Part shown: piece by piece, positions 1 to 64,000 of the stretch
How positions within the stretch are numbered: position 1 is the first letter of the stretch
Layout of the letters: every line of letters begins with the position of its first letter
Source of the DNA: Mycobacterium sp. BK086
GTDB taxonomy: Bacteria > Actinomycetota > Actinomycetes > Mycobacteriales > Mycobacteriaceae
Length of the DNA stretch: 64,000 bases
Assembly (NCBI GenBank): GCA_004362315.1
Contig: SNWL01000003.1
Coordinates: 620,001-684,000, forward strand
Direction: 5' to 3'
Program-made: the position numbers and the translations under genes
Notes under the pieces: generated by a model
What the model saw: only the letters and a program-made list of their open reading frames with translations
What the model was told of the DNA's origin: nothing
The model's database searches: none

Positions 1-294
1 GCAGTCCGTGCAGATCATCACGCCGTTCTTGTCGCTGGCCAGCCGGCTGCGGTGGTGTACCAGGAAGCAACTCGAGCAGGTGAACTCGTCGGCCTGTTTC
101 GGGACCACCCGCACCGAGAGCTCCTCGCCGGACAAATCGGCGCCGGGCAGCTCGAAATTCTCTGCGGAATCAGTTTCGTCGACATCGACCACCGCGGACT
201 GCGCCTCATTGCGCCGTGCCTTCAGTTCCTCGAGCGAGTCCTCGGACACCTCATCGGTCTCAGTGCGCCGTGGGGCGTCGTAATCGGTAGCCAT
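1..294 (-). CDS. DUF4193 family zinc-ribbon protein (Rv2699c-like), 3' end cut by the window
   Basis: The ATG is at 294-292, preceded by a strong GGAGGGG ribosome site, and 98 codons are present before the window ends. The family is about 100 residues, so only the last one or two codons are missing. The N-terminal half is acidic and charged; the C-terminal half carries two cysteine pairs (TCSSC near residue 73 and ICTDC at the edge), which suggests one bound zinc. The biochemical function is unknown. It diverges from cei, and a perfect CRP-type palindrome lies between the two genes. Family assignment is by sequence recognition. Confidence 0.85.
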   Translation of the reverse strand, partial: MATDYDAPRRTETDEVSEDSLEELKARRNEAQSAVVDVDETDSAENFELPGADLSGEELSVRVVPKQADEFTCSSCFLVHHRSRLASDKNGVMICTDC

Positions 295-381
295 TCTTGT
301 CCCCTCCAAACCTCAGCATGGCTTTGTATCAGCGTCGAACGGATCCGCCAAACGATTCGTGCCCAGATCACCCAGATCCAC

Positions 382-399
382 GTGTGATTTACGTCACAC
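382..399. promoter_or_regulatory. CRP-type operator (TGTGA-N6-TCACA)
   Basis: The sequence is GTGTGA-TTTACG-TCACAC, a perfect 6+6 inverted repeat. It matches the TGTGA-N6-TCACA site bound by mycobacterial cAMP receptor proteins (Rv3676 family). It is centred about 72 bases before the cei start and about 96 bases from the DUF4193 start, so it could serve either divergent gene. Binding is inferred from the motif alone. Confidence 0.7.
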
Positions 400-450
400 A
401 GATTGATCTGGTTCAACGGGCGTGTTCCACAGACACCCAGCGGGTGGCTC

Positions 451-456
451 TAGAGT
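451..456 (+). promoter_or_regulatory. -10 element of cei (leaderless)
   Basis: TAGAGT fits the mycobacterial TANNNT -10 element. It lies six bases before the GTG start and no ribosome site is visible, the usual geometry of a leaderless transcript starting at the first codon. No clear -35 element is seen. Confidence 0.5.
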
Positions 457-462
457 GCATCC

Positions 463-1113
463 GTGGTCGCTCAAATCACGGAGGGCACGGCCTTCGACAA
501 GCACGGTCGTCCGTTCCGTCGGCGCAACTACCTGCCCGGACTCATCGCCCTCGGCGTGATGTTCGCGATCACCGCCGTGGTCTGGGGATTCGTGCTCACC
601 CGCCCGGTCGACGTGCGGGAAGCCGCGGCCTGCAACCCACCGCCGCCGGCCGCCGATCCGGGCGCTCCCACGCTCGGCGAGCAGGTGTCGCACGCCTCGA
701 TGCTCGATGTGGCGCCGGCCAAGCTCGTCGACACCAAGATCCGGGTGCTCAACGCCAGCGGCCAGGGCGGGCAGGCCGGTGAGGTCGCAGGCGCACTGCG
801 GGATCTCGGCTTCGCCCAGCCCACCGCTGCCAACGATCCGATCTACGCAGCCACCCGGCTGACCTGTCAGGGCCAGATCCGGTTCGGCTCGAGCGGGAAG
901 GCAGGCGCCGCGGCCGTCTGGCTGGTGGCGCCGTGCGTGGAGCTGTTCCAGGACGATCGCAAGGACGATTCGGTGGACCTGTCGATCGGCACCGACTTCA
1001 CCACGCTGGCCCACAGCGACGACATCGACGCCGTCCTGGCCGGCCTGCGCCCGGACGCCACCGAGCCCGCCGACTCGGCGCTGGTGACCAAGATCCACAA
1101 CGGCACCTGCTAG
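463..1113 (+). CDS. cei: Cell envelope integrity protein Cei (LytR_C domain)
   Basis: This 216-residue protein has the same length I recall for Rv2700. It has a short basic cytoplasmic start, one membrane segment at about residues 27-46 (LIALGVMFAITAVVWGFVL), and an exported part that forms a LytR C-terminal domain, including the stretch KIRVLNASGQGG. In M. tuberculosis, Cei is linked to envelope integrity and virulence; its molecular role is unsettled. The GTG start is supported by a -10 element six bases upstream. Its TAG stop interlocks with the TAG of suhB in a CTAG palindrome, so the two convergent genes share three bases of their stops. Confidence 0.88.
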   Translation: MVAQITEGTAFDKHGRPFRRRNYLPGLIALGVMFAITAVVWGFVLTRPVDVREAAACNPPPPAADPGAPTLGEQVSHASMLDVAPAKLVDTKIRVLNASGQGGQAGEVAGALRDLGFAQPTAANDPIYAATRLTCQGQIRFGSSGKAGAAAVWLVAPCVELFQDDRKDDSVDLSIGTDFTTLAHSDDIDAVLAGLRPDATEPADSALVTKIHNGTC

Positions 1114-1955
1114 AGCGACCGCAATCCCCCGGCCCGATCCAGCGCGTCGGTGAGCGCGGCCGCGACGCCCGGCGCGGCGGCCACCAGCAGTGCCCCCTCC
1201 TCGTCGGCCGAGGGCAGCACCACGCGCGCGCCCGCCTCGGTCGCGATCAGCGCCCCGGCCGCCCAGTCCCAGATGTGCAGACCGTGCTCGTAATGCGCGT
1301 CGAGGCGCCCCGCGGCCACCAGGCACAGATCCAGCGAGGCCGAGCCGATCCGCCGGATGTCCCGGATCTGCGGCAGCAGCCGGGCCAGGATCTGCGACTG
1401 TTCGGCGCGCCGCTGCGGCGCGTAGCCGAATCCGGTGCCCACCAACGCCATCGACAGCTCGGTCACCGCGCTGCAACGCAGCGGCCGGCGCTGCCCGTCG
1501 CTGTGCACCTGCGCGCCCTGACCCGTCGCGGCCGAGTACACGTCGCCGCTGACCACATCGACCACCGCACCGGCCACCGACTCACCGCCGATCTGCGCGC
1601 CGATCGAAATCCCGTATGCCGGAATGCCGTAGACGAAGTTGACCGTGCCGTCGATCGGGTCGATCACCCAGCAGACACCCGCGTCGTTCCCGCCCGCCGG
1701 ACCGCCACCCTCCTCGCCGAGGATCACGTCGTCGGGCCGCAGTACGGCCAGCCGATCCCGCAGCAGCAGTTCGGTTTCGGTGTCCACGATGGTCACCGGA
1801 TCGGTCGGCGTGCTCTTGGATTGAACAGAATCCTTGCCGACGGCGTCGCGCCCGTCGGTAAGGATCTCCGCCCGCCGGCGGCGGACGAATGCGGCGGCTT
1901 CGGCGGCCAACTGCTCGGCCACCGTCCGTAATTGCTCAGGCCGGTTGTCGGTCAC
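1110..1955 (-). CDS. suhB: Inositol-1-monophosphatase SuhB
   Basis: A 281-residue Mg-dependent phosphatase that hydrolyses inositol-1-phosphate to myo-inositol, feeding phosphatidylinositol, PIM, LAM and mycothiol synthesis. Family motifs are visible: DPVTIVDTETE and ILGEEGG near the N-terminus, the metal site WVIDPIDGTVNFVYGIP in the middle, and HIWDWAAGALIATEAGA near residue 225. The start is GTG at 1955, and the length is close to M. tuberculosis SuhB. It diverges from ppgK; the first bases of its coding region lie within the ppgK leader. Confidence 0.92.
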   Translation of the reverse strand: MTDNRPEQLRTVAEQLAAEAAAFVRRRRAEILTDGRDAVGKDSVQSKSTPTDPVTIVDTETELLLRDRLAVLRPDDVILGEEGGGPAGGNDAGVCWVIDPIDGTVNFVYGIPAYGISIGAQIGGESVAGAVVDVVSGDVYSAATGQGAQVHSDGQRRPLRCSAVTELSMALVGTGFGYAPQRRAEQSQILARLLPQIRDIRRIGSASLDLCLVAAGRLDAHYEHGLHIWDWAAGALIATEAGARVVLPSADEEGALLVAAAPGVAAALTDALDRAGGLRSL

Positions 1956-2036
1956 CGGCCTATCGCAGCACAGAGGGGCGCGCAGCCACTAGTGTGGGCA
2001 ATCGCGCAGAACGCCCGCCTCGCCGAGGAGCAGCCC

Positions 2037-2816
2037 ATGCCAGAGACCGAGTCCCCCAGCCCTGGACAGAATCGCGGCTTCGGGGTCGACGTGGGCGGCA
2101 GCGGGGTCAAGGGCGGCATCGTCGACCTGGACACCGGGCAGCTCATCGGGGATCGCTTCAAATTGCTCACACCCCAGCCGTCGACGCCCGACGCCGTCGC
2201 CAAGACCGTCGCCGAGGTGGTGCGGCACTTCGACTGGACCGGCCCCCTGGGCGTCACGTATCCGGGCGTGGTGGTCAACGGCGTCGTGCAGACCGCTGCC
2301 AACGTCGACAAGGGCTGGATCGGCACCAACGCCGCCGAGATCATCAGCGGCGCGCTCGGCGGCCAGCATGTCACCGTCCTCAACGACGCCGACGCCGCCG
2401 GCCTGGCCGAGCAGCGTCACGGCGCCGGACGCAACAAGAGCGGCGTTGTCGTGCTGCTGACGTTCGGCACCGGAATCGGCTCGGCCGTGATTCACAACGG
2501 CCAATTGCTGCCCAACACCGAGTTCGGCCACCTCGAGGTGGGCGGCAAAGAGGCCGAGCACCGCGCCGCCTCCTCGGTGAAGGAGCGCAAGGACTGGAGC
2601 TACGAGCGGTGGAGCGAGGAAGTCACGAAAGTGCTGGTCAGCATCGAGAATGCGATCTGGCCGGACCTGTTCATCGCCGGCGGCGGCATCAGCCGCAAGG
2701 CCGACAAGTGGATTCCGCTACTGAAAAACCGCACTCCGGTGGTCGCCGCGGAATTGCTGAACGAGGCGGGCATCGTCGGCGCGGCGATGGCGGCTCAAGC
2801 CGACGTCACACGCTGA
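2037..2816 (+). CDS. ppgK: Polyphosphate glucokinase
   Basis: A 259-residue ROK-type kinase that phosphorylates glucose using polyphosphate or ATP. The N-terminal phosphate motif GFGVDVGGSGVKGGIVDLD, the central LNDADAAGLAE and the glycine-rich LTFGTGIGSAVI are all present; the HLEVGGKEAE stretch is typical of the polyphosphate-using branch. I chose ATG 2037 because GAGGAG lies six bases upstream and the protein then begins MPETESP, giving the family length. The reading frame is open upstream to 1932, but that part overlaps suhB and is not conserved-looking. Confidence 0.92.
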   Translation: MPETESPSPGQNRGFGVDVGGSGVKGGIVDLDTGQLIGDRFKLLTPQPSTPDAVAKTVAEVVRHFDWTGPLGVTYPGVVVNGVVQTAANVDKGWIGTNAAEIISGALGGQHVTVLNDADAAGLAEQRHGAGRNKSGVVVLLTFGTGIGSAVIHNGQLLPNTEFGHLEVGGKEAEHRAASSVKERKDWSYERWSEEVTKVLVSIENAIWPDLFIAGGGISRKADKWIPLLKNRTPVVAAELLNEAGIVGAAMAAQADVTR

Positions 2817-2854
2817 TTTTTCGCCGCTCGCGCGGTAGATGCTCGCACTGTCGT

Positions 2855-2860
2855 TACAAT
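2855..2860 (+). promoter_or_regulatory. Probable -10 of the sigA promoter
   Basis: TACAAT is a near-consensus SigA -10 hexamer in the 175-base gap before sigA. It would give a leader of about 125 bases. No good -35 is present at the expected distance, which is common in mycobacteria. Confidence 0.4.
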
Positions 2861-2991
2861 GGTCGACGGCGGCCGCCTACCGGATAGCGGCGAGTATCCG
2901 CAAACGAGATCCACGCCAACAGTCCTCATAGCCGACGCATTCGGTGGAGCCCCCGCGCCCACCGAAAGCCAGCACGACCGAAAGGGTGTAC

Positions 2992-4518
<1,527 letters not shown>

Positions 4519-4578
4519 GCCGAACCAATTCAGGCGCGCCCCCGCCGCTTTCAGTCGGCAGCACGAGCTGCCGGTTGC

Positions 4579-6030
4579 GTGGTGCTGACTCTGGTCGCAG
4601 CGTGCTCCCACGACGCCGGGCCGAACGCCTCGGTTGGTGAGCAGGTCCGCGTGGTGCCGGTACCGACTGCACCGGTCCGGCCGGTCGGCCCGCCGACACC
4701 GGACATCGCCGCGGTGTCGAAGATCATGACCGACGCCATCGCCGCGAACCGTCTCCCCGGCGCGGTGGTGGTCGTCGGTCACAGCGGCACGGTCGTCTTC
4801 CGCAGGGCCTTCGGGGTTCGCAAGCTCGCCGGCGAGCGGGGCCTCGACGGATTGCCCGCGCCGGCCGAACCGATGACCGAGGACACGATCTTCGACCTGG
4901 CATCGCTGACGAAACCGATGGCCACCGCGACCGTGGTGATGCAGCTCTTCGAACAAGGCCGCGTGCGTCTCGACGACCCCGTGCAGGACTATCTGCCGGG
5001 TTTCAACACCGCGAACGATCCCAGGCGCGCCGAGGTGACCGTGCGGATGTTGCTCACCCACACCTCGGGCGAAACGGGCGACGTCGAACTCAAAGATCCG
5101 TGGGGATTGGCCGCCCCGGACCGCACCGAGGGCTTCCGCCGGGCGCTCACCACGCCGCTGGAATCTGCTCCTGGAGAGCAGTTCCGCTACTCCGACATCA
5201 ACTTCATCCTGCTCGGCGCGCTGATCGAACAGGTCACCGGCGAGCGGGAAGACGTCTACGTCGAACGAGAAGTGTTCGCGCCGCTGGGCATGACCGAAAC
5301 CCGCTACCTGCCGGTGGCCAAAGCGTGCGGTGCGCACGCGGTCACGGGCGCGGCGGTCCACTGGTCACCTACCGAATCAACCGAATGCACTGCTGGGCAA
5401 TGGGATACGAGCCTGCTACCCCGCATCGCACCCACCGCATGGGATGAGGAGAACCCCGGCGAGCAGAGCCGCAACCCCGATTTCGGCCACCTGCTGCGCG
5501 GCACGGTGCACGACACGACGGCACGCCGGATGGGCGGGGTCGCCGGGCATGCCGGGCTGTTCTCGACCGCCTCGGATGTCAGCATCTTCGCCCAGGCCCT
5601 GCTCGACAGGCTCGCGGGCCGGCCCAGTGCCTTTCCACTTCAGCAGTCCACCCTTGCCCTGATGACTTCTCCGCAACAGCCCGGGCACGGCGCGGGCCAG
5701 CTCGACGCAGCCAACGCTGCCGCCGCGCAGGGCCGCGATCCCGCCAACCCCCTGCTGGCCGAGCGTTATCCCGCGATCCGTGGACAGAACCTCCGCGGCT
5801 TCGGCTGGGACATCGACACCGGCCAGTCCACCACCCGTGGTGCGCTGTTCCCCATCGGAAGCTTCGGCCACACCGGGTTCACCGGCACCTCACTGTGGCT
5901 GGACCCACCCTCGGATACCTACGTGGTTCTGCTGTCCAACGCCGTCCACACCCGCGGCAGCGCGCCGATCTCGGCCCTGCGCGGTGAGGTGGCCACCGCC
6001 GTCGCGCAATCGCTGCGGCTCTACGGCTGA
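4579..6030 (+). CDS. Beta-lactamase-fold serine hydrolase, probable lipoprotein
   Basis: A class C beta-lactamase / penicillin-binding-protein-like hydrolase (PF00144 type), 483 residues. Visible catalytic signatures are SLTK (Ser109, Lys112), the tyrosine motif RYSD (Tyr204) and a C-terminal GHTGFTGT. Such proteins act as esterases, D-amino peptidases or beta-lactamases; the substrate cannot be told here. The start is uncertain. From GTG 4579 the lipobox LVAAC comes only nine residues in, too short for a lipoprotein signal. The frame is open back to the sigA stop and encodes an arginine-rich stretch that would complete a signal peptide, but it has no ATG, GTG or TTG. It is accessory to the sigA-sigB interval known from M. 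tuberculosis. Confidence 0.82.
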   Translation: MVLTLVAACSHDAGPNASVGEQVRVVPVPTAPVRPVGPPTPDIAAVSKIMTDAIAANRLPGAVVVVGHSGTVVFRRAFGVRKLAGERGLDGLPAPAEPMTEDTIFDLASLTKPMATATVVMQLFEQGRVRLDDPVQDYLPGFNTANDPRRAEVTVRMLLTHTSGETGDVELKDPWGLAAPDRTEGFRRALTTPLESAPGEQFRYSDINFILLGALIEQVTGEREDVYVEREVFAPLGMTETRYLPVAKACGAHAVTGAAVHWSPTESTECTAGQWDTSLLPRIAPTAWDEENPGEQSRNPDFGHLLRGTVHDTTARRMGGVAGHAGLFSTASDVSIFAQALLDRLAGRPSAFPLQQSTLALMTSPQQPGHGAGQLDAANAAAAQGRDPANPLLAERYPAIRGQNLRGFGWDIDTGQSTTRGALFPIGSFGHTGFTGTSLWLDPPSDTYVVLLSNAVHTRGSAPISALRGEVATAVAQSLRLYG

Positions 6031-6167
6031 GCACGCGTCGCGCGTAGCGACTCTGACCCGGCGCCATCCGATCTTCTGCCGATCGCAAATATGGGCCTGT
6101 CGTCGTTGCTGCCGTGCCATGATCGGGCTGATCAGCTCACCCGGAGCTCCCCGGCCGAAGGGTTGCC

Positions 6168-7655
6168 ATGTCTATACCCAGTGCTTGCCGACTCGGCTCC
6201 CCAACTCTGATGGCGACCGTATCGCTCGCCGCCGGAACAGCATTCGCGAGTGCGGGTCTGCTCTTGGCCACCGCAGGCACCGCTTCGGCGGCACCCGCCG
6301 AGGCATCCTCGCCCAGCGGTCTGCAGTGCTTGATGACCAGCACGGGATGTAGCGCGAGCGGCCCGGTGCGGGCCAGTTCATCGGCCGCCTCCCCTACCGC
6401 GCTGGTCGCTGCCGTCAGCGATGTCTCCGTGCGCGACGTTCCGATCATCGGCATCTTCATCGGCAATGGCGCCGACGCCCAGCCCGGTTGTGTCGGCAGC
6501 GCCTGCAACGGCGGCAACGCCGGACTGCTGTTCGGCAACGGCGGTAACGGCCTGGACGGCGGCAACGGCGGCGCGGGCGGCCTGTTCTTCGGCCGCGGCG
6601 GGAACGGCGGAGCCGGTGTCACCGGCACCTCAGCCACACTTCCCGGGGACGACGGCGGGCACGGCGGCAACGGCGGCAGCGGCGGCGCGGGCGGCTTCTT
6701 CTTCGGCCGCGGCGGCGACGGCGGCGCCGGCGGCGTAGGTGGAGGCGGCGGAAACGGAGCTTCCGACTCCCCGACATTCGGCGGCAGCGGCGGCCAGGGT
6801 GGCAATGGCGGAGACGGCGGAGCAGGCGGACGAGGAGGATTCTTCGGCCTGTTCGGCCTTGACGGCTCCACCGGCAGCGGCGGCGACGGCGGGACCGGCG
6901 GCGCCGGTGGCGGCACCTTCACGACGCAATTCGCCGGTGCCGGCGGAAACGGCGGCAACGGCGGCAACGGCGGCCAACTCGGCGGCACGGGCGGCACCGG
7001 CGGGGCCGGTGGCGTCGGCGAAACCGGCGGCGACGGCGGCAATGGCGGTCAGGGCGGCAGCGGCGGCACGGGCGGCGCAGGTGGCACCGGTGGCGCGGGC
7101 GGCCTGGCCTCCGAGGGCAACGGCGGACCTGCGGGCAATGGCGGTCAGGGCGGCACCGGCACCCAGACCGGTGGCGCCGGCGGAAACGGCGGTTACGGCG
7201 GCACGGGCGGTCCCGGCGGCAACGGCTTCGACGGCGGCGCGGGCGGAGCCGGCGGCACCGGCGGCCAGGGTGGCACCGGCGCCACCGGTGGCGCCGGAGG
7301 GACGGGCGGCACCGGCGGCTTCGGCGGCGTGAACTTCGACTTCGGACAGACCAACACCGCCGGTGCCGGCGGCACCGGGGGCGGGGGCGGCGCCGGCGGT
7401 CTGGGAACCGTGAAGTCCGGCGGGCGCGGCGGTGCCGGCGGCACGGGCGGCTTCGGCGGTAACGCCGAAAACGGCCAGACGAACACCGGCGGTGCCGGTG
7501 GGTCTGGTGGCGCAGGCGGCCAAGGCGGTTCCGGCGCCAACGGGGCCAACCCGGGCGGCACCGGGGGTACCGGTGGCACGGGCCAATCCCAATCCGGCGG
7601 CGTCGGCGGGAAGGGCGGCTCGGGCGGCGGGGGTGGCACGGGCGGCGCCGGCTGA
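6168..7655 (+). CDS. PGRS-type glycine-rich exported protein without a PE domain
   Basis: A 495-residue protein whose C-terminal 370 residues are GGxGG / GGA repeats like the PGRS region of PE_PGRS proteins, including the phrases [18 protein letters not shown] and GTGGAGG. It lacks the roughly 100-residue PE domain. Instead it starts with a Sec-type signal peptide (hydrophobic [20 protein letters not shown], then TASAAP as a plausible cleavage site) and a linker with two cysteine pairs ([14 protein letters not shown]). The start ATG 6168 has GAAGG upstream. Export to the envelope is expected; function is unknown. Related PGRS proteins without PE occur in fast growers. The repeats may be length-variable. 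Confidence 0.8.
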
Positions 7656-7706
7656 ACAGCAGTCACCATGCGCGAAACTCAGGTGCGCGGGCAGGCCGCA
7701 CCGCCT

Positions 7707-7712
7707 TACGCT
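7707..7712 (+). promoter_or_regulatory. -10 element of the RidA-like gene (leaderless)
   Basis: TACGCT (TANNNT) ends seven bases before the GTG start at 7720, and there is no ribosome site. This supports a leaderless transcript and the chosen start. Confidence 0.45.
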
Positions 7713-7719
7713 GACCGGC

Positions 7720-8097
7720 GTGGCCGATCGGGTGAAGCTGTCCTCTGACTCCGTCTACGAGCCCGAGGTCGGGTACTCACGAGCGGTGCGCACCGGGCCG
7801 TTCATCGCCGTCTCCGGCACTACGGCGGAGGGCGCGGACATCGCCGAGCAGACCCGAAATGCGTTGCAGCGCATCGAGAAAGCGCTGTCCGAGCTGGGGG
7901 CGGGACTATCCGATGTGATCCGCACCCGGATCTTCGTCACCGACATCTCCCGCTGGCGGGAGGTGGGCGCCGTCCACGCGGAGTTCTTCGGCGCGATCCG
8001 CCCGGCCGCCACCATGGTCGCGGTCGCCGCCCTCATCGAGCCGGGTCTGCTGGTCGAGATCGAGGCTGACGCTTACGTCGAGGCCTCGAACGGCTGA
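7720..8097 (+). CDS. RidA family protein (Rv2704-like)
   Basis: A 125-residue member of the RidA/YjgF/YER057c family, small trimeric proteins that hydrolyse reactive enamines and imines or bind related metabolites. Conserved features include GYSRAVRTGPFIAVSGTTA near the start, the ALSELGAGLSDVIRTRIFVTD stretch (first 20 residues at about 48) and RPAATMVAVAALIEPGLLVE, where the substrate-binding arginine of the family is the usual one before the C-terminal strand. I placed the start at GTG 7720 on family length and the leaderless -10; the frame is open far upstream because it overlaps the PGRS gene in another frame. It converges on the DUF952 gene with a 25-base overlap. Confidence 0.85.
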   Translation: MADRVKLSSDSVYEPEVGYSRAVRTGPFIAVSGTTAEGADIAEQTRNALQRIEKALSELGAGLSDVIRTRIFVTDISRWREVGAVHAEFFGAIRPAATMVAVAALIEPGLLVEIEADAYVEASNG

Positions 8098-8438
8098 AAC
8101 CGGCCGTCCGGTCCTGGCTCGTACGGGGTGACGTTCGTCACGGCGTCCGTGGGCAGCCGGCCGTAGAGGTGCGGGAACCTCATCGACGTGGGATCCGTTG
8201 GCACTCCGGGTTCCCATCGCACGGGCGCGTCGAGTCCATGCGGGTCGATGTGCAGGAGTACCAGGTCGGTGCGGCCGGCGTAGAGCCGGTTGGCGGGCAG
8301 GTGCACCTGCTCACGCGTCGACAGGTGGATGAACCCGACTTCGCTCAGCGACGCGGGGCAAAGTTCGCCGACGGCCTTGGCGGCGAGCCAGTCCCGCTGT
8401 CCGCACAGGTGGAGTAAGAATTCCGGAATCGGGTACAT
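8073..8438 (-). CDS. DUF952 family protein (Rv2705c-like)
   Basis: A 121-residue DUF952 protein. The family signature is clear: GFIHLSTREQVHLPANRLY, DLVLLHIDPHGLD, VRWEPG, and the C-terminal FPHLYGRLPTDAV. DUF952 proteins are cytosolic, small and often described as glutathione S-transferase-like in databases without proof; the true activity is unknown. I chose ATG 8438 because the domain begins at once (MYPIPEFLLHLC); the frame is open to 8582. It overlaps the RidA-like gene tail-to-tail. Confidence 0.8.
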   Translation of the reverse strand: MYPIPEFLLHLCGQRDWLAAKAVGELCPASLSEVGFIHLSTREQVHLPANRLYAGRTDLVLLHIDPHGLDAPVRWEPGVPTDPTSMRFPHLYGRLPTDAVTNVTPYEPGPDGRFQPFEAST

Positions 8439-8599
8439 ACGACCACACTGCACCACCCGCAACACGACAGGGCGTGAGACACGACACAGCGTTAAACCCC
8501 CGGGGAACAAGGCCGAAACACAGAACGTCTGAGACAGTGGAGATACGTGACGGTGGCACCGAATCACCGAAGCGCTGAGCACCTTACGGAGGAGCCCAA

Positions 8600-8791
8600 A
8601 TGAACGCGACCCTGACCAGTCCGGAATTGACCAAGGCTGATCGCTGCGACCGCTGTGGTGCGGCTGCCCGGGTCCGCGCGAAGCTCCCCTCTGGCGCCGA
8701 ACTCCTGTTCTGCCAGCACCACGCGAACGAGCACCAGGCCAAGCTCATCGAGCTGGCCGCGGTGATCCAAGTCTCCGCGTCGGAGGCCTAG
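8600..8791 (+). CDS. Small actinobacterial zinc-ribbon-like protein (DUF7455 type)
   Basis: A 63-residue cytosolic protein with a CDRCG pair near residue 17 and a second metal-type set FCQHHANEH near residue 39, consistent with one bound zinc. Very similar small proteins occur throughout actinobacteria, where they are listed as DUF7455. The start ATG is supported by a strong GGAGGAG eight bases before it. No function is known. An ECF-like promoter (GGAAC-N18-GTC) sits about 70 bases upstream, but its -10 deviates by one base. Confidence 0.75.
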   Translation: MNATLTSPELTKADRCDRCGAAARVRAKLPSGAELLFCQHHANEHQAKLIELAAVIQVSASEA

Positions 8792-8851
8792 CCGCAACTC
8801 ACGGCCGCGTCGCTGGGCAGGACCGCTGTCGTCAGGAATGCTGGACTGGTC

Positions 8852-9835
8852 ATGACTGACCAAGCCGCCAAGCCGTCTCGCCATCACATATGGCGGATCT
8901 CCAAACGGACATTGTCCAAGAGTTGGGACGACTCGATTTTCTCCGAGTCGGCCCAGGCGGGTTTCTGGTCGGTGCTGTCGCTTCCCCCGTTGCTGCTGGG
9001 GATGCTGGGCAGCCTCGCCTACATCGCTCCGCTGTTCGGCCCGGACACGCTGCCCACCATCGAGAACCAGCTGATCAACTTCGCCAACAGCTTCTTCTCG
9101 AAGAACGTCGTCAACGAGATCATCGAGCCGACCGTCCACGACATCGTGCAGGGCGCGCGCGGCGAGGTGGTCTCGCTGGGCTTCGTGATCAGCCTGTGGG
9201 CCGGCTCGTCGGCCATTTCGGCGTTCGTCGACTCGGTGGTCGAGGCCCACGACCAGACACCGCTGCGCCATCCGGTGCGGCAGCGATTCTTCGCGCTGGG
9301 GCTCTACGTGGTGATGCTGGTGTTCGTGATCGCCGCGGCGCCGTTCGTGGCGCTGGGTCCCCGCAAGATCTCGTCGTACCTGCCGGACAGCTGGGACAAC
9401 GTCCTGCAGTACGGCTACTACCCCACCCTGGCGCTGGCCCTGGTGCTGGCGGTGACGATCCTCTACCGGGTGTCGCTGCCCAAGCCGCTGCCCACGCATC
9501 GCCTGGTGTGGGGCGCGCTCCTCGCGACGACGGTGTTCGCGGTCGCCACGTCCGGCCTGCGGTTCTACCTGACCTGGATCACCAGCACCGGTTACACGTA
9601 CGGCGCGCTGGCGACGCCGATCGCGTTCCTGCTGTTCGCGTTCTTCCTCGGCTTCGCGATCATGATCGGCGCCGAGCTCAATGCCGCGATCGAAGAGGAG
9701 TGGCCGGCCCCGACTCCGCACGCCGAGCACGTGCGACGGTGGTTGCGGCACAAGGCGAAGTCCTTGGGCGACAAGGACGTCGAGGACGAAACGGTGCCCC
9801 AGCCCGACGAGCAGGCGCCGGTCAGCCCTTCTTGA
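8852..9835 (+). CDS. YihY/BrkB family inner-membrane protein (Rv2707-like)
   Basis: A 327-residue polytopic membrane protein of the YihY / virulence factor BrkB family. After a basic cytoplasmic N-terminus there are about six hydrophobic segments, for example SVLSLPPLLLGMLGSLAYI, FVISLWAGSSAISAFVDSVV, FALGLYVVMLVFVIAAAPFV and IAFLLFAFFLGFAIMIGAEL; the last ends in the family's GAELNA motif. The acidic C-terminal tail is cytoplasmic. The family's substrate is unknown; the older label of ribonuclease BN was an error. It overlaps the DUF3039 gene tail-to-tail by 14 bases. Confidence 0.88.
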   Translation: MTDQAAKPSRHHIWRISKRTLSKSWDDSIFSESAQAGFWSVLSLPPLLLGMLGSLAYIAPLFGPDTLPTIENQLINFANSFFSKNVVNEIIEPTVHDIVQGARGEVVSLGFVISLWAGSSAISAFVDSVVEAHDQTPLRHPVRQRFFALGLYVVMLVFVIAAAPFVALGPRKISSYLPDSWDNVLQYGYYPTLALALVLAVTILYRVSLPKPLPTHRLVWGALLATTVFAVATSGLRFYLTWITSTGYTYGALATPIAFLLFAFFLGFAIMIGAELNAAIEEEWPAPTPHAEHVRRWLRHKAKSLGDKDVEDETVPQPDEQAPVSPS

Positions 9836-10070
9836 GGCCCTCGTAGACGCGCTTGCAGTCCGGGCAGACCGGAGAGCCCGGCTTGGCCGCGCGGGTCACC
9901 GGAAACACCTCGCCGCACAGCGCGACGACGTGGGTGCCCATGACCGCACTCTCGGCGATCTTGTCCTTCTTGACGTAGTGGAAGACCTTCGGCGCATCGT
10001 CATCGGTGCCGTCGTCGGCGCGTTCGTCGGTGTCGGTGCGCTCGATCGTCTGGGTCTGCATAGAAGACAT
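9822..10070 (-). CDS. DUF3039 family protein (Rv2708c-like)
   Basis: An 82-residue conserved actinobacterial protein. It begins with a polar acidic segment (QTIERTDTDER) and continues with the conserved block FHYVKKDKIAESAVMGTHVV, ALCGEVFPVTRAAKPGSPVC and PDCKRVYEGL. The cysteines at ALCG and CPDC could bind a metal. The length equals what I recall for Rv2708c. Function is unknown. It diverges from the DUF3099 gene with 68 bases between starts. Confidence 0.85.
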   Translation of the reverse strand: MSSMQTQTIERTDTDERADDGTDDDAPKVFHYVKKDKIAESAVMGTHVVALCGEVFPVTRAAKPGSPVCPDCKRVYEGLKKG

Positions 10071-10138
10071 TGTGCCCGGTCGGGCAGCCGGGCGAAACCG
10101 GCCTGCATATCGAGCGCCGAATGTGGAACAGTAGATGT

Positions 10139-10534
10139 ATGAAGCGCGAGCTGGGTTTCGACGACGAAGGTCGCCCCGTGCTCATCACCGCCGCGTCGAC
10201 CCCCTATGAGGAGCAGCACCGCCAGCGCGTGCGGAAGTACTTGACCATCATGTCCTTTCGCATCCCCGCGCTGATCCTGGCGGCCGTGGCCTACGGGTTG
10301 TGGCACAACGGACTGATCTCACTGGCGATCATCGCCGTGTCACTGCCGCTGCCCTGGATCGCGGTCCTGATCGCCAACGATCGCCCGCCGCGCAAAGCCG
10401 AGGAACCGCGTCGCTTCAATGACACCCCTCGGCGCAATCAGCTGTTCCCGCGCGCCGAACATCGCGCGCTGGAAACCGGGATCCCCGCGGCGCAACCGCA
10501 TCCGGCCGGTGGCGCCGACCGCGGTTCCCACTGA
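10139..10534 (+). CDS. DUF3099 family membrane protein (Rv2709-like)
   Basis: A 131-residue protein with two membrane segments, about residues 37-57 (MSFRIPALILAAVAYGLWHN) and 60-78 (LISLAIIAVSLPLPWIAVLI), flanked by a cytoplasmic N-terminus with the family's VLITAASTPYEEQHRQRVRK block and a basic C-terminal tail. I chose ATG 10139 because the DUF3099 domain begins there. The role is unknown. It precedes sigB in the same orientation, but sigB has its own promoter. Confidence 0.82.
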   Translation: MKRELGFDDEGRPVLITAASTPYEEQHRQRVRKYLTIMSFRIPALILAAVAYGLWHNGLISLAIIAVSLPLPWIAVLIANDRPPRKAEEPRRFNDTPRRNQLFPRAEHRALETGIPAAQPHPAGGADRGSH

Positions 10535-10550
10535 CCGCCTGCGCGGTCGT

Positions 10551-10569
10551 TTCTCAGGACATTCTCAGG
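10551..10569 (+). promoter_or_regulatory. MprA-type box upstream of sigB
   Basis: Two identical 8-base repeats TTCTCAGG are separated by ACA. The 8-3-8 direct-repeat layout is that described for MprA, the response regulator of the MprAB envelope-stress system, which directly controls sigB and sigE in M. tuberculosis. The box lies about 50 bases upstream of the ECF-type -35. Binding is inferred. Confidence 0.65.
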
Positions 10570-10617
10570 GCTCCGTCGCATTCCTGCACTTCAGAGGGTG
10601 TGAGAAGGCGACCCCGC

Positions 10618-10644
10618 GGGAACTCTTTGCTCTGATCGAACGTT
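10618..10644 (+). promoter_or_regulatory. SigE/SigH-type promoter of sigB
   Basis: GGGAAC (10618-10623) and CGTT (10641-10644) give GGAAC-N18-GTT, the spacing of SigE/SigH-class promoters. sigB is known to be transcribed by these ECF sigma factors in mycobacteria. Transcription would begin near 10651, about 30 bases before the start codon. Confidence 0.75.
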
Positions 10645-10681
10645 GGACCGTTTGACAGTTGCAGCCGATCAGGAGGCCACC

Positions 10682-11641
10682 ATGGCAAATGCCACCACCA
10701 GCCGGTTTGATAGCGACCTGGACGCCCAGAGTCCAGCCGCGGACCTGGTGCGCGTGTATCTGAACGGCATCGGCAAGACCGCTCTGCTCACCGCAGAGGA
10801 CGAGGTAGAGCTGGCCAAGCGCATCGAGGCCGGCTTGTTCGCCGCACATCTGCTGGAGACCCGCAAGCGCCTGTCCGACAACCGCAAGCGCGACCTCGCG
10901 ATCGTGGTCCGCGACGGCCAGGCCGCCCGCAGCCACCTGCTCGAGGCGAACCTGCGCCTGGTGGTCTCGCTGGCCAAGCGCTACACCGGGCGCGGTATGC
11001 CGCTGCTCGATCTCATCCAGGAGGGCAACCTGGGCCTGATCCGGGCGATGGAGAAGTTCGACTACACCAAGGGTTTCAAGTTCTCGACCTACGCCACGTG
11101 GTGGATCCGTCAGGCCATCACCCGCGGCATGGCCGACCAGAGCCGCACCATCCGGCTGCCTGTCCACCTGGTGGAGCAGGTAAACAAGCTGGCGCGGATC
11201 AAGCGTGAGATGCACCAGAGCCTGGGCCGCGAAGCCACTGACGACGAACTGGCCGAAGAGTCGGGCATCCCGGTCGAGAAGATCAACGACCTGCTCGAGC
11301 ACAGCCGCGACCCGGTGAGCCTGGACATGCCGGTCGGCAGTGACGAGGAAGCCCCCCTGGGCGACTTCATCGAGGATTCCGAGGCCATGTCTGCGGAGAA
11401 CGCCGTCATCGCCGAGCTGCTGCACACCGACATCCGACACGTGCTGGCCACGCTCGATGAGCGTGAGCAGCAAGTGATCCGGCTGCGGTTCGGCCTCGAC
11501 GACGGCCAGCCCCGCACCCTCGACCAGATCGGCAAGCTGTTCGGCCTGTCCAGGGAACGCGTCCGCCAGATCGAGCGCGAAGTGATGTCCAAGCTGCGCA
11601 ACGGCGACCGGGCCGACCGGCTGCGGTCCTACGCCAGCTAA
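10682..11641 (+). CDS. sigB: Stress sigma factor SigB
   Basis: A 319-residue group 2 sigma factor used in stress and stationary phase. It shares regions 1.2 to 4.2 with SigA ([57 protein letters not shown]) but lacks the long acidic N-terminus. I chose ATG 10682 (MANATTSRF) because AGGAGG lies five bases upstream and the N-terminus aligns with M. tuberculosis SigB; the frame is open to 10643. Its control region holds an MprA-type box and an ECF promoter, and a 14-bp hairpin follows the stop. Confidence 0.97.
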
Positions 11642-11658
11642 ATCAAGCAACCCCCTTA

Positions 11659-11689
11659 GCGTGCCCGTCGGCGATGCCGGCGGGCACGC
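11659..11689 (+). terminator. Hairpin terminator of sigB
   Basis: The left arm GCGTGCCCGTCGGC and right arm GCCGGCGGGCACGC pair over 14 positions (one T-G wobble) around a GAT loop, starting 17 bases after the sigB stop. There is no T-run, as is usual for mycobacterial hairpin terminators. Confidence 0.7.
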
Positions 11690-11763
11690 TGCTGTGGGCG
11701 GTGGTGTTGCACAACCATTTCCCCAGCTAGCCAAGTAGACTCGGGACCGACGAAGGGTGCCCC

Positions 11764-12453
11764 ATGAACGACCTGGTCGATACCACCGAAATGTATCTCC
11801 GCACGATTTACGACCTCGAAGAAGAGGGCGTGATCCCGCTGCGCGCACGCATTGCGGAACGGCTGGATCAAAGCGGTCCGACGGTCAGCCAGACGGTGGC
11901 GCGCATGGAGCGCGACGGCTTGCTGCACGTGGCCGGTGACCGGCACCTCGAACTGACCGATAAGGGTCGTGGGCTGGCGGTTTCGGTGATGCGCAAGCAC
12001 CGGCTCGCCGAGCGCCTGCTCGTGGACGTCATCGGCCTGCCGTGGGAAGAGGTGCACGCCGAGGCCTGCAAGTGGGAGCACGTGATGAGCGAGGACGTCG
12101 AGCGCCGCCTGGTGCAGGTTCTCGACGACCCCACGGTGTCCCCCTTCGGTAACCCGATTCCGGGCCTGTCCCTGCTGGGACTGGACATGGGCCAACACGA
12201 GGACGCCCACCTGGTGCGGCTGACCGAGCTGCCCCCGGGCACACCGGTCGCGGTGGTCGTCCGCCAGCTGACCGAACACGTCCAGGGTGACGTCGAACTG
12301 ATCGGCCAGCTCAAGGACGCCGGCGTGGTGCCCAATGCCCGTGTGCAGGTCGAGAACAGCCCGGCCGGCAGCGTGACGATCGTGATCGGCGGGCACGAGA
12401 ACGTGCAGCTCCCCCACGAGATGGCCCACGCCGTCAAGGTGGAGAAGGTCTAA
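11764..12453 (+). CDS. ideR: Iron-dependent repressor IdeR
   Basis: A 229-residue DtxR-family regulator that, with ferrous iron, represses siderophore synthesis and activates iron storage. It has an N-terminal winged helix (MNDLVDTTEMYLRTIYDLEE; RIAERLDQSGPTVSQTVARM), a metal-binding and dimer domain with CKWEHVMSEDVE near residue 102, and a C-terminal SH3-like domain ending in NVQLPHEMAHAVKVEKV. Length matches M. tuberculosis IdeR (230). The start has GAAGG seven bases upstream. Its TAA stop interlocks with the TAG of the convergent DUF4192 gene. Confidence 0.97.
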   Translation: MNDLVDTTEMYLRTIYDLEEEGVIPLRARIAERLDQSGPTVSQTVARMERDGLLHVAGDRHLELTDKGRGLAVSVMRKHRLAERLLVDVIGLPWEEVHAEACKWEHVMSEDVERRLVQVLDDPTVSPFGNPIPGLSLLGLDMGQHEDAHLVRLTELPPGTPVAVVVRQLTEHVQGDVELIGQLKDAGVVPNARVQVENSPAGSVTIVIGGHENVQLPHEMAHAVKVEKV

Positions 12454-13508
12454 ACCGCACGGCGGCCGTACGACCGCCGCGGCGGAAGCCGCACCCCGAG
12501 CCGCTTCGCCAACTGGTAGCCCGTGCGGGCCAGCTCGCGAATCTGTTCGGGTCGCATACCGGACTGCAGCGCACTGTCGAGCATGCCGGCCATCCGATGC
12601 TCGGGATCACAGCGCAGTGCCGCGTCCAGCGACAGACCGGCCAGCGGCCCATCGCCCCGCGCATAGGCCGAAAAGGCCAGCAGCACAAGCGCTTCGGCCC
12701 GCCACGGCTCAGGAAGGGTGCGCGCCAGCAGCGCCCACAACGCCTCGGCCCGCGCAGCGTCGGCGCCGACGGCCAGCGCGTACAGCGTGTCGCGGACGGC
12801 CACATCGGTCAGCGCGCAGGCCAGCCCCGCCAACTCGTCCTCGTCCAGTTCCCCGCCGTCGCCCACCCGGGCACCGAACGCCATCGCCGCCTCGACATCA
12901 CGTCGGCCGCACCCGTCGGGATCGGTGCGCCACTGCGCCTCCCGCACCTCACCGCGCTCGGAGATGACTGAAACCAGCGCCTCGCTGCGTGCTTCGTCCG
13001 CCACCGCGATCACCGCTTGCAGGTCGGACCGGCGCCGATACAGCCGGCGCCCGTCGAGCACGGCCGCAGCCGCCAGTGGCGAGGCCATCGGATCCTCCAC
13101 CGCGCCGGTTGCCCCGCACCCGTCGACACAATGCCAGCGCCCGCCGGCCTCGATCCGGTCGACGACATGACCCGCATAGAGCTCCATGTCCTGCGCCACG
13201 AGCGCTGCCGTCAGCTCGTCGCACAGCTCCCGGTAGTCCTGGTTGCACATCGGGCATCCGGCGCCTTCGGCGTCCACGATCACCGCCACCACCGTGTCCG
13301 CACCCGAGGCGGAGGCGAGCTCGGCCAGATGCGTGAGATCACCGTCCAACGCCTTGGGCAGGTCCAGACGCATCACGGCGCCCATCTCGCCGTGCTCGAG
13401 GGACACCAGCACGAGCGAGCGCTCCGGCACGAAGCCGAGAACGGCGGGCAGGGCGGCGATCAGCGCGCCGGGGCGGGTGAAGCGGTGGTCGGGTTCGTGT
13501 GTGGTCAT
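12450..13508 (-). CDS. DUF4192 family protein (Rv2712c-like)
   Basis: A 352-residue actinobacterial protein of unknown function. Family features are LIAALPAVLGFVPERSLVLV near the N-terminus, an MRLDLPKAL stretch, and a C-terminal alpha-helical half with ALLARTLPEPWRAEALVLLA and AALRCDPEHRMAGMLDSALQ that resembles helical repeats. I chose ATG 13508 (MTTHEPDHRFTRP), just before the domain; the frame is open to 13616. It is predicted cytosolic, with no signal peptide. It diverges from sthA. Confidence 0.82.
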   Translation of the reverse strand: MTTHEPDHRFTRPGALIAALPAVLGFVPERSLVLVSLEHGEMGAVMRLDLPKALDGDLTHLAELASASGADTVVAVIVDAEGAGCPMCNQDYRELCDELTAALVAQDMELYAGHVVDRIEAGGRWHCVDGCGATGAVEDPMASPLAAAAVLDGRRLYRRRSDLQAVIAVADEARSEALVSVISERGEVREAQWRTDPDGCGRRDVEAAMAFGARVGDGGELDEDELAGLACALTDVAVRDTLYALAVGADAARAEALWALLARTLPEPWRAEALVLLAFSAYARGDGPLAGLSLDAALRCDPEHRMAGMLDSALQSGMRPEQIRELARTGYQLAKRLGVRLPPRRSYGRRAV

Positions 13509-13686
13509 GGCGGTGACGCTGTCAATCGGCACCGTCGAGACCGTGCCGCGCGCACGCCGGGGAGCCGGGCCCTGTGGATGAAGTCGGGACTGGGGATCAG
13601 CGGCGACGGGCGTCACAGCGAATGTTCATGTCGTATTGACATGGTCGGCATGCGAGATTCGGCAAACCGGCGTACACCTTGTCCTC

Positions 13687-15099
13687 ATGGGTGTGGAATA
13701 CGACCTCGTCGTCATCGGATCAGGACCCGGCGGCCAGAAGGCCGCCATCGCCGCGGCCAAGCTGGGCAAGTCGGTAGCGGTCGTCGAGCGGGGCCACATG
13801 ATGGGCGGCGTCTGCGTCCAGACGGGCACCATCCCGTCCAAGACACTGCGCGAGGCCGTCCTCTACCTGACCGGGATGAGCCAGCGCGAACTCTACGGAG
13901 CCAGCTACCGGGTCAAGGACAAGATCACCCCCGCCGATCTACTCGCCCGCACCCAGCACGTGATCGGCAAAGAAGTCGACGTCATCCGAAATCAGTTGAT
14001 GCGCAACGGGATCGAGCTCTACATCGGCCGTGGGCGGTTCGTCGACGAGCACACCGTCGAGATCGAGGACCCGAGCCGAGCCGAGCACTTCACGATCAGC
14101 GGCCGCTACGTCATCGTCGCCACCGGCACCAAGCCGGCCCGGCCGGCCGGTGTCGAATTCGACGAGAACCGGGTGCTGGACTCCGACGGCATCCTCGACC
14201 TGAAATCCATCCCGGGTTCGATGGTGGTGGTCGGCGCCGGCGTCATCGGTATCGAGTACGCCTCGATGTTCGCCGCCTTGGGCACCAAGGTCACCGTCGT
14301 CGAGAAGCGTGACACGATGCTCGACTTCTGCGACCCGGAGATCGTCGAGGCGCTGCGGTTCCACCTGCGCGATCTGGCCGTGACGTTCCGCTTCGGCGAG
14401 GAGGTGACCGCCGTCGACGTCGGCGCGGCCGGCACCGTCACCACCCTGGCCAGCGGCAAGCAGATCCCGGCCGAGACCGTCATGTACTCGGCAGGCAGGC
14501 AGGGTCAGACCGACCATCTCGATCTGGAGAACGCCGGCCTGGAAGCCGATAACCGCGGCCGAATCTTCGTCGACGAGAAGACATTCCAGACCAAGGTCGA
14601 CCACATCTACGCGGTGGGCGACGTCATCGGCTTCCCCGCCCTGGCCGCAACGTCGATGGAGCAGGGCCGGCTGGCCGCCTACCACGCGTTCGGCGAGCCG
14701 ACGGCCGGCATGACCATGCAACAGCCGATCGGGATCTACTCGATCCCCGAGGTGTCCTACGTCGGCGCCACCGAGGTGGAGCTCACCAAGGACTCGATTC
14801 CCTATGAGGTCGGGGTGTCGCGCTACCGCGAGCTGGCCCGCGGCCAGATCGCCGGCGACTCGTACGGCATGTTGAAGCTGCTGGTGTCCACCGAGGACCT
14901 GAAGTTGTTGGGCGTCCACATCTTCGGCACCGCCGCCACCGAGCTCGTGCATATCGGCCAGGCCGTGATGGGGTGTGGCGGGACCGTCGAATACCTCGTC
15001 GACGCCGTCTTCAACTACCCGACGTTCTCCGAGGCCTACAAGGTCGCCGCGCTGGACGTGATGAACAAGCTGCGTGCGCTCAACCAGTTCCGCAGCTGA
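13687..15099 (+). CDS. sthA: Soluble pyridine nucleotide transhydrogenase
   Basis: A 470-residue flavoprotein that transfers hydride between NADPH and NAD+. It has an N-terminal FAD motif ([20 protein letters not shown]), a second dinucleotide motif ([20 protein letters not shown]) near residue 180, the FAD site [14 protein letters not shown] and a C-terminal dimer domain. The motif [13 protein letters not shown] keeps only one cysteine where disulfide oxidoreductases have two; that loss is typical of transhydrogenases and separates it from lipoamide dehydrogenase. I chose ATG 13687 ([11 protein letters not shown]) on family length. It converges on the protease-like gene with one base between stops. 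Confidence 0.93.
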
Positions 15100-15100
15100 T

Positions 15101-15898
15101 TCAGCACTCGCTGTCGAATGATGCCGGCGCGGGATCGCCGGGACCGCCCGCCTCGGCGCGCGTCAGCAGTGCGGCCGTCGCCGCATCGAACGGCGACGAG
15201 TAGGACACGTCGTCCTGGCAGCCGCCACCGTTGCGCCCGCCGATCACGCCGACGACCGTCGCACCCGTGATCCAGGGCCCGCCGCTGGTGCCGTCGACCA
15301 GTCCGCCACAGCGCACCGCGGGGTATCCGTCGGCGTCAGTCGCGGCCGTCGTGTCGCAGCCGAGCGGTGGACCGCCGACGCCCTCGGGGTACCCGACCAC
15401 CGTCACCGCACCCGGCTGCCCGGGCGCCACCCCGAGCGTCAACGCCCGGCCGGCAACCGATTCGACGGCCCCGCCAGTCGCCCGGCTGACCCGCGCGAAC
15501 GCGTAGTCCGCCTTGGGGTCCTGGGAGCCGACCCAGCGCGGGTCGAGGTAGACCGCGCCGACGGTCCACACGTCGTCGGGTGCGGCCTTCTCGTTGAACC
15601 CCGGCACGAAGGTCGCGGGCATCCCGTCGGCCAGGCAGTGCGCCGCGGTCAGGATCAGATCCCCGGTGCTGGAGTGGACGACGGACGCGGTGCAGGTGTG
15701 CGCGTCGGTGCCGCCCAGGAACAAGGCCCCGACCTCCGGTTGGGGCGCGACCGGTTGGGCGCTGGCGGTCCGGGAGTGTCCGCTTGCAGGCTCGGCGGCC
15801 TTGGCCGGCGGTTCGGCCGACGAGTGGCAGCCGGCCGCGAGAACCGTGGTCACCGCCAGGTTCAATGCCGCCGCAACCCTCCGCATCTGCTCGATCAT
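15101..15898 (-). CDS. Trypsin-like serine protease, probable lipoprotein
   Basis: A 265-residue S1-type protease. The signal peptide (MRRVAAALNLAVTTVLAAGC) ends in the lipobox LAAGC at about residue 24, so the mature enzyme should be lipid-anchored outside the membrane. The catalytic triad motifs are TAAHC (His), DYAFA (Asp) and DGTSGGPW (Ser, about residue 206). Extra cysteines (CTASVV, GCDTTA, CGG, GGCQDD) suggest disulfides. Start ATG 15898; an internal ATG four codons on would also work. This gene is not part of the M. tuberculosis sthA-Rv2714 interval, so it looks accessory. Confidence 0.85.
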   Translation of the reverse strand: MIEQMRRVAAALNLAVTTVLAAGCHSSAEPPAKAAEPASGHSRTASAQPVAPQPEVGALFLGGTDAHTCTASVVHSSTGDLILTAAHCLADGMPATFVPGFNEKAAPDDVWTVGAVYLDPRWVGSQDPKADYAFARVSRATGGAVESVAGRALTLGVAPGQPGAVTVVGYPEGVGGPPLGCDTTAATDADGYPAVRCGGLVDGTSGGPWITGATVVGVIGGRNGGGCQDDVSYSSPFDAATAALLTRAEAGGPGDPAPASFDSEC

Positions 15899-16041
15899 GC
15901 CTGATGGGGAACGGTGCGCGCCGAGTCTGCGTTGTGCAACACAGGCACTCTTGCCAGCGCAGGCCCGAATCTAAGAGACACTGGGTGTCCCGGTACAAGG
16001 GCATGACACCATGCCCGGGCACCGCGAAGGAGGCGGAGACG

Positions 16042-17016
16042 ATGACTGACGAGCAAGGACAGCAGTACCAACCCGAGCAGACCGGAATGTACGAACTGGA
16101 GTTTCCGGCGCCCCAATTGTCCGCGCCGGACGGGCGTGGACCGGTGATGATCCATGCTCTCGAAGGGTTCTCCGATGCCGGCCACGCCATCCGCCTGGCC
16201 GCCGAACACCTGCGCAGCAAGCTCGACACCGAGCTGGTCGCGTCGTTCGCGATCGACGACCTGCTGGATTACCGGTCCCGACGGCCGCTGATGACGTTCA
16301 AGACCGACCACTTCACCGACTACGACGATCCGCAGCTGAACCTGTATGCCCTGCGCGACAGCCTCGGCACGCCTTTTCTGCTGCTCGCCGGCCTGGAGCC
16401 CGACCTCAAGTGGGAGCGGTTCGTCACCGCGGTGCGGCTGCTGGCCGAGCGGCTCGGGGTACGCCAGACGATCGGCCTGGGCACCATCCCGATGGCGGTC
16501 CCCCACACCCGCCCGGTGACGCTGACCGCGCACTCCAACAATCGCGAGCTGATCACCGATTTCACCCCGTGGGTGGGTGAGGTGCAGGTGCCCGGCAGCG
16601 TGTCCAACCTGCTGGAATACCGGATGGCTCAGCATGGCCACGAAGTCGTCGGGTTCACCGTCCATGTGCCGCACTATCTGGCCCAGACCGACTACCCGGC
16701 AGCCGCCGAGGCACTGCTGGAGCAGGTGGCCAAGCTGACTTCGCTACAGGTGCCGTTGCGGGCACTGACCGACGCCGGCGCGGGTATCCGCACCAAGATC
16801 GACGAGCAGGTAGAGGCGTCGCCGGAGGTCGCTCAAGTGGTGACCGCTCTGGAGCGCCAGTACGATGCTTTCGTTGCCGCTCAAGATAACCGGTCGCTTC
16901 TGGCCCGCGACGAGGATCTGCCCAGCGGCGACGAATTGGGTGCGGAATTCGAGCGGTTCCTGGCCCAGCACGCCGAGGACTTCAAGGACGGTTTCACCGA
17001 CAACGGGGATACCTGA
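16042..17016 (+). CDS. PAC2 family protein (Rv2714-like)
   Basis: A 324-residue protein of the PAC2 (proteasome assembly chaperone 2-like) family, the same length as Rv2714. The typical N-terminal stretch is MIHALEGFSDAGHAIRLAAE, followed by FAIDDLLDYRSRRPLM and YLLL-type strands (TPFLLLAGLEPDLKWERF). A C-terminal helical segment (SPEVAQVVTALERQYDAFVA) probably drives oligomerisation. I chose ATG 16042, with AAGGAGG upstream; the frame is open to 15784 but that part overlaps the protease gene. Possible links to proteasome assembly rest only on family name. An alpha/beta hydrolase gene follows after 32 bases. Confidence 0.88.
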   Translation: MTDEQGQQYQPEQTGMYELEFPAPQLSAPDGRGPVMIHALEGFSDAGHAIRLAAEHLRSKLDTELVASFAIDDLLDYRSRRPLMTFKTDHFTDYDDPQLNLYALRDSLGTPFLLLAGLEPDLKWERFVTAVRLLAERLGVRQTIGLGTIPMAVPHTRPVTLTAHSNNRELITDFTPWVGEVQVPGSVSNLLEYRMAQHGHEVVGFTVHVPHYLAQTDYPAAAEALLEQVAKLTSLQVPLRALTDAGAGIRTKIDEQVEASPEVAQVVTALERQYDAFVAAQDNRSLLARDEDLPSGDELGAEFERFLAQHAEDFKDGFTDNGDT

Positions 17017-17048
17017 GCAAGTCCACCGCACCGACGACGGGGTTGCCT

Positions 17049-18071
17049 ATGACGCAGCGAAAGCCCAATCTGCAACCCGTACGGGAAGTGACGCCCACAC
17101 TGCACTTCCGGACCATTCATGGCTACCGGCGAGCGTTCCGGGTGGCGGGATCGGGCCCGACGCTGCTGCTGATCCATGGGATCGGTGACAACTCGACGAC
17201 GTGGCATTCGGTGCACAGCAAGCTGGCTCAGCGCTTCACCGTCATCGCCCCGGATCTGTTGGGCCACGGCCAGTCCGACAAACCGCGGGCCGACTATTCG
17301 GTGGCCGCCTACGCCAACGGCATGCGTGATCTGCTCAGCGTGCTCGAGGTCGACAAGGTCACCGTCGTCGGGCATTCGCTCGGCGGCGGGGTGGCGATGC
17401 AATTCGTCTACCAGTACCCGCAATTGGTCGAGCGGCTGATTCTGGTCGGCGCCGGCGGGGTCACCAAGGACGTCAACGTCGCGCTGCGGGCCGCCTCGCT
17501 ACCGCTGGGCGGCGAAGCCCTGGCGCTGTTACGGCTGCCGCTGGTGCTGCCTGCCCTGCAAGTCGCAGGACGCGCGCTGGGTTCCCTGTTCGGCTCGACG
17601 GGGTTGGGCCGCGACCTCCCTGATGCGCTGCGAATCCTGACCGATCTGCCCGAGCCGACCGCGTCGTCGGCGTTCACCCGCACGTTGCGCTCGGTGGTGG
17701 ATTGGCGTGGGCAGGTGGTGACCATGCTCGACCGATGTTATTTAACGGAATCCGTTCCCGTACAACTTATTTGGGGCGACCAGGACGCGATGATCCCGGT
17801 CAGCCACGCTCGGATGGCACATTCGGCAATGCCCGGGTCGCGGTTGGAGATCTTCGGCCGCTCCGGGCATTTCCCGTTCCACGATGATCCCGACCGCTTC
17901 GTGGAGGTGGTCGAGCGGTTCATCGATTCCACCGAACCCGCACAGTACGACCAGGACATGCTGCGCGAACTGTTGCGCACCGGGCTCTCCGAGGGTTCGG
18001 TCACCGGCACCCTCGACACCCGGGTGGCGGTCCTCGATGCCATGGGCACCGACGAGCGCAGCGCTACCTGA
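17049..18071 (+). CDS. Alpha/beta hydrolase (Rv2715-like)
   Basis: A 340-residue alpha/beta hydrolase. Visible motifs are the oxyanion stretch LLLIHGIGDNSTTW (about residue 38), APDLLGHGQSDKP, the nucleophile elbow VVGHSLGGGVAMQF (Ser near residue 112), the acid in IWGDQDAMIP and the catalytic His in GRSGHFPFHDDPDRF. The substrate is unknown; relatives hydrolyse esters or epoxides. I chose ATG 17049 (MTQRKPNLQPVRE) over TTG 17043 because it matches the Rv2715 N-terminus. It is probably co-transcribed with the PAC2 gene upstream and the PhzF-like gene downstream. Confidence 0.88.
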   Translation: MTQRKPNLQPVREVTPTLHFRTIHGYRRAFRVAGSGPTLLLIHGIGDNSTTWHSVHSKLAQRFTVIAPDLLGHGQSDKPRADYSVAAYANGMRDLLSVLEVDKVTVVGHSLGGGVAMQFVYQYPQLVERLILVGAGGVTKDVNVALRAASLPLGGEALALLRLPLVLPALQVAGRALGSLFGSTGLGRDLPDALRILTDLPEPTASSAFTRTLRSVVDWRGQVVTMLDRCYLTESVPVQLIWGDQDAMIPVSHARMAHSAMPGSRLEIFGRSGHFPFHDDPDRFVEVVERFIDSTEPAQYDQDMLRELLRTGLSEGSVTGTLDTRVAVLDAMGTDERSAT

Positions 18072-18105
18072 CCGCGAGCCCGGCGCGCCGTCGTAGAGTC
18101 GGAAT

Positions 18106-18792
18106 ATGACCGTCGACGTGACTGTGTTGCGGGTGTTCACCGATTCCGATGGCCAGTTCGGCAACCCGCTCGGCGTGGTCGATGCGGCCACCGTGCCCGC
18201 CGCCGAGCGGCAGCGGATCGCTACCGAATTGGGTTACAGCGAAACGATATTCATCGACCTGCCCAACAACGGGTCGACGACCGCGCACGCCCGCATCTTC
18301 ACCCCGGCCACCGAGCTGCCCTTCGCCGGGCATCCGACGGTGGGCGCGGCGTGGTGGCTGGCCGAACGCGGCACCCCGATCCGCACCCTGCAGGTACCGG
18401 CAGGCATCGTCCAGATCACCTATGACGACGCGCTCACCGTGGTGAGGGCGCGCGCGGAGTGGTCACCGGAGTTCGCTCTGCACGAGCTGAATTCAGTGGA
18501 CGAACTGCTGGCCACCGAGCCCGACGACTACCCCGACGATGCGGAGCATTACCTGTGGACGTGGCTGGATCGCGATAGCGGGCACATCCGCTCGCGCATG
18601 TTCGCCACCGACCTGGGCGTCGTCGAGGACGAGGCGACCGGATCCGCCGCGGCGCGGATCACCGACTACCTGAGCCGCGACCTGACGATCACCCAGGGCA
18701 AGGGCTCGCAGATCTATACGACGTGGAATTCCGAAGGTTGGGTGCTGGTCGCGGGCCGCGTGGTCAACGACGGCACGCGCCAAGTGGATTGA
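18106..18792 (+). CDS. PhzF-like isomerase family protein (Rv2716-like)
   Basis: A 228-residue PhzF/DAP-epimerase-fold protein. Family hallmarks are the catalytic glutamate in [10 protein letters not shown] (about residue 46), [13 protein letters not shown] and the C-terminal [16 protein letters not shown] with the conserved ATGSAA loop. It is shorter than PhzF itself (about 280) but equals the Rv2716 length I recall, so the short form is normal here. The substrate is unknown. In M. tuberculosis the next gene is the nitrobindin Rv2717c, which is missing here: only four bases separate this stop from that of nrdR. Confidence 0.85.
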
Positions 18793-18796
18793 CGAT

Positions 18797-19261
18797 TCAG
18801 CCGGAGGTGCCGACGGCGCGGTGGGCGCGCAGCGCCTCGATCTCGCGCTCGAAGTCCTCGGCCGAGCTGAACGAGCGGTACACCGAGGCAAATCGCAGGT
18901 ACGCGACCTCGTCGAGCTCGCGCAGGGGGCCGAGGATGGCCAAGCCGACCTCGTGGCTGGGGATCTCGGGTGAGCCGGCGGCCCGCACGGTGTCCTCGAC
19001 CTGCTGGGCGAGCAGATTGAGCGCGTCATCATCGACGTCACGGCCCTGACAGGCCCGTCGTACGCCACGCATGACCTTCTCGCGGCTGAACGGCTCGGTG
19101 ACGCCGCTGCGCTTGACGACGGCCAGGACTGCGGTCTCCACGGTGGTGAACCGCCGTCCGCATTCCGGGCAGGATCGGCGCCGGCGGATGGCCTGGCCTT
19201 CGTCGGCCTCGCGGGAGTCGACGACGCGCGAGTCGGGATGGCGGCAGAACGGACAATGCAT
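18797..19261 (-). CDS. nrdR: Transcriptional repressor NrdR
   Basis: A 154-residue repressor of ribonucleotide reductase genes that senses ATP/dATP. It has an N-terminal zinc ribbon ([28 protein letters not shown]) and a central ATP-cone ([20 protein letters not shown]). I chose ATG 19261 because the zinc ribbon starts there; the frame is open to 19339. It lies downstream of chiZ in the same orientation. Confidence 0.95.
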
Positions 19262-19354
19262 GACCGCTCCTTCGACTCCGCCGCAGCTCGATGCTTCGAG
19301 CCACCCAGAGCCTACCTGGGCCATCCGTCGAGCGGCCACGTCCTGGAATGCTGG

Positions 19355-19849
19355 TCAGCCGATGGGTGCGATGAGGGTCTGACCGGCGTCCAGCGCGGCC
19401 GAATCGAGCTTGTTGAGGTCGCGAATGCGCTGCATGACCTGACCGGCGGGCGCGTCGGGCGCCACCCGGCCGGCCAGCTGTTGCAGCGTCTCCCCCGCCT
19501 GGACCTGTACGACAGCCAGCTGATCGGGCATCTGCTCGGGTGCCGCAGCCGAACTGCCGCTGACATGGCCCACCAGGCCCAGCCAGAGAGTGATGAGTGC
19601 GGCCACCCCGGCCAGGGCGATGGTCACGGCGGTGCTGACCGGCCGGCGGGTGTGCGGGGCCCGCGAGAAGGCGACGCCGGTACCGCGGTACTGGATCGGC
19701 GCGATGGCCGGGCGGGCCGGATACGGCCGGTGGGCACGGGGCCCCGCCGGGCGGCGCCGAGCGGGCGCGACGGGCTTGACCGCCGCCGGACGGCGGATCG
19801 GTCGCACCGGAACCGAGGGGAAAACCTGTCGATCGTCGATGACTGTCAC
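19355..19849 (-). CDS. chiZ: ChiZ-like LysM cell-division inhibitor (Rv2719c-like)
   Basis: A 164-residue membrane protein with a basic proline-rich cytoplasmic tail (about residues 1-70), one membrane segment ([20 protein letters not shown]) and an external LysM-type peptidoglycan-binding domain ([36 protein letters not shown]). In M. tuberculosis, ChiZ is induced by DNA damage, binds FtsI/FtsQ and slows division. The start is GTG 19849. It has a PafBC-type promoter about 100 bases upstream and diverges from lexA, the usual arrangement. Confidence 0.9.
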
Positions 19850-19948
19850 GTCTGTTTCCTTCCTTCAAGACGCCCACTGTTCGCTCTTGTGTTCGAACTG
19901 TACTCGATCATCCGTTCGAAAACCGAACATGTGAGCGAGCGTGTCTGA

Positions 19949-19971
19949 AGAATAAATCCGGCCACCGACAA
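19949..19971 (-). promoter_or_regulatory. PafBC-type (RecA-NDp) promoter of chiZ
   Basis: On the minus strand the sequence is TTGTCGGTG-N8-TATTCT, an exact match to the TTGTCRGTG-N8-TANNNT motif of LexA-independent damage promoters controlled by PafBC. Transcription should start near 19942, giving a leader of about 93 bases that contains two GTTCGAA elements. Confidence 0.8.
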
Positions 19972-20034
19972 GTTTTGATTCCGAGTAATTCGCCAGGTCA
20001 CCCGCTCGACCCCCGCCGGCGCGACACGCCGCCG

Positions 20035-20050
20035 TCGAACAAGTGTTTGA
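20035..20050. promoter_or_regulatory. SOS box (LexA operator) of lexA
   Basis: TCGAAC-AAGT-GTTTGA differs from the mycobacterial consensus TCGAAC-N4-GTTCGA at one base and is almost the box known from M. tuberculosis lexA. It overlaps the -35 of the lexA promoter, so LexA binding should block RNA polymerase directly. Confidence 0.85.
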
Positions 20051-20075
20051 TTATCTGGAGGCCCGCGACTACATT
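20047..20075 (+). promoter_or_regulatory. lexA promoter (leaderless)
   Basis: TTGATT (20047-20052) and TACATT (20070-20075) are spaced by 17 bases. The ATG follows seven bases after the -10 with no ribosome site between, so the transcript is probably leaderless. Confidence 0.65.
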
Positions 20076-20082
20076 CGGGCCC

Positions 20083-20754
20083 ATGAGCGACCGCAGTGAG
20101 ACATCAGGTGCCGACTCCGGGCTGACCGAGCGGCAGCGAACCATTCTCGAAGTGATCCGGGCCTCGGTCACCAGCCGCGGCTATCCCCCGAGCATCCGCG
20201 AGATCGGCGACGCCGTCGGCCTCACCTCGACATCATCGGTGGCGCATCAGCTGCGCACTCTGGAGCGCAAGGGCTACCTGCGCCGCGACGCCAACCGCCC
20301 GCGCGCCGTGGACGTCCGCGGCGCCGACGACAGCGTGACGGCCGTCCGTACCGAGGTCGCCGGTTCCGACGCGCTTCCCGAACCCACGTTCGTGCCGGTG
20401 CTGGGGCGCATCGCCGCCGGCGGCCCGATCCTGGCCGAGGAGGCCGTCGAGGACGTGTTCCCGCTGCCGCGCGAACTGGTCGGCGAGGGCTCGCTGTTCC
20501 TGCTCAAGGTCGTCGGTGAATCGATGGTCGACGCCGCGATCTGCGACGGCGACTGGGTCGTGGTCCGCCAGCAGAACGTGGCCGACAACGGCGACATCGT
20601 CGCGGCGATGATCGACGGCGAGGCCACCGTGAAGACGTTCAAGCGCACCAGTGGTCAGGTCTGGCTGATGCCGCACAACCCGGCATTCGACCCGATTCCC
20701 GGTAACGACGCCGCCATCCTCGGCAAGGTCGTCACCGTCATCCGCAAGATCTAG
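20083..20754 (+). CDS. lexA: SOS repressor LexA
   Basis: A 223-residue repressor of the SOS regulon. The N-terminal winged helix has [20 protein letters not shown]; the C-terminal S24-type protease domain has the cleavage bond Ala112-Gly113 (GRIAAGGPI), catalytic Ser147 ([10 protein letters not shown]) and Lys184 (ATVKTFKR). RecA filaments trigger self-cleavage. I chose ATG 20083 on the leaderless promoter and family length; the frame is open to 19975, across the SOS box, which excludes that start. Convergent with the LGFP-repeat gene, 12 bases apart. Confidence 0.96.
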
Positions 20755-20766
20755 CGGACCAGAGCC

Positions 20767-22920
20767 TCACTCCGCCTTGAGGAATCCGTTCGCCTGAGCG
20801 AGTTCCTCACTGGCGAACCACACTTCGGGAACCGTGTGGTCGTAGAGAGCCGAATCGGGAGTGTAGTACAGCCCCGAATGCGTATTCGCCTTGATCACAT
20901 AGCCTTCCGGTGCCTGATACGGATCCGACAGCGGAAGGTGGATCGCCGGCCGCGACGACGCGCCCCCGGCCGGGACATCGGACTGAAGAACCTCCGCCGG
21001 CTCGGTGATCGACTGGGCGTCGTCGTCAAGGTCGTCGACCTCGGCGTCGACGATCTCGGTTTCCGCGAACCCCTCTTCCGGTTCCGGCTCGGGTTCGGGA
21101 TCCGGCTCGGCCGCGCGGCGACGCCCACCCGGCCTACCCGACTCGCCCAGGTTGAGGCGCCAGATCGACTGCGACTCGCCGAGATTCACCGCGGCATGGC
21201 GTCCGGAGTCGGCGGCGCTGTCGTCGTCCTCGATCTCTTCGATCTCGGCGTACTCGTGCTCGACGGCCACCTCGGGTTCGGCATCGTCATCGCCGAGATC
21301 CGCGGGCTCCTCGGGAATCCGCGTCGGCGTGGTGTCGATGGAGTCCTGATCGCCGTCGAACACATCCTCGGGCCCGGGCTGCGACTTGTGCTCGTCGTCC
21401 GGTTGCGCCCAGCCGAACCCGGGAGCCTGGGCGATCTGCCCGCGACCGCCGTCGGGGTAGGTCGAAAAGCGGTCCGCAGCCGTCGGTCCCGACGAGACGG
21501 GGTGCTCGCTGGGCCAGTGGTCGTCATCGTCGTCGTACTCGGTGTCATGGAAGTCGTCGTCGACCTCGATGTCGTTGCCACGGCGCCGCTGCAGCCAGAG
21601 CAGCCCCAGCGCGATCACCGCCACCAGCAGCAGCGCCGGAATGATGATCAGCAACCACCACCAGTGCCAGGTGAAGCCCTTGTCGGACTTCGGTGCCGGG
21701 CCCGCCTGCGGGCCGGTCCCGTTGGGCACCTGCAGCCCGGCCAGCTCCCCGGCCAGCTCCGGCGGTTTGGTGGTGAACTTGCTGCTGGCCTTGTTCCACG
21801 AGAGCTCGCCACCGGTGAACTTCTGAGTCACGGTGTCGCCATTGACACTCTGCTCCGCGGTCGGCGCACCGAGCTTGCCGCCGCCCCCGCCGAGCTTGGC
21901 CCATGCGGCGTTGATCGCGCCGCGCACCACGATGGCGCCGTTGTCCGGCGTCCAGAAGATCACCGGCTTGTCGGCGGCGCTGAACGAGCTGACGCGACTG
22001 TTCGGGGCTCCGCCGTCGGCCTCGGTTCCGGTCGGCAGGCCGAGATCGCCGGTCGGTCCGCCCTGGGCCTCGTACTTCGCGAGGATCGCGCCCGTCACCG
22101 CGTGCGCACCGGTCGCCGGCGAGTAGAAGATCTTGCCGCCGGCGTAATCCTGCACCGCACCGTCGGAGCCGACGGGACTCTGCGCGCCCTGGCGGGCTCC
22201 GAGCGGCCCCGAGAGTCCACCAGCGGCACGCCACGCCTCGTTGATCGCCGAGGTCGCGTCGCTCGGGACCTCGAGACCGGCCAGGGTGCCGGCCAGTTCG
22301 GGCGGAACCGTGGTGAAGGTCTTGGCGCTGTTGTCGTAGGAGATCTCGCCGCCGGTGAACTTCTGATTCACCATGGCGCCGTCGAAGGTCTCGTCGCCGG
22401 TCGGGACGCCCATCGTGCCGGCCGAGCCGCCGAGCTTGTCCCATGCCGCGTTGATCGCGCCGCGCACCACCCACGCGCCGGTGTCGGGCGTCCAGAAGAT
22501 CGCGGGCTTGTCGCTGGCGCTGAAGGTGCTGACCCGGCTGTCCGGACCTACCAGGCCGGCGACCTCGTCGATGGTGGGAAAGCCGAGATCGCTGTCGGCC
22601 GGACCACCCAGTGCCTGGTACTTGTCCAGGATTGGTCCGAAGAGCAGATGGGCGCCGGTCGCGGGGGTGAAGAAGATCTTGCCGCCGCTGAAGTTCTGGG
22701 CGAATCCGTCACCGACGGCGTAGACGTCGCCGTCCTTCGTGCCTACTGGGGAGGTGTCGCCACCTGCGGCCTGCCAAGCCTGGTCGATGGCATCACTTGC
22801 ATCACTGTCGGGGGTTGCGATCGCCCCGGGTGCGAACAGCAGCGCCGCAGCAGCCGTCGCGACGACGGCGAGCGCCATCCTCCCGACGCCTCTACTGAGA
22901 CGACTTCCAAGCCAGGTCAT
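20767..22920 (-). CDS. LGFP-repeat envelope protein with acidic tail (Rv2721c-like)
   Basis: A 717-residue protein with a signal peptide (VATAAAALLFAPGAIATP), an external region of about 370 residues holding six LGFP-type repeats in two similar halves (LGFPTIDEV, MGVPTGDE, LGLPTGTE, LGAPTAEQ), one membrane segment (WWWLLIIIPALLLVAVIALG), and a long acidic cytoplasmic region. The last 50 residues form a conserved module (GYVIKANTHSGLYYTPDS, EVWFASEELAQANGFLKAE) like the so-called sunset domain seen on other actinobacterial proteins. LGFP repeats are thought to bind the cell wall. Length is close to Rv2721c. The 219-base region upstream has an imperfect CRP-like site at 23093-23108. Confidence 0.85.
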   Translation of the reverse strand: MTWLGSRLSRGVGRMALAVVATAAAALLFAPGAIATPDSDASDAIDQAWQAAGGDTSPVGTKDGDVYAVGDGFAQNFSGGKIFFTPATGAHLLFGPILDKYQALGGPADSDLGFPTIDEVAGLVGPDSRVSTFSASDKPAIFWTPDTGAWVVRGAINAAWDKLGGSAGTMGVPTGDETFDGAMVNQKFTGGEISYDNSAKTFTTVPPELAGTLAGLEVPSDATSAINEAWRAAGGLSGPLGARQGAQSPVGSDGAVQDYAGGKIFYSPATGAHAVTGAILAKYEAQGGPTGDLGLPTGTEADGGAPNSRVSSFSAADKPVIFWTPDNGAIVVRGAINAAWAKLGGGGGKLGAPTAEQSVNGDTVTQKFTGGELSWNKASSKFTTKPPELAGELAGLQVPNGTGPQAGPAPKSDKGFTWHWWWLLIIIPALLLVAVIALGLLWLQRRRGNDIEVDDDFHDTEYDDDDDHWPSEHPVSSGPTAADRFSTYPDGGRGQIAQAPGFGWAQPDDEHKSQPGPEDVFDGDQDSIDTTPTRIPEEPADLGDDDAEPEVAVEHEYAEIEEIEDDDSAADSGRHAAVNLGESQSIWRLNLGESGRPGGRRRAAEPDPEPEPEPEEGFAETEIVDAEVDDLDDDAQSITEPAEVLQSDVPAGGASSRPAIHLPLSDPYQAPEGYVIKANTHSGLYYTPDSALYDHTVPEVWFASEELAQANGFLKAE

Positions 22921-23139
22921 GCACTCTCCCCGCAGTTTCGGTCAAGATGCTTCCCCTCATCCTCCGCGTCAACCGTGCGTCAGCACTTCACGACACGCGG
23001 CGTTTACCGAGATAAGCCCCGCGGTCGAGGGGGTAAAACTCCGAGAAAAGTCGAGCACAAAGTCGGCATATTCGGGTAATCGCGTCCCGAATTGTGACTT
23101 TTGTCAGGATGAAATACCAGCTCAGGCCATAGGCCTGGG

Positions 23140-24312
23140 TTAGACACCCAGGCTGCGGCCGATGATTTCCTTCATGATTTCGGTCGTCCCCCCATAAATG
23201 GTCTGGACGCGGGCATCCAGGTAGGCCCGAGCCACCGGATATTCGCGCATATAGCCATATCCGCCATGCAACTGCAGGCAGCGGTCCACCAGATGGACCT
23301 GCTTCTCGGTGGAATACCACTTCGCCATCGAGGCCTGCTCGGCCGAGAGGTTCCGGTCGAGGTGCAGCCTGATGAACTCGTCGACCATGATGCGCACGGC
23401 GGTCGCTTCGGTGGCCAACTCGGCCAGCAGGAAGCGGCTGTTCTGCTGGCTGCCGATCGGCTTACCGAAAGCCTTGCGCTCCTTGGTGTACTGCAGCGTG
23501 TCCTCGAGGACGCTCTCCATGGCGGCAGCTGCCATCACCGCGATGTTGAGGCGCTCCTGCGGCAGGTTCTGCATCAGATAGATGAAGCCCTGACCCTCCT
23601 CGCCGAGGAGGTTCTCCGCAGGAACCCGGACGTCGGTGAAGGACAGTTCGGCGGTGTCCTGGGCGTCCAGGCCGATCTTGTCCAGATGACGGCCGCGCTC
23701 GAAGCCCTCCATGCCGCGCTCGACGACCAGCAGCGAGAAGCCCAGCGCCCCCTTCTCGGGGTCGGTCTGGGCGACCACGATCACCAGGTCGGCGTGGATG
23801 CCGTTGGTGATGAACGTCTTCGAGCCGTTGAGGACGTAATGGTCGTCCTGCTTGACCGCCCGGGTCTTGATGCCCTGCAGGTCGCTCCCGGTGCCGGGCT
23901 CGGTCATCGCGATCGCGGTGATGTACTCGCCGCTGCAGAACTTGGGCAGCCAGCGTTGCTTCTGCTCTTCGGTGGTCAGGTCCAGCAGATACGGCGCGAC
24001 GACGTCGTTGTGCAGGCCGAATCCCAGGCCGCTGTATCGCCCCGCCGCGGTCTCCTCGGTCAGGATGACGTTGTAGCGGAAGTCCGCGTTGCCGCCGCCG
24101 CCGAACTCCTCCGGCACGGCCATCCCGAGAAAGCCCTGCTTGCCGGCCTCGAGCCAGACCCCGCGGTCGACGATCTTGTCCTTTGCCCACTGCTCGTGGA
24201 ACGGCGCCACATGCCGATCGAGGAACGCCCGGTAGGCCTCGCGGAACAGGTCGTGCTCGGGCTCGAACAGGGTCCGCTCGTACTTGACGGTGGCGTTCTT
24301 GTCGACAGCCAT
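23140..24312 (-). CDS. fadE20: Acyl-CoA dehydrogenase FadE20
   Basis: A 390-residue FAD-dependent acyl-CoA dehydrogenase catalysing the first step of beta-oxidation. Motifs are YITAIAMTEPGTGSDLQGIK (FAD/substrate loop), the central FITNGIHADLVIVVAQTD and the C-terminal LQLHGGYGYMREYPVARAYL with YGGTTEIMKEIIGRSLG. I chose ATG 24312 (MAVDKNATVKYERTLFEPE), with GGAAGG upstream; the frame is open to 24360. Just upstream is a perfect inverted repeat that looks like a TetR-type operator. The M. tuberculosis neighbour Rv2723 (TerC-like) is not present between this gene and the LGFP gene. Confidence 0.93.
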   Translation of the reverse strand: MAVDKNATVKYERTLFEPEHDLFREAYRAFLDRHVAPFHEQWAKDKIVDRGVWLEAGKQGFLGMAVPEEFGGGGNADFRYNVILTEETAAGRYSGLGFGLHNDVVAPYLLDLTTEEQKQRWLPKFCSGEYITAIAMTEPGTGSDLQGIKTRAVKQDDHYVLNGSKTFITNGIHADLVIVVAQTDPEKGALGFSLLVVERGMEGFERGRHLDKIGLDAQDTAELSFTDVRVPAENLLGEEGQGFIYLMQNLPQERLNIAVMAAAAMESVLEDTLQYTKERKAFGKPIGSQQNSRFLLAELATEATAVRIMVDEFIRLHLDRNLSAEQASMAKWYSTEKQVHLVDRCLQLHGGYGYMREYPVARAYLDARVQTIYGGTTEIMKEIIGRSLGV

Positions 24313-24355
24313 TGACTTCCTTCCGGATGGCATTCTGGGTTTGCGAACGAGGATA

Positions 24356-24373
24356 ACCAACCGGATGGTTGGT
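24356..24373. promoter_or_regulatory. TetR-type operator upstream of fadE20
   Basis: ACCAACC-GGAT-GGTTGGT is a perfect 7-bp inverted repeat, 44 bases before the fadE20 start. Palindromes of this ACC/GGT form are typical targets of TetR-family regulators of lipid catabolism. The regulator is not encoded nearby. Confidence 0.55.
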
Positions 24374-24484
24374 CGCCAAAGCGGGACCCGCCGGTCGGCG
24401 TGAGCCAGATGTTCGCGCGAAGTTCGGGAGCCGGCCTCCGCGCGGCGCTACCGTTGGCAAAGCAGCAGGTCGAGGGGGCTCAAC

Positions 24485-25663
24485 ATGCTGACATGGCTTC
24501 GTGTCATCGCGGCGGCGGTCGGACTGGGAGCAGCGCTGTTCATCTGGCCCGCGGCGGCGACGGCGGCACCCAGCTCCTCGGATTCGGTGGCGGGCCATCG
24601 CGCCCATCCGCGGTCCGCCTCCGCATCGGCACCCCAGCGCATGCGCACATCGGCGATGGCGTCCTCGGCGAGGAAGAACCGCCGCCCGGTCGTCGCGGCG
24701 CCGCCACAGGCACAGAGCCCCGCCCCGCAGCCGCAAGCTGGCGAACCCGAGCGGCGCACGCTGGTGCTGACGGCCTTCCCCGCCGAAGCCGACGCCGTCC
24801 TGGCGCGGACCACGCTGGATCCCGAACCGTCGGTGGTGGTCGACGGCCGGCACTTCTACCTCGGCGAGCTGGGTGGCAAGAAGGTCATCGTGGCGATGAC
24901 CGGCATCGGCATGGTCAACGCCACCGACACCACCCGCGCCGCCTTGGACCACTTTGCCGGTGACACCGGGATCGCCATCGGCGCAGTCGTTTTCGTCGGC
25001 GTCGCCGGCGGATCGGGCCGAAGCAGCATCGGCGCGGTGACAGTGCCAGCGCGCTGGACCTCCGATGGTGGCGAGAGCTGGAACCCGGTGGACTCCGGCA
25101 TGCTCGCGGCGGCCAACAGCCTGACGGTCGACCTGCGGAGTTCCGACAGCATCGTCGATCCCGCATTCGGCTGCGGACTGCTGAATTCGGTTCTGCGGAT
25201 CGATCTGCGGCGCGAACCGGGGGTGTTCGTCGGGGGCGACGGGACCAGCGGCGACTACAACAACGGCACCGCCTTTCCCAATATCCCGCTCGGCGGGTGG
25301 GTGTTCGGCCCCCAACCGTTGGCCGCACCTGATTTCTCGCCGCTGTTCACCGGCAACTTCTTCCAGGCGATCGGGCCGTTCCTCGCCAAGGGGCTGATCG
25401 GCAACATCACCGGATACCTGGGGACCACCATTCCGCCAGTGGATGCCGTCGACCAGGAAACCGCCGCGGCACAACAGGTCGCCGACAGCTTCGGGGTTCC
25501 CTTCCTCGGCATCCGCGGGGTTTCGGACGGCCCCGGCGACCCGCTACACCTGCCAGGCATCCCGTTCCTGCAGTTCTTCGTCTACGGCCAGATCGCCGCG
25601 GACAACGCCGCCACCGTGGCCGAGGCCTTCCTGCAGACCTGGCAGGCGGACACCGCCGCATAA
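24485..25663 (+). CDS. Secreted nucleoside phosphorylase/nucleosidase superfamily protein
   Basis: A 392-residue protein of the PNP/UDP phosphorylase superfamily (5'-methylthioadenosine/S-adenosylhomocysteine nucleosidase type). It has a signal peptide ([20 protein letters not shown], then TAAPS), a proline- and basic-rich linker to about residue 90, then the nucleosidase domain: [49 protein letters not shown] and the C-terminal [28 protein letters not shown] block, in which the acidic residue of the usual purine-binding pocket is retained. An extracellular enzyme of this class in a mycobacterium is unusual; it may salvage exported nucleosides. It is absent from the M. tuberculosis fadE20-hflX interval. 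Confidence 0.8.
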
Positions 25664-25672
25664 GCTCTGGGC

Positions 25673-27955
25673 ATGGCCGGTGCCCGCAGGAGCCTCACGC
25701 ACTGGGGCGCCTTCAGCGCAACGGTCTCCGACGACGAGATCACCGCGGTCGCGCCGATGCCCGGCGACGACGACCCCTCTCCCCTGCTCGGCAACATCCC
25801 CGGCTCGCTGCGCCACCAGTCCCGCGTCGCCACACCCGCCGTCCGTCGCGGGTGGCTGCGCGACGGACCGGGGCCCAGCGCCACACGCGGCGCCGACGCG
25901 TTCGTCGCCGTGAGCTGGGACGAACTCGCCGATCTGCTCGCCGGGGAGCTGCGCCGGGTGGTCGACACCTACGGCAACGAGGCGATCTACGGCGGCTCCT
26001 ACGGCTGGGCCAGCGCGGGCCGCTTCCACCACGCGCAGAGTCAAGTGCATCGCTTCCTGAAACTGCTTGGTGGATATACCTTTTCGCGGCACTCCTACAG
26101 TCTCGGGGCCACCGGCGTGATCATGCCGCGGGTGGTCGGCACGCACGACGACCTGTTCAAGCGATCCACCGAGTGGAACGTCATCGTCGAGCACACCGAC
26201 CTGCTGGTGTGCTTCGGTGGGGTGAACCTGAAGAACACCGGGATCAACCACGGCGGCACCACCGGCCACCCCGCGCGCGACGCGCTACGGCGGTTCCGCG
26301 CCAAGGGCGGGCGCATCGTCTCGATCAGCCCGCTGCGCAGCGACGTCGACGGCGACTGCCAGTGGCTGCCCGCCATCCCCGGCACCGACGTGGCGATCAT
26401 GCTCGCCCTGGCCCATGTGCTCGCCAGCGAGAACCTTGCCGACCGCGCCTTCCTCGACACCTACTGCACCGGCTACGAGAAGTTCGAGCGCTACCTGCTC
26501 GGCATCGACGACGGTCAGCCGAAATCTCCGCAATGGGCCGCGGACATCTGCGGTATCGACGCCGCGGTGCTCACCGACCTGGCGAGAACGATGGCCGCCA
26601 AGCGCACGATCGTCACCGTCAGCTGGTCGCTGCAGCCCCTGCGCCACGGCGAGCAGGCCCCATGGATGGGACTGACGCTGGCCGCCATGCTGGGCCAAAT
26701 CGGCCTTCCCGGAGGCGGTTTCGGCCACGGCTACGGCTCGATGAACGAACCTGGGCTGCCCCCGGTGCGGGTTCGGCTGCCCTCACTGCCGCAAGGGTTC
26801 AACCCGGTGCAAACCTTCATCCCGGTCGCCGCAGTCAGCGACATGCTGCTGCATCCAGGCGAGACGTTCACCTACAACGGGCGCACGCTGACCTACCCCG
26901 ACATCAAATGCGTGTACTGGGCCGGCGGCAATCCCTTTCACCATCACCAGAATCTGCCCCGGCTGCGCCGCGCGCTGGCCCGGGTCGACACCGTCGTGGT
27001 GCACGACCCGTACTGGACACCGATGGCCCGGCACGCCGATATCGTCGTCCCGTCCACCACGGCATTCGAACGCGACGACTACTCCGGGTCACGCAACGAT
27101 CCGCTGCTGGTGGCGATGCCGGCGCTGGCGCGGCCCTATGCGCAATCCCGCGACGACTACACCACATTCGCCGCGCTGGCCGAACGGTTGGGCTTCGGCG
27201 ACCACTTCACCGAAGGCCGTACCGCTCGGCAGTGGCTGGCGCACATGTATGAAAAGTGGTCGGCTGAAGTCGATTTCGCCGTGCCCGACTTCGACCAGTT
27301 CTGGGCCGACGGCGTTCTGACGTTGCCGGTCGAATCCGGCCTGACCCTGCTGGCGGACTTCCGGGCGGACCCGCACGCGCACCCGCTGGCCACGCCGAGC
27401 GGCCGGATCGAGATCTTCTCCTCCGATATCGACGGGTTCGGCTATCCGGACTGCCAGGGACATCCGCGGTGGTACGACCCGGTCGAGTGGCTGGGCGGCC
27501 AGCGCGCCGAGGCCTTCCCGCTGCACCTGCTGGCCAACCAGCCCGCCACCCGGTTGCACAGCCAGCTCGACACCGGCGCCGTCAGCCAGGACGCGAAAGT
27601 CCACGGCCGCGAACCACTGCGCATGCATCCCGCCGACGCCGCGCAGCGCGGCCTGACCGGCGGCGAGGTGGTCAGGGTGTTCAACGACCGCGGCGCGTGT
27701 CTGGCCGGGGTGGTCATCGACGACGCGTTGCGCCCGCGGGTGGTGCAGCTGTCGACCGGCGCCTGGTACGACCCGCTGGATCCGGCGGACCCGGACTCGA
27801 TGTGCGTGCACGGCAACCCGAACGTCTTGACCGATGACGTCGGCACCTCGTCGCTGGCGCGTGGCTGCACCGGGGCGGCCGTGCTGGTCCAGGTGGAGAA
27901 GTTCGCCGGCCCGTTGCCGCCCGTGCGAGCGCACGAGCCCCCGGTAATCCGCTGA
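25673..27955 (+). CDS. bisC: Molybdopterin oxidoreductase, biotin sulfoxide/DMSO reductase type
   Basis: A 760-residue enzyme of the DMSO-reductase family. No twin-arginine signal and no N-terminal Fe-S cysteines are present, which fits the cytoplasmic BisC branch reducing biotin sulfoxide or methionine sulfoxide. The molybdenum-site serine is probably Ser109 (YGGSYGWASAGRFHH). Other family stretches are FGGVNLKNTGINHGG, IPGTDVAIMLALAHVL, VYWAGGNPFHHHQNL, HADIVVPSTTAFERDD and the C-terminal beta-barrel LLANQPATRLHSQLDTGAVS. It starts 10 bases after the nucleosidase gene and is likely co-transcribed. Substrate is inferred from family only. Confidence 0.85.
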   Translation: MAGARRSLTHWGAFSATVSDDEITAVAPMPGDDDPSPLLGNIPGSLRHQSRVATPAVRRGWLRDGPGPSATRGADAFVAVSWDELADLLAGELRRVVDTYGNEAIYGGSYGWASAGRFHHAQSQVHRFLKLLGGYTFSRHSYSLGATGVIMPRVVGTHDDLFKRSTEWNVIVEHTDLLVCFGGVNLKNTGINHGGTTGHPARDALRRFRAKGGRIVSISPLRSDVDGDCQWLPAIPGTDVAIMLALAHVLASENLADRAFLDTYCTGYEKFERYLLGIDDGQPKSPQWAADICGIDAAVLTDLARTMAAKRTIVTVSWSLQPLRHGEQAPWMGLTLAAMLGQIGLPGGGFGHGYGSMNEPGLPPVRVRLPSLPQGFNPVQTFIPVAAVSDMLLHPGETFTYNGRTLTYPDIKCVYWAGGNPFHHHQNLPRLRRALARVDTVVVHDPYWTPMARHADIVVPSTTAFERDDYSGSRNDPLLVAMPALARPYAQSRDDYTTFAALAERLGFGDHFTEGRTARQWLAHMYEKWSAEVDFAVPDFDQFWADGVLTLPVESGLTLLADFRADPHAHPLATPSGRIEIFSSDIDGFGYPDCQGHPRWYDPVEWLGGQRAEAFPLHLLANQPATRLHSQLDTGAVSQDAKVHGREPLRMHPADAAQRGLTGGEVVRVFNDRGACLAGVVIDDALRPRVVQLSTGAWYDPLDPADPDSMCVHGNPNVLTDDVGTSSLARGCTGAAVLVQVEKFAGPLPPVRAHEPPVIR

Positions 27956-27966
27956 CCACAGCGTTT

Positions 27967-27985
27967 TTCTCAGGTTCTTCTCACA
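27967..27985 (+). promoter_or_regulatory. MprA-type box upstream of the PE-PPE-domain gene
   Basis: TTCTCAGG-TTC-TTCTCACA repeats the 8-3-8 layout seen before sigB, with the second copy deviating in its last two bases. It lies 73 bases before the start codon of the hydrolase gene. MprA control is inferred from this match. Confidence 0.5.
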
Positions 27986-27992
27986 TTTCACT

Positions 27993-28008
27993 GCGGACAT
28001 AAGTCCGC
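27993..28008 (+). other. Short hairpin between bisC and the PE-PPE-domain gene
   Basis: GCGGAC-ATAA-GTCCGC forms a perfect 6-bp stem with a 4-base loop. It could be the terminator of the upstream gene or an operator; no T-run follows. Confidence 0.35.
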
Positions 28009-28057
28009 TGATGCGAAGATTTCACCCAACCTCGTTGCTCCCAAAGAAGGTTTGCTG

Positions 28058-29473
28058 ATGTCTCAGATAGTCCGCACCGCCACCCGCTCGGTCATCGTGT
28101 CGCTGCTGGCGATGCTCACCGCGGTCGCTCTCGCGGTGGGCAGCACCATTTCCGCCGCCGTCAGCCTGGCCGCGGTGGCCCTGATCGTGCCCGGTACCGG
28201 CACCCCTAACCCGGCCGTGCCGCCGCTGGGCACGAACTACATGGAAAACGCGGTGAACTACTACATCCAGCCGCTGGATCCCGCTTGCGCGACGACGTGT
28301 ACGCCCGAGCCGGTCCCCTACACCGCGCAGTTCTGGCCCTTCCCGTTCGCCGGCTGGGGCGGGCTCAACGGCGCGAAGTGGAACGTCTCGGTGGCCAGCG
28401 GGGTGGAGAGCCTGAACACCCAGATCGCCGCCACCGATCCCAATGACGACGTGGTCATCTTCGGCTACTCGCAGGGCGCGACGGTCTCCAACATCGTCAA
28501 GCGGCAGCTCGCCGACGCCAACGGCGGCGTCATCCCCGACCGGTACTCGTTCGTCTTCATCGGCGACCCCAACCGCCCGAACGGCGGCCTGTTCGAGCGC
28601 CTGGCCGCGCTCGGCACGGTGCCGATCCTGGACGCGACCTTCGGTCAGCCTGCCCCCACCGACACCACGGTGCTGCCCGCGGTGAACACCACCGATATCG
28701 CGTTCCAGTACGACGGCGTTGCCGACTTCCCGGCCAACCCGCTCAACGCACTGGCCGTCCTCAATGCGCTGGCCGGGTTCTGGTACATCCACGGCAACTA
28801 CATCTCCCCGCGCGGCACCCAGCCGTCGACCGAGCTGCCCTACGGGTACACCATTCCCGAACTCGAGACGGCGATCGACTGCTCGCAGAGCCCGAAGAAC
28901 TGCCAGACCTTCAACGACACGCTCTACATCACGATCCCGGCCAAGACCCTGCCGATCATGCAGCCACTGCTGGACATCGGCGCCGCGACCGGCACCACCG
29001 CGATCATCAAGCCCTTCGTGGACCTGATCTCACCGGTCACCCGAGTTCTGATCGAAACCGGTTACGACAGAAGCAATTACGGTCAGCCGATGCCGTTCAA
29101 CATCTTCACCCCGATCAACCCGGTGAAGCTGACCGTCGACCTCGCCAAGGCCGTCGTCCAGGGCATCCACGACGCGCTCGGCGACGTGGGCGTCTCGGTG
29201 CCCGCGCCCGCCGTGCCCGCGCCCGCCGTGCCCGCGCCCGCCACCTCGTCGACATTGGCCGCGGCCAGCACCAGCCAGCCGGCCACCGAGGCCGCCCCGA
29301 AGCCGGTGCAGCGCAAGGCCGCTGCCTCGAGCCGTCCCAGCACGGCAGCCAAGGTCAGCAAGCCCAAGACCGGTGACGACGAGAAGAACACGGTCAGCAG
29401 CTCCGCACCCAAGGCGGCCAAGGCCGGCACCGGCAAGAGCGGAAGGCCTTCCGCCGCAAAGGATGCCGCCTAG
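28058..29473 (+). CDS. Exported PE-PPE-domain serine hydrolase without PE or PPE
   Basis: A 471-residue protein with a signal peptide (VIVSLLAMLTAVALAVGSTI) followed directly by a PE-PPE domain (PF08237 type), an alpha/beta serine hydrolase seen in mycobacterial esterases and trehalolipid acyltransferases. The nucleophile motif is VIFGYSQGATVSN (Ser near residue 144); other stretches are LIVPGTGTPNP and GDPNRPNGGLFERL. The last 95 residues are low-complexity, with three PAPAV repeats and a lysine/alanine-rich tail. I chose ATG 28058, seven bases after AGAAGG. Its TAG stop interlocks with that of hflX in CTAG. Acyl transfer onto trehalose or another envelope lipid is an inference. Confidence 0.85.
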   Translation: MSQIVRTATRSVIVSLLAMLTAVALAVGSTISAAVSLAAVALIVPGTGTPNPAVPPLGTNYMENAVNYYIQPLDPACATTCTPEPVPYTAQFWPFPFAGWGGLNGAKWNVSVASGVESLNTQIAATDPNDDVVIFGYSQGATVSNIVKRQLADANGGVIPDRYSFVFIGDPNRPNGGLFERLAALGTVPILDATFGQPAPTDTTVLPAVNTTDIAFQYDGVADFPANPLNALAVLNALAGFWYIHGNYISPRGTQPSTELPYGYTIPELETAIDCSQSPKNCQTFNDTLYITIPAKTLPIMQPLLDIGAATGTTAIIKPFVDLISPVTRVLIETGYDRSNYGQPMPFNIFTPINPVKLTVDLAKAVVQGIHDALGDVGVSVPAPAVPAPAVPAPATSSTLAAASTSQPATEAAPKPVQRKAAASSRPSTAAKVSKPKTGDDEKNTVSSSAPKAAKAGTGKSGRPSAAKDAA

Positions 29474-30873
29474 CTGCTGTACTGGCGCAGGCCCGCGGCC
29501 AGCGCCGCGGGCACTCGCGCTTTGAGGCGGGTGCCCGCCTCGGTGTGCTCGACGGCGTCGACGTGCCCGTCGCTGTGCAGGCGTGCCACCAGGTCGCCCC
29601 GGTCGTACGGGATCGTCACGTCGACGGTGATCTCCCGCGGTTCGACGAGTTCGCCGAGGCGGGCGCGCAGGCGTGGCAGCCCTTCTCCGGTGTGCGCCGA
29701 CACGAAGACCGCGCCAGGCAGCGCACGACGCAGCTGAGCCAGCATCAGATCGTTGGCGGCGTCGATCTTGTTGACCACCAACAACTCCGGCGCCGGCGGG
29801 GCGTGGTGATCGTTCTGCACCTCGCGGATGACGTGACGCACCGCTTCGATCTGGGCCATCGGGTTGCTGTCGGATCCGTCGACCACATGCACCAGCAGGT
29901 CGGCGTCGACCACCTCTTCCAGGGTGGAGCGGAACGCCTCGACAAGCTGGGTCGGCAGGTGCCGGACGAAGCCGACGGTGTCGGTGAGGACGAACGGGCG
30001 GCCGTCGTCGAATTCGCCACGGCGCGTGGTGGGTTCGAGCGTGGCGAACAGCGCGTTCTGCACCAGCACCCCGGCGCCGGTGAGCGCGTTGAGCAAGCTG
30101 GACTTGCCGGCGTTGGTGTAGCCGACGATCGCGACGGAGGCGACATCGCTGTGCAGCCGGCGGCTGCGTTGCGTGTCGCGGATCTGCTTCATGTCCTTGA
30201 TCTCGCGGCGCAGCTTGGACATTCGCTCGCGGATACGGCGGCGGTCGGTCTCGATCTTGGTTTCACCGGGGCCGCGGGTACCCACCCCGCCCCCGGCGCC
30301 GCCGGCTCGGCCACCGGCCTGCCGCGACATCGACTCACCCCAGCCGCGCAGCCGCGGCAGCATGTATTCCATCTGCGCGTAGGCGACCTGCGCCTTGCCT
30401 TCCCGGCTGGTGGCGTGCTGGGCGAAGATGTCCAGAATCAGCGCGGTGCGGTCGATGACCTTGACCTTGACCACCTTCTCCAGCGCATTGAGCTGGGCGG
30501 GGCTGAGCTCACCGTCACAGATCACGGTGTCGGCGCCGGTGGCGATCACGATCTGCCGCAGCTCCTGAGCCTTGCCCGACCCGATGTAGGTGGACGGGTC
30601 CGGCTTGTCGCGGCGCTGGATCACTCCTTCGAGCACCTCGGAACCCGCGGTTTCGGCCAGTGCCGCCAGTTCGGCGAGGCTGGCCTCGGAGTCGGCGGCG
30701 GTGCCGTCGGTCCACACCCCCACGAGGACGACCCGCTCCAGCCGCAGCTGGCGGTACTCGACCTCGGAGATGTCGGTGAGTTCGGTGGATAGCCCGGCGA
30801 CGCGCTTGAGGGCGGCGCGGTCCTCGAGCGCGAGTTCGCCGACGCTGGGGTCGGGAAAGTCAGATTTCGTCAT
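29470..30873 (-). CDS. hflX: GTPase HflX
   Basis: A 467-residue ribosome-associated GTPase that rescues or splits stalled 70S ribosomes under stress. It has the N-terminal HflX domain (STYIGSGKAQELRQIVIATG, DGELSPAQLNALEKVVKV), the glycine-rich linker GGRAGGAGGGVGTRGPGETK, and the G domain with VGYTNAGKSSLLNALTG (G1), DTVGFVRHLP (G3) and NKID (G4). The start is ATG 30873. It is the last gene of a dapF-miaA block, 57 bases after dapF. Confidence 0.93.
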   Translation of the reverse strand: MTKSDFPDPSVGELALEDRAALKRVAGLSTELTDISEVEYRQLRLERVVLVGVWTDGTAADSEASLAELAALAETAGSEVLEGVIQRRDKPDPSTYIGSGKAQELRQIVIATGADTVICDGELSPAQLNALEKVVKVKVIDRTALILDIFAQHATSREGKAQVAYAQMEYMLPRLRGWGESMSRQAGGRAGGAGGGVGTRGPGETKIETDRRRIRERMSKLRREIKDMKQIRDTQRSRRLHSDVASVAIVGYTNAGKSSLLNALTGAGVLVQNALFATLEPTTRRGEFDDGRPFVLTDTVGFVRHLPTQLVEAFRSTLEEVVDADLLVHVVDGSDSNPMAQIEAVRHVIREVQNDHHAPPAPELLVVNKIDAANDLMLAQLRRALPGAVFVSAHTGEGLPRLRARLGELVEPREITVDVTIPYDRGDLVARLHSDGHVDAVEHTEAGTRLKARVPAALAAGLRQYSS

Positions 30874-30930
30874 AAGCCGTAGTCGATGGTGTCACGTCAC
30901 GCTGGCGTCGTGCACTCCAATAATGTGCCG

Positions 30931-31800
30931 TCAGCGCTGGGCCGCCCACCACGCGTCGGCGACTTCACCATGCGCCACCAGGCACGACGGCCCGCGCAGG
31001 GAGCTGCTGGAATCGGTGATCCCGACGGTGACTTCGCCGCCCGGAATGCGTACCCGCAGCGTGCCCGTCGCCAGGTTGAGGTGCGCGAGCGCGGCCGCCG
31101 CGGCGGCCACCGTGCCGGTGCCGCAGGAGCGCGTCTCACCGACCCCGCGTTCGTGGACCCGCATGCTGACCGCGCCGTCACCGGCGATGGTCAGCACCTC
31201 GACGTTGACGCCGTCGGGGAACTGTTGGTGGTCGAATTGCACGGGTGCGGCGACGTCGAGCGCGGCCAGCGCCGCCTCGGACAGGCCGGGGTCGAGGCAG
31301 GCCAGGTGCGGGTTGCCGACGTCGACGCCGATGCCGGTGAAGTGCCGGCCGCCGACGGTGGCGGTGCCGGCTCCGAGCCGGTTGACCTTGCCCATGTCAA
31401 CGGTGACTTCGGCGGCGAGCGCGTCGGCGTGGTGGACGATGACTGGCCGTGGCCCGGCCAGCGAGCCGACGACGAACTCGTCGCGCTTCTCCAGGCCGCT
31501 GGCCCGCAGATAGTGCGCGAACACCCGCACGCCGTTGCCGCACATCTGGGCGATCGAGCCGTCCGCGTTGCGGTAATCCATGTACCAGTCGTCGGCGTCG
31601 ACGCCTTCGGGCAACCGGTCCAGCACGCCGGCGGCGACGACCGCGCCGGCGGTGGTGACCCGCAGAACACCGTCGGCGCCCAGGCCCTGACGCCGGTCGC
31701 ACAGCGCGGTCACCGCGGACGGTGCCAGCTCCAGCTGTGCGTCGAGGTCGGGTAGCAGCACGAAGTCGTTCTCCGTGCCGTGCCCCTTGGTGAAGATCAC
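30931..31800 (-). CDS. dapF: Diaminopimelate epimerase
   Basis: A 289-residue enzyme converting LL- to meso-diaminopimelate for lysine and peptidoglycan synthesis. The two catalytic cysteines lie in [15 protein letters not shown] (about residue 87) and [18 protein letters not shown] (about residue 225). The N-terminus [18 protein letters not shown] is typical. It starts four bases after miaA ends and is probably translated from the same message. Confidence 0.95.
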
Positions 31801-31804
31801 CTGA

Positions 31805-32719
31805 TCAGGATACGTGCCGCCACCGGGCGATCACGTCGTCGGCGAGGCTGCCGCCCGCACCGTCGAGCCATACGATGCGATGGTCGCGCCGAAACCACGA
31901 CCGCTGCCTGCGCACGTAGCGGCGGGTGCCGATGAAGGTGAGCTCGCGCGCCTGCGCCAGCTGCTCGTCGGTGCCACCGGCGTCCAGCGCGGCGATCACC
32001 TGGGCATAGCCCAGCGCGCGGGCGGCGGTCACCCCGTCGCGAAGCCCGTTGCCCAGCAGCACCCGCACCTCCTCGACCAGGCCTGCGTCGAACATCGCAT
32101 CGGTGCGCTGGGTCAGCCGTTCGTCGAGAATGCTTGTCGGCCAGTCCAATCCGATGATCAGCGTGTCCCAGCGGGGCGTGCCGATGCGGGGTGCCGACGC
32201 GGCGAACGGCTGGCCGGTCAGCTCGACGACCTCCAACGCGCGCACGATCCGGCGTCCGTCGGTGGCCAGGATCGCGGTCGCGGCGGCCGGGTCGCGGCGG
32301 CCCAGTTCGGCGTGCAACGCGGCCACCCCGATGTCGGCGAGCTGCTGTTCCCACCGGGCGCGCACCTGCGGGTCGGTGGCGGGGAACGCCCATTCGTCGA
32401 GCAGCGACTGGATGTAGAGCATCGAGCCGCCCACGATGACCGGCGGCACCCCGCGGGCCACGAGTGCTTCGATGTCGGCGGCGGCAGCCTCCTGATAGCG
32501 CGCGACGGTGGCGGTCTGAGCGACGTCGAGCACATCGAGCTGGTGGTGCGGGATGCCGCGGCGCTCGGCGACGGTCAGCTTGGCGGTGCCGATGTCCATG
32601 CCGCGGTACTGCTGCATGGCATCGGCGTTGACGATCTCGCCGCCGAGCCGTTCGGCCACCTCAAGAGCAAGTGCGGACTTACCAGTGCCGGTCGGCCCGA
32701 TGACCGCGATGGGCCTCAT
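31805..32719 (-). CDS. miaA: tRNA dimethylallyltransferase MiaA
   Basis: A 304-residue enzyme that attaches a dimethylallyl group to A37 of tRNAs reading UNN codons. The P-loop is [20 protein letters not shown] at the N-terminus, followed by [19 protein letters not shown] and [10 protein letters not shown]; the C-terminal [20 protein letters not shown] is the family's basic tRNA-binding part. Its ATG overlaps the upstream stop as ATGA. MiaB, encoded nearby, performs the next modification of the same base. Confidence 0.95.
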
Positions 32720-33402
32720 GGGACCCAGACGCCCACGAAGTAGCCCACCCCGTACGGCGCGCCCCGCACCAGCTCTTTGGCCGCCCGCGGCCCGGAGCCG
32801 ATCAGCCCGGCCAGCACCTGGTAACCGACCCGTCCGACGATCCCGTCGGGCAGCCGGGTCAGCGCCTCGGTGTCGCCGGTGGCCAGCGCGTCGTCCAACG
32901 CGGTCTGAACCGGCTCGGCATTCGGGTCGTATCCGCCCGGTGCGGGCGGCGTCAGCGTGTTGGCGCCATCAGCGACCACCAGCACACCGATCGGTTCGCC
33001 GGCGGCGTCGATCTCGGCGCGCAGGGCGCGGCCGGCTGCCACGGCAGAATCGGCGTCGTGGTCGGCGCGATACACCCGGACCTGCGCGCGGGCCGCCGGA
33101 TTCGCCTGCCCGCGCAACCATCCGGTGAACAGCGCGCAGAGCGGCAACGCCGTCACGTCCGCCGGCGCGTCCGGGGACAGCGCGGCGGAGACGTCCACCC
33201 CGTAGCCGGCGAACGTTCCTCGGGTCTCGGGGTCGATGGTCCGGTCGTCCGGTCCGACGCCGACGGCGATCCAGCGCTGCGGCAGTTCGGCGGCCGCGGC
33301 CAGCGCCGCGGCACGGAATTCGGCGACTTCGGCGGCCGCCGCGCCGGCCAGCTCGGGCACCAGGACGGGCGCCGACGGAGTCAGGGCGATCGCGGACAGC
33401 AC
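32716..33402 (-). CDS. Conserved protein (Rv2728c-like), LigB-dioxygenase-fold type
   Basis: A 228-residue conserved mycobacterial protein, close to the 231 residues I recall for Rv2728c. The opening strand [19 protein letters not shown] and the later [20 protein letters not shown] resemble class III extradiol dioxygenase-fold proteins, but the metal-binding histidines are not obvious, so enzymatic activity is doubtful. I chose GTG 33402; an ATG is available at 33435. Its stop overlaps the miaA start in a 4-base ATGA, which points to coupled translation. Confidence 0.75.
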
Positions 33403-33421
33403 GCCACCACGGTAGTGGCCG

Positions 33422-34309
33422 TCAGCCGGGGACACTCTCGCTGGCGGGCTCGCCCGAGGAGGTGACCTCGCCGCGAGCCAGCGCCGCAGTGGCGAACACC
33501 ATGGCCGCGACGGCGACGATCAGCACGAACCAGCCCGCCTCGCCGGGCCGCAAGGTCTCGCCGAGCACGAAGATGCCCAGCACCGAGCCGACGATCGGTT
33601 CGGCGACCGTCATCGTCGGCAGAGAGGCCGCCATCGACCCGGCGCGGAACGCCGACTGCTGCCACGCGGTGGCGCCCACCGCCACCGCGGCCCACGCGTA
33701 GAGCTCGGGGCTGACCAGGACGGCCTCGATTCCGTGGTCCAGGCGGCCGACGACGCCCTTGGTCAGGACGGCGAACAAGCCCCACAGCGAGCCGGACACC
33801 AGCGCCAGCAGCACCGCGGCGGCGGGCTTTCCGGACCACACCCGCGCGCCGATGATGCAGGCCGCCAGCGCGGGGCCCATGATCGCGATCACCCAGATCC
33901 ACAGTTCGATGCCGGCGCGGGAGTGTCCTTCGGTGGGGTTGCCGACGGTGACGATCACCGCCACCGACGCGGCCAGCAGGACCGCCCACAGCCATTGCGA
34001 GCGGCTGATCCGCCGGTGCGCGAAGTAGGCGCTCATCGGCAGGGCGAACAGCAGCGAGGTCACCAGCAGCGCCTGGACCAGCAGCACCGAGCCGAATCCG
34101 AGCGCTGCCGCCTGAAATCCGAAGCCCGCGCCACCGGCGATACTGCCCACCCACCAGGTCTTGTCGCGCAACAGCCGGGTGAACAGCTCGACGGGACTCA
34201 CCTGTTCGTCGGTGACATCGTGAGCAGAACGTTGCTGGATGACGTCGCCGATCGCGATGAAGAAGGCGGCGCACAACGCAAGCAGGACAGCGATATCCGC
34301 CTTTGCCAT
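33422..34309 (-). CDS. DMT-family permease (Rv2729c-like)
   Basis: A 295-residue membrane protein with about nine or ten hydrophobic segments, including ADIAVLLALCAAFFIAIGDV, VLLVQALLVTSLLFALPMSA, LWIWVIAIMGPALAACIIGA and WFVLIVAVAAMVFATAALA. The layout fits the drug/metabolite transporter superfamily (EamA-like). The exported or imported compound is unknown. ATG 34309 is where the hydrophobic part starts; the frame runs far upstream, but that extension is antisense to the DUF349 gene and not credible. It diverges from the DUF349 gene over 219 bases in which I see no clear motif. Confidence 0.85.
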   Translation of the reverse strand: MAKADIAVLLALCAAFFIAIGDVIQQRSAHDVTDEQVSPVELFTRLLRDKTWWVGSIAGGAGFGFQAAALGFGSVLLVQALLVTSLLFALPMSAYFAHRRISRSQWLWAVLLAASVAVIVTVGNPTEGHSRAGIELWIWVIAIMGPALAACIIGARVWSGKPAAAVLLALVSGSLWGLFAVLTKGVVGRLDHGIEAVLVSPELYAWAAVAVGATAWQQSAFRAGSMAASLPTMTVAEPIVGSVLGIFVLGETLRPGEAGWFVLIVAVAAMVFATAALARGEVTSSGEPASESVPG

Positions 34310-34528
34310 GGTCAGTCTCCTCCACCCTCGAACCCGCCAGCCTGCCCGCCGGTGACGGGCGTCCGCAACCTCAGACCACTCAACCCGGACGCATATGTGG
34401 CATCGACCTGGTTCAATACCAACGAGGACGGCCGCCCGCAATTCGAAGGGGGTCGTCGACCATGCAGTAGTGGCGCCGCGTCGCGCGGCAGATGCGCGGG
34501 CTTTCCGCGCGGAGGGTAGGTGAGGCGA

Positions 34529-35854
34529 GTGACCATCGACGAACCCAATGCCGGCGGACCCCCGCGGCCGGGACCCCGACCGGGACCGGCGCGGCCCGTG
34601 CCCAAGCCCCACCCTCCCACTGCCCCGCTGGCGGTGCCCCCGTCCAGTGACCCGCATCGTTTCGGCCGCGTCGACGACGACGGCACGGTGTGGCTGATCA
34701 CCTCCGCCGGCGAGCGTTCCATCGGCTCGTGGCAGGCCGGCGACCCCGAGGCGGCCTACGCGCACTTCGGCCGGCGCTTCGAGGATCTCGCCACCGAGGT
34801 CACGCTGATGGAGACCCGGCTGGCCTCGGGTACCGGCGACGCCCGCAAGATCAAGGCTGCCGCGGCCTCGCTGGCCGAAACCCTGCCGACCGCAAGCGTT
34901 CTCGGCGATCTGGATGCGCTGGCCGAGCGGCTGGGCGCGATCCGGGACCACGCCGAGGAGACCGCCGCCGCCGATCGGGCGCGCCGCGACGAGCACCGCG
35001 CCGAGCAGACGGCCCGTAAGGAAGCGCTGGCCGCCGAGGCCGAGGAACTGGCCAACGCCTCGACACAGTGGAAGGCCGCAGGCGATCGGCTGCGCACCAT
35101 CCTCGACGAGTGGCGCACGATCACCGGCCTGGACCGCAAGACCGACGACGCGCTGTGGAAGCGGTATTCGGCCGCCCGCGAGACGTTCAACCGCCGCCGC
35201 GGCTCGCATTTCGCCGACCTGGACCGCGAGCGCGCCGGCGCCAAGCAGGCCAAGGAAGCGCTCTGCGTGCGGGCCGAGGAGCTGTCGGGTTCCACCGACT
35301 GGTCGGCGACGGCGACGGCATTCCGCGATCTGCTGACCGAGTGGAAAGCGGCGGGCCGGGCGGCCAAGGACGTCGACGACTCGCTGTGGCACCGGTTCAA
35401 GGCGGCCCAGGACACGTTCTTCGCTGCGCGCAACGCGGTGAACGCCGAGCGCGACACCGAGTTCGCCGCCAACGCCACCGCCAAGGAGGCGTTGCTGGCC
35501 GAGGCCGAGAAGCTCGACACCTCCAACCTCGATGCCGCGCGCTCGGCGCTGCGGCACATCACCGACAAGTGGGACGCGATCGGCAAGGTGCCGCGCGAGC
35601 GGTCCGCCGATCTGGAGCGACGGTTGCGCGCGGTCGAGAAGAAGGTGCGCGACGCCGCCGACTCCGGCTGGACCGATCCGCAGGCCCAGGCTCGCGCCGA
35701 GCAGTTCCAGGCCCGGGTGGAGCAGTACGAGAAGCAAGCGGAGAAGGCCGAGGCCGCGGGCCGCACCAAGGACGCGGAGGCGGCCAGGGCCAGCGCCGAG
35801 CAGTGGCGGCAGTGGGCCGACGCCGCGGTCGAGTCGCTGGGTAAGAAGCGCTAG
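34529..35854 (+). CDS. DUF349 domain protein (Rv2731-like)
   Basis: A 441-residue, mostly alpha-helical cytosolic protein. After a proline-rich N-terminus (about 40 residues) come DUF349 repeats of roughly 75 residues recognisable by W-K/R pairs: [40 protein letters not shown] and [20 protein letters not shown], each followed by LW.RF/YxAAxxxF. The C-terminus is coiled coil. Function is unknown. I chose GTG 34529 (VTIDEPN); GTG 34520 is only three bases after GGAGGG. Its TAG stop interlocks with the convergent Rv2732c-like gene in CTAG. Confidence 0.85.
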
Positions 35855-36447
35855 CTAGAGTCGTCGTCGCGGCGGTCGACGTCTTCGAGCAGGGTGCGCG
35901 ACTGACTCTCCGCTGACGCGATCCGGCGTTGTTCTTCGGCGGCCAGCTGTACCGCGGTGCGTGTCCACACGACCCGCGCCCAGTGGAACGTCAGCACGAT
36001 CACCGCGAGCCAGCCGAGCAGCAGCCCGATGCCCGGACCGGGATGTCCGTGCGTGGCGGTCTGCCGAGACCAGACGGCCAGCAGCCCGACCGCGCTGGAC
36101 AGCGCCGAACCGGCCAGTGCGATCCAGGCCAGCACCCAGCGCCGGGTGGTCAGCGCCAGCATCGAGAACCCGACGCCGAACACCAGGACCAGCCAGGTGA
36201 AGATCCGCGACGGCAGGGCGATGCCCACCCCGATCGCCTTGTTGTCCCCGGCCAGAACGTCGATGCCGCGGGCGTCGCCGGTGTGCGGCAGGATCAGCGA
36301 CACCAGCAGGACGAACACCAGGATGGCCACGACCATCGCCCGGGCGCCCGGCTGAATCTCGCCGGCGACCTTGCGTTCGGCCTTTTCAAGGTCCGAGCGG
36401 TAGGCCTCCCATCCGTCGTTTTTTGGCGACTTGCTCACCGCGAACAT
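35851..36447 (-). CDS. Conserved membrane protein (Rv2732c-like)
   Basis: A 198-residue protein with four membrane segments ([78 protein letters not shown]) between a charged N-terminus and a C-terminal coiled-coil-like tail. No family function is known; in M. tuberculosis the homologue also follows miaB. The start may be ATG 36447 or GTG 36438; the latter overlaps the miaB stop as GTGA, which would couple translation. Confidence 0.8.
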
Positions 36448-37961
36448 CCCGTCGTCTCTTCGATGATGGGCTTGCCGATCGGGGGCAGCCCTAACCCGAC
36501 GGTACGGGGACGCAGCCCTGCGGCGTGGGCATCACCGGCCCGGGTGCGGCGGTGGCTGAGCAGTGGCGCGTCGGCGATCAGGTGGTGCGGGGCCGCGCCG
36601 GTCACCGTCGTGGTGACGATGTCGCCCGGGCGCAGCTCGATCCCACCCGGGGTGAAGTGCACCAGCCGGCCGTCGCGGGCGCGTCCGCTCATCCGGGCGG
36701 TGCTGGCGTCCTTGCGGCCCTCGCCGGTGGCGACCAGCAGCTCGACCTCGGCGCCGATCTGGGCGGTGTTCTCCTCGAACGAGATCCGCTCCTGCAGCTC
36801 GATCAGACGGTCATAGCGTTCCTGCACAACGGCTTTGGGCAGCTGTCCGTCGAGTTCGGCGGCCGGGGTGCCGGGCCGCTTGGAGTACTGGAAGGTGAAC
36901 GCGGCGCTGAAGCGGGCTTGGCGCACCACGTCGAGGGTGGCGGCGAAGTCGTCCTCGGTCTCGCCGGGGAAGCCGACGATGATGTCGGTGGTGATCGCCG
37001 CGTGCGGCATGGCCGCGCGGACCCGATCGATAATGCCGAGGTACTTCTCGGCGCGATAGGAGCGGCGCATCGCCTTGAGCATGCGGTCGGACCCGGACTG
37101 CAGCGGCATGTGCAGGTTCGGGCAGACATTCGCGGTCTGCGCCATGGCTTCGATGACGTCGTCAGTGAATTCGGCCGGATGCGGCGAGGTGAACCGCACC
37201 CGCTCCAGCCCGTCGATACGGCCGCAGTCGCGCAGCAGCGCGGCGAACGCGCCGCGATCCCGCGGGGTGCCGGGGTCGGCGAACGAGACGCCGTAGGCGT
37301 TGACGTTCTGGCCGAGCAGGGTGATCTCCAGGACGCCCTGATCCACCAGTGAGCGCACCTCGGCCAGGATCTCGTCGGGGCGGCGGTCCACTTCCTTGCC
37401 GCGCAGCGACGGCACGATGCAGAACGTGCAGGTGTTGTTGCAGCCCACCGAGATGGAAACCCATGCGGCGTAAGCGGATTCGCGAGCCGCGGGCAGCGTC
37501 GACGGGAATTCCCGCAGCGACTCTTCGATCTCGACCTGAGCCTGCTGGTTGTGCCGCGCCCGGTCGAGCAGCGCCGGCAGCGAACCGATGTTGTGGGTAC
37601 CGAAGACGACGTCGACCCACGGCGCCTTCTTGAGAAGTCCCTCGCGGTCCTTCTGCGCCAGGCAGCCGCCGACGGCGATCTGCATATTCGGGTCAGCCTG
37701 CTTGCGTGGCGCGAGGTGGCTGATGTTGCCGTACAGCTTGTTGTCAGCGTTCTCGCGCACCGCGCAGGTGTTGAACACCACCACGTCGGCGTCGGTGCCC
37801 TCGGGCGCCCGGTGGTATCCGGCGGCCTCGAGCAGCCCGGCCAGCCGCTCGGAATCGTGGACGTTCATCTGGCAGCCGTAGGTGCGGACCTGGTAGGTGC
37901 GCCCAGCGCCCGAACCAGGCAGTTCGCCCGCGGGGTGGTCGTTGGTCAGCACCGATGTCAC
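36435..37961 (-). CDS. miaB: tRNA-2-methylthio-N6-dimethylallyladenosine synthase MiaB
   Basis: A 508-residue radical-SAM methylthiotransferase that adds a thiomethyl group to i6A37 of tRNA, the product of MiaA. The N-terminal domain binds one Fe-S cluster ([42 protein letters not shown]). The radical-SAM motif is [24 protein letters not shown] domain follows near the C-terminus ([15 protein letters not shown]). Start is GTG 37961; there is no good ribosome site. The 19 kb that follow, up to recX, are accessory compared with M. tuberculosis. Confidence 0.95.
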
Positions 37962-38040
37962 ACGCTCATCGTACGGAGGAGGTGGGGTGCCCGAGAAATC
38001 GCGGATTGGTCAACGCTCGGCAAACTGGGGGTTACCTGGG

Positions 38041-38046
38041 TAGGGT
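38041..38046 (+). promoter_or_regulatory. -10 element of the glutamate-transporter operon
   Basis: TAGGGT (TANNNT) ends eight bases before ATG 38055, and no ribosome site intervenes, so the first gene of the operon may be leaderless. No good -35 is visible. Confidence 0.4.
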
Positions 38047-38054
38047 CTGAACGC

Positions 38055-38807
38055 ATGGGGCGCAGCGGCGAAGAGCCGATGATCTCGATCAAGGGCGTCA
38101 ACAAGCATTTCGGCGACCTGCACGTACTCAAGGACATCAACCTCGAGGTCGATCGCGGCCAAGTGGTGGTGGTGCTCGGGCCGTCGGGTTCGGGTAAATC
38201 GACGTTGTGCCGCACCATCAACCGGCTGGAGACCGTCGATTCCGGCACGATCACCATCGACGGTCAGCAATTGCCTTCGGAGGGACGCAAACTCGCGGAG
38301 TTGCGGGCCGATGTGGGCATGGTCTTCCAGTCGTTCAACCTGTTTGCGCACAAGACGATCCTGGAAAACGTTGCTCTGGCCCCGGTGAAGGTGCGCAAGG
38401 TGGGCAAGGACGAGGCGCGCAAGAATGCGCTGTCGTTGCTGGAACGGGTCGGGGTGGCCAATCAGGCGGACAAGTACCCCGCGCAGCTGTCCGGTGGTCA
38501 GCAGCAACGCGTCGCGATCGCCCGGTCCCTGGCGATGAACCCGAAGGTGATGCTGTTCGACGAGCCGACCAGCGCGCTGGACCCGGAGATGATCAACGAG
38601 GTGCTGGCGGTCATGAGCTCGCTGGCGTCCGACGGCATGACGATGGTGGTGGTCACCCACGAGATGGGCTTCGCCCGCCGGGCGGCCAACCGGGTGGTGT
38701 TCATGGCCGACGGCGCGATCGTCGAGGACGCCGTACCTACCGAGTTTTTCGACAACCCCCAATCCGACCGTGCCAAAGACTTTCTCGGCAAGATCCTCAA
38801 CCACTAG
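38055..38807 (+). CDS. gluA: Amino-acid ABC transporter ATPase (glutamate type)
   Basis: A 250-residue ATP-binding subunit of a polar amino acid importer. All motifs are present: Walker [11 protein letters not shown]-loop [12 protein letters not shown], signature [17 protein letters not shown], Walker [13 protein letters not shown] and the H-loop [14 protein letters not shown]. The four-gene order ATPase, binding protein, permease, permease equals gluABCD of Corynebacterium glutamicum. I placed the start at ATG 38055 because of the leaderless -10; ATG 38079 is an alternative. Confidence 0.9.
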
Positions 38808-38825
38808 GGCGAAAGGAAACACCCG

Positions 38826-39638
38826 ATGGCTTCTCTTTCTTGGCGGCTCGTTGGCGCCGCCGTACTCGCAGTCGCACTGCCATTCGCGGCCACCGCGTGC
38901 GGCGGCGGTGACAGCGGCGACAAGCTGGTGATCGGCACGAAGTTCGACCAGCCCGGTCTGGGGTTGAAGAAGCCGGACGGCACGATGAGCGGCTTCGACG
39001 TGGACGTGGCCAAATACGTCGCCAAGGAGCTGGGCTACCCCGAGGACAAGATCGAGTGGAAAGAATCGCCCTCCGGTCAGCGGGAGAACCTGATCCAGAA
39101 CGACCAGGTGAAGTACATCGTCGCGACGTACTCGATCACCGACGCCCGCAAGGAGAAGGTCAGCTTCGCCGGGCCGTACCTGGTCACCGGCCAGAGCCTG
39201 CTGGTGCGCGCCGACAACTCCGACATCACCGGCGCGGAGTCGCTGCAGAACGGCAAGAAGCTGTGTTCGGTCAGCGGGTCGACCCCGGCGCAGCGGATCA
39301 AGGACAAGTACCCGGGTGTCCAGCTGCAGCAGTACGACACCTATTCGGCGTGCGTGGAGGCGCTGAAGAACGGCGCGATCGATGCGGTGACCACAGATGA
39401 GGTGATCCTGGCCGGATACGCAGCGCAGACGCCCGGCACGTTCAAGATCGTCGGCCAGCCGTTCTCCGAGGAGCGCTACGGGATCGGGCTGAAGAAGGGT
39501 GACACCGCGCTGTGCACCAAGATCAGCGACGCGCTGAAGAAGATGGTGTCCGACGGCTCCTGGAAGGCCGCGTTCGACAAGAACCTCGGCCCGGCCGGGA
39601 TCACCGCTCCGGCCCCGCCCGCACTCGACGCCTGCTGA
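38826..39638 (+). CDS. gluB: Glutamate-type ABC transporter binding lipoprotein
   Basis: A 270-residue substrate-binding lipoprotein. The signal peptide SWRLVGAAVLAVALPFAATA ends in a lipobox before Cys25 (TACGGG). The solute-binding domain has KLVIGTKFDQPGLGLKKPDG, GFDVDVAKYVAKELGY, FAGPYLVTGQSLLVRADN and AVTTDEVILAGYAAQ, all typical of the GluB/GlnH family that delivers glutamate or a related polar amino acid. Eighteen bases separate it from the ATPase gene. Confidence 0.9.
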   Translation: MASLSWRLVGAAVLAVALPFAATACGGGDSGDKLVIGTKFDQPGLGLKKPDGTMSGFDVDVAKYVAKELGYPEDKIEWKESPSGQRENLIQNDQVKYIVATYSITDARKEKVSFAGPYLVTGQSLLVRADNSDITGAESLQNGKKLCSVSGSTPAQRIKDKYPGVQLQQYDTYSACVEALKNGAIDAVTTDEVILAGYAAQTPGTFKIVGQPFSEERYGIGLKKGDTALCTKISDALKKMVSDGSWKAAFDKNLGPAGITAPAPPALDAC

Positions 39639-39650
39639 GACCGCACCGAC

Positions 39651-40331
39651 GTGGAGGTCTTCAGCGAGTATCGCGGCCAGATCTTCGAGGCGTTCTGGAC
39701 CACGATTCAACTCACGGTGTTCTCCGCGATCGGAGCGCTGATCCTCGGCACGGTGCTGGCCGCGATGCGGCTGGCACCGGTGCCGATGCTCAACTGGCTG
39801 GGCACCGCCTACGTCAACGTGGTGCGTAACACTCCCCTGACGCTGATCATCCTGTTCTGCTCGTTCGGGTTGGCGCAGACGCTGGGGATCACGTTGGTGG
39901 ATCCGAAGTCGATGACGTCGATCGAGGACAGCAACTTTCGGCTCGCGGTGCTCGGATTGACGGTCTACACAGCGTCATTCGTGTGCGAGACGGTGCGCTC
40001 CGGGGTGAACACGGTTCCGCTGGGCCAGGCCGAGGCCGCGCGTTCGTTGGGCTTCACGTTCGGCCAGAATCTGCGAATGATTCTGCTGCCGCAGGCTTTT
40101 CGCTCGGTGATCATTCCTCTTGGTTCGGTGCTGATCGCGCTGACGAAGAACACGACGATCGCCTCGGCGATCGGTGTGGCCGAGGCGGCGCTGCTGATGA
40201 AGGGCATGATCGAGAACACCGCGGCGCTGATCACGGTGGGCACCATCTTCGCCGTCGGCTTCGTGATCCTGACGTTGCCGATGGGTCTGCTGTTCGGCTG
40301 GCTGGGTAAACGACTGGCGGTCGTGCGATGA
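39651..40331 (+). CDS. gluC: Glutamate-type ABC transporter permease
   Basis: A 226-residue permease of the HisM/GlnP family with about five membrane segments, including TIQLTVFSAIGALILGTVLA and LTLIILFCSFGLAQTLGI. The cytoplasmic coupling loop is LGQAEAARSLGFTFGQNLRM, the family's EAA motif. Start is GTG 39651. Its stop overlaps the next gene's start as ATGA, pointing to coupled translation of the two permeases. Confidence 0.9.
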   Translation: MEVFSEYRGQIFEAFWTTIQLTVFSAIGALILGTVLAAMRLAPVPMLNWLGTAYVNVVRNTPLTLIILFCSFGLAQTLGITLVDPKSMTSIEDSNFRLAVLGLTVYTASFVCETVRSGVNTVPLGQAEAARSLGFTFGQNLRMILLPQAFRSVIIPLGSVLIALTKNTTIASAIGVAEAALLMKGMIENTAALITVGTIFAVGFVILTLPMGLLFGWLGKRLAVVR

Positions 40332-41191
40332 GTACCGCGTCAGTTCTCTTCGATGCACCGGGCCCACGGGCGCGGGTACGCAACCGCATCATCTCGGTGG
40401 TGACGATTGTCGTTGCCGCACTGGTGATCTGGGCGGTCATCGCGAAGCTGGCCAGCAAGGGCCAGCTGACTTCAGCCAAGTGGCACCCGTTCGTGACGGG
40501 CAACCTGTGGACGACCTACGTGCTGCCGGGTATCGAAGGCACGCTGACCGCCGCGGCCCTGTCGATCGTGCTGGCACTCATCCTGGGGTTTCTGCTGGGG
40601 GTGGGACGGCTCTCGCATGTGGCCTTCATCCGCTGGCCCTCGGCGGTGATCGTGGAGTTCTTCCGCGCTGTGCCAGTGCTGATCATGATGATCTTCGCGT
40701 ACTTCGTGTACGCGCTGTACGACACGTTCCCGTCGAAGTATCTGGCGCTGGCCGGTGTGGTGACGGGTCTGACGCTCTACAACGGCGCGGTGATCGCCGA
40801 GATCGTGCGTGCCGGCGTCGGTTCGCTGCCGCGGGGACAGAGCGAGGCCGCGTCCGCGCTGGGGTTGCGCTGGGGACAGACGATGCGGTCAATCCTGTTG
40901 CCGCAGGCTATTACCTCGATGCTGCCGGTGCTGGTGAGCCAGCTCGTGGTGGTGTTGAAGGACACCGCGATCGGGTATCAGATCACGTTCGTCGAGATGG
41001 TCCGCCAGGGCACGGTCGTCGGGTCGTCGTACGGCAATTACGTTCCCGCGCTGATCGTGATCGCGGTGTTGATGATCAGCGTGAACTTCGCGTTGTCGGT
41101 AGCGGCGACGCGGCTGGAGAAACGGCTACGGCGGTCCAAACGGACGGCTGCGCCGATGCATGCGCAGGCGGCGTTGGAGCCCGGAGACTGA
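40328..41191 (+). CDS. gluD: Glutamate-type ABC transporter permease
   Basis: A 287-residue second permease, a partner of the preceding one. It has an N-terminal basic segment, membrane helices (IISVVTIVVAALVIWAVIAK, LTAAALSIVLALILGFLLGV, VLIMMIFAYFVYALYDTF) and the EAA loop RGQSEAASALGLRWGQTMRS. The C-terminal cytoplasmic tail is basic. It ends the operon and converges on the minus-strand accessory cluster with three bases between stops. Confidence 0.9.
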   Translation: MSTASVLFDAPGPRARVRNRIISVVTIVVAALVIWAVIAKLASKGQLTSAKWHPFVTGNLWTTYVLPGIEGTLTAAALSIVLALILGFLLGVGRLSHVAFIRWPSAVIVEFFRAVPVLIMMIFAYFVYALYDTFPSKYLALAGVVTGLTLYNGAVIAEIVRAGVGSLPRGQSEAASALGLRWGQTMRSILLPQAITSMLPVLVSQLVVVLKDTAIGYQITFVEMVRQGTVVGSSYGNYVPALIVIAVLMISVNFALSVAATRLEKRLRRSKRTAAPMHAQAALEPGD

Positions 41192-41194
41192 CCC

Positions 41195-44100
41195 TCAGAC
41201 CGAGACGGAAAGCGGGCTGAGCAGGGCGCCGAAGGGTGTCTCGAAGACCACACTGAATTGCGCCCCGATGCCTCCGAGAGCCAACGGGTCCACATTCAAC
41301 TCCGGCTGCAGCGGTGTCACCGCTCCGGCCGCCACCTCCAGCAGAGCGCCGCTCGCCGCGCTGTACACGTGCATCACGAACGTGGGGGCGCCCGGCACCA
41401 GCTGCGGTAGGTCGGTGGCCCGAACGTGCACGGGGCCGGCCACTTCCGACTCCGCCCCGACCCCGGGTTCGACACCGTCGACGTCGATCCAGGCCGGAAC
41501 CGAGATCGGGCCCCACGGCGATTCGACACGGTCGCCCTGCGGTCCTGTCGCGCTCAGTTCCGGCGCGACGACCACGTCGACGCCGGGCACCACCATGTCT
41601 TCGTCCGGATAGCGCACCGCGACGGCGACCCCGGCACGCGACCACGCCGGCACGTGGATGGTCGCCGTCCCGGCGAACACGGCCGCGTCGGCCGGCGACG
41701 GCGCCAGGTCCGCGACGGCGATCTGTGGCCAGAACCAGGGGTCGCCGTCGGTCGATGCCTCGACGAATCGCGCCTGAATCGGTTCCTGCGCATAGCGATT
41801 GAGCACTGCGGCCTGGACGCCGCGAACGACGACCGTCGCGGTCACCGGAATGCCCGCGGCTTCGGCTTCGCCGGCCCGGGTCAGTGTCAGCTCAGGAGTG
41901 GGCGGCACCTCGTCGTAGGGCACCACGACGAACACCGGCTTGACCGACGCGAACGGCGGCTCCACACCGTCGCGGACGACGCGGCCGGCCGTGTCGAGTT
42001 CGGCCGTGACCGGGACCGCACGGGCGGCGAGGACGTCGACGGTGCCCGCAGGTACGTCGAGACGGGCGGTGGCCACGCCGGCCTTCACCGGGACCGGCTC
42101 GGACACTGCCAGCATCGAGGCTGCTCGCGCGGTCGCCGGATTCTGCACGTTGAGCTGTTGTGCGCGAGCCGCTCTGGTCGCCGCCGTCAGCGGGTTCAGG
42201 GCCGCCGCGGTACGTAGCGCCGATTCCGACGCCAGGTAGAACCGATAGGCGCCGTCGTCACGCGGGGCCCGCACCGTGAGCGTCACCGACACGCTCGGGT
42301 CGGCGGCGCGCCGCGATGTCGCCAGCATGTGCGGGGCGACGGTGGGTGGGCGCAAGGCGCGCGAGTCACTGGTGTCGAGTTCGAATGTGACTGTGCCGGA
42401 GCGTGTTCCCGCATTGTCCTCGGCATCCGCCTCGATGGTGACGCGGTGGTGCTGCCCGGGAACCGTTGCCGGTGCCGGGAATTCGGCACGCACCAATAGC
42501 GCGGCAGCATCCGGGCCCGCCACGATCCCGGTTAGGTCCAGCGTCGGCATGACTGTGCCATCGGCGCGCCAGTTGACGCGCCGCAACGGTAACGCTCCCG
42601 GCACGGTCGCCGTGGGCACCCGGAACCGCACGTGTACGACTCCCGGGGAGGCCGGCGCCGCGCCGGCCGGGGTCTGGCGGGCCAGGCCGGCGTCAATGGT
42701 GGGCGGTGCCGGTGGCAGCGGGCCGGGCGGATACAGATCGATGCCGGCCGGGTCACCCCATCGCCCAATCCAATCGCTCAGAGCGACAGACCAGGTGATG
42801 GGGACCATCGTATCGCCGTCCGGAACGTCTTGGCTACCCGCCAATGTCGAGGCGCCGGTGTCGTCGTCCCACCCGGGAAGCAGCGGGGCGGCTAGACCGG
42901 TGCCGTCGATCTCGGGGTGCAGTGTCTGCGGCTGCGGGTCGACGCGCAGGAACGCCACCGGCGACCGCGGGACGGGTCCACGCAAGGCGTAGGCCGTCCT
43001 GGGCGGCGCACCGATGACGATGGTCTGCTCCCAGCGCCGCGGCTCGTCGGGTGCCCATCTGGGCCCGAACGGCGGCGGTGCCAGAACCGGCTGGACGGGA
43101 CGCGACGGGGTGACCCCGGCGAAGTACGGCAAGGGAACGTGAGCCAAAAATACTGCGGGAGACCCGAATTCAGGATGAGATGGCCAGGACTCGACCTCCT
43201 TGAGAAGGTCCAGATAGGCACCACCGGCACTGATGCGGTCGTCATAGATACCGTCGTCAGTTGCGTTGTCGGCCAACGTGACACCGACAGGCAGACGCCC
43301 GCGATAGAGGTGCAGAGGAACCGTCGCCAACAGCACGCCCTGCCACGGCGCGTTGACCAGTCCGTGTGGCAGTATCCCGGACCGGCCCAGCCAGCGCGCC
43401 ACTCCAGGATCGAGTGAGCCGACGCCGAGCGCTGCCGCAGCCGTCTGGGCCGCGACCACCCGGTACGACTCCCCCGGATCGGTACTCGCCGCCTCGATCA
43501 GGCCACGCGCGTCCGAGCCAAGCGCGTCATATGCCATGTGCACCCAATCGTTCACCGAGTTCCCGGATCTGGCGATCTGCTCCGCCCGGCGCAGCTCGTC
43601 GTCGGGACTCCAGGGGCCGCCGGGGTCGTTGAGGGCATAGGGCACCGGTTGCCGGGGCGCGGCCAGCGCGATCCGGTCCTTCCAGGACGCCAGGATGCCG
43701 GGGCTGGTGAAGCCGTGAAGCGGCAGGATGTCATCGGGCGGTGCGTGAACCTGCGGATCGCCGGGGATGTCGCCGATGTCGGCCGCGAAATCGGTGGGCA
43801 ACACGAAGAACGACGACTCGATGATGCGGCCGTCACCGCTCACCACCAGGCCGGCCATGTCGTGAGCGGCCACGGCGTACGGTTCCCGATCGCGCGCGGA
43901 TATCTCCACGTAGGCGCCGCCGACCGCGACCCGGCCTGAGATTGCCGCGACGCGCAGATTACCTTCGCCCTGGATCAGCGCCCAGCCGACCATCGCGCCG
44001 GGCGGCGTGCGCGGCAGCAGCAAAACCGGCGAGTCCGGGGTGACGCGCAGGCCGGGCTCTGGTGGCTGTTGCGTGGCGGCGTCAATCGCTTCCACCCCGA

Positions 44101-44269
44101 CCGGGTCCTCGACCCGCAGGTGGCGCAGCAGGATTGGACCGGCGGGCAGGTCCGTCACACCCCCCGGGGTGACTCGCCAGTACAGGCCTTCGGGCACGCT
44201 GTCCTCTTGGCCGGCGTCGATGTAGGCCGCCTCGCCCAGCGCGACGATCGAATGACAGAACTCGCTCAT
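41195..44269 (-). CDS. 1024-residue protein of unknown function, last gene of the accessory cluster
   Basis: I do not recognise this protein. It has no signal peptide or membrane segment. Much of it is proline-, valine- and alanine-rich with short beta-strand patterns and repeated phrases such as RVTPDSPVLLLPRTPPG, FELDTSDSRALRPPTVAP, VSVTLTVRAPRDDGAYRFYL and VVVRGVQAAVLNRYAQEPIQ, which look like Ig- or fibronectin-like domains, especially after residue 600. The middle (about 240-300) has a helical stretch (AQTAAAALGVGSLDPGVARW). Its ATG overlaps the stop of the 1702-residue gene as ATGA, so the two large proteins are translationally coupled and probably work together. It could be a surface or secreted scaffold exported by a non-Sec route; that is a guess. 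Confidence 0.75.
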   Translation of the reverse strand: MSEFCHSIVALGEAAYIDAGQEDSVPEGLYWRVTPGGVTDLPAGPILLRHLRVEDPVGVEAIDAATQQPPEPGLRVTPDSPVLLLPRTPPGAMVGWALIQGEGNLRVAAISGRVAVGGAYVEISARDREPYAVAAHDMAGLVVSGDGRIIESSFFVLPTDFAADIGDIPGDPQVHAPPDDILPLHGFTSPGILASWKDRIALAAPRQPVPYALNDPGGPWSPDDELRRAEQIARSGNSVNDWVHMAYDALGSDARGLIEAASTDPGESYRVVAAQTAAAALGVGSLDPGVARWLGRSGILPHGLVNAPWQGVLLATVPLHLYRGRLPVGVTLADNATDDGIYDDRISAGGAYLDLLKEVESWPSHPEFGSPAVFLAHVPLPYFAGVTPSRPVQPVLAPPPFGPRWAPDEPRRWEQTIVIGAPPRTAYALRGPVPRSPVAFLRVDPQPQTLHPEIDGTGLAAPLLPGWDDDTGASTLAGSQDVPDGDTMVPITWSVALSDWIGRWGDPAGIDLYPPGPLPPAPPTIDAGLARQTPAGAAPASPGVVHVRFRVPTATVPGALPLRRVNWRADGTVMPTLDLTGIVAGPDAAALLVRAEFPAPATVPGQHHRVTIEADAEDNAGTRSGTVTFELDTSDSRALRPPTVAPHMLATSRRAADPSVSVTLTVRAPRDDGAYRFYLASESALRTAAALNPLTAATRAARAQQLNVQNPATARAASMLAVSEPVPVKAGVATARLDVPAGTVDVLAARAVPVTAELDTAGRVVRDGVEPPFASVKPVFVVVPYDEVPPTPELTLTRAGEAEAAGIPVTATVVVRGVQAAVLNRYAQEPIQARFVEASTDGDPWFWPQIAVADLAPSPADAAVFAGTATIHVPAWSRAGVAVAVRYPDEDMVVPGVDVVVAPELSATGPQGDRVESPWGPISVPAWIDVDGVEPGVGAESEVAGPVHVRATDLPQLVPGAPTFVMHVYSAASGALLEVAAGAVTPLQPELNVDPLALGGIGAQFSVVFETPFGALLSPLSVSV

Positions 44270-47200
44270 GCCCGTACCGCCTTGATCGGTCCCTGCAGGA
44301 ATCGTGGCACAGGCTCCACCCGTACCCGGCGCTGGAACGCCGTGCCTCGGTCATCGGCGGTCACGACCAGCGCCGCGGGCGCGGCCGGCGCGCTGGGTTG
44401 GTGCCGCAACCACAACACTCGGGTGCCGCTGCGCGACGCCCGCATTACCGGGAACACGGTGCCATCGAGCGCCGCCGCGTGAATTCCCATGCGTCCGGGC
44501 CGGTTCAGTGGTTCTGAGGATTCCAGCAGCAGGCCGGCCACGCCCCACCGCCCCGCGGAGAGCGCCCAAAGCACGGTGCTGCGTGGCGCCGGAACGGGCC
44601 GCAGCGGAGGCAGTCCGAGCGCGGCCAGGGTCTGTTCGAGTTCGGCGTCGTCGGCGATCGAACCGTCGGCGAGGCCGGCCAGTGCGCCAGGGGCGCCGTC
44701 GCCACCGTTGCCGATCGGCACGTCCCCGTGCGCGGTCGGTGTCGACGCCAGCGCCAGAGCGCTGTCAGCCAGCTGGAATGCTTCGATCAGTTGCGTCGGG
44801 CCGGCGTATGCCGACGTGGTGAAGGTGACGCCATCCAGTTCCGGGTCACCCAGCGTGAATGTCTGACCGGTCAGCGGCAAGCCGACGGACAACTCGTACG
44901 GGGTCAGCGGTTGCAGGGGCAGGTTGCCGCTGAGCTGCGCACCGTCGGGCAGCGACTGGCACCCCGCAAGGCCGGCCGCCTTCGCCAGCAGGTCGGCCGC
45001 CGACAGTCCCGGCCCGTGCACTCCGGCGGCGAGGATCGCGGCCTCGAGTCCGGGGATCAGGAAGATGTGCGGGCTGTTGCTGCGGTCGGTCCGCCGCGCG
45101 GCAAGGCCGATGGCGCGACCCATTGTGGTGGCCAGTTGCGCGATGTGCGGTGCGCGAAATGTCGCCGTCACCGGGTCGCCGGTGAAGTGGAACGGCTCGT
45201 GATCGGCTGGGGTGTAGCCATCCAGATAGCGCGACAGAAAGCCTGGATCGAATCGGTCGACACGCCTGGATGTTGTCTTGTACGAGACGATCTCGGCGTT
45301 CTTCTTCCATGCCGCGACGACGGTGTCGCCCCACGGCGTGTTGTCGACGGCTCCCGCGACACCAGATTGGGCCGCGTTGACTTTGGGATCCTTCCCAGCG
45401 GTGCGGAAGAACCAATGCACCGTGCGCTCATCGGTCGCCGTCGAGTTGGTCTTGGCGTCGACGCGATCGTGGTAGGCCAGTGTGGCGGTGATGCGGTACT
45501 GGCTGGCCGCGTCGAGCACCACGCGGCCGGACCCATCGACAAGAGTGTCCGGCGGCAAGGCGGCCAGGGCGGCGGCGTCCGACGCCGAGGAACTCGCGCC
45601 GTCGTACATCGCTGCGGCGAGCGCGTACAGTCCGAGGATCGCCAGGGGGCGTAGCGCGCGCGAATTGAGTTCGGCCCCAACCGCACTGGACTGCCCATGC
45701 TGGGCGAGATGCACGCGCCAGAGGCCCGCACCCACCGGCTCGATCGGTGCGGGGCGGCTGCCGGTAGCGGTGAATACGGTGGCGCTCCCCCACGGCGTGT
45801 CCTCGTTCTCGCGGCCGGTATCGACCAGCAGGTAGCCCTCGGCGACCGGCTCCCGCAACTCGACGGTGTGCCGCGCATCCGGATGCCGTTCCTCGAGGAC
45901 CGCTGACGTGCGCCCCCACAGCCGCAGCGCCCCGTCGAAGGACGCCCCGTCGGCGTCGACCGCCTCGGCGAAAGCCACGACGCCGCCATCGTCGATCCAC
46001 CCGGTCTCACTCAGGCCTGCCAGCAGATCGCCCGGGTCGTCGGCCGGGCTGACGATGTCGAATCCGACGGCACGGCTGAAATTCGGCCACCCTGTGGGGA
46101 ACCCGATCTGGTTCTCCCGGGGCAAGACCCGCCACGATCGCCGTTGCGGTAGCCGGCGCGCGTCAGCGCCGTAGGTCCATGCCGCTTCAGCGTTGGGGTG
46201 CCAGTGGCATTTGTCGGCACCCTGGGCGACGTTGGGCGGAATGCTGCCGTCGGCCGGGGGCGCCTGATGTACCAGCGAGAGCCCTTGTTGCACGGTCAGT
46301 AGGGCGAGCTGCCGCTGGTCGGAGGTGACGGCCGATGGCGCGTCGGGAGCGACATCCGAGGGGATCTGCCAGGCGGACACGGTGTTCAGCGGTACCCCGG
46401 TGGCCCCGGCGTTGGTGATCCTCTCCAGCGCAACCCGCGTGAGATGCCATTCATGTTGGAAGCGTCCCGATCCGGACAATCCGGCGTGGACTTCGTTGCG
46501 TACTCCGGCCGCGGTGTCGACGACGGGGGCGATCGGGAAGGTCAGCAGCGGGATGGTGTCGGGCCATACCGTCGGCGTCGATTGCCAGCCCCCTGCAGGC
46601 GTGTCGCCGTTCTCGAACACCAGATGTCCGGCCGCGGGTTGGTTGGGATCGGTGAGCAGCCGGCCGATGCCGTCGGCCAGCGTGACCGTCGGCAGTGGCC
46701 ACGGATCCGGTGGCGGCGCTTGGGTCAATGCTGTGGTGTCGCTGCCGATCTCGATGCAGCCTTTGAGTTCGGTGAAGAACAGGTCGACGACGGCACACAC
46801 TTTGAAGTGCAGATCCACGTGGCCTTCCGACAGCAGCATCGTCGCGGTCGCGGAGACACCGATGCGGAACGGCCCCAGTCCGACAGCGCCGTCGAGGTGG
46901 CCCTGCGCCCACACGGTGACCGGGCGGGTTCCGATCGCGGCGATCAGGCTGGCCGACACTTCGGCCCAGATGACGGGTTTGACCCCGAACACCTGACGGA
47001 ACCCGATCCCGGCGGCAACCGCAAAACCGTTGAGGGTCTGGTTGGTTCCGGCGAGTTTGTCGATTCCGTTGCCCCGGATCATCAGGAACGCCCACCCCGC
47101 GTCGACCTGTAGGGGGCCCAGCCCCGGGAAGACGACGGCCTTCACGGGTCCGGGGGGCCGGCCGGTGTGCACCCCGCCGATGCCGTCGTCGGAGCCGAGG

Positions 47201-49374
47201 TGCAGCCACCAGCTCGCGGCGTCGAAATGTCCGGCGGCCGGGATGTCCATCTTGAACAGGTAGGGCACGCTCAGGTGGGCTTCGAGACCCATGTCGAGCG
47301 CATTCTTGTTGGCGGACAGGCCGCCCAACACTGTGAGACCAGGGGTGTTGTCGTCGGTTTGGATCTGGTCGCGGTCGGGCACCAGGTTGTGACGCTGTTG
47401 CACGAAACCGGCGTCCAGGCCGATACGTAGGGCGAAGTCCGGCACGGTGACTCCGACAACGCCTAGCGCGTTGGCGGTGAAGCCGTCATCGACGGCGGTG
47501 CCCACTACGACGGCGGCGCCGAGGGTGAGATCGCCGGGCGGCGGAAGCAGTCCGTCGTCTGCCCAGGGCCGCCAACGGCGCAGTGACTTCATTGGGTCGG
47601 CCGGGTCGGCCAGTGGGATTCCGGAGTTCGTGGCGATCGTGGCCGCCAGTGAGAACAAGCCAAGACCTGTAGGCCCCAACAGAATCGGAGCAGGGAGATC
47701 AACACCGGCCGAGAGCTTCACCTGTGGTCCGTCGAGCGCCACCGCGACAAAGGCATTGACGCGCAAGGGCACGATCTGGGCCCACAGGTCGACGTCGAGC
47801 TTCTCGGCAACGGTCACCTTACCGCCGCCGCGCAGCACACCGGGCAACTCGACGGAAGCATCCAACCCACGCAGGCCGATATCGGGAGTGAGGGCACCGT
47901 CAGCGAACGTCGCGCGGATCGTCGCTCCGGAGACTCGGACCGGGCCGAGATCCACGGTGAAGCGCAGATCCACTTCGAACCAGCTAGACCCGGAGCCGCC
48001 GCGGCTGCCGATCACCTCGAACAAGTTGCCGGGGCCGTCGACGACCCAGCCGCCGGGGTCGACGACATCCGGACGCGCCCCCTGGAGATCGACTTGTATC
48101 GCATCCTCGATCGATGCCGCCGCCACATCGATCACCGCGCGAATGCTGCGCCACCGCACCCGCATCGGACGGCTCATTCCGATCTTGAGCAGCGGCTCGA
48201 CTTTCCATTCCTTGGCCTGCACCGCGCCTTCGAAATCCAGGGTCACCGGCACCTTGCCGTCGGTGGTAGATGCCTGCAGGGTCACACCGTGCAGCACCAT
48301 TCCGCCCAAGGACGCGAATGCGGGACCGAAACCTCGTGCCGCGGCGTACAACAGACCCAGTGCCGCGATCCCTTGAGCGCCACCGCGGGCTGCCATCGCG
48401 GTCCCGAGCACCGTGGTGACGCCGGCCGCGATCGCCGCCGCATCCCCGGATTCGCCGATATGGGCCAGCCCGGCGATCCCATCGGATTCCGCCGTCACCG
48501 CGACCTGCACCGCGGCCGGATCTTCCGGCGGGCGTGAGGCAGTGACACGCACCCGAATCGTCTCGGGCACATGCGGTCCTGTTGCGCCGAACGGTGAACC
48601 GCCACCGGGCAGCTCCAACACGGCCGATATCGCGATGGGCACCAGGTCGGACAACGATGCACGCGTCCCGAGGTGGAAGGTCACGGTGCCGGAGACGTGC
48701 GGACCATCCGGTCCCGCCGGAGTGCGCGGCACCTGCACAGTGATATCGGTGCCGTGCGCGACGGCGGACAGGTCGACGGGCAGTACCAGGCCACCGACGA
48801 TGGGAAGTGCTGTGGGGAGGATCAATTCGATCGCGCCAAGCGCCGGGCCACTGTTGCTCAGCGCAATCTCGGAGCTGGGCAGACTCAGTCCGAAGCCCCC
48901 GGGAAGCACCAGGTGACGCGACGACAGAACCGCGCGGGCACCGGCATCCGGTGTCACGCTCGTGGGATGCGCTGGTGAGCCGCTGATGACCAGGTCCCCG
49001 GCGAATGCGACCGTCATCGGTGCACCGCTCGGCGTCATCGAGGCGCGGGGCGGTTCGGTGGCCAGATCATCGCGGTTCGCGGCCTGCACCTCGGCGATCG
49101 GCGTACCGGCGCCCGCAACGGCGCCGGTGACCCGCACGACGAAACCGCCACCGCCCCCGGCCGGTTGAGACAGCGTGCAGTGCACCGTGCCGCTGAGCGG
49201 GGAATCCAGTGCGCCCGGGATGCTGGCCCCGGAGCCTGTGGCATCGAATGCCCCGCCGGCCGGCGGGAACGGCCCGTCGACTGTCAACGAGTCGAGCACG
49301 GTCGCGATATCGGCAGGCACGACCGTGCTCGCCGCGATCAGGTTCTGACGGATGACGTCGAGCAACGAGTTCAT
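44266..49374 (-). CDS. 1702-residue beta-rich protein of unknown function (weakly DUF6603-like)
   Basis: I do not recognise this protein with certainty. It lacks a signal peptide and clear membrane helices. Residues 1-900 are rich in alternating hydrophobic/glycine strands (GGFGLSLPSSEIALSNSG, LLGPTGLGLFSLAATIATN, GFAVAAGIGFRQVFGVKPVI, GLGPFRIGVSATATMLLSEG), giving a repetitive beta-sheet pattern that recalls the DUF6603 proteins of actinobacteria. After residue 900 the sequence becomes mixed, with a segment AVVDLFFTELKGCIEIG at the junction, then globular stretches to the end. It starts 19 bases after the M14 carboxypeptidase gene and is coupled to the 1024-residue gene. Length and absence of frame breaks show that it is under selection. 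Confidence 0.78.
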   Translation of the reverse strand: MNSLLDVIRQNLIAASTVVPADIATVLDSLTVDGPFPPAGGAFDATGSGASIPGALDSPLSGTVHCTLSQPAGGGGGFVVRVTGAVAGAGTPIAEVQAANRDDLATEPPRASMTPSGAPMTVAFAGDLVISGSPAHPTSVTPDAGARAVLSSRHLVLPGGFGLSLPSSEIALSNSGPALGAIELILPTALPIVGGLVLPVDLSAVAHGTDITVQVPRTPAGPDGPHVSGTVTFHLGTRASLSDLVPIAISAVLELPGGGSPFGATGPHVPETIRVRVTASRPPEDPAAVQVAVTAESDGIAGLAHIGESGDAAAIAAGVTTVLGTAMAARGGAQGIAALGLLYAAARGFGPAFASLGGMVLHGVTLQASTTDGKVPVTLDFEGAVQAKEWKVEPLLKIGMSRPMRVRWRSIRAVIDVAAASIEDAIQVDLQGARPDVVDPGGWVVDGPGNLFEVIGSRGGSGSSWFEVDLRFTVDLGPVRVSGATIRATFADGALTPDIGLRGLDASVELPGVLRGGGKVTVAEKLDVDLWAQIVPLRVNAFVAVALDGPQVKLSAGVDLPAPILLGPTGLGLFSLAATIATNSGIPLADPADPMKSLRRWRPWADDGLLPPPGDLTLGAAVVVGTAVDDGFTANALGVVGVTVPDFALRIGLDAGFVQQRHNLVPDRDQIQTDDNTPGLTVLGGLSANKNALDMGLEAHLSVPYLFKMDIPAAGHFDAASWWLHLGSDDGIGGVHTGRPPGPVKAVVFPGLGPLQVDAGWAFLMIRGNGIDKLAGTNQTLNGFAVAAGIGFRQVFGVKPVIWAEVSASLIAAIGTRPVTVWAQGHLDGAVGLGPFRIGVSATATMLLSEGHVDLHFKVCAVVDLFFTELKGCIEIGSDTTALTQAPPPDPWPLPTVTLADGIGRLLTDPNQPAAGHLVFENGDTPAGGWQSTPTVWPDTIPLLTFPIAPVVDTAAGVRNEVHAGLSGSGRFQHEWHLTRVALERITNAGATGVPLNTVSAWQIPSDVAPDAPSAVTSDQRQLALLTVQQGLSLVHQAPPADGSIPPNVAQGADKCHWHPNAEAAWTYGADARRLPQRRSWRVLPRENQIGFPTGWPNFSRAVGFDIVSPADDPGDLLAGLSETGWIDDGGVVAFAEAVDADGASFDGALRLWGRTSAVLEERHPDARHTVELREPVAEGYLLVDTGRENEDTPWGSATVFTATGSRPAPIEPVGAGLWRVHLAQHGQSSAVGAELNSRALRPLAILGLYALAAAMYDGASSSASDAAALAALPPDTLVDGSGRVVLDAASQYRITATLAYHDRVDAKTNSTATDERTVHWFFRTAGKDPKVNAAQSGVAGAVDNTPWGDTVVAAWKKNAEIVSYKTTSRRVDRFDPGFLSRYLDGYTPADHEPFHFTGDPVTATFRAPHIAQLATTMGRAIGLAARRTDRSNSPHIFLIPGLEAAILAAGVHGPGLSAADLLAKAAGLAGCQSLPDGAQLSGNLPLQPLTPYELSVGLPLTGQTFTLGDPELDGVTFTTSAYAGPTQLIEAFQLADSALALASTPTAHGDVPIGNGGDGAPGALAGLADGSIADDAELEQTLAALGLPPLRPVPAPRSTVLWALSAGRWGVAGLLLESSEPLNRPGRMGIHAAALDGTVFPVMRASRSGTRVLWLRHQPSAPAAPAALVVTADDRGTAFQRRVRVEPVPRFLQGPIKAVRA

Positions 49375-49393
49375 CTACTCACCCCGTAGTCGT

Positions 49394-50602
49394 TCAGATC
49401 GCGGACAAGAGCCCGAACAGCGCGGCGTGGATCTCTCGTTCCACCTTGGGGTATTGCATGCTCGAATCGGGCCAGTATCCGCCGTCGTCGTCATCGGGGT
49501 CCGACGGATTTTGCCCCAACTCCCAGCCGGCTTCCAGGGTGAACGTGTGGGTGTTGAGCAACAGCGGATCGGCGAATTGACGGCTGAACGTGAAGTCGTC
49601 GAATGCGCCGGTGGTCGGATACAACAGCGAGGACGGCTGCGGGATGTAGGTCGAGCGTTGGATTGCCGTGGCGTCACTTCCGGCGGATGCCGCGATCGCC
49701 GTCGCCATCGAGGCGGCCAACGACTGGTGCCGCGACAGCAACGGTCCGCGGGCATCCGCGAAGTTGTCGGGGATGTACTCGGCGTAGGTGCCGTTGGGCA
49801 CGACCCCGTCGCGCTGGAAATCGAACAACGGGTTCAGGAAGCTCTGCGTCTGGTCGACAGACTGGTTCTGTTCAATTCCCCACGGGTACAGGATGGTTCG
49901 CCCGAACATGTGTACGTCCACCAGGTAGGTGATACCCGTCTGGGTGATCAGCTCCATGAGGTTCATCGTTTCGGGCTCGATCGACGGTCCATCCGGCGGC
50001 GGCGCCACGGTGTAGCCGCGGAAGATCTCACTGCACGGATTCTTCGACGTGTGGGCTGCCGGTGCCGCGGCGGGCGAATAGTAGATGTCCTGATCCCAGG
50101 CGATCGGGAAGTTCCGATTGAGGTCCACGCCCTCGCACCCCGGGCCGGGACGGCGGTTCTTGCGCCACAGCCGGTTGAAGGATGCGCTGCTGGACAAAAC
50201 CAAGTCACGGCCATCCGGATTGACGCAGGGCACTACGTACAGGTCGATCGTGCTGAAGATGGCATTGACCGTCGCAAGCGGTATGACGAACTCGTCGTAG
50301 ACCACCCCGGTGGCGTCGGTGAACGCGGGATAAGTGATGTCGGTTCCGTTGGTGAACGCGCTCAGCAGCTGGTTGCAGAACGACAACAGCGCATCAGGTG
50401 GCGCCAGCTCGCGGCTGTGGACGCCGCCGGTGAAGAGCACCGGTATCGCGTCCGCGACTCCCGTGTTGATCTTGACGAACGGTACCGGCTGATTGTCCTG
50501 GGCGGTCAGGTGATTGAGGGTGAAGCGTGTGCAGTTGAACGAGAAGTTTGCCTCGAGTGCGGTGACCGCATTGGCGATCGCTGCGGATTTCTTGTAGGCC
50601 AT
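49394..50602 (-). CDS. M14 family zinc carboxypeptidase
   Basis: A 402-residue M14 metallocarboxypeptidase. Zinc ligands are His62 and Glu65 (GGVHSREL) and His231 (YLVDVHMFG); the substrate-binding set is VNPDGRD, NRLWRKNRR and GVDLNRNFP; the catalytic glutamate is probably Glu357 (FTLEAGWE). Unlike most relatives it has neither signal peptide nor N-terminal propeptide in the same chain. ATG 50602 is preceded by AGGAAGAAGG. The gene just upstream encodes an 82-residue protein that resembles such a propeptide. The cluster also has an M64 peptidase, so coordinated proteolysis of a shared target is plausible. Confidence 0.88.
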   Translation of the reverse strand: MAYKKSAAIANAVTALEANFSFNCTRFTLNHLTAQDNQPVPFVKINTGVADAIPVLFTGGVHSRELAPPDALLSFCNQLLSAFTNGTDITYPAFTDATGVVYDEFVIPLATVNAIFSTIDLYVVPCVNPDGRDLVLSSSASFNRLWRKNRRPGPGCEGVDLNRNFPIAWDQDIYYSPAAAPAAHTSKNPCSEIFRGYTVAPPPDGPSIEPETMNLMELITQTGITYLVDVHMFGRTILYPWGIEQNQSVDQTQSFLNPLFDFQRDGVVPNGTYAEYIPDNFADARGPLLSRHQSLAASMATAIAASAGSDATAIQRSTYIPQPSSLLYPTTGAFDDFTFSRQFADPLLLNTHTFTLEAGWELGQNPSDPDDDDGGYWPDSSMQYPKVEREIHAALFGLLSAI

Positions 50603-50621
50603 CGCCCGCCTTCTTCCTGAT

Positions 50622-50870
50622 CTATTCGTCTTCGATCTGGTTGTCGATGGCATCCCACCGCTGCTGCAGTGCGACCTCGTCACGAAGAATCGAGACCTCG
50701 TAATCCAGTGCCACCAACGTGTCGAGCGTTTCGACCGGCGCGTAGGCGACGACACTCCATTGCCCGTCCGCCACCTCACTCGCCGTTGCCCGAACCAAGG
50801 ACACGTCAGCGACGGTGACCAAACCGGCCATCGCTTCTTGTGTGCCGCTGATCAATGCGCATGCGACCAT
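50622..50870 (-). CDS. 82-residue protein, possible stand-alone propeptide of the M14 enzyme
   Basis: A small acidic protein of 82 residues. Its second half, VAYAPVETLDTLVALDYEVS followed by ILRDEVALQQRW, resembles the N-terminal propeptide of M14 carboxypeptidases, where a strand is followed by a helix ending in a L..LGYEV..L motif. It lies 19 bases upstream of the M14 gene, which lacks a propeptide. It may therefore fold or inhibit that enzyme in trans. This is inference from weak similarity; it could instead be an unrelated small structural protein. Start ATG 50870; no signal peptide. Confidence 0.6.
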   Translation of the reverse strand: MVACALISGTQEAMAGLVTVADVSLVRATASEVADGQWSVVAYAPVETLDTLVALDYEVSILRDEVALQQRWDAIDNQIEDE

Positions 50871-50891
50871 TTCGGCCCCGCTTTCGGTTGG

Positions 50892-52637
50892 TTACCAGAT
50901 GTGGTCGATCGCCGCGGTGCCGTCAGCACCCTTGTAGGCAACCTCGTACGGCTCGTCGCCGATATGCAGCTGAGCAAACAGGCTCCAGCCGGGTTGCCAA
51001 TTGCGATATAGCAACGTGTCCACGCCGGTTCCGTCCGGCCGCACTCGGTCCACCGACATCAGCCCGTCGCCGGCGCGATAGGCAACGTAGAAGGTGTCGC
51101 CGAACCGGGTGAACGGTGTGAAGGCGGTCCAGCCCGGGCTCCAGGTGAAGTTGGCGGTCGTGGTGACGTCTTGGCCGTCCGGTGAAATCCTGCACAGTTG
51201 GGCTCTTCCGGCGGCGGTGTCATAGAGAAGCAGCCGCTGGCTGGGTCCGGTACTCAGCGGCACGAAGTGGGTCCAGCCCGACGACCATGTCGACCCCATC
51301 GTGTTCTTGAATCCCGAACCGTTGGACAGCAGCTGATCGATCGCCACACTGCCGGTGGCTTGTTTGTACGACAGCAGGAACTGGTTGCCGCCCAAAGTGA
51401 ATGGCGTGAAGTGTGTCCACCCGGTCGACCAGTTCGCCGTCCACCGAGTAGTGACATCAGCCCCGTCGGCGCTGACGTCGTCCAGTTCGACCCCGCCCGT
51501 CGACGCGCGGTAGAGCAGCAGATGCGCTCCGGCCGTCGACTTCAACGCGGTGATGCCGGTCCACTTGCCACCCCACGTCGACCCCATCCTGTTGTCCCAG
51601 CCGCTGGCATCCGCGCGCAACCGGTCGATACTGACGCCGCCGCTCTGCAGCTTGTAGGACAACATGTGGCACACACCGGCCAGGTCAAACGGAACGAAAT
51701 GCGTCCATCCCAGCGACCACCCCTCCCGTAAGACTTCTTCAGGGCGGTGCGCGAAGCGGGACAGGGTTCCTGAGATTTGTTTTTGGCACACCGGGCAGAA
51801 CGGTGCGGCGAGAGTCTGCATCTTGCAGTCGTAGGACGGGCGGAAAATACCGCAGTGGAAGTTCAATCCGCCTTCATAGGCACCGACATCGCGCGGACCC
51901 AACGGATTGGCACGCGTATCGCAATGAGTGCAGTTCGGATTCTTCAACGTGGGCAGTGCGGTGTCTGCCACGGTGAGCGAGTCGTGCCACTTGACCGTCG
52001 ACCATGCCGTCGACGCTGTGATGTTGGCCTGAGACGGCTCGCCGCCGGTGTAGGCGTCATGCGCCGGGTCTGTTTCGCCACACCCTTTGTAGGTCGGATA
52101 CTCGTCCGCGAGCCCAAAGGACGAATGACCCATTTCGTGGATCGCGATGCGCGCGGAATCCGGGTGCAGTGAGAAGGTCGCGACTTTGCCGCCCGAACCT
52201 CCGTATTGGGGGCTGTTGACCAGCAGCATCGGCTGACTCGTCTGAGGCAGCGCGGCCTTGGCCGCCGCCTCGACCCTGTCGGCGTCCGCACGGTGCGGAC
52301 CGAGCAGTCGGTGTATCTCGCCGTCAAGGCAGAACGTCGAGTCGAAGAATGTGCGGGCGACAGCACCGGTTCCCCGACACGGTTCCCCGGCCGGATCATC
52401 GGCGCCGGCATCGGTGGATGTGACGTCGAGGCGGTACACGTTGATGGCCGTTCGGTAGATATCGAAGGGCGGCGTTGCGAAAAGGGTGTTGACGAACTGT
52501 AGGACACCGGCGGCGAAGGCCGCCTGGTCGACTTCCCGGAAGCCATCGGCGGCAACCATCACATTGAAGCGACGCGCGGCAGGTCCGTGTTCTCGTACGA
52601 TTTGGCTGCCGATGATGGCGCCATCGTGTTCAGTCAT
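50892..52637 (-). CDS. M64-type metallopeptidase with six C-terminal beta-propeller-like repeats
   Basis: A 581-residue protein. Residues 1-300 form an M64 (IgA-peptidase-type) zinc peptidase: RFNVMVAADGFREVDQAAF at the start, YRLDVTSTDAGADDP, and the zinc site HEMGHSSFGLADEY (His167, Glu168, His171, then Asp178/Glu179). Cysteine pairs (NCTHC, FCPVC) could bind a second metal. Residues 305-581 hold six repeats of about 48 residues with a W..GWTHF.PF...LLSYK..TG.V.ID pattern, like blades of a lectin-type propeller. There is no signal peptide. ATG 52637 follows AGGA. The peptidase plus binding-module layout suggests action on a polymer or surface target. Confidence 0.85.
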   Translation of the reverse strand: MTEHDGAIIGSQIVREHGPAARRFNVMVAADGFREVDQAAFAAGVLQFVNTLFATPPFDIYRTAINVYRLDVTSTDAGADDPAGEPCRGTGAVARTFFDSTFCLDGEIHRLLGPHRADADRVEAAAKAALPQTSQPMLLVNSPQYGGSGGKVATFSLHPDSARIAIHEMGHSSFGLADEYPTYKGCGETDPAHDAYTGGEPSQANITASTAWSTVKWHDSLTVADTALPTLKNPNCTHCDTRANPLGPRDVGAYEGGLNFHCGIFRPSYDCKMQTLAAPFCPVCQKQISGTLSRFAHRPEEVLREGWSLGWTHFVPFDLAGVCHMLSYKLQSGGVSIDRLRADASGWDNRMGSTWGGKWTGITALKSTAGAHLLLYRASTGGVELDDVSADGADVTTRWTANWSTGWTHFTPFTLGGNQFLLSYKQATGSVAIDQLLSNGSGFKNTMGSTWSSGWTHFVPLSTGPSQRLLLYDTAAGRAQLCRISPDGQDVTTTANFTWSPGWTAFTPFTRFGDTFYVAYRAGDGLMSVDRVRPDGTGVDTLLYRNWQPGWSLFAQLHIGDEPYEVAYKGADGTAAIDHIW

Positions 52638-52645
52638 TGCGCGTC

Positions 52646-53047
52646 CTAGAGTTCGACGGTGGCCAACGCGACTGCCGCGATGCCCTGGTCGTTGTCCACC
52701 GGGTCGGGCCCAAAGATGACGAGGGTCGTGGCGTTCCCGAGCGCCGGCGTGAGCAAGTCGAACGAACCAGCTGACTCATCACTCTTCGCACGAACGAAAG
52801 TTCCATCCTCGGTGGGTATTTCGTAGTGCGGAGACATCGGGTTTTCGGAGATCCTGCGGAAGAGCACAGCATCGTTTGTGTCGCGTAGCTCGTACCAGAA
52901 CCCGGCGAAGCCACTGATATCGTCAGTCCGGTCAGACGGGCCAGTACGCATTTCCACGTTGGCGACGTCGGTGACCGCGAGCGCCGCGCCATCGAAGGCC
53001 ATGCTGAATCGCCATGTCAGGTCTTGGCTGGGAGGGTCGTCAGGCAT
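52646..53047 (-). CDS. 133-residue protein of unknown function, first gene of the accessory cluster
   Basis: I do not recognise this acidic, beta-rich protein (for example LTWRFSMAFDGAALAVTDVA, GFAGFWYELRDTNDAVLF). It has no signal peptide, membrane segment or cysteines. ATG 53047 is chosen because AGGAG lies six bases upstream; the frame is open to 53089. It ends eight bases before the M64 gene, so it probably heads the same transcript. It may be a chaperone, carrier or structural partner of the peptidases; nothing in the sequence decides. Confidence 0.65.
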   Translation of the reverse strand: MPDDPPSQDLTWRFSMAFDGAALAVTDVANVEMRTGPSDRTDDISGFAGFWYELRDTNDAVLFRRISENPMSPHYEIPTEDGTFVRAKSDESAGSFDLLTPALGNATTLVIFGPDPVDNDQGIAAVALATVEL

Positions 53048-53242
53048 TGCGCTGCTCCTGCCTATTTGGTATCCGTATTCCGTTGTCACACAGCAATATC
53101 AGGAGATAGCGGCCCGTTTTGCCGAGCAAGCACATCGCCGCCAGATCGGTTGCACATGACGATCCCCCTCCCCGCAGGTTCGATGTCGATGACCCGAACA
53201 CTGCCCCCCGTTCACGATAGGACGGCGGAACAAGCCCGCCAC

Positions 53243-53258
53243 AAGTAGCGGCCTACTT
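53243..53258. terminator. Candidate hairpin in the gap before the accessory cluster
   Basis: AAGTAG-CGGC-CTACTT is a perfect 6-bp inverted repeat 45 bases beyond the stop of the minus-strand oxidoreductase gene. It could end that transcript before the cluster promoter. The rest of the gap (53048-53302) shows only a weak TATCGT -10 candidate on the minus strand. Confidence 0.35.
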
Positions 53259-53302
53259 AAAAACGCGAGCTTCCCCACGTAGCACGATGAGTAGTACGAA
53301 GG

Positions 53303-54124
53303 TCAGAGTGCTGCGCACCGCTCCAACAGCTCGGCTGGCGGCGGCTGGTAGAAGCTCAATACCGCATGCTCACAGCCCAGCTCCGCGAACTGCGGCAGCA
53401 GATCCAACTGCTCCTCGACCTGCTCGGGTTGGTCCGGATACAGGAAGACCTGAACCGAGCGGCGGATCGTGGCAGGGTCCCGGCCGACCTCTTCGCACGC
53501 CTCGGTCAGCCGCACACTCGCATCGCCCCAGAGCTGCGGGGCGCCATGGCTGGGCATGTTCCATTCGTCGGCGTGACGCGCGATGACCCGCAACATCTTG
53601 GGCTGCGATCCCCCAACGACGATCGGGGGGTGCGGCCGCTGGATCGGCTTGGGTTCGCAGAGCGCGTCATTCAGCGTGTAGAACCGGCCCTCGAACGCGA
53701 CCGTCTCCTCGGTCCACAGCCGGCGGATCACCGTCAAAGCCTCGTCCAGCATCGCGACTCGCGTTCCCGCACTGGGAAATTCGATGCCGTACCCGAGATG
53801 CTCGGCCTCGTGCCAGCCCGCCCCGATACCGAAGTCCAGCCGCCCACCACTGATGTGATCGACGGTGACAGCCATCTTCGCCAGGATCGCCGGGTTGCGA
53901 TACGTCACGCCGGTGACCATGCAACCGATGCGGGCTCGCTGGATCACCACCGCCATCGCGGCCAGCATTGTCCACCCCTCGTGCGTCGGTGCGGCGTTCT
54001 CGGCCAAACCGTAGAAGTGGTCGTAATTCCAGATCGCCTCGAAGCCGAGCTCGTCGGCAGCGCGCCAGAACTGCTCGAGCTCGGGATAGGTGAACGTGGG
54101 TGCGAGCTTGGCCGAGATCCGCAT
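53303..54124 (-). CDS. LLM-class F420-dependent oxidoreductase
   Basis: A 273-residue luciferase-like TIM-barrel protein. Typical stretches are AADELGFEAIWNYDHFYGLA near the start, TGVTYRNPAILAKMAVTVDH, ISGGRLDFGIGAGWHEAEHL and PHPPIVVGGSQPKMLRVIAR. This class usually uses coenzyme F420 in mycobacteria; the substrate is unknown. Start ATG 54124. It diverges from the DJ-1-like gene, with 87 bases between them. Confidence 0.88.
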   Translation of the reverse strand: MRISAKLAPTFTYPELEQFWRAADELGFEAIWNYDHFYGLAENAAPTHEGWTMLAAMAVVIQRARIGCMVTGVTYRNPAILAKMAVTVDHISGGRLDFGIGAGWHEAEHLGYGIEFPSAGTRVAMLDEALTVIRRLWTEETVAFEGRFYTLNDALCEPKPIQRPHPPIVVGGSQPKMLRVIARHADEWNMPSHGAPQLWGDASVRLTEACEEVGRDPATIRRSVQVFLYPDQPEQVEEQLDLLPQFAELGCEHAVLSFYQPPPAELLERCAAL

Positions 54125-54211
54125 GCCTGCAGCCTACGTTGGCAAGATCCCATCGCCAGCTGTCAACCGCGCCACTGTTGGTGACCGGCCGCTGCATCCG
54201 ACGATGTCGGC

Positions 54212-54868
54212 ATGCATGCACAGATAGTCCTGTTCGACGGATTCGATCCCCTCGACGCCATCGCTCCCTTCGAAGTGCTCGCCGCCGGTAGCGATGCCGT
54301 CGGCGGCGAGCTGGTGGTCGAGATGGTCACTGCCGAAGGCCCGCGGCCCGTCACAAGCGGCACCCGCGGGTTGGTGATCGAAGCCACCGGTCAGCTCGAC
54401 CCCGCCAAGCCGGGCTACATCATCGTGCCCGGCGCGTCCGGACCCATCGAGGGCGATCCCGACGAGGGTGTCGAGACCATCCCGGTCCTGCTGGCCCGAT
54501 TTGGCGAAACCGCGGCAGTCCCATTGCTGCGCAAGGCGTTCGACAACCCGGACATCACGGTGGCCACGGTCTGCGGCGGGTCGCTCGCGTTGGCGATGGC
54601 GGGACTCATCGAGGGCCGCAACGCAAACACCCACCACCTCGGCATCGACGTCCTGGAAGCCACCGGCGCCACGCCGATCCAGGCCAGGGTGGTCGATGAC
54701 GGCGATCTGGTGAGCGCCGGCGGCGTGACATCGGGCCTGGACCTCGCCCTGCACCTGCTGCACCGAAGTTATGGTCCCCGAGTGGCTTTGGCCGTCGAGG
54801 ACATGTTCGCCTACGAGCGGCGCGGAACGGTGTGGACCAACACCGGCCGAGTCCCGGTGGCGGTGTGA
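54212..54868 (+). CDS. DJ-1/PfpI family protein
   Basis: A 218-residue DJ-1/PfpI/ThiJ-type protein. The nucleophile elbow is VATVCGGSLALA (Cys about 115), preceded by the conserved glutamate-bearing strand (MHAQIVLFDGFDPLDAIAPF, with the family's acidic residue in the PFEVL turn). Relatives include isonitrile hydratases and the sensor domain of GlxA-type regulators, but no DNA-binding domain is attached. Its stop overlaps the next start as GTGA, so the two genes are probably co-translated. Confidence 0.85.
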   Translation: MHAQIVLFDGFDPLDAIAPFEVLAAGSDAVGGELVVEMVTAEGPRPVTSGTRGLVIEATGQLDPAKPGYIIVPGASGPIEGDPDEGVETIPVLLARFGETAAVPLLRKAFDNPDITVATVCGGSLALAMAGLIEGRNANTHHLGIDVLEATGATPIQARVVDDGDLVSAGGVTSGLDLALHLLHRSYGPRVALAVEDMFAYERRGTVWTNTGRVPVAV

Positions 54869-55176
54869 GCATCCTCGGCGACTGGGACGTCGCGATCAAG
54901 ACTCCAATCGGCACACTTCATGTCGTCTACAGCTTCACCCAACACGACGAAGGCGTCGCCGGAACCGCGGCGGGCAAGGACGAAACCGTGCCGCTCAGCG
55001 ACATCGTCGTCGCGCCAACAGCCGACGGCGAACGAGTCACCTGGCGTCAAACCGTCACCAAACCAATGCGATTGAAGCTTGATTTCGACGTGCAGGTGCA
55101 CTCCGACCAACTGAAAGGCCACTCCCGCGCTGGCCGGCTACCCCGAACCGCGGTCACCGGCCAACGCCGAACCTGA
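54865..55176 (+). CDS. 103-residue protein of unknown function
   Basis: A small, likely beta-rich cytosolic protein (LGDWDVAIKTPIGTLHVVYS, VTWRQTVTKPMRLKLDFDVQ). The strand pattern suggests a small barrel or lipocalin-like fold that could bind a ligand. I do not recognise a named family. GTG 54865 overlaps the DJ-1-like stop (GTGA); the frame is open to 54832. It is probably functionally tied to the DJ-1-like protein. Confidence 0.65.
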   Translation: MSILGDWDVAIKTPIGTLHVVYSFTQHDEGVAGTAAGKDETVPLSDIVVAPTADGERVTWRQTVTKPMRLKLDFDVQVHSDQLKGHSRAGRLPRTAVTGQRRT

Positions 55177-55211
55177 CCCGAGCCAGCCAGTCGCAAAGGT
55201 ATCGTCAGCGA

Positions 55212-56498
55212 GTGCCGAACCCGCTCGACGTCCTGCCCGTCGCCGACGGTGTCGGGCTGCCATGGGATGTCGCAGTCGACGATGCGGTGGGTGCGATCGC
55301 CGCGGCCCGCGAACGCTGCGGCGACACGTTCGTGGTGGAGAGCGGGGGCGATCGGTACCTCTTCACCTTCTCCCCCACCGGCGTCGAATCGTTCTACGCA
55401 CTCGCCGAAGAAGCGGCGAGCAAGGGGGTAGCGGATTTCCTCATGCTGCGGCGCAAGCTGCCCGACGAGGTGTTCGCAGGCCGACGACTACTGCCGAGCT
55501 CGCTATTTCGCCGCGACGACGTCACGTCCTACCTCGCGAACCTCGACCGTGCCCTCGACGCGACCGAAGTCGAGCTCGGCGAAAGCGGCTCCGTCGACCT
55601 GTTCGCACTGACCCGACGGCTCGGCCATCGCATGGGGTTGGCGTCGTGGGCCGGCCCCGGCTGCGCCGACGGCGAGGCGTTCGAGGCGCTGGTGCGCGCA
55701 TTCGACGTGCTCGACGGTTCGGACGCCTTCGTTCACCCCGACGCGATGGCGGCCGTGGCCGCCTCGGGTATGCGTGCTGAGCGAGCTGCCTTGGCGGAAA
55801 TCTCCGAGATCATGGAAGTGTCACTGCGGCAGCATGATTCGACACCGGAGGTCGGCGATGGATTATTCAGCCGCATCGTCGACGCCTGGGCTTCGGAGCC
55901 GCCAGACGTCCGCAACCGCGGCATTGCGATGGACGTCGCGCTCATCCACATCGCCTCGATGTCGAACCTGATGGCAGCGCTCGGCTGGGCGCTCGTCGAC
56001 CTGATCGTGCATCCCGAGCACCTCCGCCTCGTCGCGGCCGGGGATCGCGACCTCGCTACCAGCTGCGCGCTCGAAAGCACCCGGCTGGCACAGCGTTCGA
56101 TCATGTCCCGCGCCGTACTCGAACCCGTCGCATTCGACACCGGCGCAGGTGTGGTCGACGTACCGAAGGGCTGGACCATCGCGACGCTCCTGCCGCTGCT
56201 GAACACGTCGGCGGCGGCCGGCTTGGAGAATTGGGATCCCAGTCGGTGGCACCGGCACCGGCTCGCCGATTCAAGCGCGTTGCCATCACCGATGCTGGTG
56301 ACTGCCTTCGGGCACGGCAGGCATTCCTGTCCAGCACAGCCCTTTTCGTTAGCCGCGATGACAATGGCGATGACCCGCCTCGTGGGTCGCTACGACATGA
56401 AGCCGGAGTGGAGTGACTACCCACGTCCGGTGCCCGCTCAGATCGGCGGCGTGGCGCGCGCGGCCGATCCCTGCCCGGTCGGCTACACAACGCGCTGA
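55212..56498 (+). CDS. Cytochrome P450-like protein
   Basis: A 428-residue P450. The heme-thiolate loop is FGHGRHSCPAQPFSLAAM with Cys373; the residue two after it is Ala where Gly is usual. The K-helix ExxR is ESTR (Glu288). The I-helix region IHIASMSNLMAALGWALVDL lacks the acid-threonine pair that most P450s use to activate oxygen, so it may use peroxide, act as an isomerase or be an atypical monooxygenase. GTG start at 55212, 35 bases after the preceding gene. The redox partner is not encoded nearby. Confidence 0.82.
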   Translation: MPNPLDVLPVADGVGLPWDVAVDDAVGAIAAARERCGDTFVVESGGDRYLFTFSPTGVESFYALAEEAASKGVADFLMLRRKLPDEVFAGRRLLPSSLFRRDDVTSYLANLDRALDATEVELGESGSVDLFALTRRLGHRMGLASWAGPGCADGEAFEALVRAFDVLDGSDAFVHPDAMAAVAASGMRAERAALAEISEIMEVSLRQHDSTPEVGDGLFSRIVDAWASEPPDVRNRGIAMDVALIHIASMSNLMAALGWALVDLIVHPEHLRLVAAGDRDLATSCALESTRLAQRSIMSRAVLEPVAFDTGAGVVDVPKGWTIATLLPLLNTSAAAGLENWDPSRWHRHRLADSSALPSPMLVTAFGHGRHSCPAQPFSLAAMTMAMTRLVGRYDMKPEWSDYPRPVPAQIGGVARAADPCPVGYTTR

Positions 56499-56581
56499 GC
56501 CGTGATTCTCTTCACTACCGGCGATCGCGGGGTTGCGCGGTGTCGCACGGTGGGTACCCGTTGCCGCGGAGGGATACCGAC

Positions 56582-57154
56582 ATGTCGAAACAGTTGGCCA
56601 AGGCCGGTGCAGGTGCTCTGATCGCGTTCAGCGTGCTCGCTGGATGCTCGTTGCGAACTGCCACCACATCACAACAAGCTCCGCCCGCCCAGCCGGTCGG
56701 ATACGAGGAGCACAACGATGCCGACGTCGCCTTCGTTCAGCAGCTGATTCCCCTTGAACGACAAGCGGTCACCCTGAGCGACGCACTACTGGCCAAGCCT
56801 GGTGTCGACCGCGGTGTTGCGGACATCGCCACCGCCATACAGGAGAATGATCGCCCGGAAATCGCCCAGTTGCAGGGCTGGCTGAACGACTGGGGAGCTC
56901 CGGCCGCCGTGAAGAACGGCGCAGCGGAGCTGGCAACTCACCAGTCGGCCGCTGACCTGCAGGCCGCCGATCCGAGTCGGGCCGCCAAGCTCTACCTCGA
57001 GCAGATGATCGCCAACCGCGAGCGCACCCTCGCCCTGAGCAAGACCGAGGTCGACCATGGCACCTACCGCGCGACCGTGGCGGCCGCAGGCGGCAACGAG
57101 GCCACTCAGGAACGGCAGATCAGCACCATGAAGACGCTGCTGGGATCGCCCTGA
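56582..57154 (+). CDS. DUF305-like lipoprotein
   Basis: A 190-residue protein with a lipoprotein signal (AKAGAGALIAFSVLAGC, Cys22) and a ferritin-like four-helix domain of DUF305 type (EEHNDADVAFVQQLIPLERQ, AAKLYLEQMIANRERTLALS). Usual DUF305 proteins carry a MIPHH motif thought to bind copper; here it reads LIPLE, so metal binding may be lost. I chose ATG 56582, nine bases after GGAGGG; the frame is open to 56540. It converges on recX with one base between stops. Confidence 0.75.
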   Translation: MSKQLAKAGAGALIAFSVLAGCSLRTATTSQQAPPAQPVGYEEHNDADVAFVQQLIPLERQAVTLSDALLAKPGVDRGVADIATAIQENDRPEIAQLQGWLNDWGAPAAVKNGAAELATHQSAADLQAADPSRAAKLYLEQMIANRERTLALSKTEVDHGTYRATVAAAGGNEATQERQISTMKTLLGSP

Positions 57155-57642
57155 CCTAGACCCGCCGGCGGTCCCGCTCGGCCGCCAGCCCTTCGCTGAC
57201 CACGGCCACGGCCATGCTCTGGTTGTAGCCACGCCGGGCCAGCATGCCGACCAGCCTGCGCATCACCTTGGCGTCGTCGTCGCCGTCGAGTTTCTCCCGG
57301 CGCAACTTCTGCTCCACCAGCTCTTCGGCACGCTGCCGTTCGGCACCGGCGTCGATCCCGTCGAGCGCCGCGGCGATCAGGTCGTCGTCGACGCCTTTGG
57401 TCCGAAGCTCAGCAGCCAAGGCGCGCTTGCCTTTTCCGGCTCGTTGCCGTCGTGAGCGCACCCATTGTTCGGCAAAGTCCGCATCGTCGATCAAGCCGAC
57501 GGCGGCCAACCGATTCAGTGTCGTCGCGGCGACCTCGTCGGAGTAGCCCCGCTTGGCCAGTTGCCCGGCGAGTTCAGATCGCGTCCGCGACCGCACGGTG
57601 AGCAGGCGCAAACACAGTGCGTGCGCCTGCTCCTCGCGGGTC

Positions 57643-58695
<1,053 letters not shown>

Positions 58696-58748
58696 GGTGA
58701 TACCTCTTCCGGTAGTCGTCCTCTGACCGTTTTGGTCGATTGGCCGTG

Positions 58749-58771
58749 ACGCTAAATCAGGCCACCGACAA
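58749..58771 (-). promoter_or_regulatory. PafBC-type (RecA-NDp) promoter of recA
   Basis: On the minus strand: TTGTCGGTG-N8-TAGCGT, an exact match to TTGTCRGTG-N8-TANNNT. Its first 19 bases differ from the chiZ promoter at one position only. It gives a leader of roughly 50 bases before the recA start. Confidence 0.85.
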
Positions 58772-58800
58772 AACCCGACGGTCGAACACGGACCACGATA

Positions 58801-58816
58801 GCGAACAGGTGTTCGA
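58801..58816. promoter_or_regulatory. SOS box (LexA operator) of recA
   Basis: Read on the minus strand it is TCGAAC-ACCT-GTTCGC, one base away from the consensus TCGAAC-N4-GTTCGA. It lies 30 bases upstream of the PafBC-type element, the same dual arrangement known from M. tuberculosis recA. Confidence 0.85.
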
Positions 58817-58845
58817 AAGCAAGCAAGGCGCGCCGAGCGTGTCGG

Positions 58846-59040
58846 CTACCACTGATCGCGCGGCACGTCGAAGTCCGCGCACAGCGCCCGCCACACGTCG
58901 CGGGGCTCCACGCCGTCCTCGATAGCCTGCGCGGCGGTGCGTCCGCCCAGCTGGGCCAGCACGTGATCGACCACCAGCGAGCCCCCGCGAACCGGGCCGA
59001 ACTGCCCGTCGACCAGTTCATGGAATTCCGTCAGCCGCAC
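58846..59040 (-). CDS. DUF3046 family protein (Rv2738c-like)
   Basis: A 64-residue conserved actinobacterial protein (MRLTEFHELVDGQFGPVRGG; LAQLGGRTAAQAIEDGVEPR; VWRALCADFDVPRDQW). DUF3046 genes commonly sit just upstream of recA. Function is unknown. Only one base separates it from the glycosyltransferase gene, so the two are probably co-transcribed. Confidence 0.88.
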   Translation of the reverse strand: MRLTEFHELVDGQFGPVRGGSLVVDHVLAQLGGRTAAQAIEDGVEPRDVWRALCADFDVPRDQW

Positions 59041-59041
59041 G

Positions 59042-60208
59042 TCACCAACCTACCGATTCATGGCACACCTGTACCGGATCGGTGACCTGACCGATGCTCT
59101 CACCCGCGCGCCGGGCCGCCTCCCGGTACCCCGGCGACGCCAGCACCTCTCCCACCTCGGTCACCAGCGCCTCGGCCGACAGCGGCCGGATCAGGCGCGC
59201 ACTGCCTTGCCGCACAACACGATTCGCCAACTCCCATTGGTCGCCACCGCCGGGCAGCACCACCATCGGCACCCCGGCGAGCAGAGTCTTGGCCAGCATC
59301 CCGTGCCCGCCTCCACACACCACCAGATCGGCGTGGCCCAGCAGCTCGTCCTGGCGGCCGAGCCCGACACTCGCCCACGGCGGGACCTCCAGGTCTTGGC
59401 CGCCGAGGCGAGAGATCACCACGCGCGAACCCGCGGGCAGCGTGCGCCCCGGAACCAGGTGTTCCAAAGCGAGCTCGGCCACCCCCTGGGCTCCCGTCGT
59501 CGCGGTCGACGGCGCCACCACGATCACCGGGCCCTCCCCCGGCGGGATCGGCAACACCGCGGCGGTCGGCTCGAAATGCAGCGGTCCGACGACGACGGCC
59601 TCGGCGGGCCAGTCCGGGCGCGGCACCTCCAGCGCGGGCAGGGTGGCGATCAGCCGGCGAGCCGGACCCGGTTCGATCGCCGGCAGGCCGATCTCGACCC
59701 GCACCGCCGAGCGCTGGCGCAACCCCGCCTTCAAGGACCGGGCGGTCAGGGCACGCATGACCGAGTCCCGAAGCCGGCCCCGGATACCGGTGCCCGGCGC
59801 CAGCCCGCTGCCCAGCGGTGGCAGGCCGCGTGACGGCAGGTACAGCGGGTGCGGATTCAGTTCGACCCACGCAATGTCGAGCAGTTCAGCTGCCATCCCA
59901 CCGCAGACGGTGATGACGTCGGAGACGACGAGATCGGGCGCCAACTCGCGCAGCACCGGCACGTTGAGCACCGCCATCCGCGCCGCGCGCTGGTGGATCT
60001 TCTCGCCGGCGTCGGTGTCGTCGTCGCCGACTTCCAAGTCCAGGCCCACGAGTTCGACGGACTCAATGCCGGCCGCCCGCGCCGTCTCGAGCCATTCGGT
60101 GCCGGTCAGCAGAACGGGGTCGTCCCCGGCGGCGGCCAGACGCAGGCACAACGCGATCGCGGGAAACGCATGGCCAGGATCCGGGCCGGCCACCACCGCG
60201 ACACGCAC
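59042..60208 (-). CDS. GT1-type glycosyltransferase (Rv2739c-like)
   Basis: A 388-residue MGT-like glycosyltransferase of the UDP-glycosyltransferase fold. The N-terminal acceptor domain begins MRVAVVAGPDPGHAFPAIAL; the C-terminal donor domain has VIVVAPSTATTG and the signature HADLVVCGGGHGMLAKTLLA followed by PMVVLPGGGDQWELANRVVR, which binds the nucleotide sugar. Acceptor and sugar are unknown. Start GTG 60208. It diverges from ephG. Confidence 0.87.
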   Translation of the reverse strand: MRVAVVAGPDPGHAFPAIALCLRLAAAGDDPVLLTGTEWLETARAAGIESVELVGLDLEVGDDDTDAGEKIHQRAARMAVLNVPVLRELAPDLVVSDVITVCGGMAAELLDIAWVELNPHPLYLPSRGLPPLGSGLAPGTGIRGRLRDSVMRALTARSLKAGLRQRSAVRVEIGLPAIEPGPARRLIATLPALEVPRPDWPAEAVVVGPLHFEPTAAVLPIPPGEGPVIVVAPSTATTGAQGVAELALEHLVPGRTLPAGSRVVISRLGGQDLEVPPWASVGLGRQDELLGHADLVVCGGGHGMLAKTLLAGVPMVVLPGGGDQWELANRVVRQGSARLIRPLSAEALVTEVGEVLASPGYREAARRAGESIGQVTDPVQVCHESVGW

Positions 60209-60249
60209 GGGCCTACCCTGCCACAGCGCTTTTCAATAGGCTGGCGAGC

Positions 60250-60693
60250 ATGACCGAGCAGACCACCAATGTGAGCTCCGACATCGACAACGCGCATACC
60301 GTCGAGGTCTTCCTCGCCGCACTGCAGGACCAGGATCTGACGACCGCCGACGCGCAGCTGGACGACAACCTGGTCTACGAGAACGTCGGCTTCCCCACCA
60401 TTCGCGGCCGCGCGCGGGCCATCAAGATGTTCAAGGGACTTCAGCGACCCAGCTTCGGGTTCGAAGCCAAGATCCACCGCATCGCCGTCAACGGTCCGGT
60501 CGTGCTGACCGAACGCACCGACGTGCTCGCGATCGGACCGGTGCGGCTGCAGTTCTGGGTGTGTGGCGTCTTCGAGGTGCACAACGGCCGAATCACCCTG
60601 TGGCGGGACTACTTCGACATGATGGACATGCTCAAGGCGACAGCCCGCGGGCTCATCGGTGCCGTTGTGCCTGCGTTGCGTCCGACGCTCTAG
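60250..60693 (+). CDS. ephG: Limonene-1,2-epoxide hydrolase-family protein EphG
   Basis: A 147-residue epoxide hydrolase of the limonene-epoxide class, which opens epoxides with an Asp-Arg-Asp triad and no covalent intermediate. The triad is likely in the strand VLTERTDVLAIGP and the later ITLWRDYFDMMDML; the N-terminal helix is VEVFLAALQDQDLTTADAQL. M. tuberculosis EphG (Rv2740) prefers cholesterol- and fatty-acid-type epoxides. Its TAG stop interlocks with that of pspM in CTAG. PE_PGRS47, which follows it in M. tuberculosis, is absent. Confidence 0.9.
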   Translation: MTEQTTNVSSDIDNAHTVEVFLAALQDQDLTTADAQLDDNLVYENVGFPTIRGRARAIKMFKGLQRPSFGFEAKIHRIAVNGPVVLTERTDVLAIGPVRLQFWVCGVFEVHNGRITLWRDYFDMMDMLKATARGLIGAVVPALRPTL

Positions 60694-61520
60694 GCGCGGC
60701 GGAGCTGGCCCAGCTCGTCGAACGCCTGCGCCCAGCCCATCAGCCGGTCGGTCGCACCGGCCAGCTCGTTGCGGTAGCGCTGCTGGGACATCGGCGAGCT
60801 CGACATCGATCCGGTGTTGGCCGCCGACACCAGTTGCGCTGCGGCGGTGACCATTTCGTTGTACTGGCGCACGCCGGCATTGAGCTGAGCGGTGAACGCG
60901 TTGATGGTCGGCGCCAGATACGACTGCGAATGCGGCGTCTCGGTCGCGGCACGCTCCATCGAGACCACCTCGGCCGCCGTTGCCGCCATGGTCGCCGCGG
61001 TGCGGTCCGCGGCCTCGGTCAGTTCGCGAATTTCCTCCGGCGGCAACATGTTTCCGCGTGTCATCACGCCGAGCAGCGAGTGGAACCCCCGCTCGGAGGC
61101 ACCCAGCGCCGACATCGACGGCCGTGCCACCGATCCGTGCGGGGGCAGCCGACGGCCGCTGACCTGACGCGCCGGCGGCAGCGGCTCGCCGCGCAGCCAG
61201 CGATAACGCAACAGCAACAGGGTCGCCGGAACCGCAGCACCCGCGGCGATCACACCGGTGATGATCAGGCCCCAGACCGGGACACTCCACGTCGCGAGCA
61301 GCCCGGTCACCGCCACCCAGAACACCGTCGCGAAACCGAAGAACAAACCCAGCCGCAGCGCCCAGCGCCGCTTACGCAGCAGCCGGGCACGCGGATCGGC
61401 AGCGGCACTGAGCTTTTGGGCCGCGGTGTCGGCGTACTCGCTGACGGTGTCGATACCCCGCTGCATGGCCGAACGCCATTGGCGCGATACGAATCCCGGT
61501 TTGTCCGGTGTCACCGCCAT
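60690..61520 (-). CDS. pspM: Phage-shock-system membrane protein PspM (Rv2743c-like)
   Basis: A 276-residue protein with two adjacent membrane segments (LGLFFGFATVFWVAVTGLLA and VWGLIITGVIAAGAAVPATL) between a basic N-terminus and a long helical C-terminal part (EEIRELTEAADRTAATMAAT; LNAGVRQYNEMVTAAAQLVS). In M. tuberculosis, Rv2743c binds PspA and takes part in the envelope-stress response. It is the last gene here; pspN (Rv2742c) is absent. Start 15 bases after pspA ends. Confidence 0.88.
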   Translation of the reverse strand: MAVTPDKPGFVSRQWRSAMQRGIDTVSEYADTAAQKLSAAADPRARLLRKRRWALRLGLFFGFATVFWVAVTGLLATWSVPVWGLIITGVIAAGAAVPATLLLLRYRWLRGEPLPPARQVSGRRLPPHGSVARPSMSALGASERGFHSLLGVMTRGNMLPPEEIRELTEAADRTAATMAATAAEVVSMERAATETPHSQSYLAPTINAFTAQLNAGVRQYNEMVTAAAQLVSAANTGSMSSSPMSQQRYRNELAGATDRLMGWAQAFDELGQLRRA

Positions 61521-61535
61521 CGAAGAATTCGCCTC

Positions 61536-62336
61536 CTACTGTCCGAGTGGCTTCTCAGCCTCGGGTGTGACGGCCGGGGTGGCCGGTGCGGCGGTACCGC
61601 CCGCGGGAAGGGCATCTCCGCGCATGGAGGCACGGATCTGCTCGAGCCGGGAATGCCCGGCCATCTGCACGCTGGCCTGCTGCACTTCGAGCATCCGGCC
61701 CTGCACCGAGTTCTGCGCCAGTTCGGCCGACCCGATCGCGTTGGCGTAGCGGCGCTCGATCTTGTCGCGCACCTCGTCGAGGCTGGGGGTGTTGCCCGGC
61801 GCGGCGAGCTCGCTCATCGACCGCAACGAGGCGCTGACCTGCTCCTGCATCTTGGCCTGCTCGAGCTGGCTGAGCAGCTTGGTACGTTCGGCGATCTTCT
61901 GCTGCAGCATCATCGCGTTCTGCTCGACGGCCTTCTTGGCCTGGCCCGCGGCCTGCAGCGCCTGGTCATGCAGGCCCTTGAGGTCCTCCACGCTCTGCTC
62001 GGCGGTGACCAGCTGCGCGGCGAACGCCTCGGCGGCGTTGTTGTACTCGGTGGCCTTGGCGGCGTCACCGCCCGCGACCGCCTGATCGGCGAGGGTGAGC
62101 GCCTGACGGACGTTGACCTGCAGCTTCTCGATGTCGGCGAGCTGGCGATTCAGGCGCATCTCGAGCTGGCGCTGATTTCCGATCACCTGCGCGGCCTGCT
62201 GAGTCAGCGCCTGATGCTGCCGCTGGGCCTCTTCGATCGCCTGCTGGATCTGGATCTTCGGGTCGGCATACTCGTCAACCTTGGAGTTGAAAAGCGCCAT
62301 CAGGTACTTCCACGCCTTGGTGAACGGATTCGCCAT
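61536..62336 (-). CDS. pspA: Phage shock protein A homologue (35 kDa antigen)
   Basis: A 266-residue PspA/Vipp1-type protein that coats stressed membranes. It is almost entirely coiled coil ([60 protein letters not shown]), with a short amphipathic N-terminus ([20 protein letters not shown]) for membrane binding. The homologue Rv2744c forms scaffolds with ClgR and PspM. It follows clgR in the same orientation by 120 bases. Confidence 0.94.
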
Positions 62337-62456
62337 CAGATGCCCGCCTTCATATCGAGTGCCGCAATGAGATCGTCGAGCCCCAATTTATCGGTTCTCG
62401 ATGCCTGGCCACACCCCTGTACGTATGTGACCCGGACCTGACCCGGTCAAACGGGC

Positions 62457-62792
62457 TCAGGCGACCGCCATCGCGACCGGATGCGGGATGACCACCTTGG
62501 TGGCGACGTCGATCACGCTGTCCTGAGCAGGCACGGCGGTCAACCGGGCGATGCGCTCGCGGTCGGCCATCTTCTCCCCGGCGTCGGTCAGTACCCGCGA
62601 CAGCGGAACCTGGAGTGCGCTGCAGATCGCGCTGAGAAGCTCACTGGAGGCCTCCTTGCGGCCACGCTCCACCTCAGAGAGGTAGCCGAGGCTCACACGG
62701 GCCGAATCGGACACCTCACGAAGGGTGCGTCCCTGCGAGGTCCGGGCGTCACGAAGCACGTCACCGACCACCTCACGCAGCAGTACGGCCAT
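62457..62792 (-). CDS. clgR: Transcription activator ClgR
   Basis: A 111-residue XRE-type regulator that activates Clp protease and psp genes. Its helix-turn-helix covers about residues 14-60 ([40 protein letters not shown]). ClgR is itself degraded by ClpP, and its hydrophobic C-terminus (PHPVAMAVA) fits the known degron. A SigE-type promoter precedes it and GGAGGAGG lies before ATG 62792. Confidence 0.93.
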
Positions 62793-62828
62793 TTGGTGTC
62801 CTCCTCCAAGAATTGCACTGACTACTGC

Positions 62829-62856
62829 AACGCCGAGGAGAGCCGAATTGGTTCCC
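62829..62856 (-). promoter_or_regulatory. SigE-type promoter of clgR
   Basis: Minus-strand GGGAAC (62856-62851) and CGTT (62832-62829) give GGAAC-N19-GTT. In M. tuberculosis, clgR is induced through SigE on surface stress, so the match is expected. Transcription would start near 62822. Confidence 0.75.
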
Positions 62857-62864
62857 AGGAAATC

Positions 62865-63353
62865 TCAAGTTCGCTCGACCAGGCCGGACAGCCGGCCGAT
62901 GGCCTCGCGAACCGCCCCCAGTCGGATGTCCCACCGGGAGCCGTCGAGCGCCAGTTCGGCGACCTCCGTCGGCCCCGGGCCGGCCAGTCCTAGATAGACC
63001 GTGCCCACCGGATGCCCGCCGTGCGGTTCCGGGCCTGCCACCCCGGTCAGGCCGACGCCCCAGGTCGCGGCGCAGCGGTCGCGTGCCCCCTCGGCCAGCG
63101 CGGCCGCCGTCGGGGCGGCGACCGGGCCGACGTCGTCGAGCAGCTCACGCGGCACTCCGGCCAGCGTGATCTTGGTTTCGACGGTGTAGGTGACCAACCC
63201 GCCCCGAAGGACGACGCTGGCGCCGGGAACCCCGGCCAGGGTGGCCGCGAGCAGCCCGGCGGTCAGCGATTCCGCGGTGGCGACGCTCTGACCGCGCGCG
63301 GTCAGAGCCGCGACCAGCGCCCGGGCCGCATCATCGACCAGCGGATCGCTCAC
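62865..63353 (-). CDS. pncC: CinA-C/PncC nicotinamide-nucleotide amidase
   Basis: A 162-residue stand-alone CinA C-terminal domain, which deamidates nicotinamide mononucleotide to recycle NAD. Motifs are VATAESLTAGLLAATLAGVP, LRGGLVTYTVETKITLAGVP and GVGLTGVAGPEPHGGHPVGT. I chose GTG 63353 (VSDPLVDDAARAL); the frame is open to 63380. It overlaps the end of pgsA by about 20 bases. In M. tuberculosis H37Rv clgR follows pgsA3 directly, so this gene is extra here, though common next to pgsA in other bacteria. Confidence 0.88.
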   Translation of the reverse strand: MSDPLVDDAARALVAALTARGQSVATAESLTAGLLAATLAGVPGASVVLRGGLVTYTVETKITLAGVPRELLDDVGPVAAPTAAALAEGARDRCAATWGVGLTGVAGPEPHGGHPVGTVYLGLAGPGPTEVAELALDGSRWDIRLGAVREAIGRLSGLVERT

Positions 63354-63972
63354 GGGAGTCCTTGATCGCCGACACCACATAGTCGATCCCGGTGAGCACC
63401 GTGAGTACGACCGCGGCCCACATGATCACCCAGGCCACGGTCAGCCACGGCGAGGGCCAGTTGTGCAGCGGCAGCACGAACAGGCCGATCGCGACGGCCT
63501 GAACCAGTGTCTTGAGCTTGCCGCCGCGGCCGGCGGGGATGACGCCGTGACGCAGGACGACCAGGCGCAGCACTGTGATACCGAGCTCACGCACCAGGAC
63601 GACCACCGTCACCCACCACGGCAGGTCGCCGAGCATCGACAGGCCGATCAGCGCGGCGCCGATCAGCATCTTGTCGGCGATCGGATCAGCGAGCTTGCCG
63701 AATTCGGTGACCATGCCGTACGTGCGGGCCAGTGAACCGTCGAACCGGTCGGTGATGACCGCGACCGCGAAGATAACGAAAGCTGTTATCCGATAAGTGG
63801 TTTCGTGGCCGTCGCCGGCGAACAGGGCCAGCAGTAAGACGGGGACCAGGACCAGCCGGACACCGGTCAGCAGGTTGGCGACGTTGGCCACCCGCACGCG
63901 CGGGACTTCTGAACCGGTTTGGGGTTGTCCCGACACCGCAACAGAATATCGGTTGGCAGGCGGGCGCCTCAC
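63331..63972 (-). CDS. pgsA: CDP-alcohol phosphatidyltransferase (PgsA family)
   Basis: A 213-residue membrane enzyme of the CDP-diacylglycerol-glycerol-3-phosphate phosphatidyltransferase type. The signature D-x2-DG-x2-AR-x8-G-x3-D-x3-D is complete: Asp75, Asp78, Gly79, Ala82, Arg83, Gly92, Asp96 and Asp100. Membrane helices include VRLVLVPVLLLALFAG, ITAFVIFAVAVI and WVIMWAAVVLTVLTGIDYVV. It matches Rv2746c (PgsA3). GTG 63972 is the likely start; a GTG at residue 13 is an alternative. It precedes pncC and clgR. Confidence 0.9.
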   Translation of the reverse strand: MRRPPANRYSVAVSGQPQTGSEVPRVRVANVANLLTGVRLVLVPVLLLALFAGDGHETTYRITAFVIFAVAVITDRFDGSLARTYGMVTEFGKLADPIADKMLIGAALIGLSMLGDLPWWVTVVVLVRELGITVLRLVVLRHGVIPAGRGGKLKTLVQAVAIGLFVLPLHNWPSPWLTVAWVIMWAAVVLTVLTGIDYVVSAIKDSRERSAGR

Positions 63973-64000
63973 GCCCGATACTCTGCACCCGTGAGCCCTG

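Follow-up and report, generated by a model that had tools for sequence, protein, structure and literature searches.

In the analysed window (the whole 64-kb stretch of DNA), six minus-strand ORFs at 41195..53047 form an operon-like unit, for which the best, though far from assured, explanation is an operon gained by horizontal transfer that encodes a modular system of a giant scaffold and exchangeable hydrolases. The unit and its parts are located as follows:

41190..53312, no strand assigned, whole extent of the accessory stretch (blastn collinearity with genome G004)
52646..53047, minus strand, 133-aa protein without Pfam match
50892..52637, minus strand, M64 metallopeptidase of 581 aa (PF09471)
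50892..51725, minus strand, repeat domain of the M64 protein (self-comparison)
50622..50870, minus strand, 82-aa protein (alternatively 69 aa from 50831)
49394..50602, minus strand, M14 zinc carboxypeptidase, 402 aa from ATG (PF00246)
44266..49374, minus strand, 1702-aa giant, remote DUF6603 relative without a Pfam model of its own
47605..47955, minus strand, DUF6603-aligning part (aa 474-590) of the 1702-aa protein (hhalign)
41195..44269, minus strand, 1024-aa companion giant that immediately follows the 1702-type gene

An earlier note on this DNA had described six minus-strand genes of a single operon, with a gene set for which no described system was known. All of these ORFs are present, their coordinates reproduce the spacing given there (gaps of 8, 21, 19 and 19 bases, then a 4-base overlap), the operon-like unit is supported and the searches made brought up no described system with the same genes. 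The 133-aa, 82-aa, 1702-aa and 1024-aa proteins gave nothing near cut-off in Pfam, NCBIfam, PHROGs and PADLOC, and literature searches found no paper on DUF6603 (PF20248) or on M64 peptidase operons in actinobacteria or gene clusters with an M64 IgA peptidase.

The 1702/1024-aa pair was shown to be a conserved unit. Counting the own genome, 6 of the 297 genomes of the host genus carry it, as does a Paracoccus plasmid; in the five other genus genomes and in Paracoccus, the 1024-type gene immediately follows the 1702-type gene. The conservation of the pair reaches down to ~25% identity. This distribution is patchy, and G004 holds alternative content at the site, where identical flanking genes enclose 1.95 kb with other genes (blastn collinearity); the window contains no tRNA, and no convincing repeats flank the accessory stretch. 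M64 and M14 are missing from the fetched loci of the five other genus genomes and Paracoccus, and M64 is missing from these five genomes as a whole (the M14 absence refers to the loci only). The layout as a single operon would suit the suggestion of the earlier note that the giants make up a container and that both M64 and M14 are needed for it to mature; however, because the other pair loci hold neither gene, the giants hardly need these peptidases to mature, and we regard this explanation as very improbable.

By profile comparison, the 1702-aa protein is a remote relative of DUF6603, a family which is still unstudied: with hhalign, the 1702-type profile (8 homologues) aligned to seven DUF6603 proteins at a probability of 95% and a single-comparison E of 3.6e-8, over 119 columns with 22% identity, and comparisons with companion families stayed at or below 0.08% (0.05-0.08%). 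The PF20248 model itself matched neither the 1702-aa protein at E up to 1 nor anything else in its genome. DUF6603 loci thus resemble the present one in this remote homology and in their very large companion genes, and some also have M64, M23 or other hydrolases alongside, but they differ in that the 1702-aa protein misses the PF20248 model and in that the 1024-aa profile has no detectable relation to their companions, nor to those in Rhizobium, Mycetohabitans and Azospirillum. A shared origin of the 1024-aa protein and other companions was rejected, as none could be detected.

Solved structures gave no match for either giant alone, nor for the 1702-type or DUF6603 profile, and a weak Ig-domain match of the 1024-type profile (10 sequences, best E 0.0015) was set aside as generic beta-sandwich similarity. 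We likewise discarded the idea that the giants come from phages or defence systems, as the 1702-aa protein has no match in phages, three viral-contig scans were empty, PHROGs returned nothing notable and PADLOC nothing. Two candidate relatives were dropped as well. One, in a betaproteobacterial MAG (L010), reached 39% identity over 69 residues, was taken as chance and sits in a gene that looks ParA-like by motif; the other, in G095 (L006), spans 57 residues with an internal stop, and tblastn at E 1e-2 was empty across 20 kb there (L013).

The M64 protein matches PF09471 with E 8e-35 (120.9 bits against a cut-off of 26) and carries the zinc motif HExxH (HEMGH at 167) in a catalytic domain of about aa 15-299, which matches PDB 4df9 with E 6.7e-21 over aa 18-291. 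Its C-terminal part (aa 305-581) consists of about six 48-residue repeats, which show as peaks at offsets 48 and 96 in a self-comparison, and is possibly a six-bladed propeller, judging from repeat length. It is like the M64 IgA-peptidase family in catalytic domain and zinc motif, and unlike it in having no visible leader, an operon shared with giants and a repeat C-terminal domain. M64 genes are carried by 10 of 371 actinobacterial genomes (own included) and adjoin a giant in three of these ten (own, G204 and G419, the latter two of one genus), each time as the sole M64 found. By eye, giants of either kind were not seen around M64 in five of the seven other M64-bearing genomes (L068-L072, all except G224 and G445); G224 has no PF20248 match.

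In G204 and G419, a small gene, M64 and a giant again follow one another in this order. By Smith-Waterman comparison, the 133-aa protein is clearly related to the small gene product immediately upstream of M64 in G204 (L044; z 10.4, 0/500 shuffles) and marginally related to that of G419 (z 2.6, 8/500 shuffles, compared with z 2.1 and 16/500 for an unrelated control). For the full six-gene set, homologues are scattered apart from their neighbours, an outcome that the earlier note had named as refuting its reading; this does not hold for the giant pair, nor for the small gene-M64-giant order. An alternative option is that two independent accessory modules lie in one insertion, i.e., a cassette of the 133-aa, M64, 82-aa and M14 genes upstream of the giant pair, with a common transcript and no joint work. 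The G+C content, 0.60-0.63 in the four upstream genes vs 0.69-0.70 in the giants, and the pair standing without the peptidase cassette at the loci of five other genus genomes are consistent with this option, but the tight spacing of 8-21 bases speaks against it, as does the small gene-M64-giant order that G204 and G419 repeat with the sole M64 found in each, and we consider two modules rather doubtful.

The M14 protein matches PF00246 with E 1.5e-35 (123.7 bits against a cut-off of 21.6) and carboxypeptidase A4 in the PDB with E 2.5e-13, and its zinc motif HxxE is present (HSRE at 62); a longer ORF of 461 aa would start at 50779. In catalytic domain and zinc motif it is like other M14 carboxypeptidases, from which it differs in having no visible leader, in being operonic with giants and in that the 402-aa protein itself lacks an N-terminal module, which seems to be encoded apart. 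The 82-aa protein, for which the internal Met14 is a possible start giving 69 aa, aligns with aa 1-105 of an M14 protein of Paraburkholderia aromaticivorans (z 7.0, 0/1000 shuffles) and not with its catalytic part (z -0.04). It hence resembles a separately encoded counterpart of the N-terminal module that is fused in this related enzyme.

Neighbours were counted at 22 loci that hold a giant of the 1702 type or of DUF6603. At 10 of them a hydrolase-type gene lies within 150 bases, a count for which the Pfam scan covered part of the neighbours only and the background rate was measured for M64 only; the other 12 show no recognised hydrolase within this distance. The types comprise M64, M14, trypsin-like, M23, phospholipase D, PhoD-like and beta-lactamase fold, with M64 being the strongest association. 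Four of the ten calls are weak, as the trypsin-like (L011), MBL (L038) and PhoD (L043) matches do not reach the Pfam cut-offs and L025 has just a pairwise match for its PLD-like end, which lacks the HxK motif. The loci include a 3.4-kb contig (L052) that cannot show neighbours and was scored as a miss, one common site of G021, G602 and G618 entered as three loci, and two Mycetohabitans records out of four. In unannotated loci, genes were called with our own codon-usage script, and their starts are approximate. Since G204 and G419 belong to one genus, as do L026 and L047, independent cases are fewer than loci.

Widening the distance to ~1.1 kb raises the count to 13 of 22 by adding L041, with M23 at 986 bases, and L012 and L022, with a PF00144 serine hydrolase upstream of the giant (372 and 172 bases, in L022 by similarity) that seems to belong to the host's own gene neighbourhood. 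G659 and G382 share one M23 subtype (46% identity across 121 residues), which lies 103 bases from a 1702-type giant in the former and 986 bases from a DUF6603 gene run in the latter, and M23 beside a giant carries PG_binding_1. Distant giants also gave weak OmpA-like and LamG-like matches, all below cut-offs. These hints and the degradative enzyme mix could likewise speak for polymer or lipid handling, with giants binding a hydrophobic or polymeric substrate that the hydrolases digest for nutrition. However, no single transporter or catabolic gene type recurs beside the loci inspected, and the ABC transporter genes flanking giants in the window and in Paracoccus differ in kind, so that this explanation appears decidedly unlikely.

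Known machines share parts of this picture. As described in PMC8213781, eCIS/PVC combine large structural genes with exchangeable enzymes, often with a metallopeptidase domain nearby, and the present cluster likewise consists of large genes and exchangeable enzymes; yet there is no tube, baseplate, DUF4157 or AAA Pfam match among the six proteins, and the contractile sheath PF04984 was found in none of six genomes searched, own included. The Type VI Hcp PF05638 is missing from the own genome and was found in one of the six (G021), on a different contig from the giant pair. With polymorphic toxin systems, as described in PMC3482391, peptidase domains and exchangeable catalytic modules are shared, but here the enzymes are mostly separate genes instead of C-terminal tips, and the Pfam matches of the cluster include no toxin-trafficking domain.

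The exchange of enzyme types like effectors, the accessory distribution and the lack of visible leaders would also fit an intracellular conflict or defence role, in which giants sense or bind an intruder and a leaderless hydrolase effector harms the infected cell or the invader. This is, however, an unlikely role, as no anti-phage model of PADLOC matched any of the six proteins, even at E up to 1, no nucleotide-binding domain is among their Pfam matches and an M23 with a peptidoglycan-binding domain would hardly be sensible inside the cell.

Under the preferred reading of a scaffold with interchangeable hydrolases, the operon would have arrived by horizontal transfer, and the giants would come together as a large and probably elongated particle, or as a scaffold bound to the surface, with the hydrolases carried or positioned on it as exchangeable warheads. 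The 82-aa protein, and perhaps also the 133-aa protein, could be separately encoded pro-domains or chaperones silencing the peptidases in the cytosol; for M14, what is shown is the sequence relation of the 82-aa protein to the N-terminal module. The complex may work outside the cytoplasm, at the own envelope, neighbours' surfaces or external polymers; M23 with PG_binding_1 and the weak OmpA-like and LamG-like matches fit an outside target. More speculatively, DUF6603-clan giants and their companions might be the core of an undescribed phylum-crossing machine, a phage-independent megacomplex with interchangeable hydrolases held inactive by separate pro-domains, of which the window would hold a two-peptidase version. 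If true, DUF6603, so far only a domain of unknown function, would gain a testable scaffold role, a modular enzyme-carrying complex would span Actinomycetota and proteobacterial plasmids, and the leaderless M64, M14, M23 and PLD genes beside giants would gain context, with a concrete pro-domain hypothesis for the 82-aa and 133-aa partners.

Exit could take a non-Sec route, e.g., lysis or an as yet unknown exporter. As claimed earlier, no Sec-like N-terminus or lipobox is visible in the six proteins by crude hydropathy and motif scans, made without a dedicated predictor, and the six-gene cluster contains no secretion gene. WxG occurs at scattered internal positions only, in the M64 and 1024-aa proteins, compared with the ESX criterion of a WxG helix-turn-helix and YxxxD/E near the C-terminus. 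The M64 protein has one RR pair within its first 35 residues, not followed by the hydrophobic stretch of a typical leader. In the 1702-aa protein, a proline-containing stretch of 19 residues (aa 182-200, mean hydropathy 1.95) is not kept in the G021 relative and is kept in that of G056 (alignment, by eye). Among six other actinobacterial M64s tested, L069, L070 and L071 are also without a visible leader and have no giant nearby, and L048, L049 and L068 have signal-like N-termini.

The two giant proteins (1702 and 1024 aa) encoded at the end of the cluster are a conserved pair. The 1702-aa profile matched 6 of the 297 genomes of the genus, that of the window included, and, among 396 genomes sampled phylum-wide, only the genome carrying the window. 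A 1024-type gene directly follows the 1702-type gene in all five other genomes of the genus and also on plasmid pAMI4 of Paracoccus aminophilus, and the pair's other neighbours vary within the genus. A trypsin-like gene lies beside it in G056 and a divergent M23 gene in G659; G021, G602 and G618 have no hydrolase within 150 bases, and a PF00144 serine hydrolase stands 372 (G021) or 172 bases (G602) upstream. On the question of the earlier note, whether all six genes co-occur elsewhere, the pair is kept in five other genomes of the genus and on pAMI4, but M64, M14 and the 133- and 82-aa proteins gave no tblastn match at E 1e-3 at these loci, and M64 is missing genome-wide from the five genomes.

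Profile comparison revealed plasmid-borne relatives of the 1702-aa protein in Rhizobium tropici (probability 100%, 1222 columns), Azospirillum (99.5%, 418 columns) and Mycetohabitans (99%, 329 columns). The last carries a DUF6603 annotation, and the present Pfam model of this family did not match it at E up to 1. Eight 1702-type against seven DUF6603 proteins reached 95% over 119 columns (E 3.6e-8 for that single comparison), whereas three comparisons with companion families, i.e., large genes beside giants, gave only 0.05–0.08%; on this basis, we class the 1702-aa protein as a divergent relative of that family rather than one of its members. No mention of DUF6603 or PF20248 was found in the open literature searched, most subscription literature lying outside that search, and we count the finding as a variant of a kind that is catalogued and apparently unstudied.

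Hydrolases beside giants were compared at 22 loci, i.e., 11 of the 1702-type (window, L009, L011, L012, L021, L022, L023, L025, L026, L046, L047) and the complete set of 11 DUF6603 loci detected among 396 genomes (L038–L045, L052–L054). At ten of the 22, a gene of hydrolase type either lies no more than 150 bases from the giant or belongs to its gene run, and 12, including L039, L040 and L041, have none by this rule.

Genes recorded at giant-bearing loci
Window: M64 and M14 peptidases
L011: trypsin-like, below cut-off
L023: divergent M23
L026, L047: PLD
L025: 1087-aa protein with a PLD-like end (by pairwise match), lacking the HxK motif
L038: beta-lactamase fold, below cut-off
L043: PhoD-like, below cut-off
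L044, L045: M64
L039 (G355): Hcp-family (PF05638) genes, 13912–14517 and 16701–17309, near a 3233-aa DUF6603 protein
L040: WD40 repeats
L041: M23-type gene 986 bases off, 46% identical to that of L023

With one short signature motif checked for each enzyme, the motif was found in all tested enzymes except L025; the L041 M23 gene shows the HxH half only. The N-termini of the giant-adjacent hydrolases are less hydrophobic than those of the three M64s with signal-like starts (L048, L049, L068), except in L025, whose value of 1.98 compares with 1.97–2.32 in the latter. The M64s of L069, L070 and L071 likewise lack a signal-like start.

The strongest link between hydrolase and giants is M64, a rare family (10 of 371 genomes, that of the window included). 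Among 16 further giant-bearing genomes searched, it occurs in G204 and G419 only, in both directly upstream of the DUF6603 gene. M64 thus adjoins a giant in three of ten M64-bearing genomes; since G204 and G419 belong to one genus, these are two independent cases, not three. No giant of either kind was seen around M64 in the five genomes read of the other seven. In each of the three giant-adjacent cases, M64 is preceded by a small gene. The relation of the window's 133-aa protein to the small-gene product of G204 is clear (z 10.4, 0/500 shuffles), and to the last 167 residues of that of G419 it is marginal at best (z 2.6, 8/500; unrelated control z 2.1, 16/500); the latter two are mutually related (z 9.8). 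A peptidase cassette inserted together with the giants by chance is the main rival explanation, and the recurrence of the order small gene–M64–giant in another class of the phylum is the main evidence against it. Leaderless-looking M64s of ~685 aa in two families of the phylum (L069, 4280–6328; L070, 9669–11729) each adjoin a ~295-aa gene, with no giant seen nearby.

We favour a reading in which the giants would form a scaffold for exchangeable hydrolases, held and possibly inhibited by separately encoded partners, and the complex would act outside the cytoplasm; scaffold role, inhibition, site of action and export route are what we infer. An OmpA-like stretch within the Rhizobium giant (L025, 12070–19512; E 0.0021, below cut-off) hints at contact with peptidoglycan. 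No contractile sheath was detected in the window's genome and five others searched, nor Hcp in the former. An Hcp-family gene in another genome of the genus (G021:C29:140454–140840) lies on a contig other than that of the giant pair.

For the 82-aa protein, a fused form was found in an M14 peptidase of Paraburkholderia aromaticivorans, residues 1–105 of which resemble it (z 7.0, 0/1000 shuffles); the catalytic part shows no likeness (z –0.04). M14 pro-domains in general inhibit or chaperone carboxypeptidases, and the 82-aa protein might do likewise. On a Caballeronia plasmid (L089, 4995–7115 and 8001–10892), an M14 with a long C-terminal extension lies beside a divergently encoded met-zincin-like protein, the matches being below cut-offs.

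The six genes lie and are spaced as first described, and M64 and M14 are confident members of their families; for the other four products (133, 82, 1702 and 1024 aa), searches of Pfam, NCBIfam, PHROGs and PADLOC gave nothing significant. In this 6.93-Mb genome, probably that of an environmental Mycobacterium to judge from its size and gene neighbours, the cluster is accessory: the relative G004 is collinear with the flanking genes at window 36838–41189 (89% identity) and 53313–54136 (82% identity) and carries 1.95 kb of other genes in place of the 12.1-kb cluster, which is missing from G002 too. The cluster may be composite, because G+C differs between its four upstream genes (0.60–0.63), the giants (0.69–0.70) and the two flanking genes for which it was determined, at 0.645 and 0.657. 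A second stretch, window 54137–57155, is also missing at the G004 site, and the variable region therefore exceeds the cluster; this stretch holds a DJ-1/PfpI-type gene (54212–54868) and a gene (55212–56498) whose product we take, from its motif, to resemble cytochrome P450.
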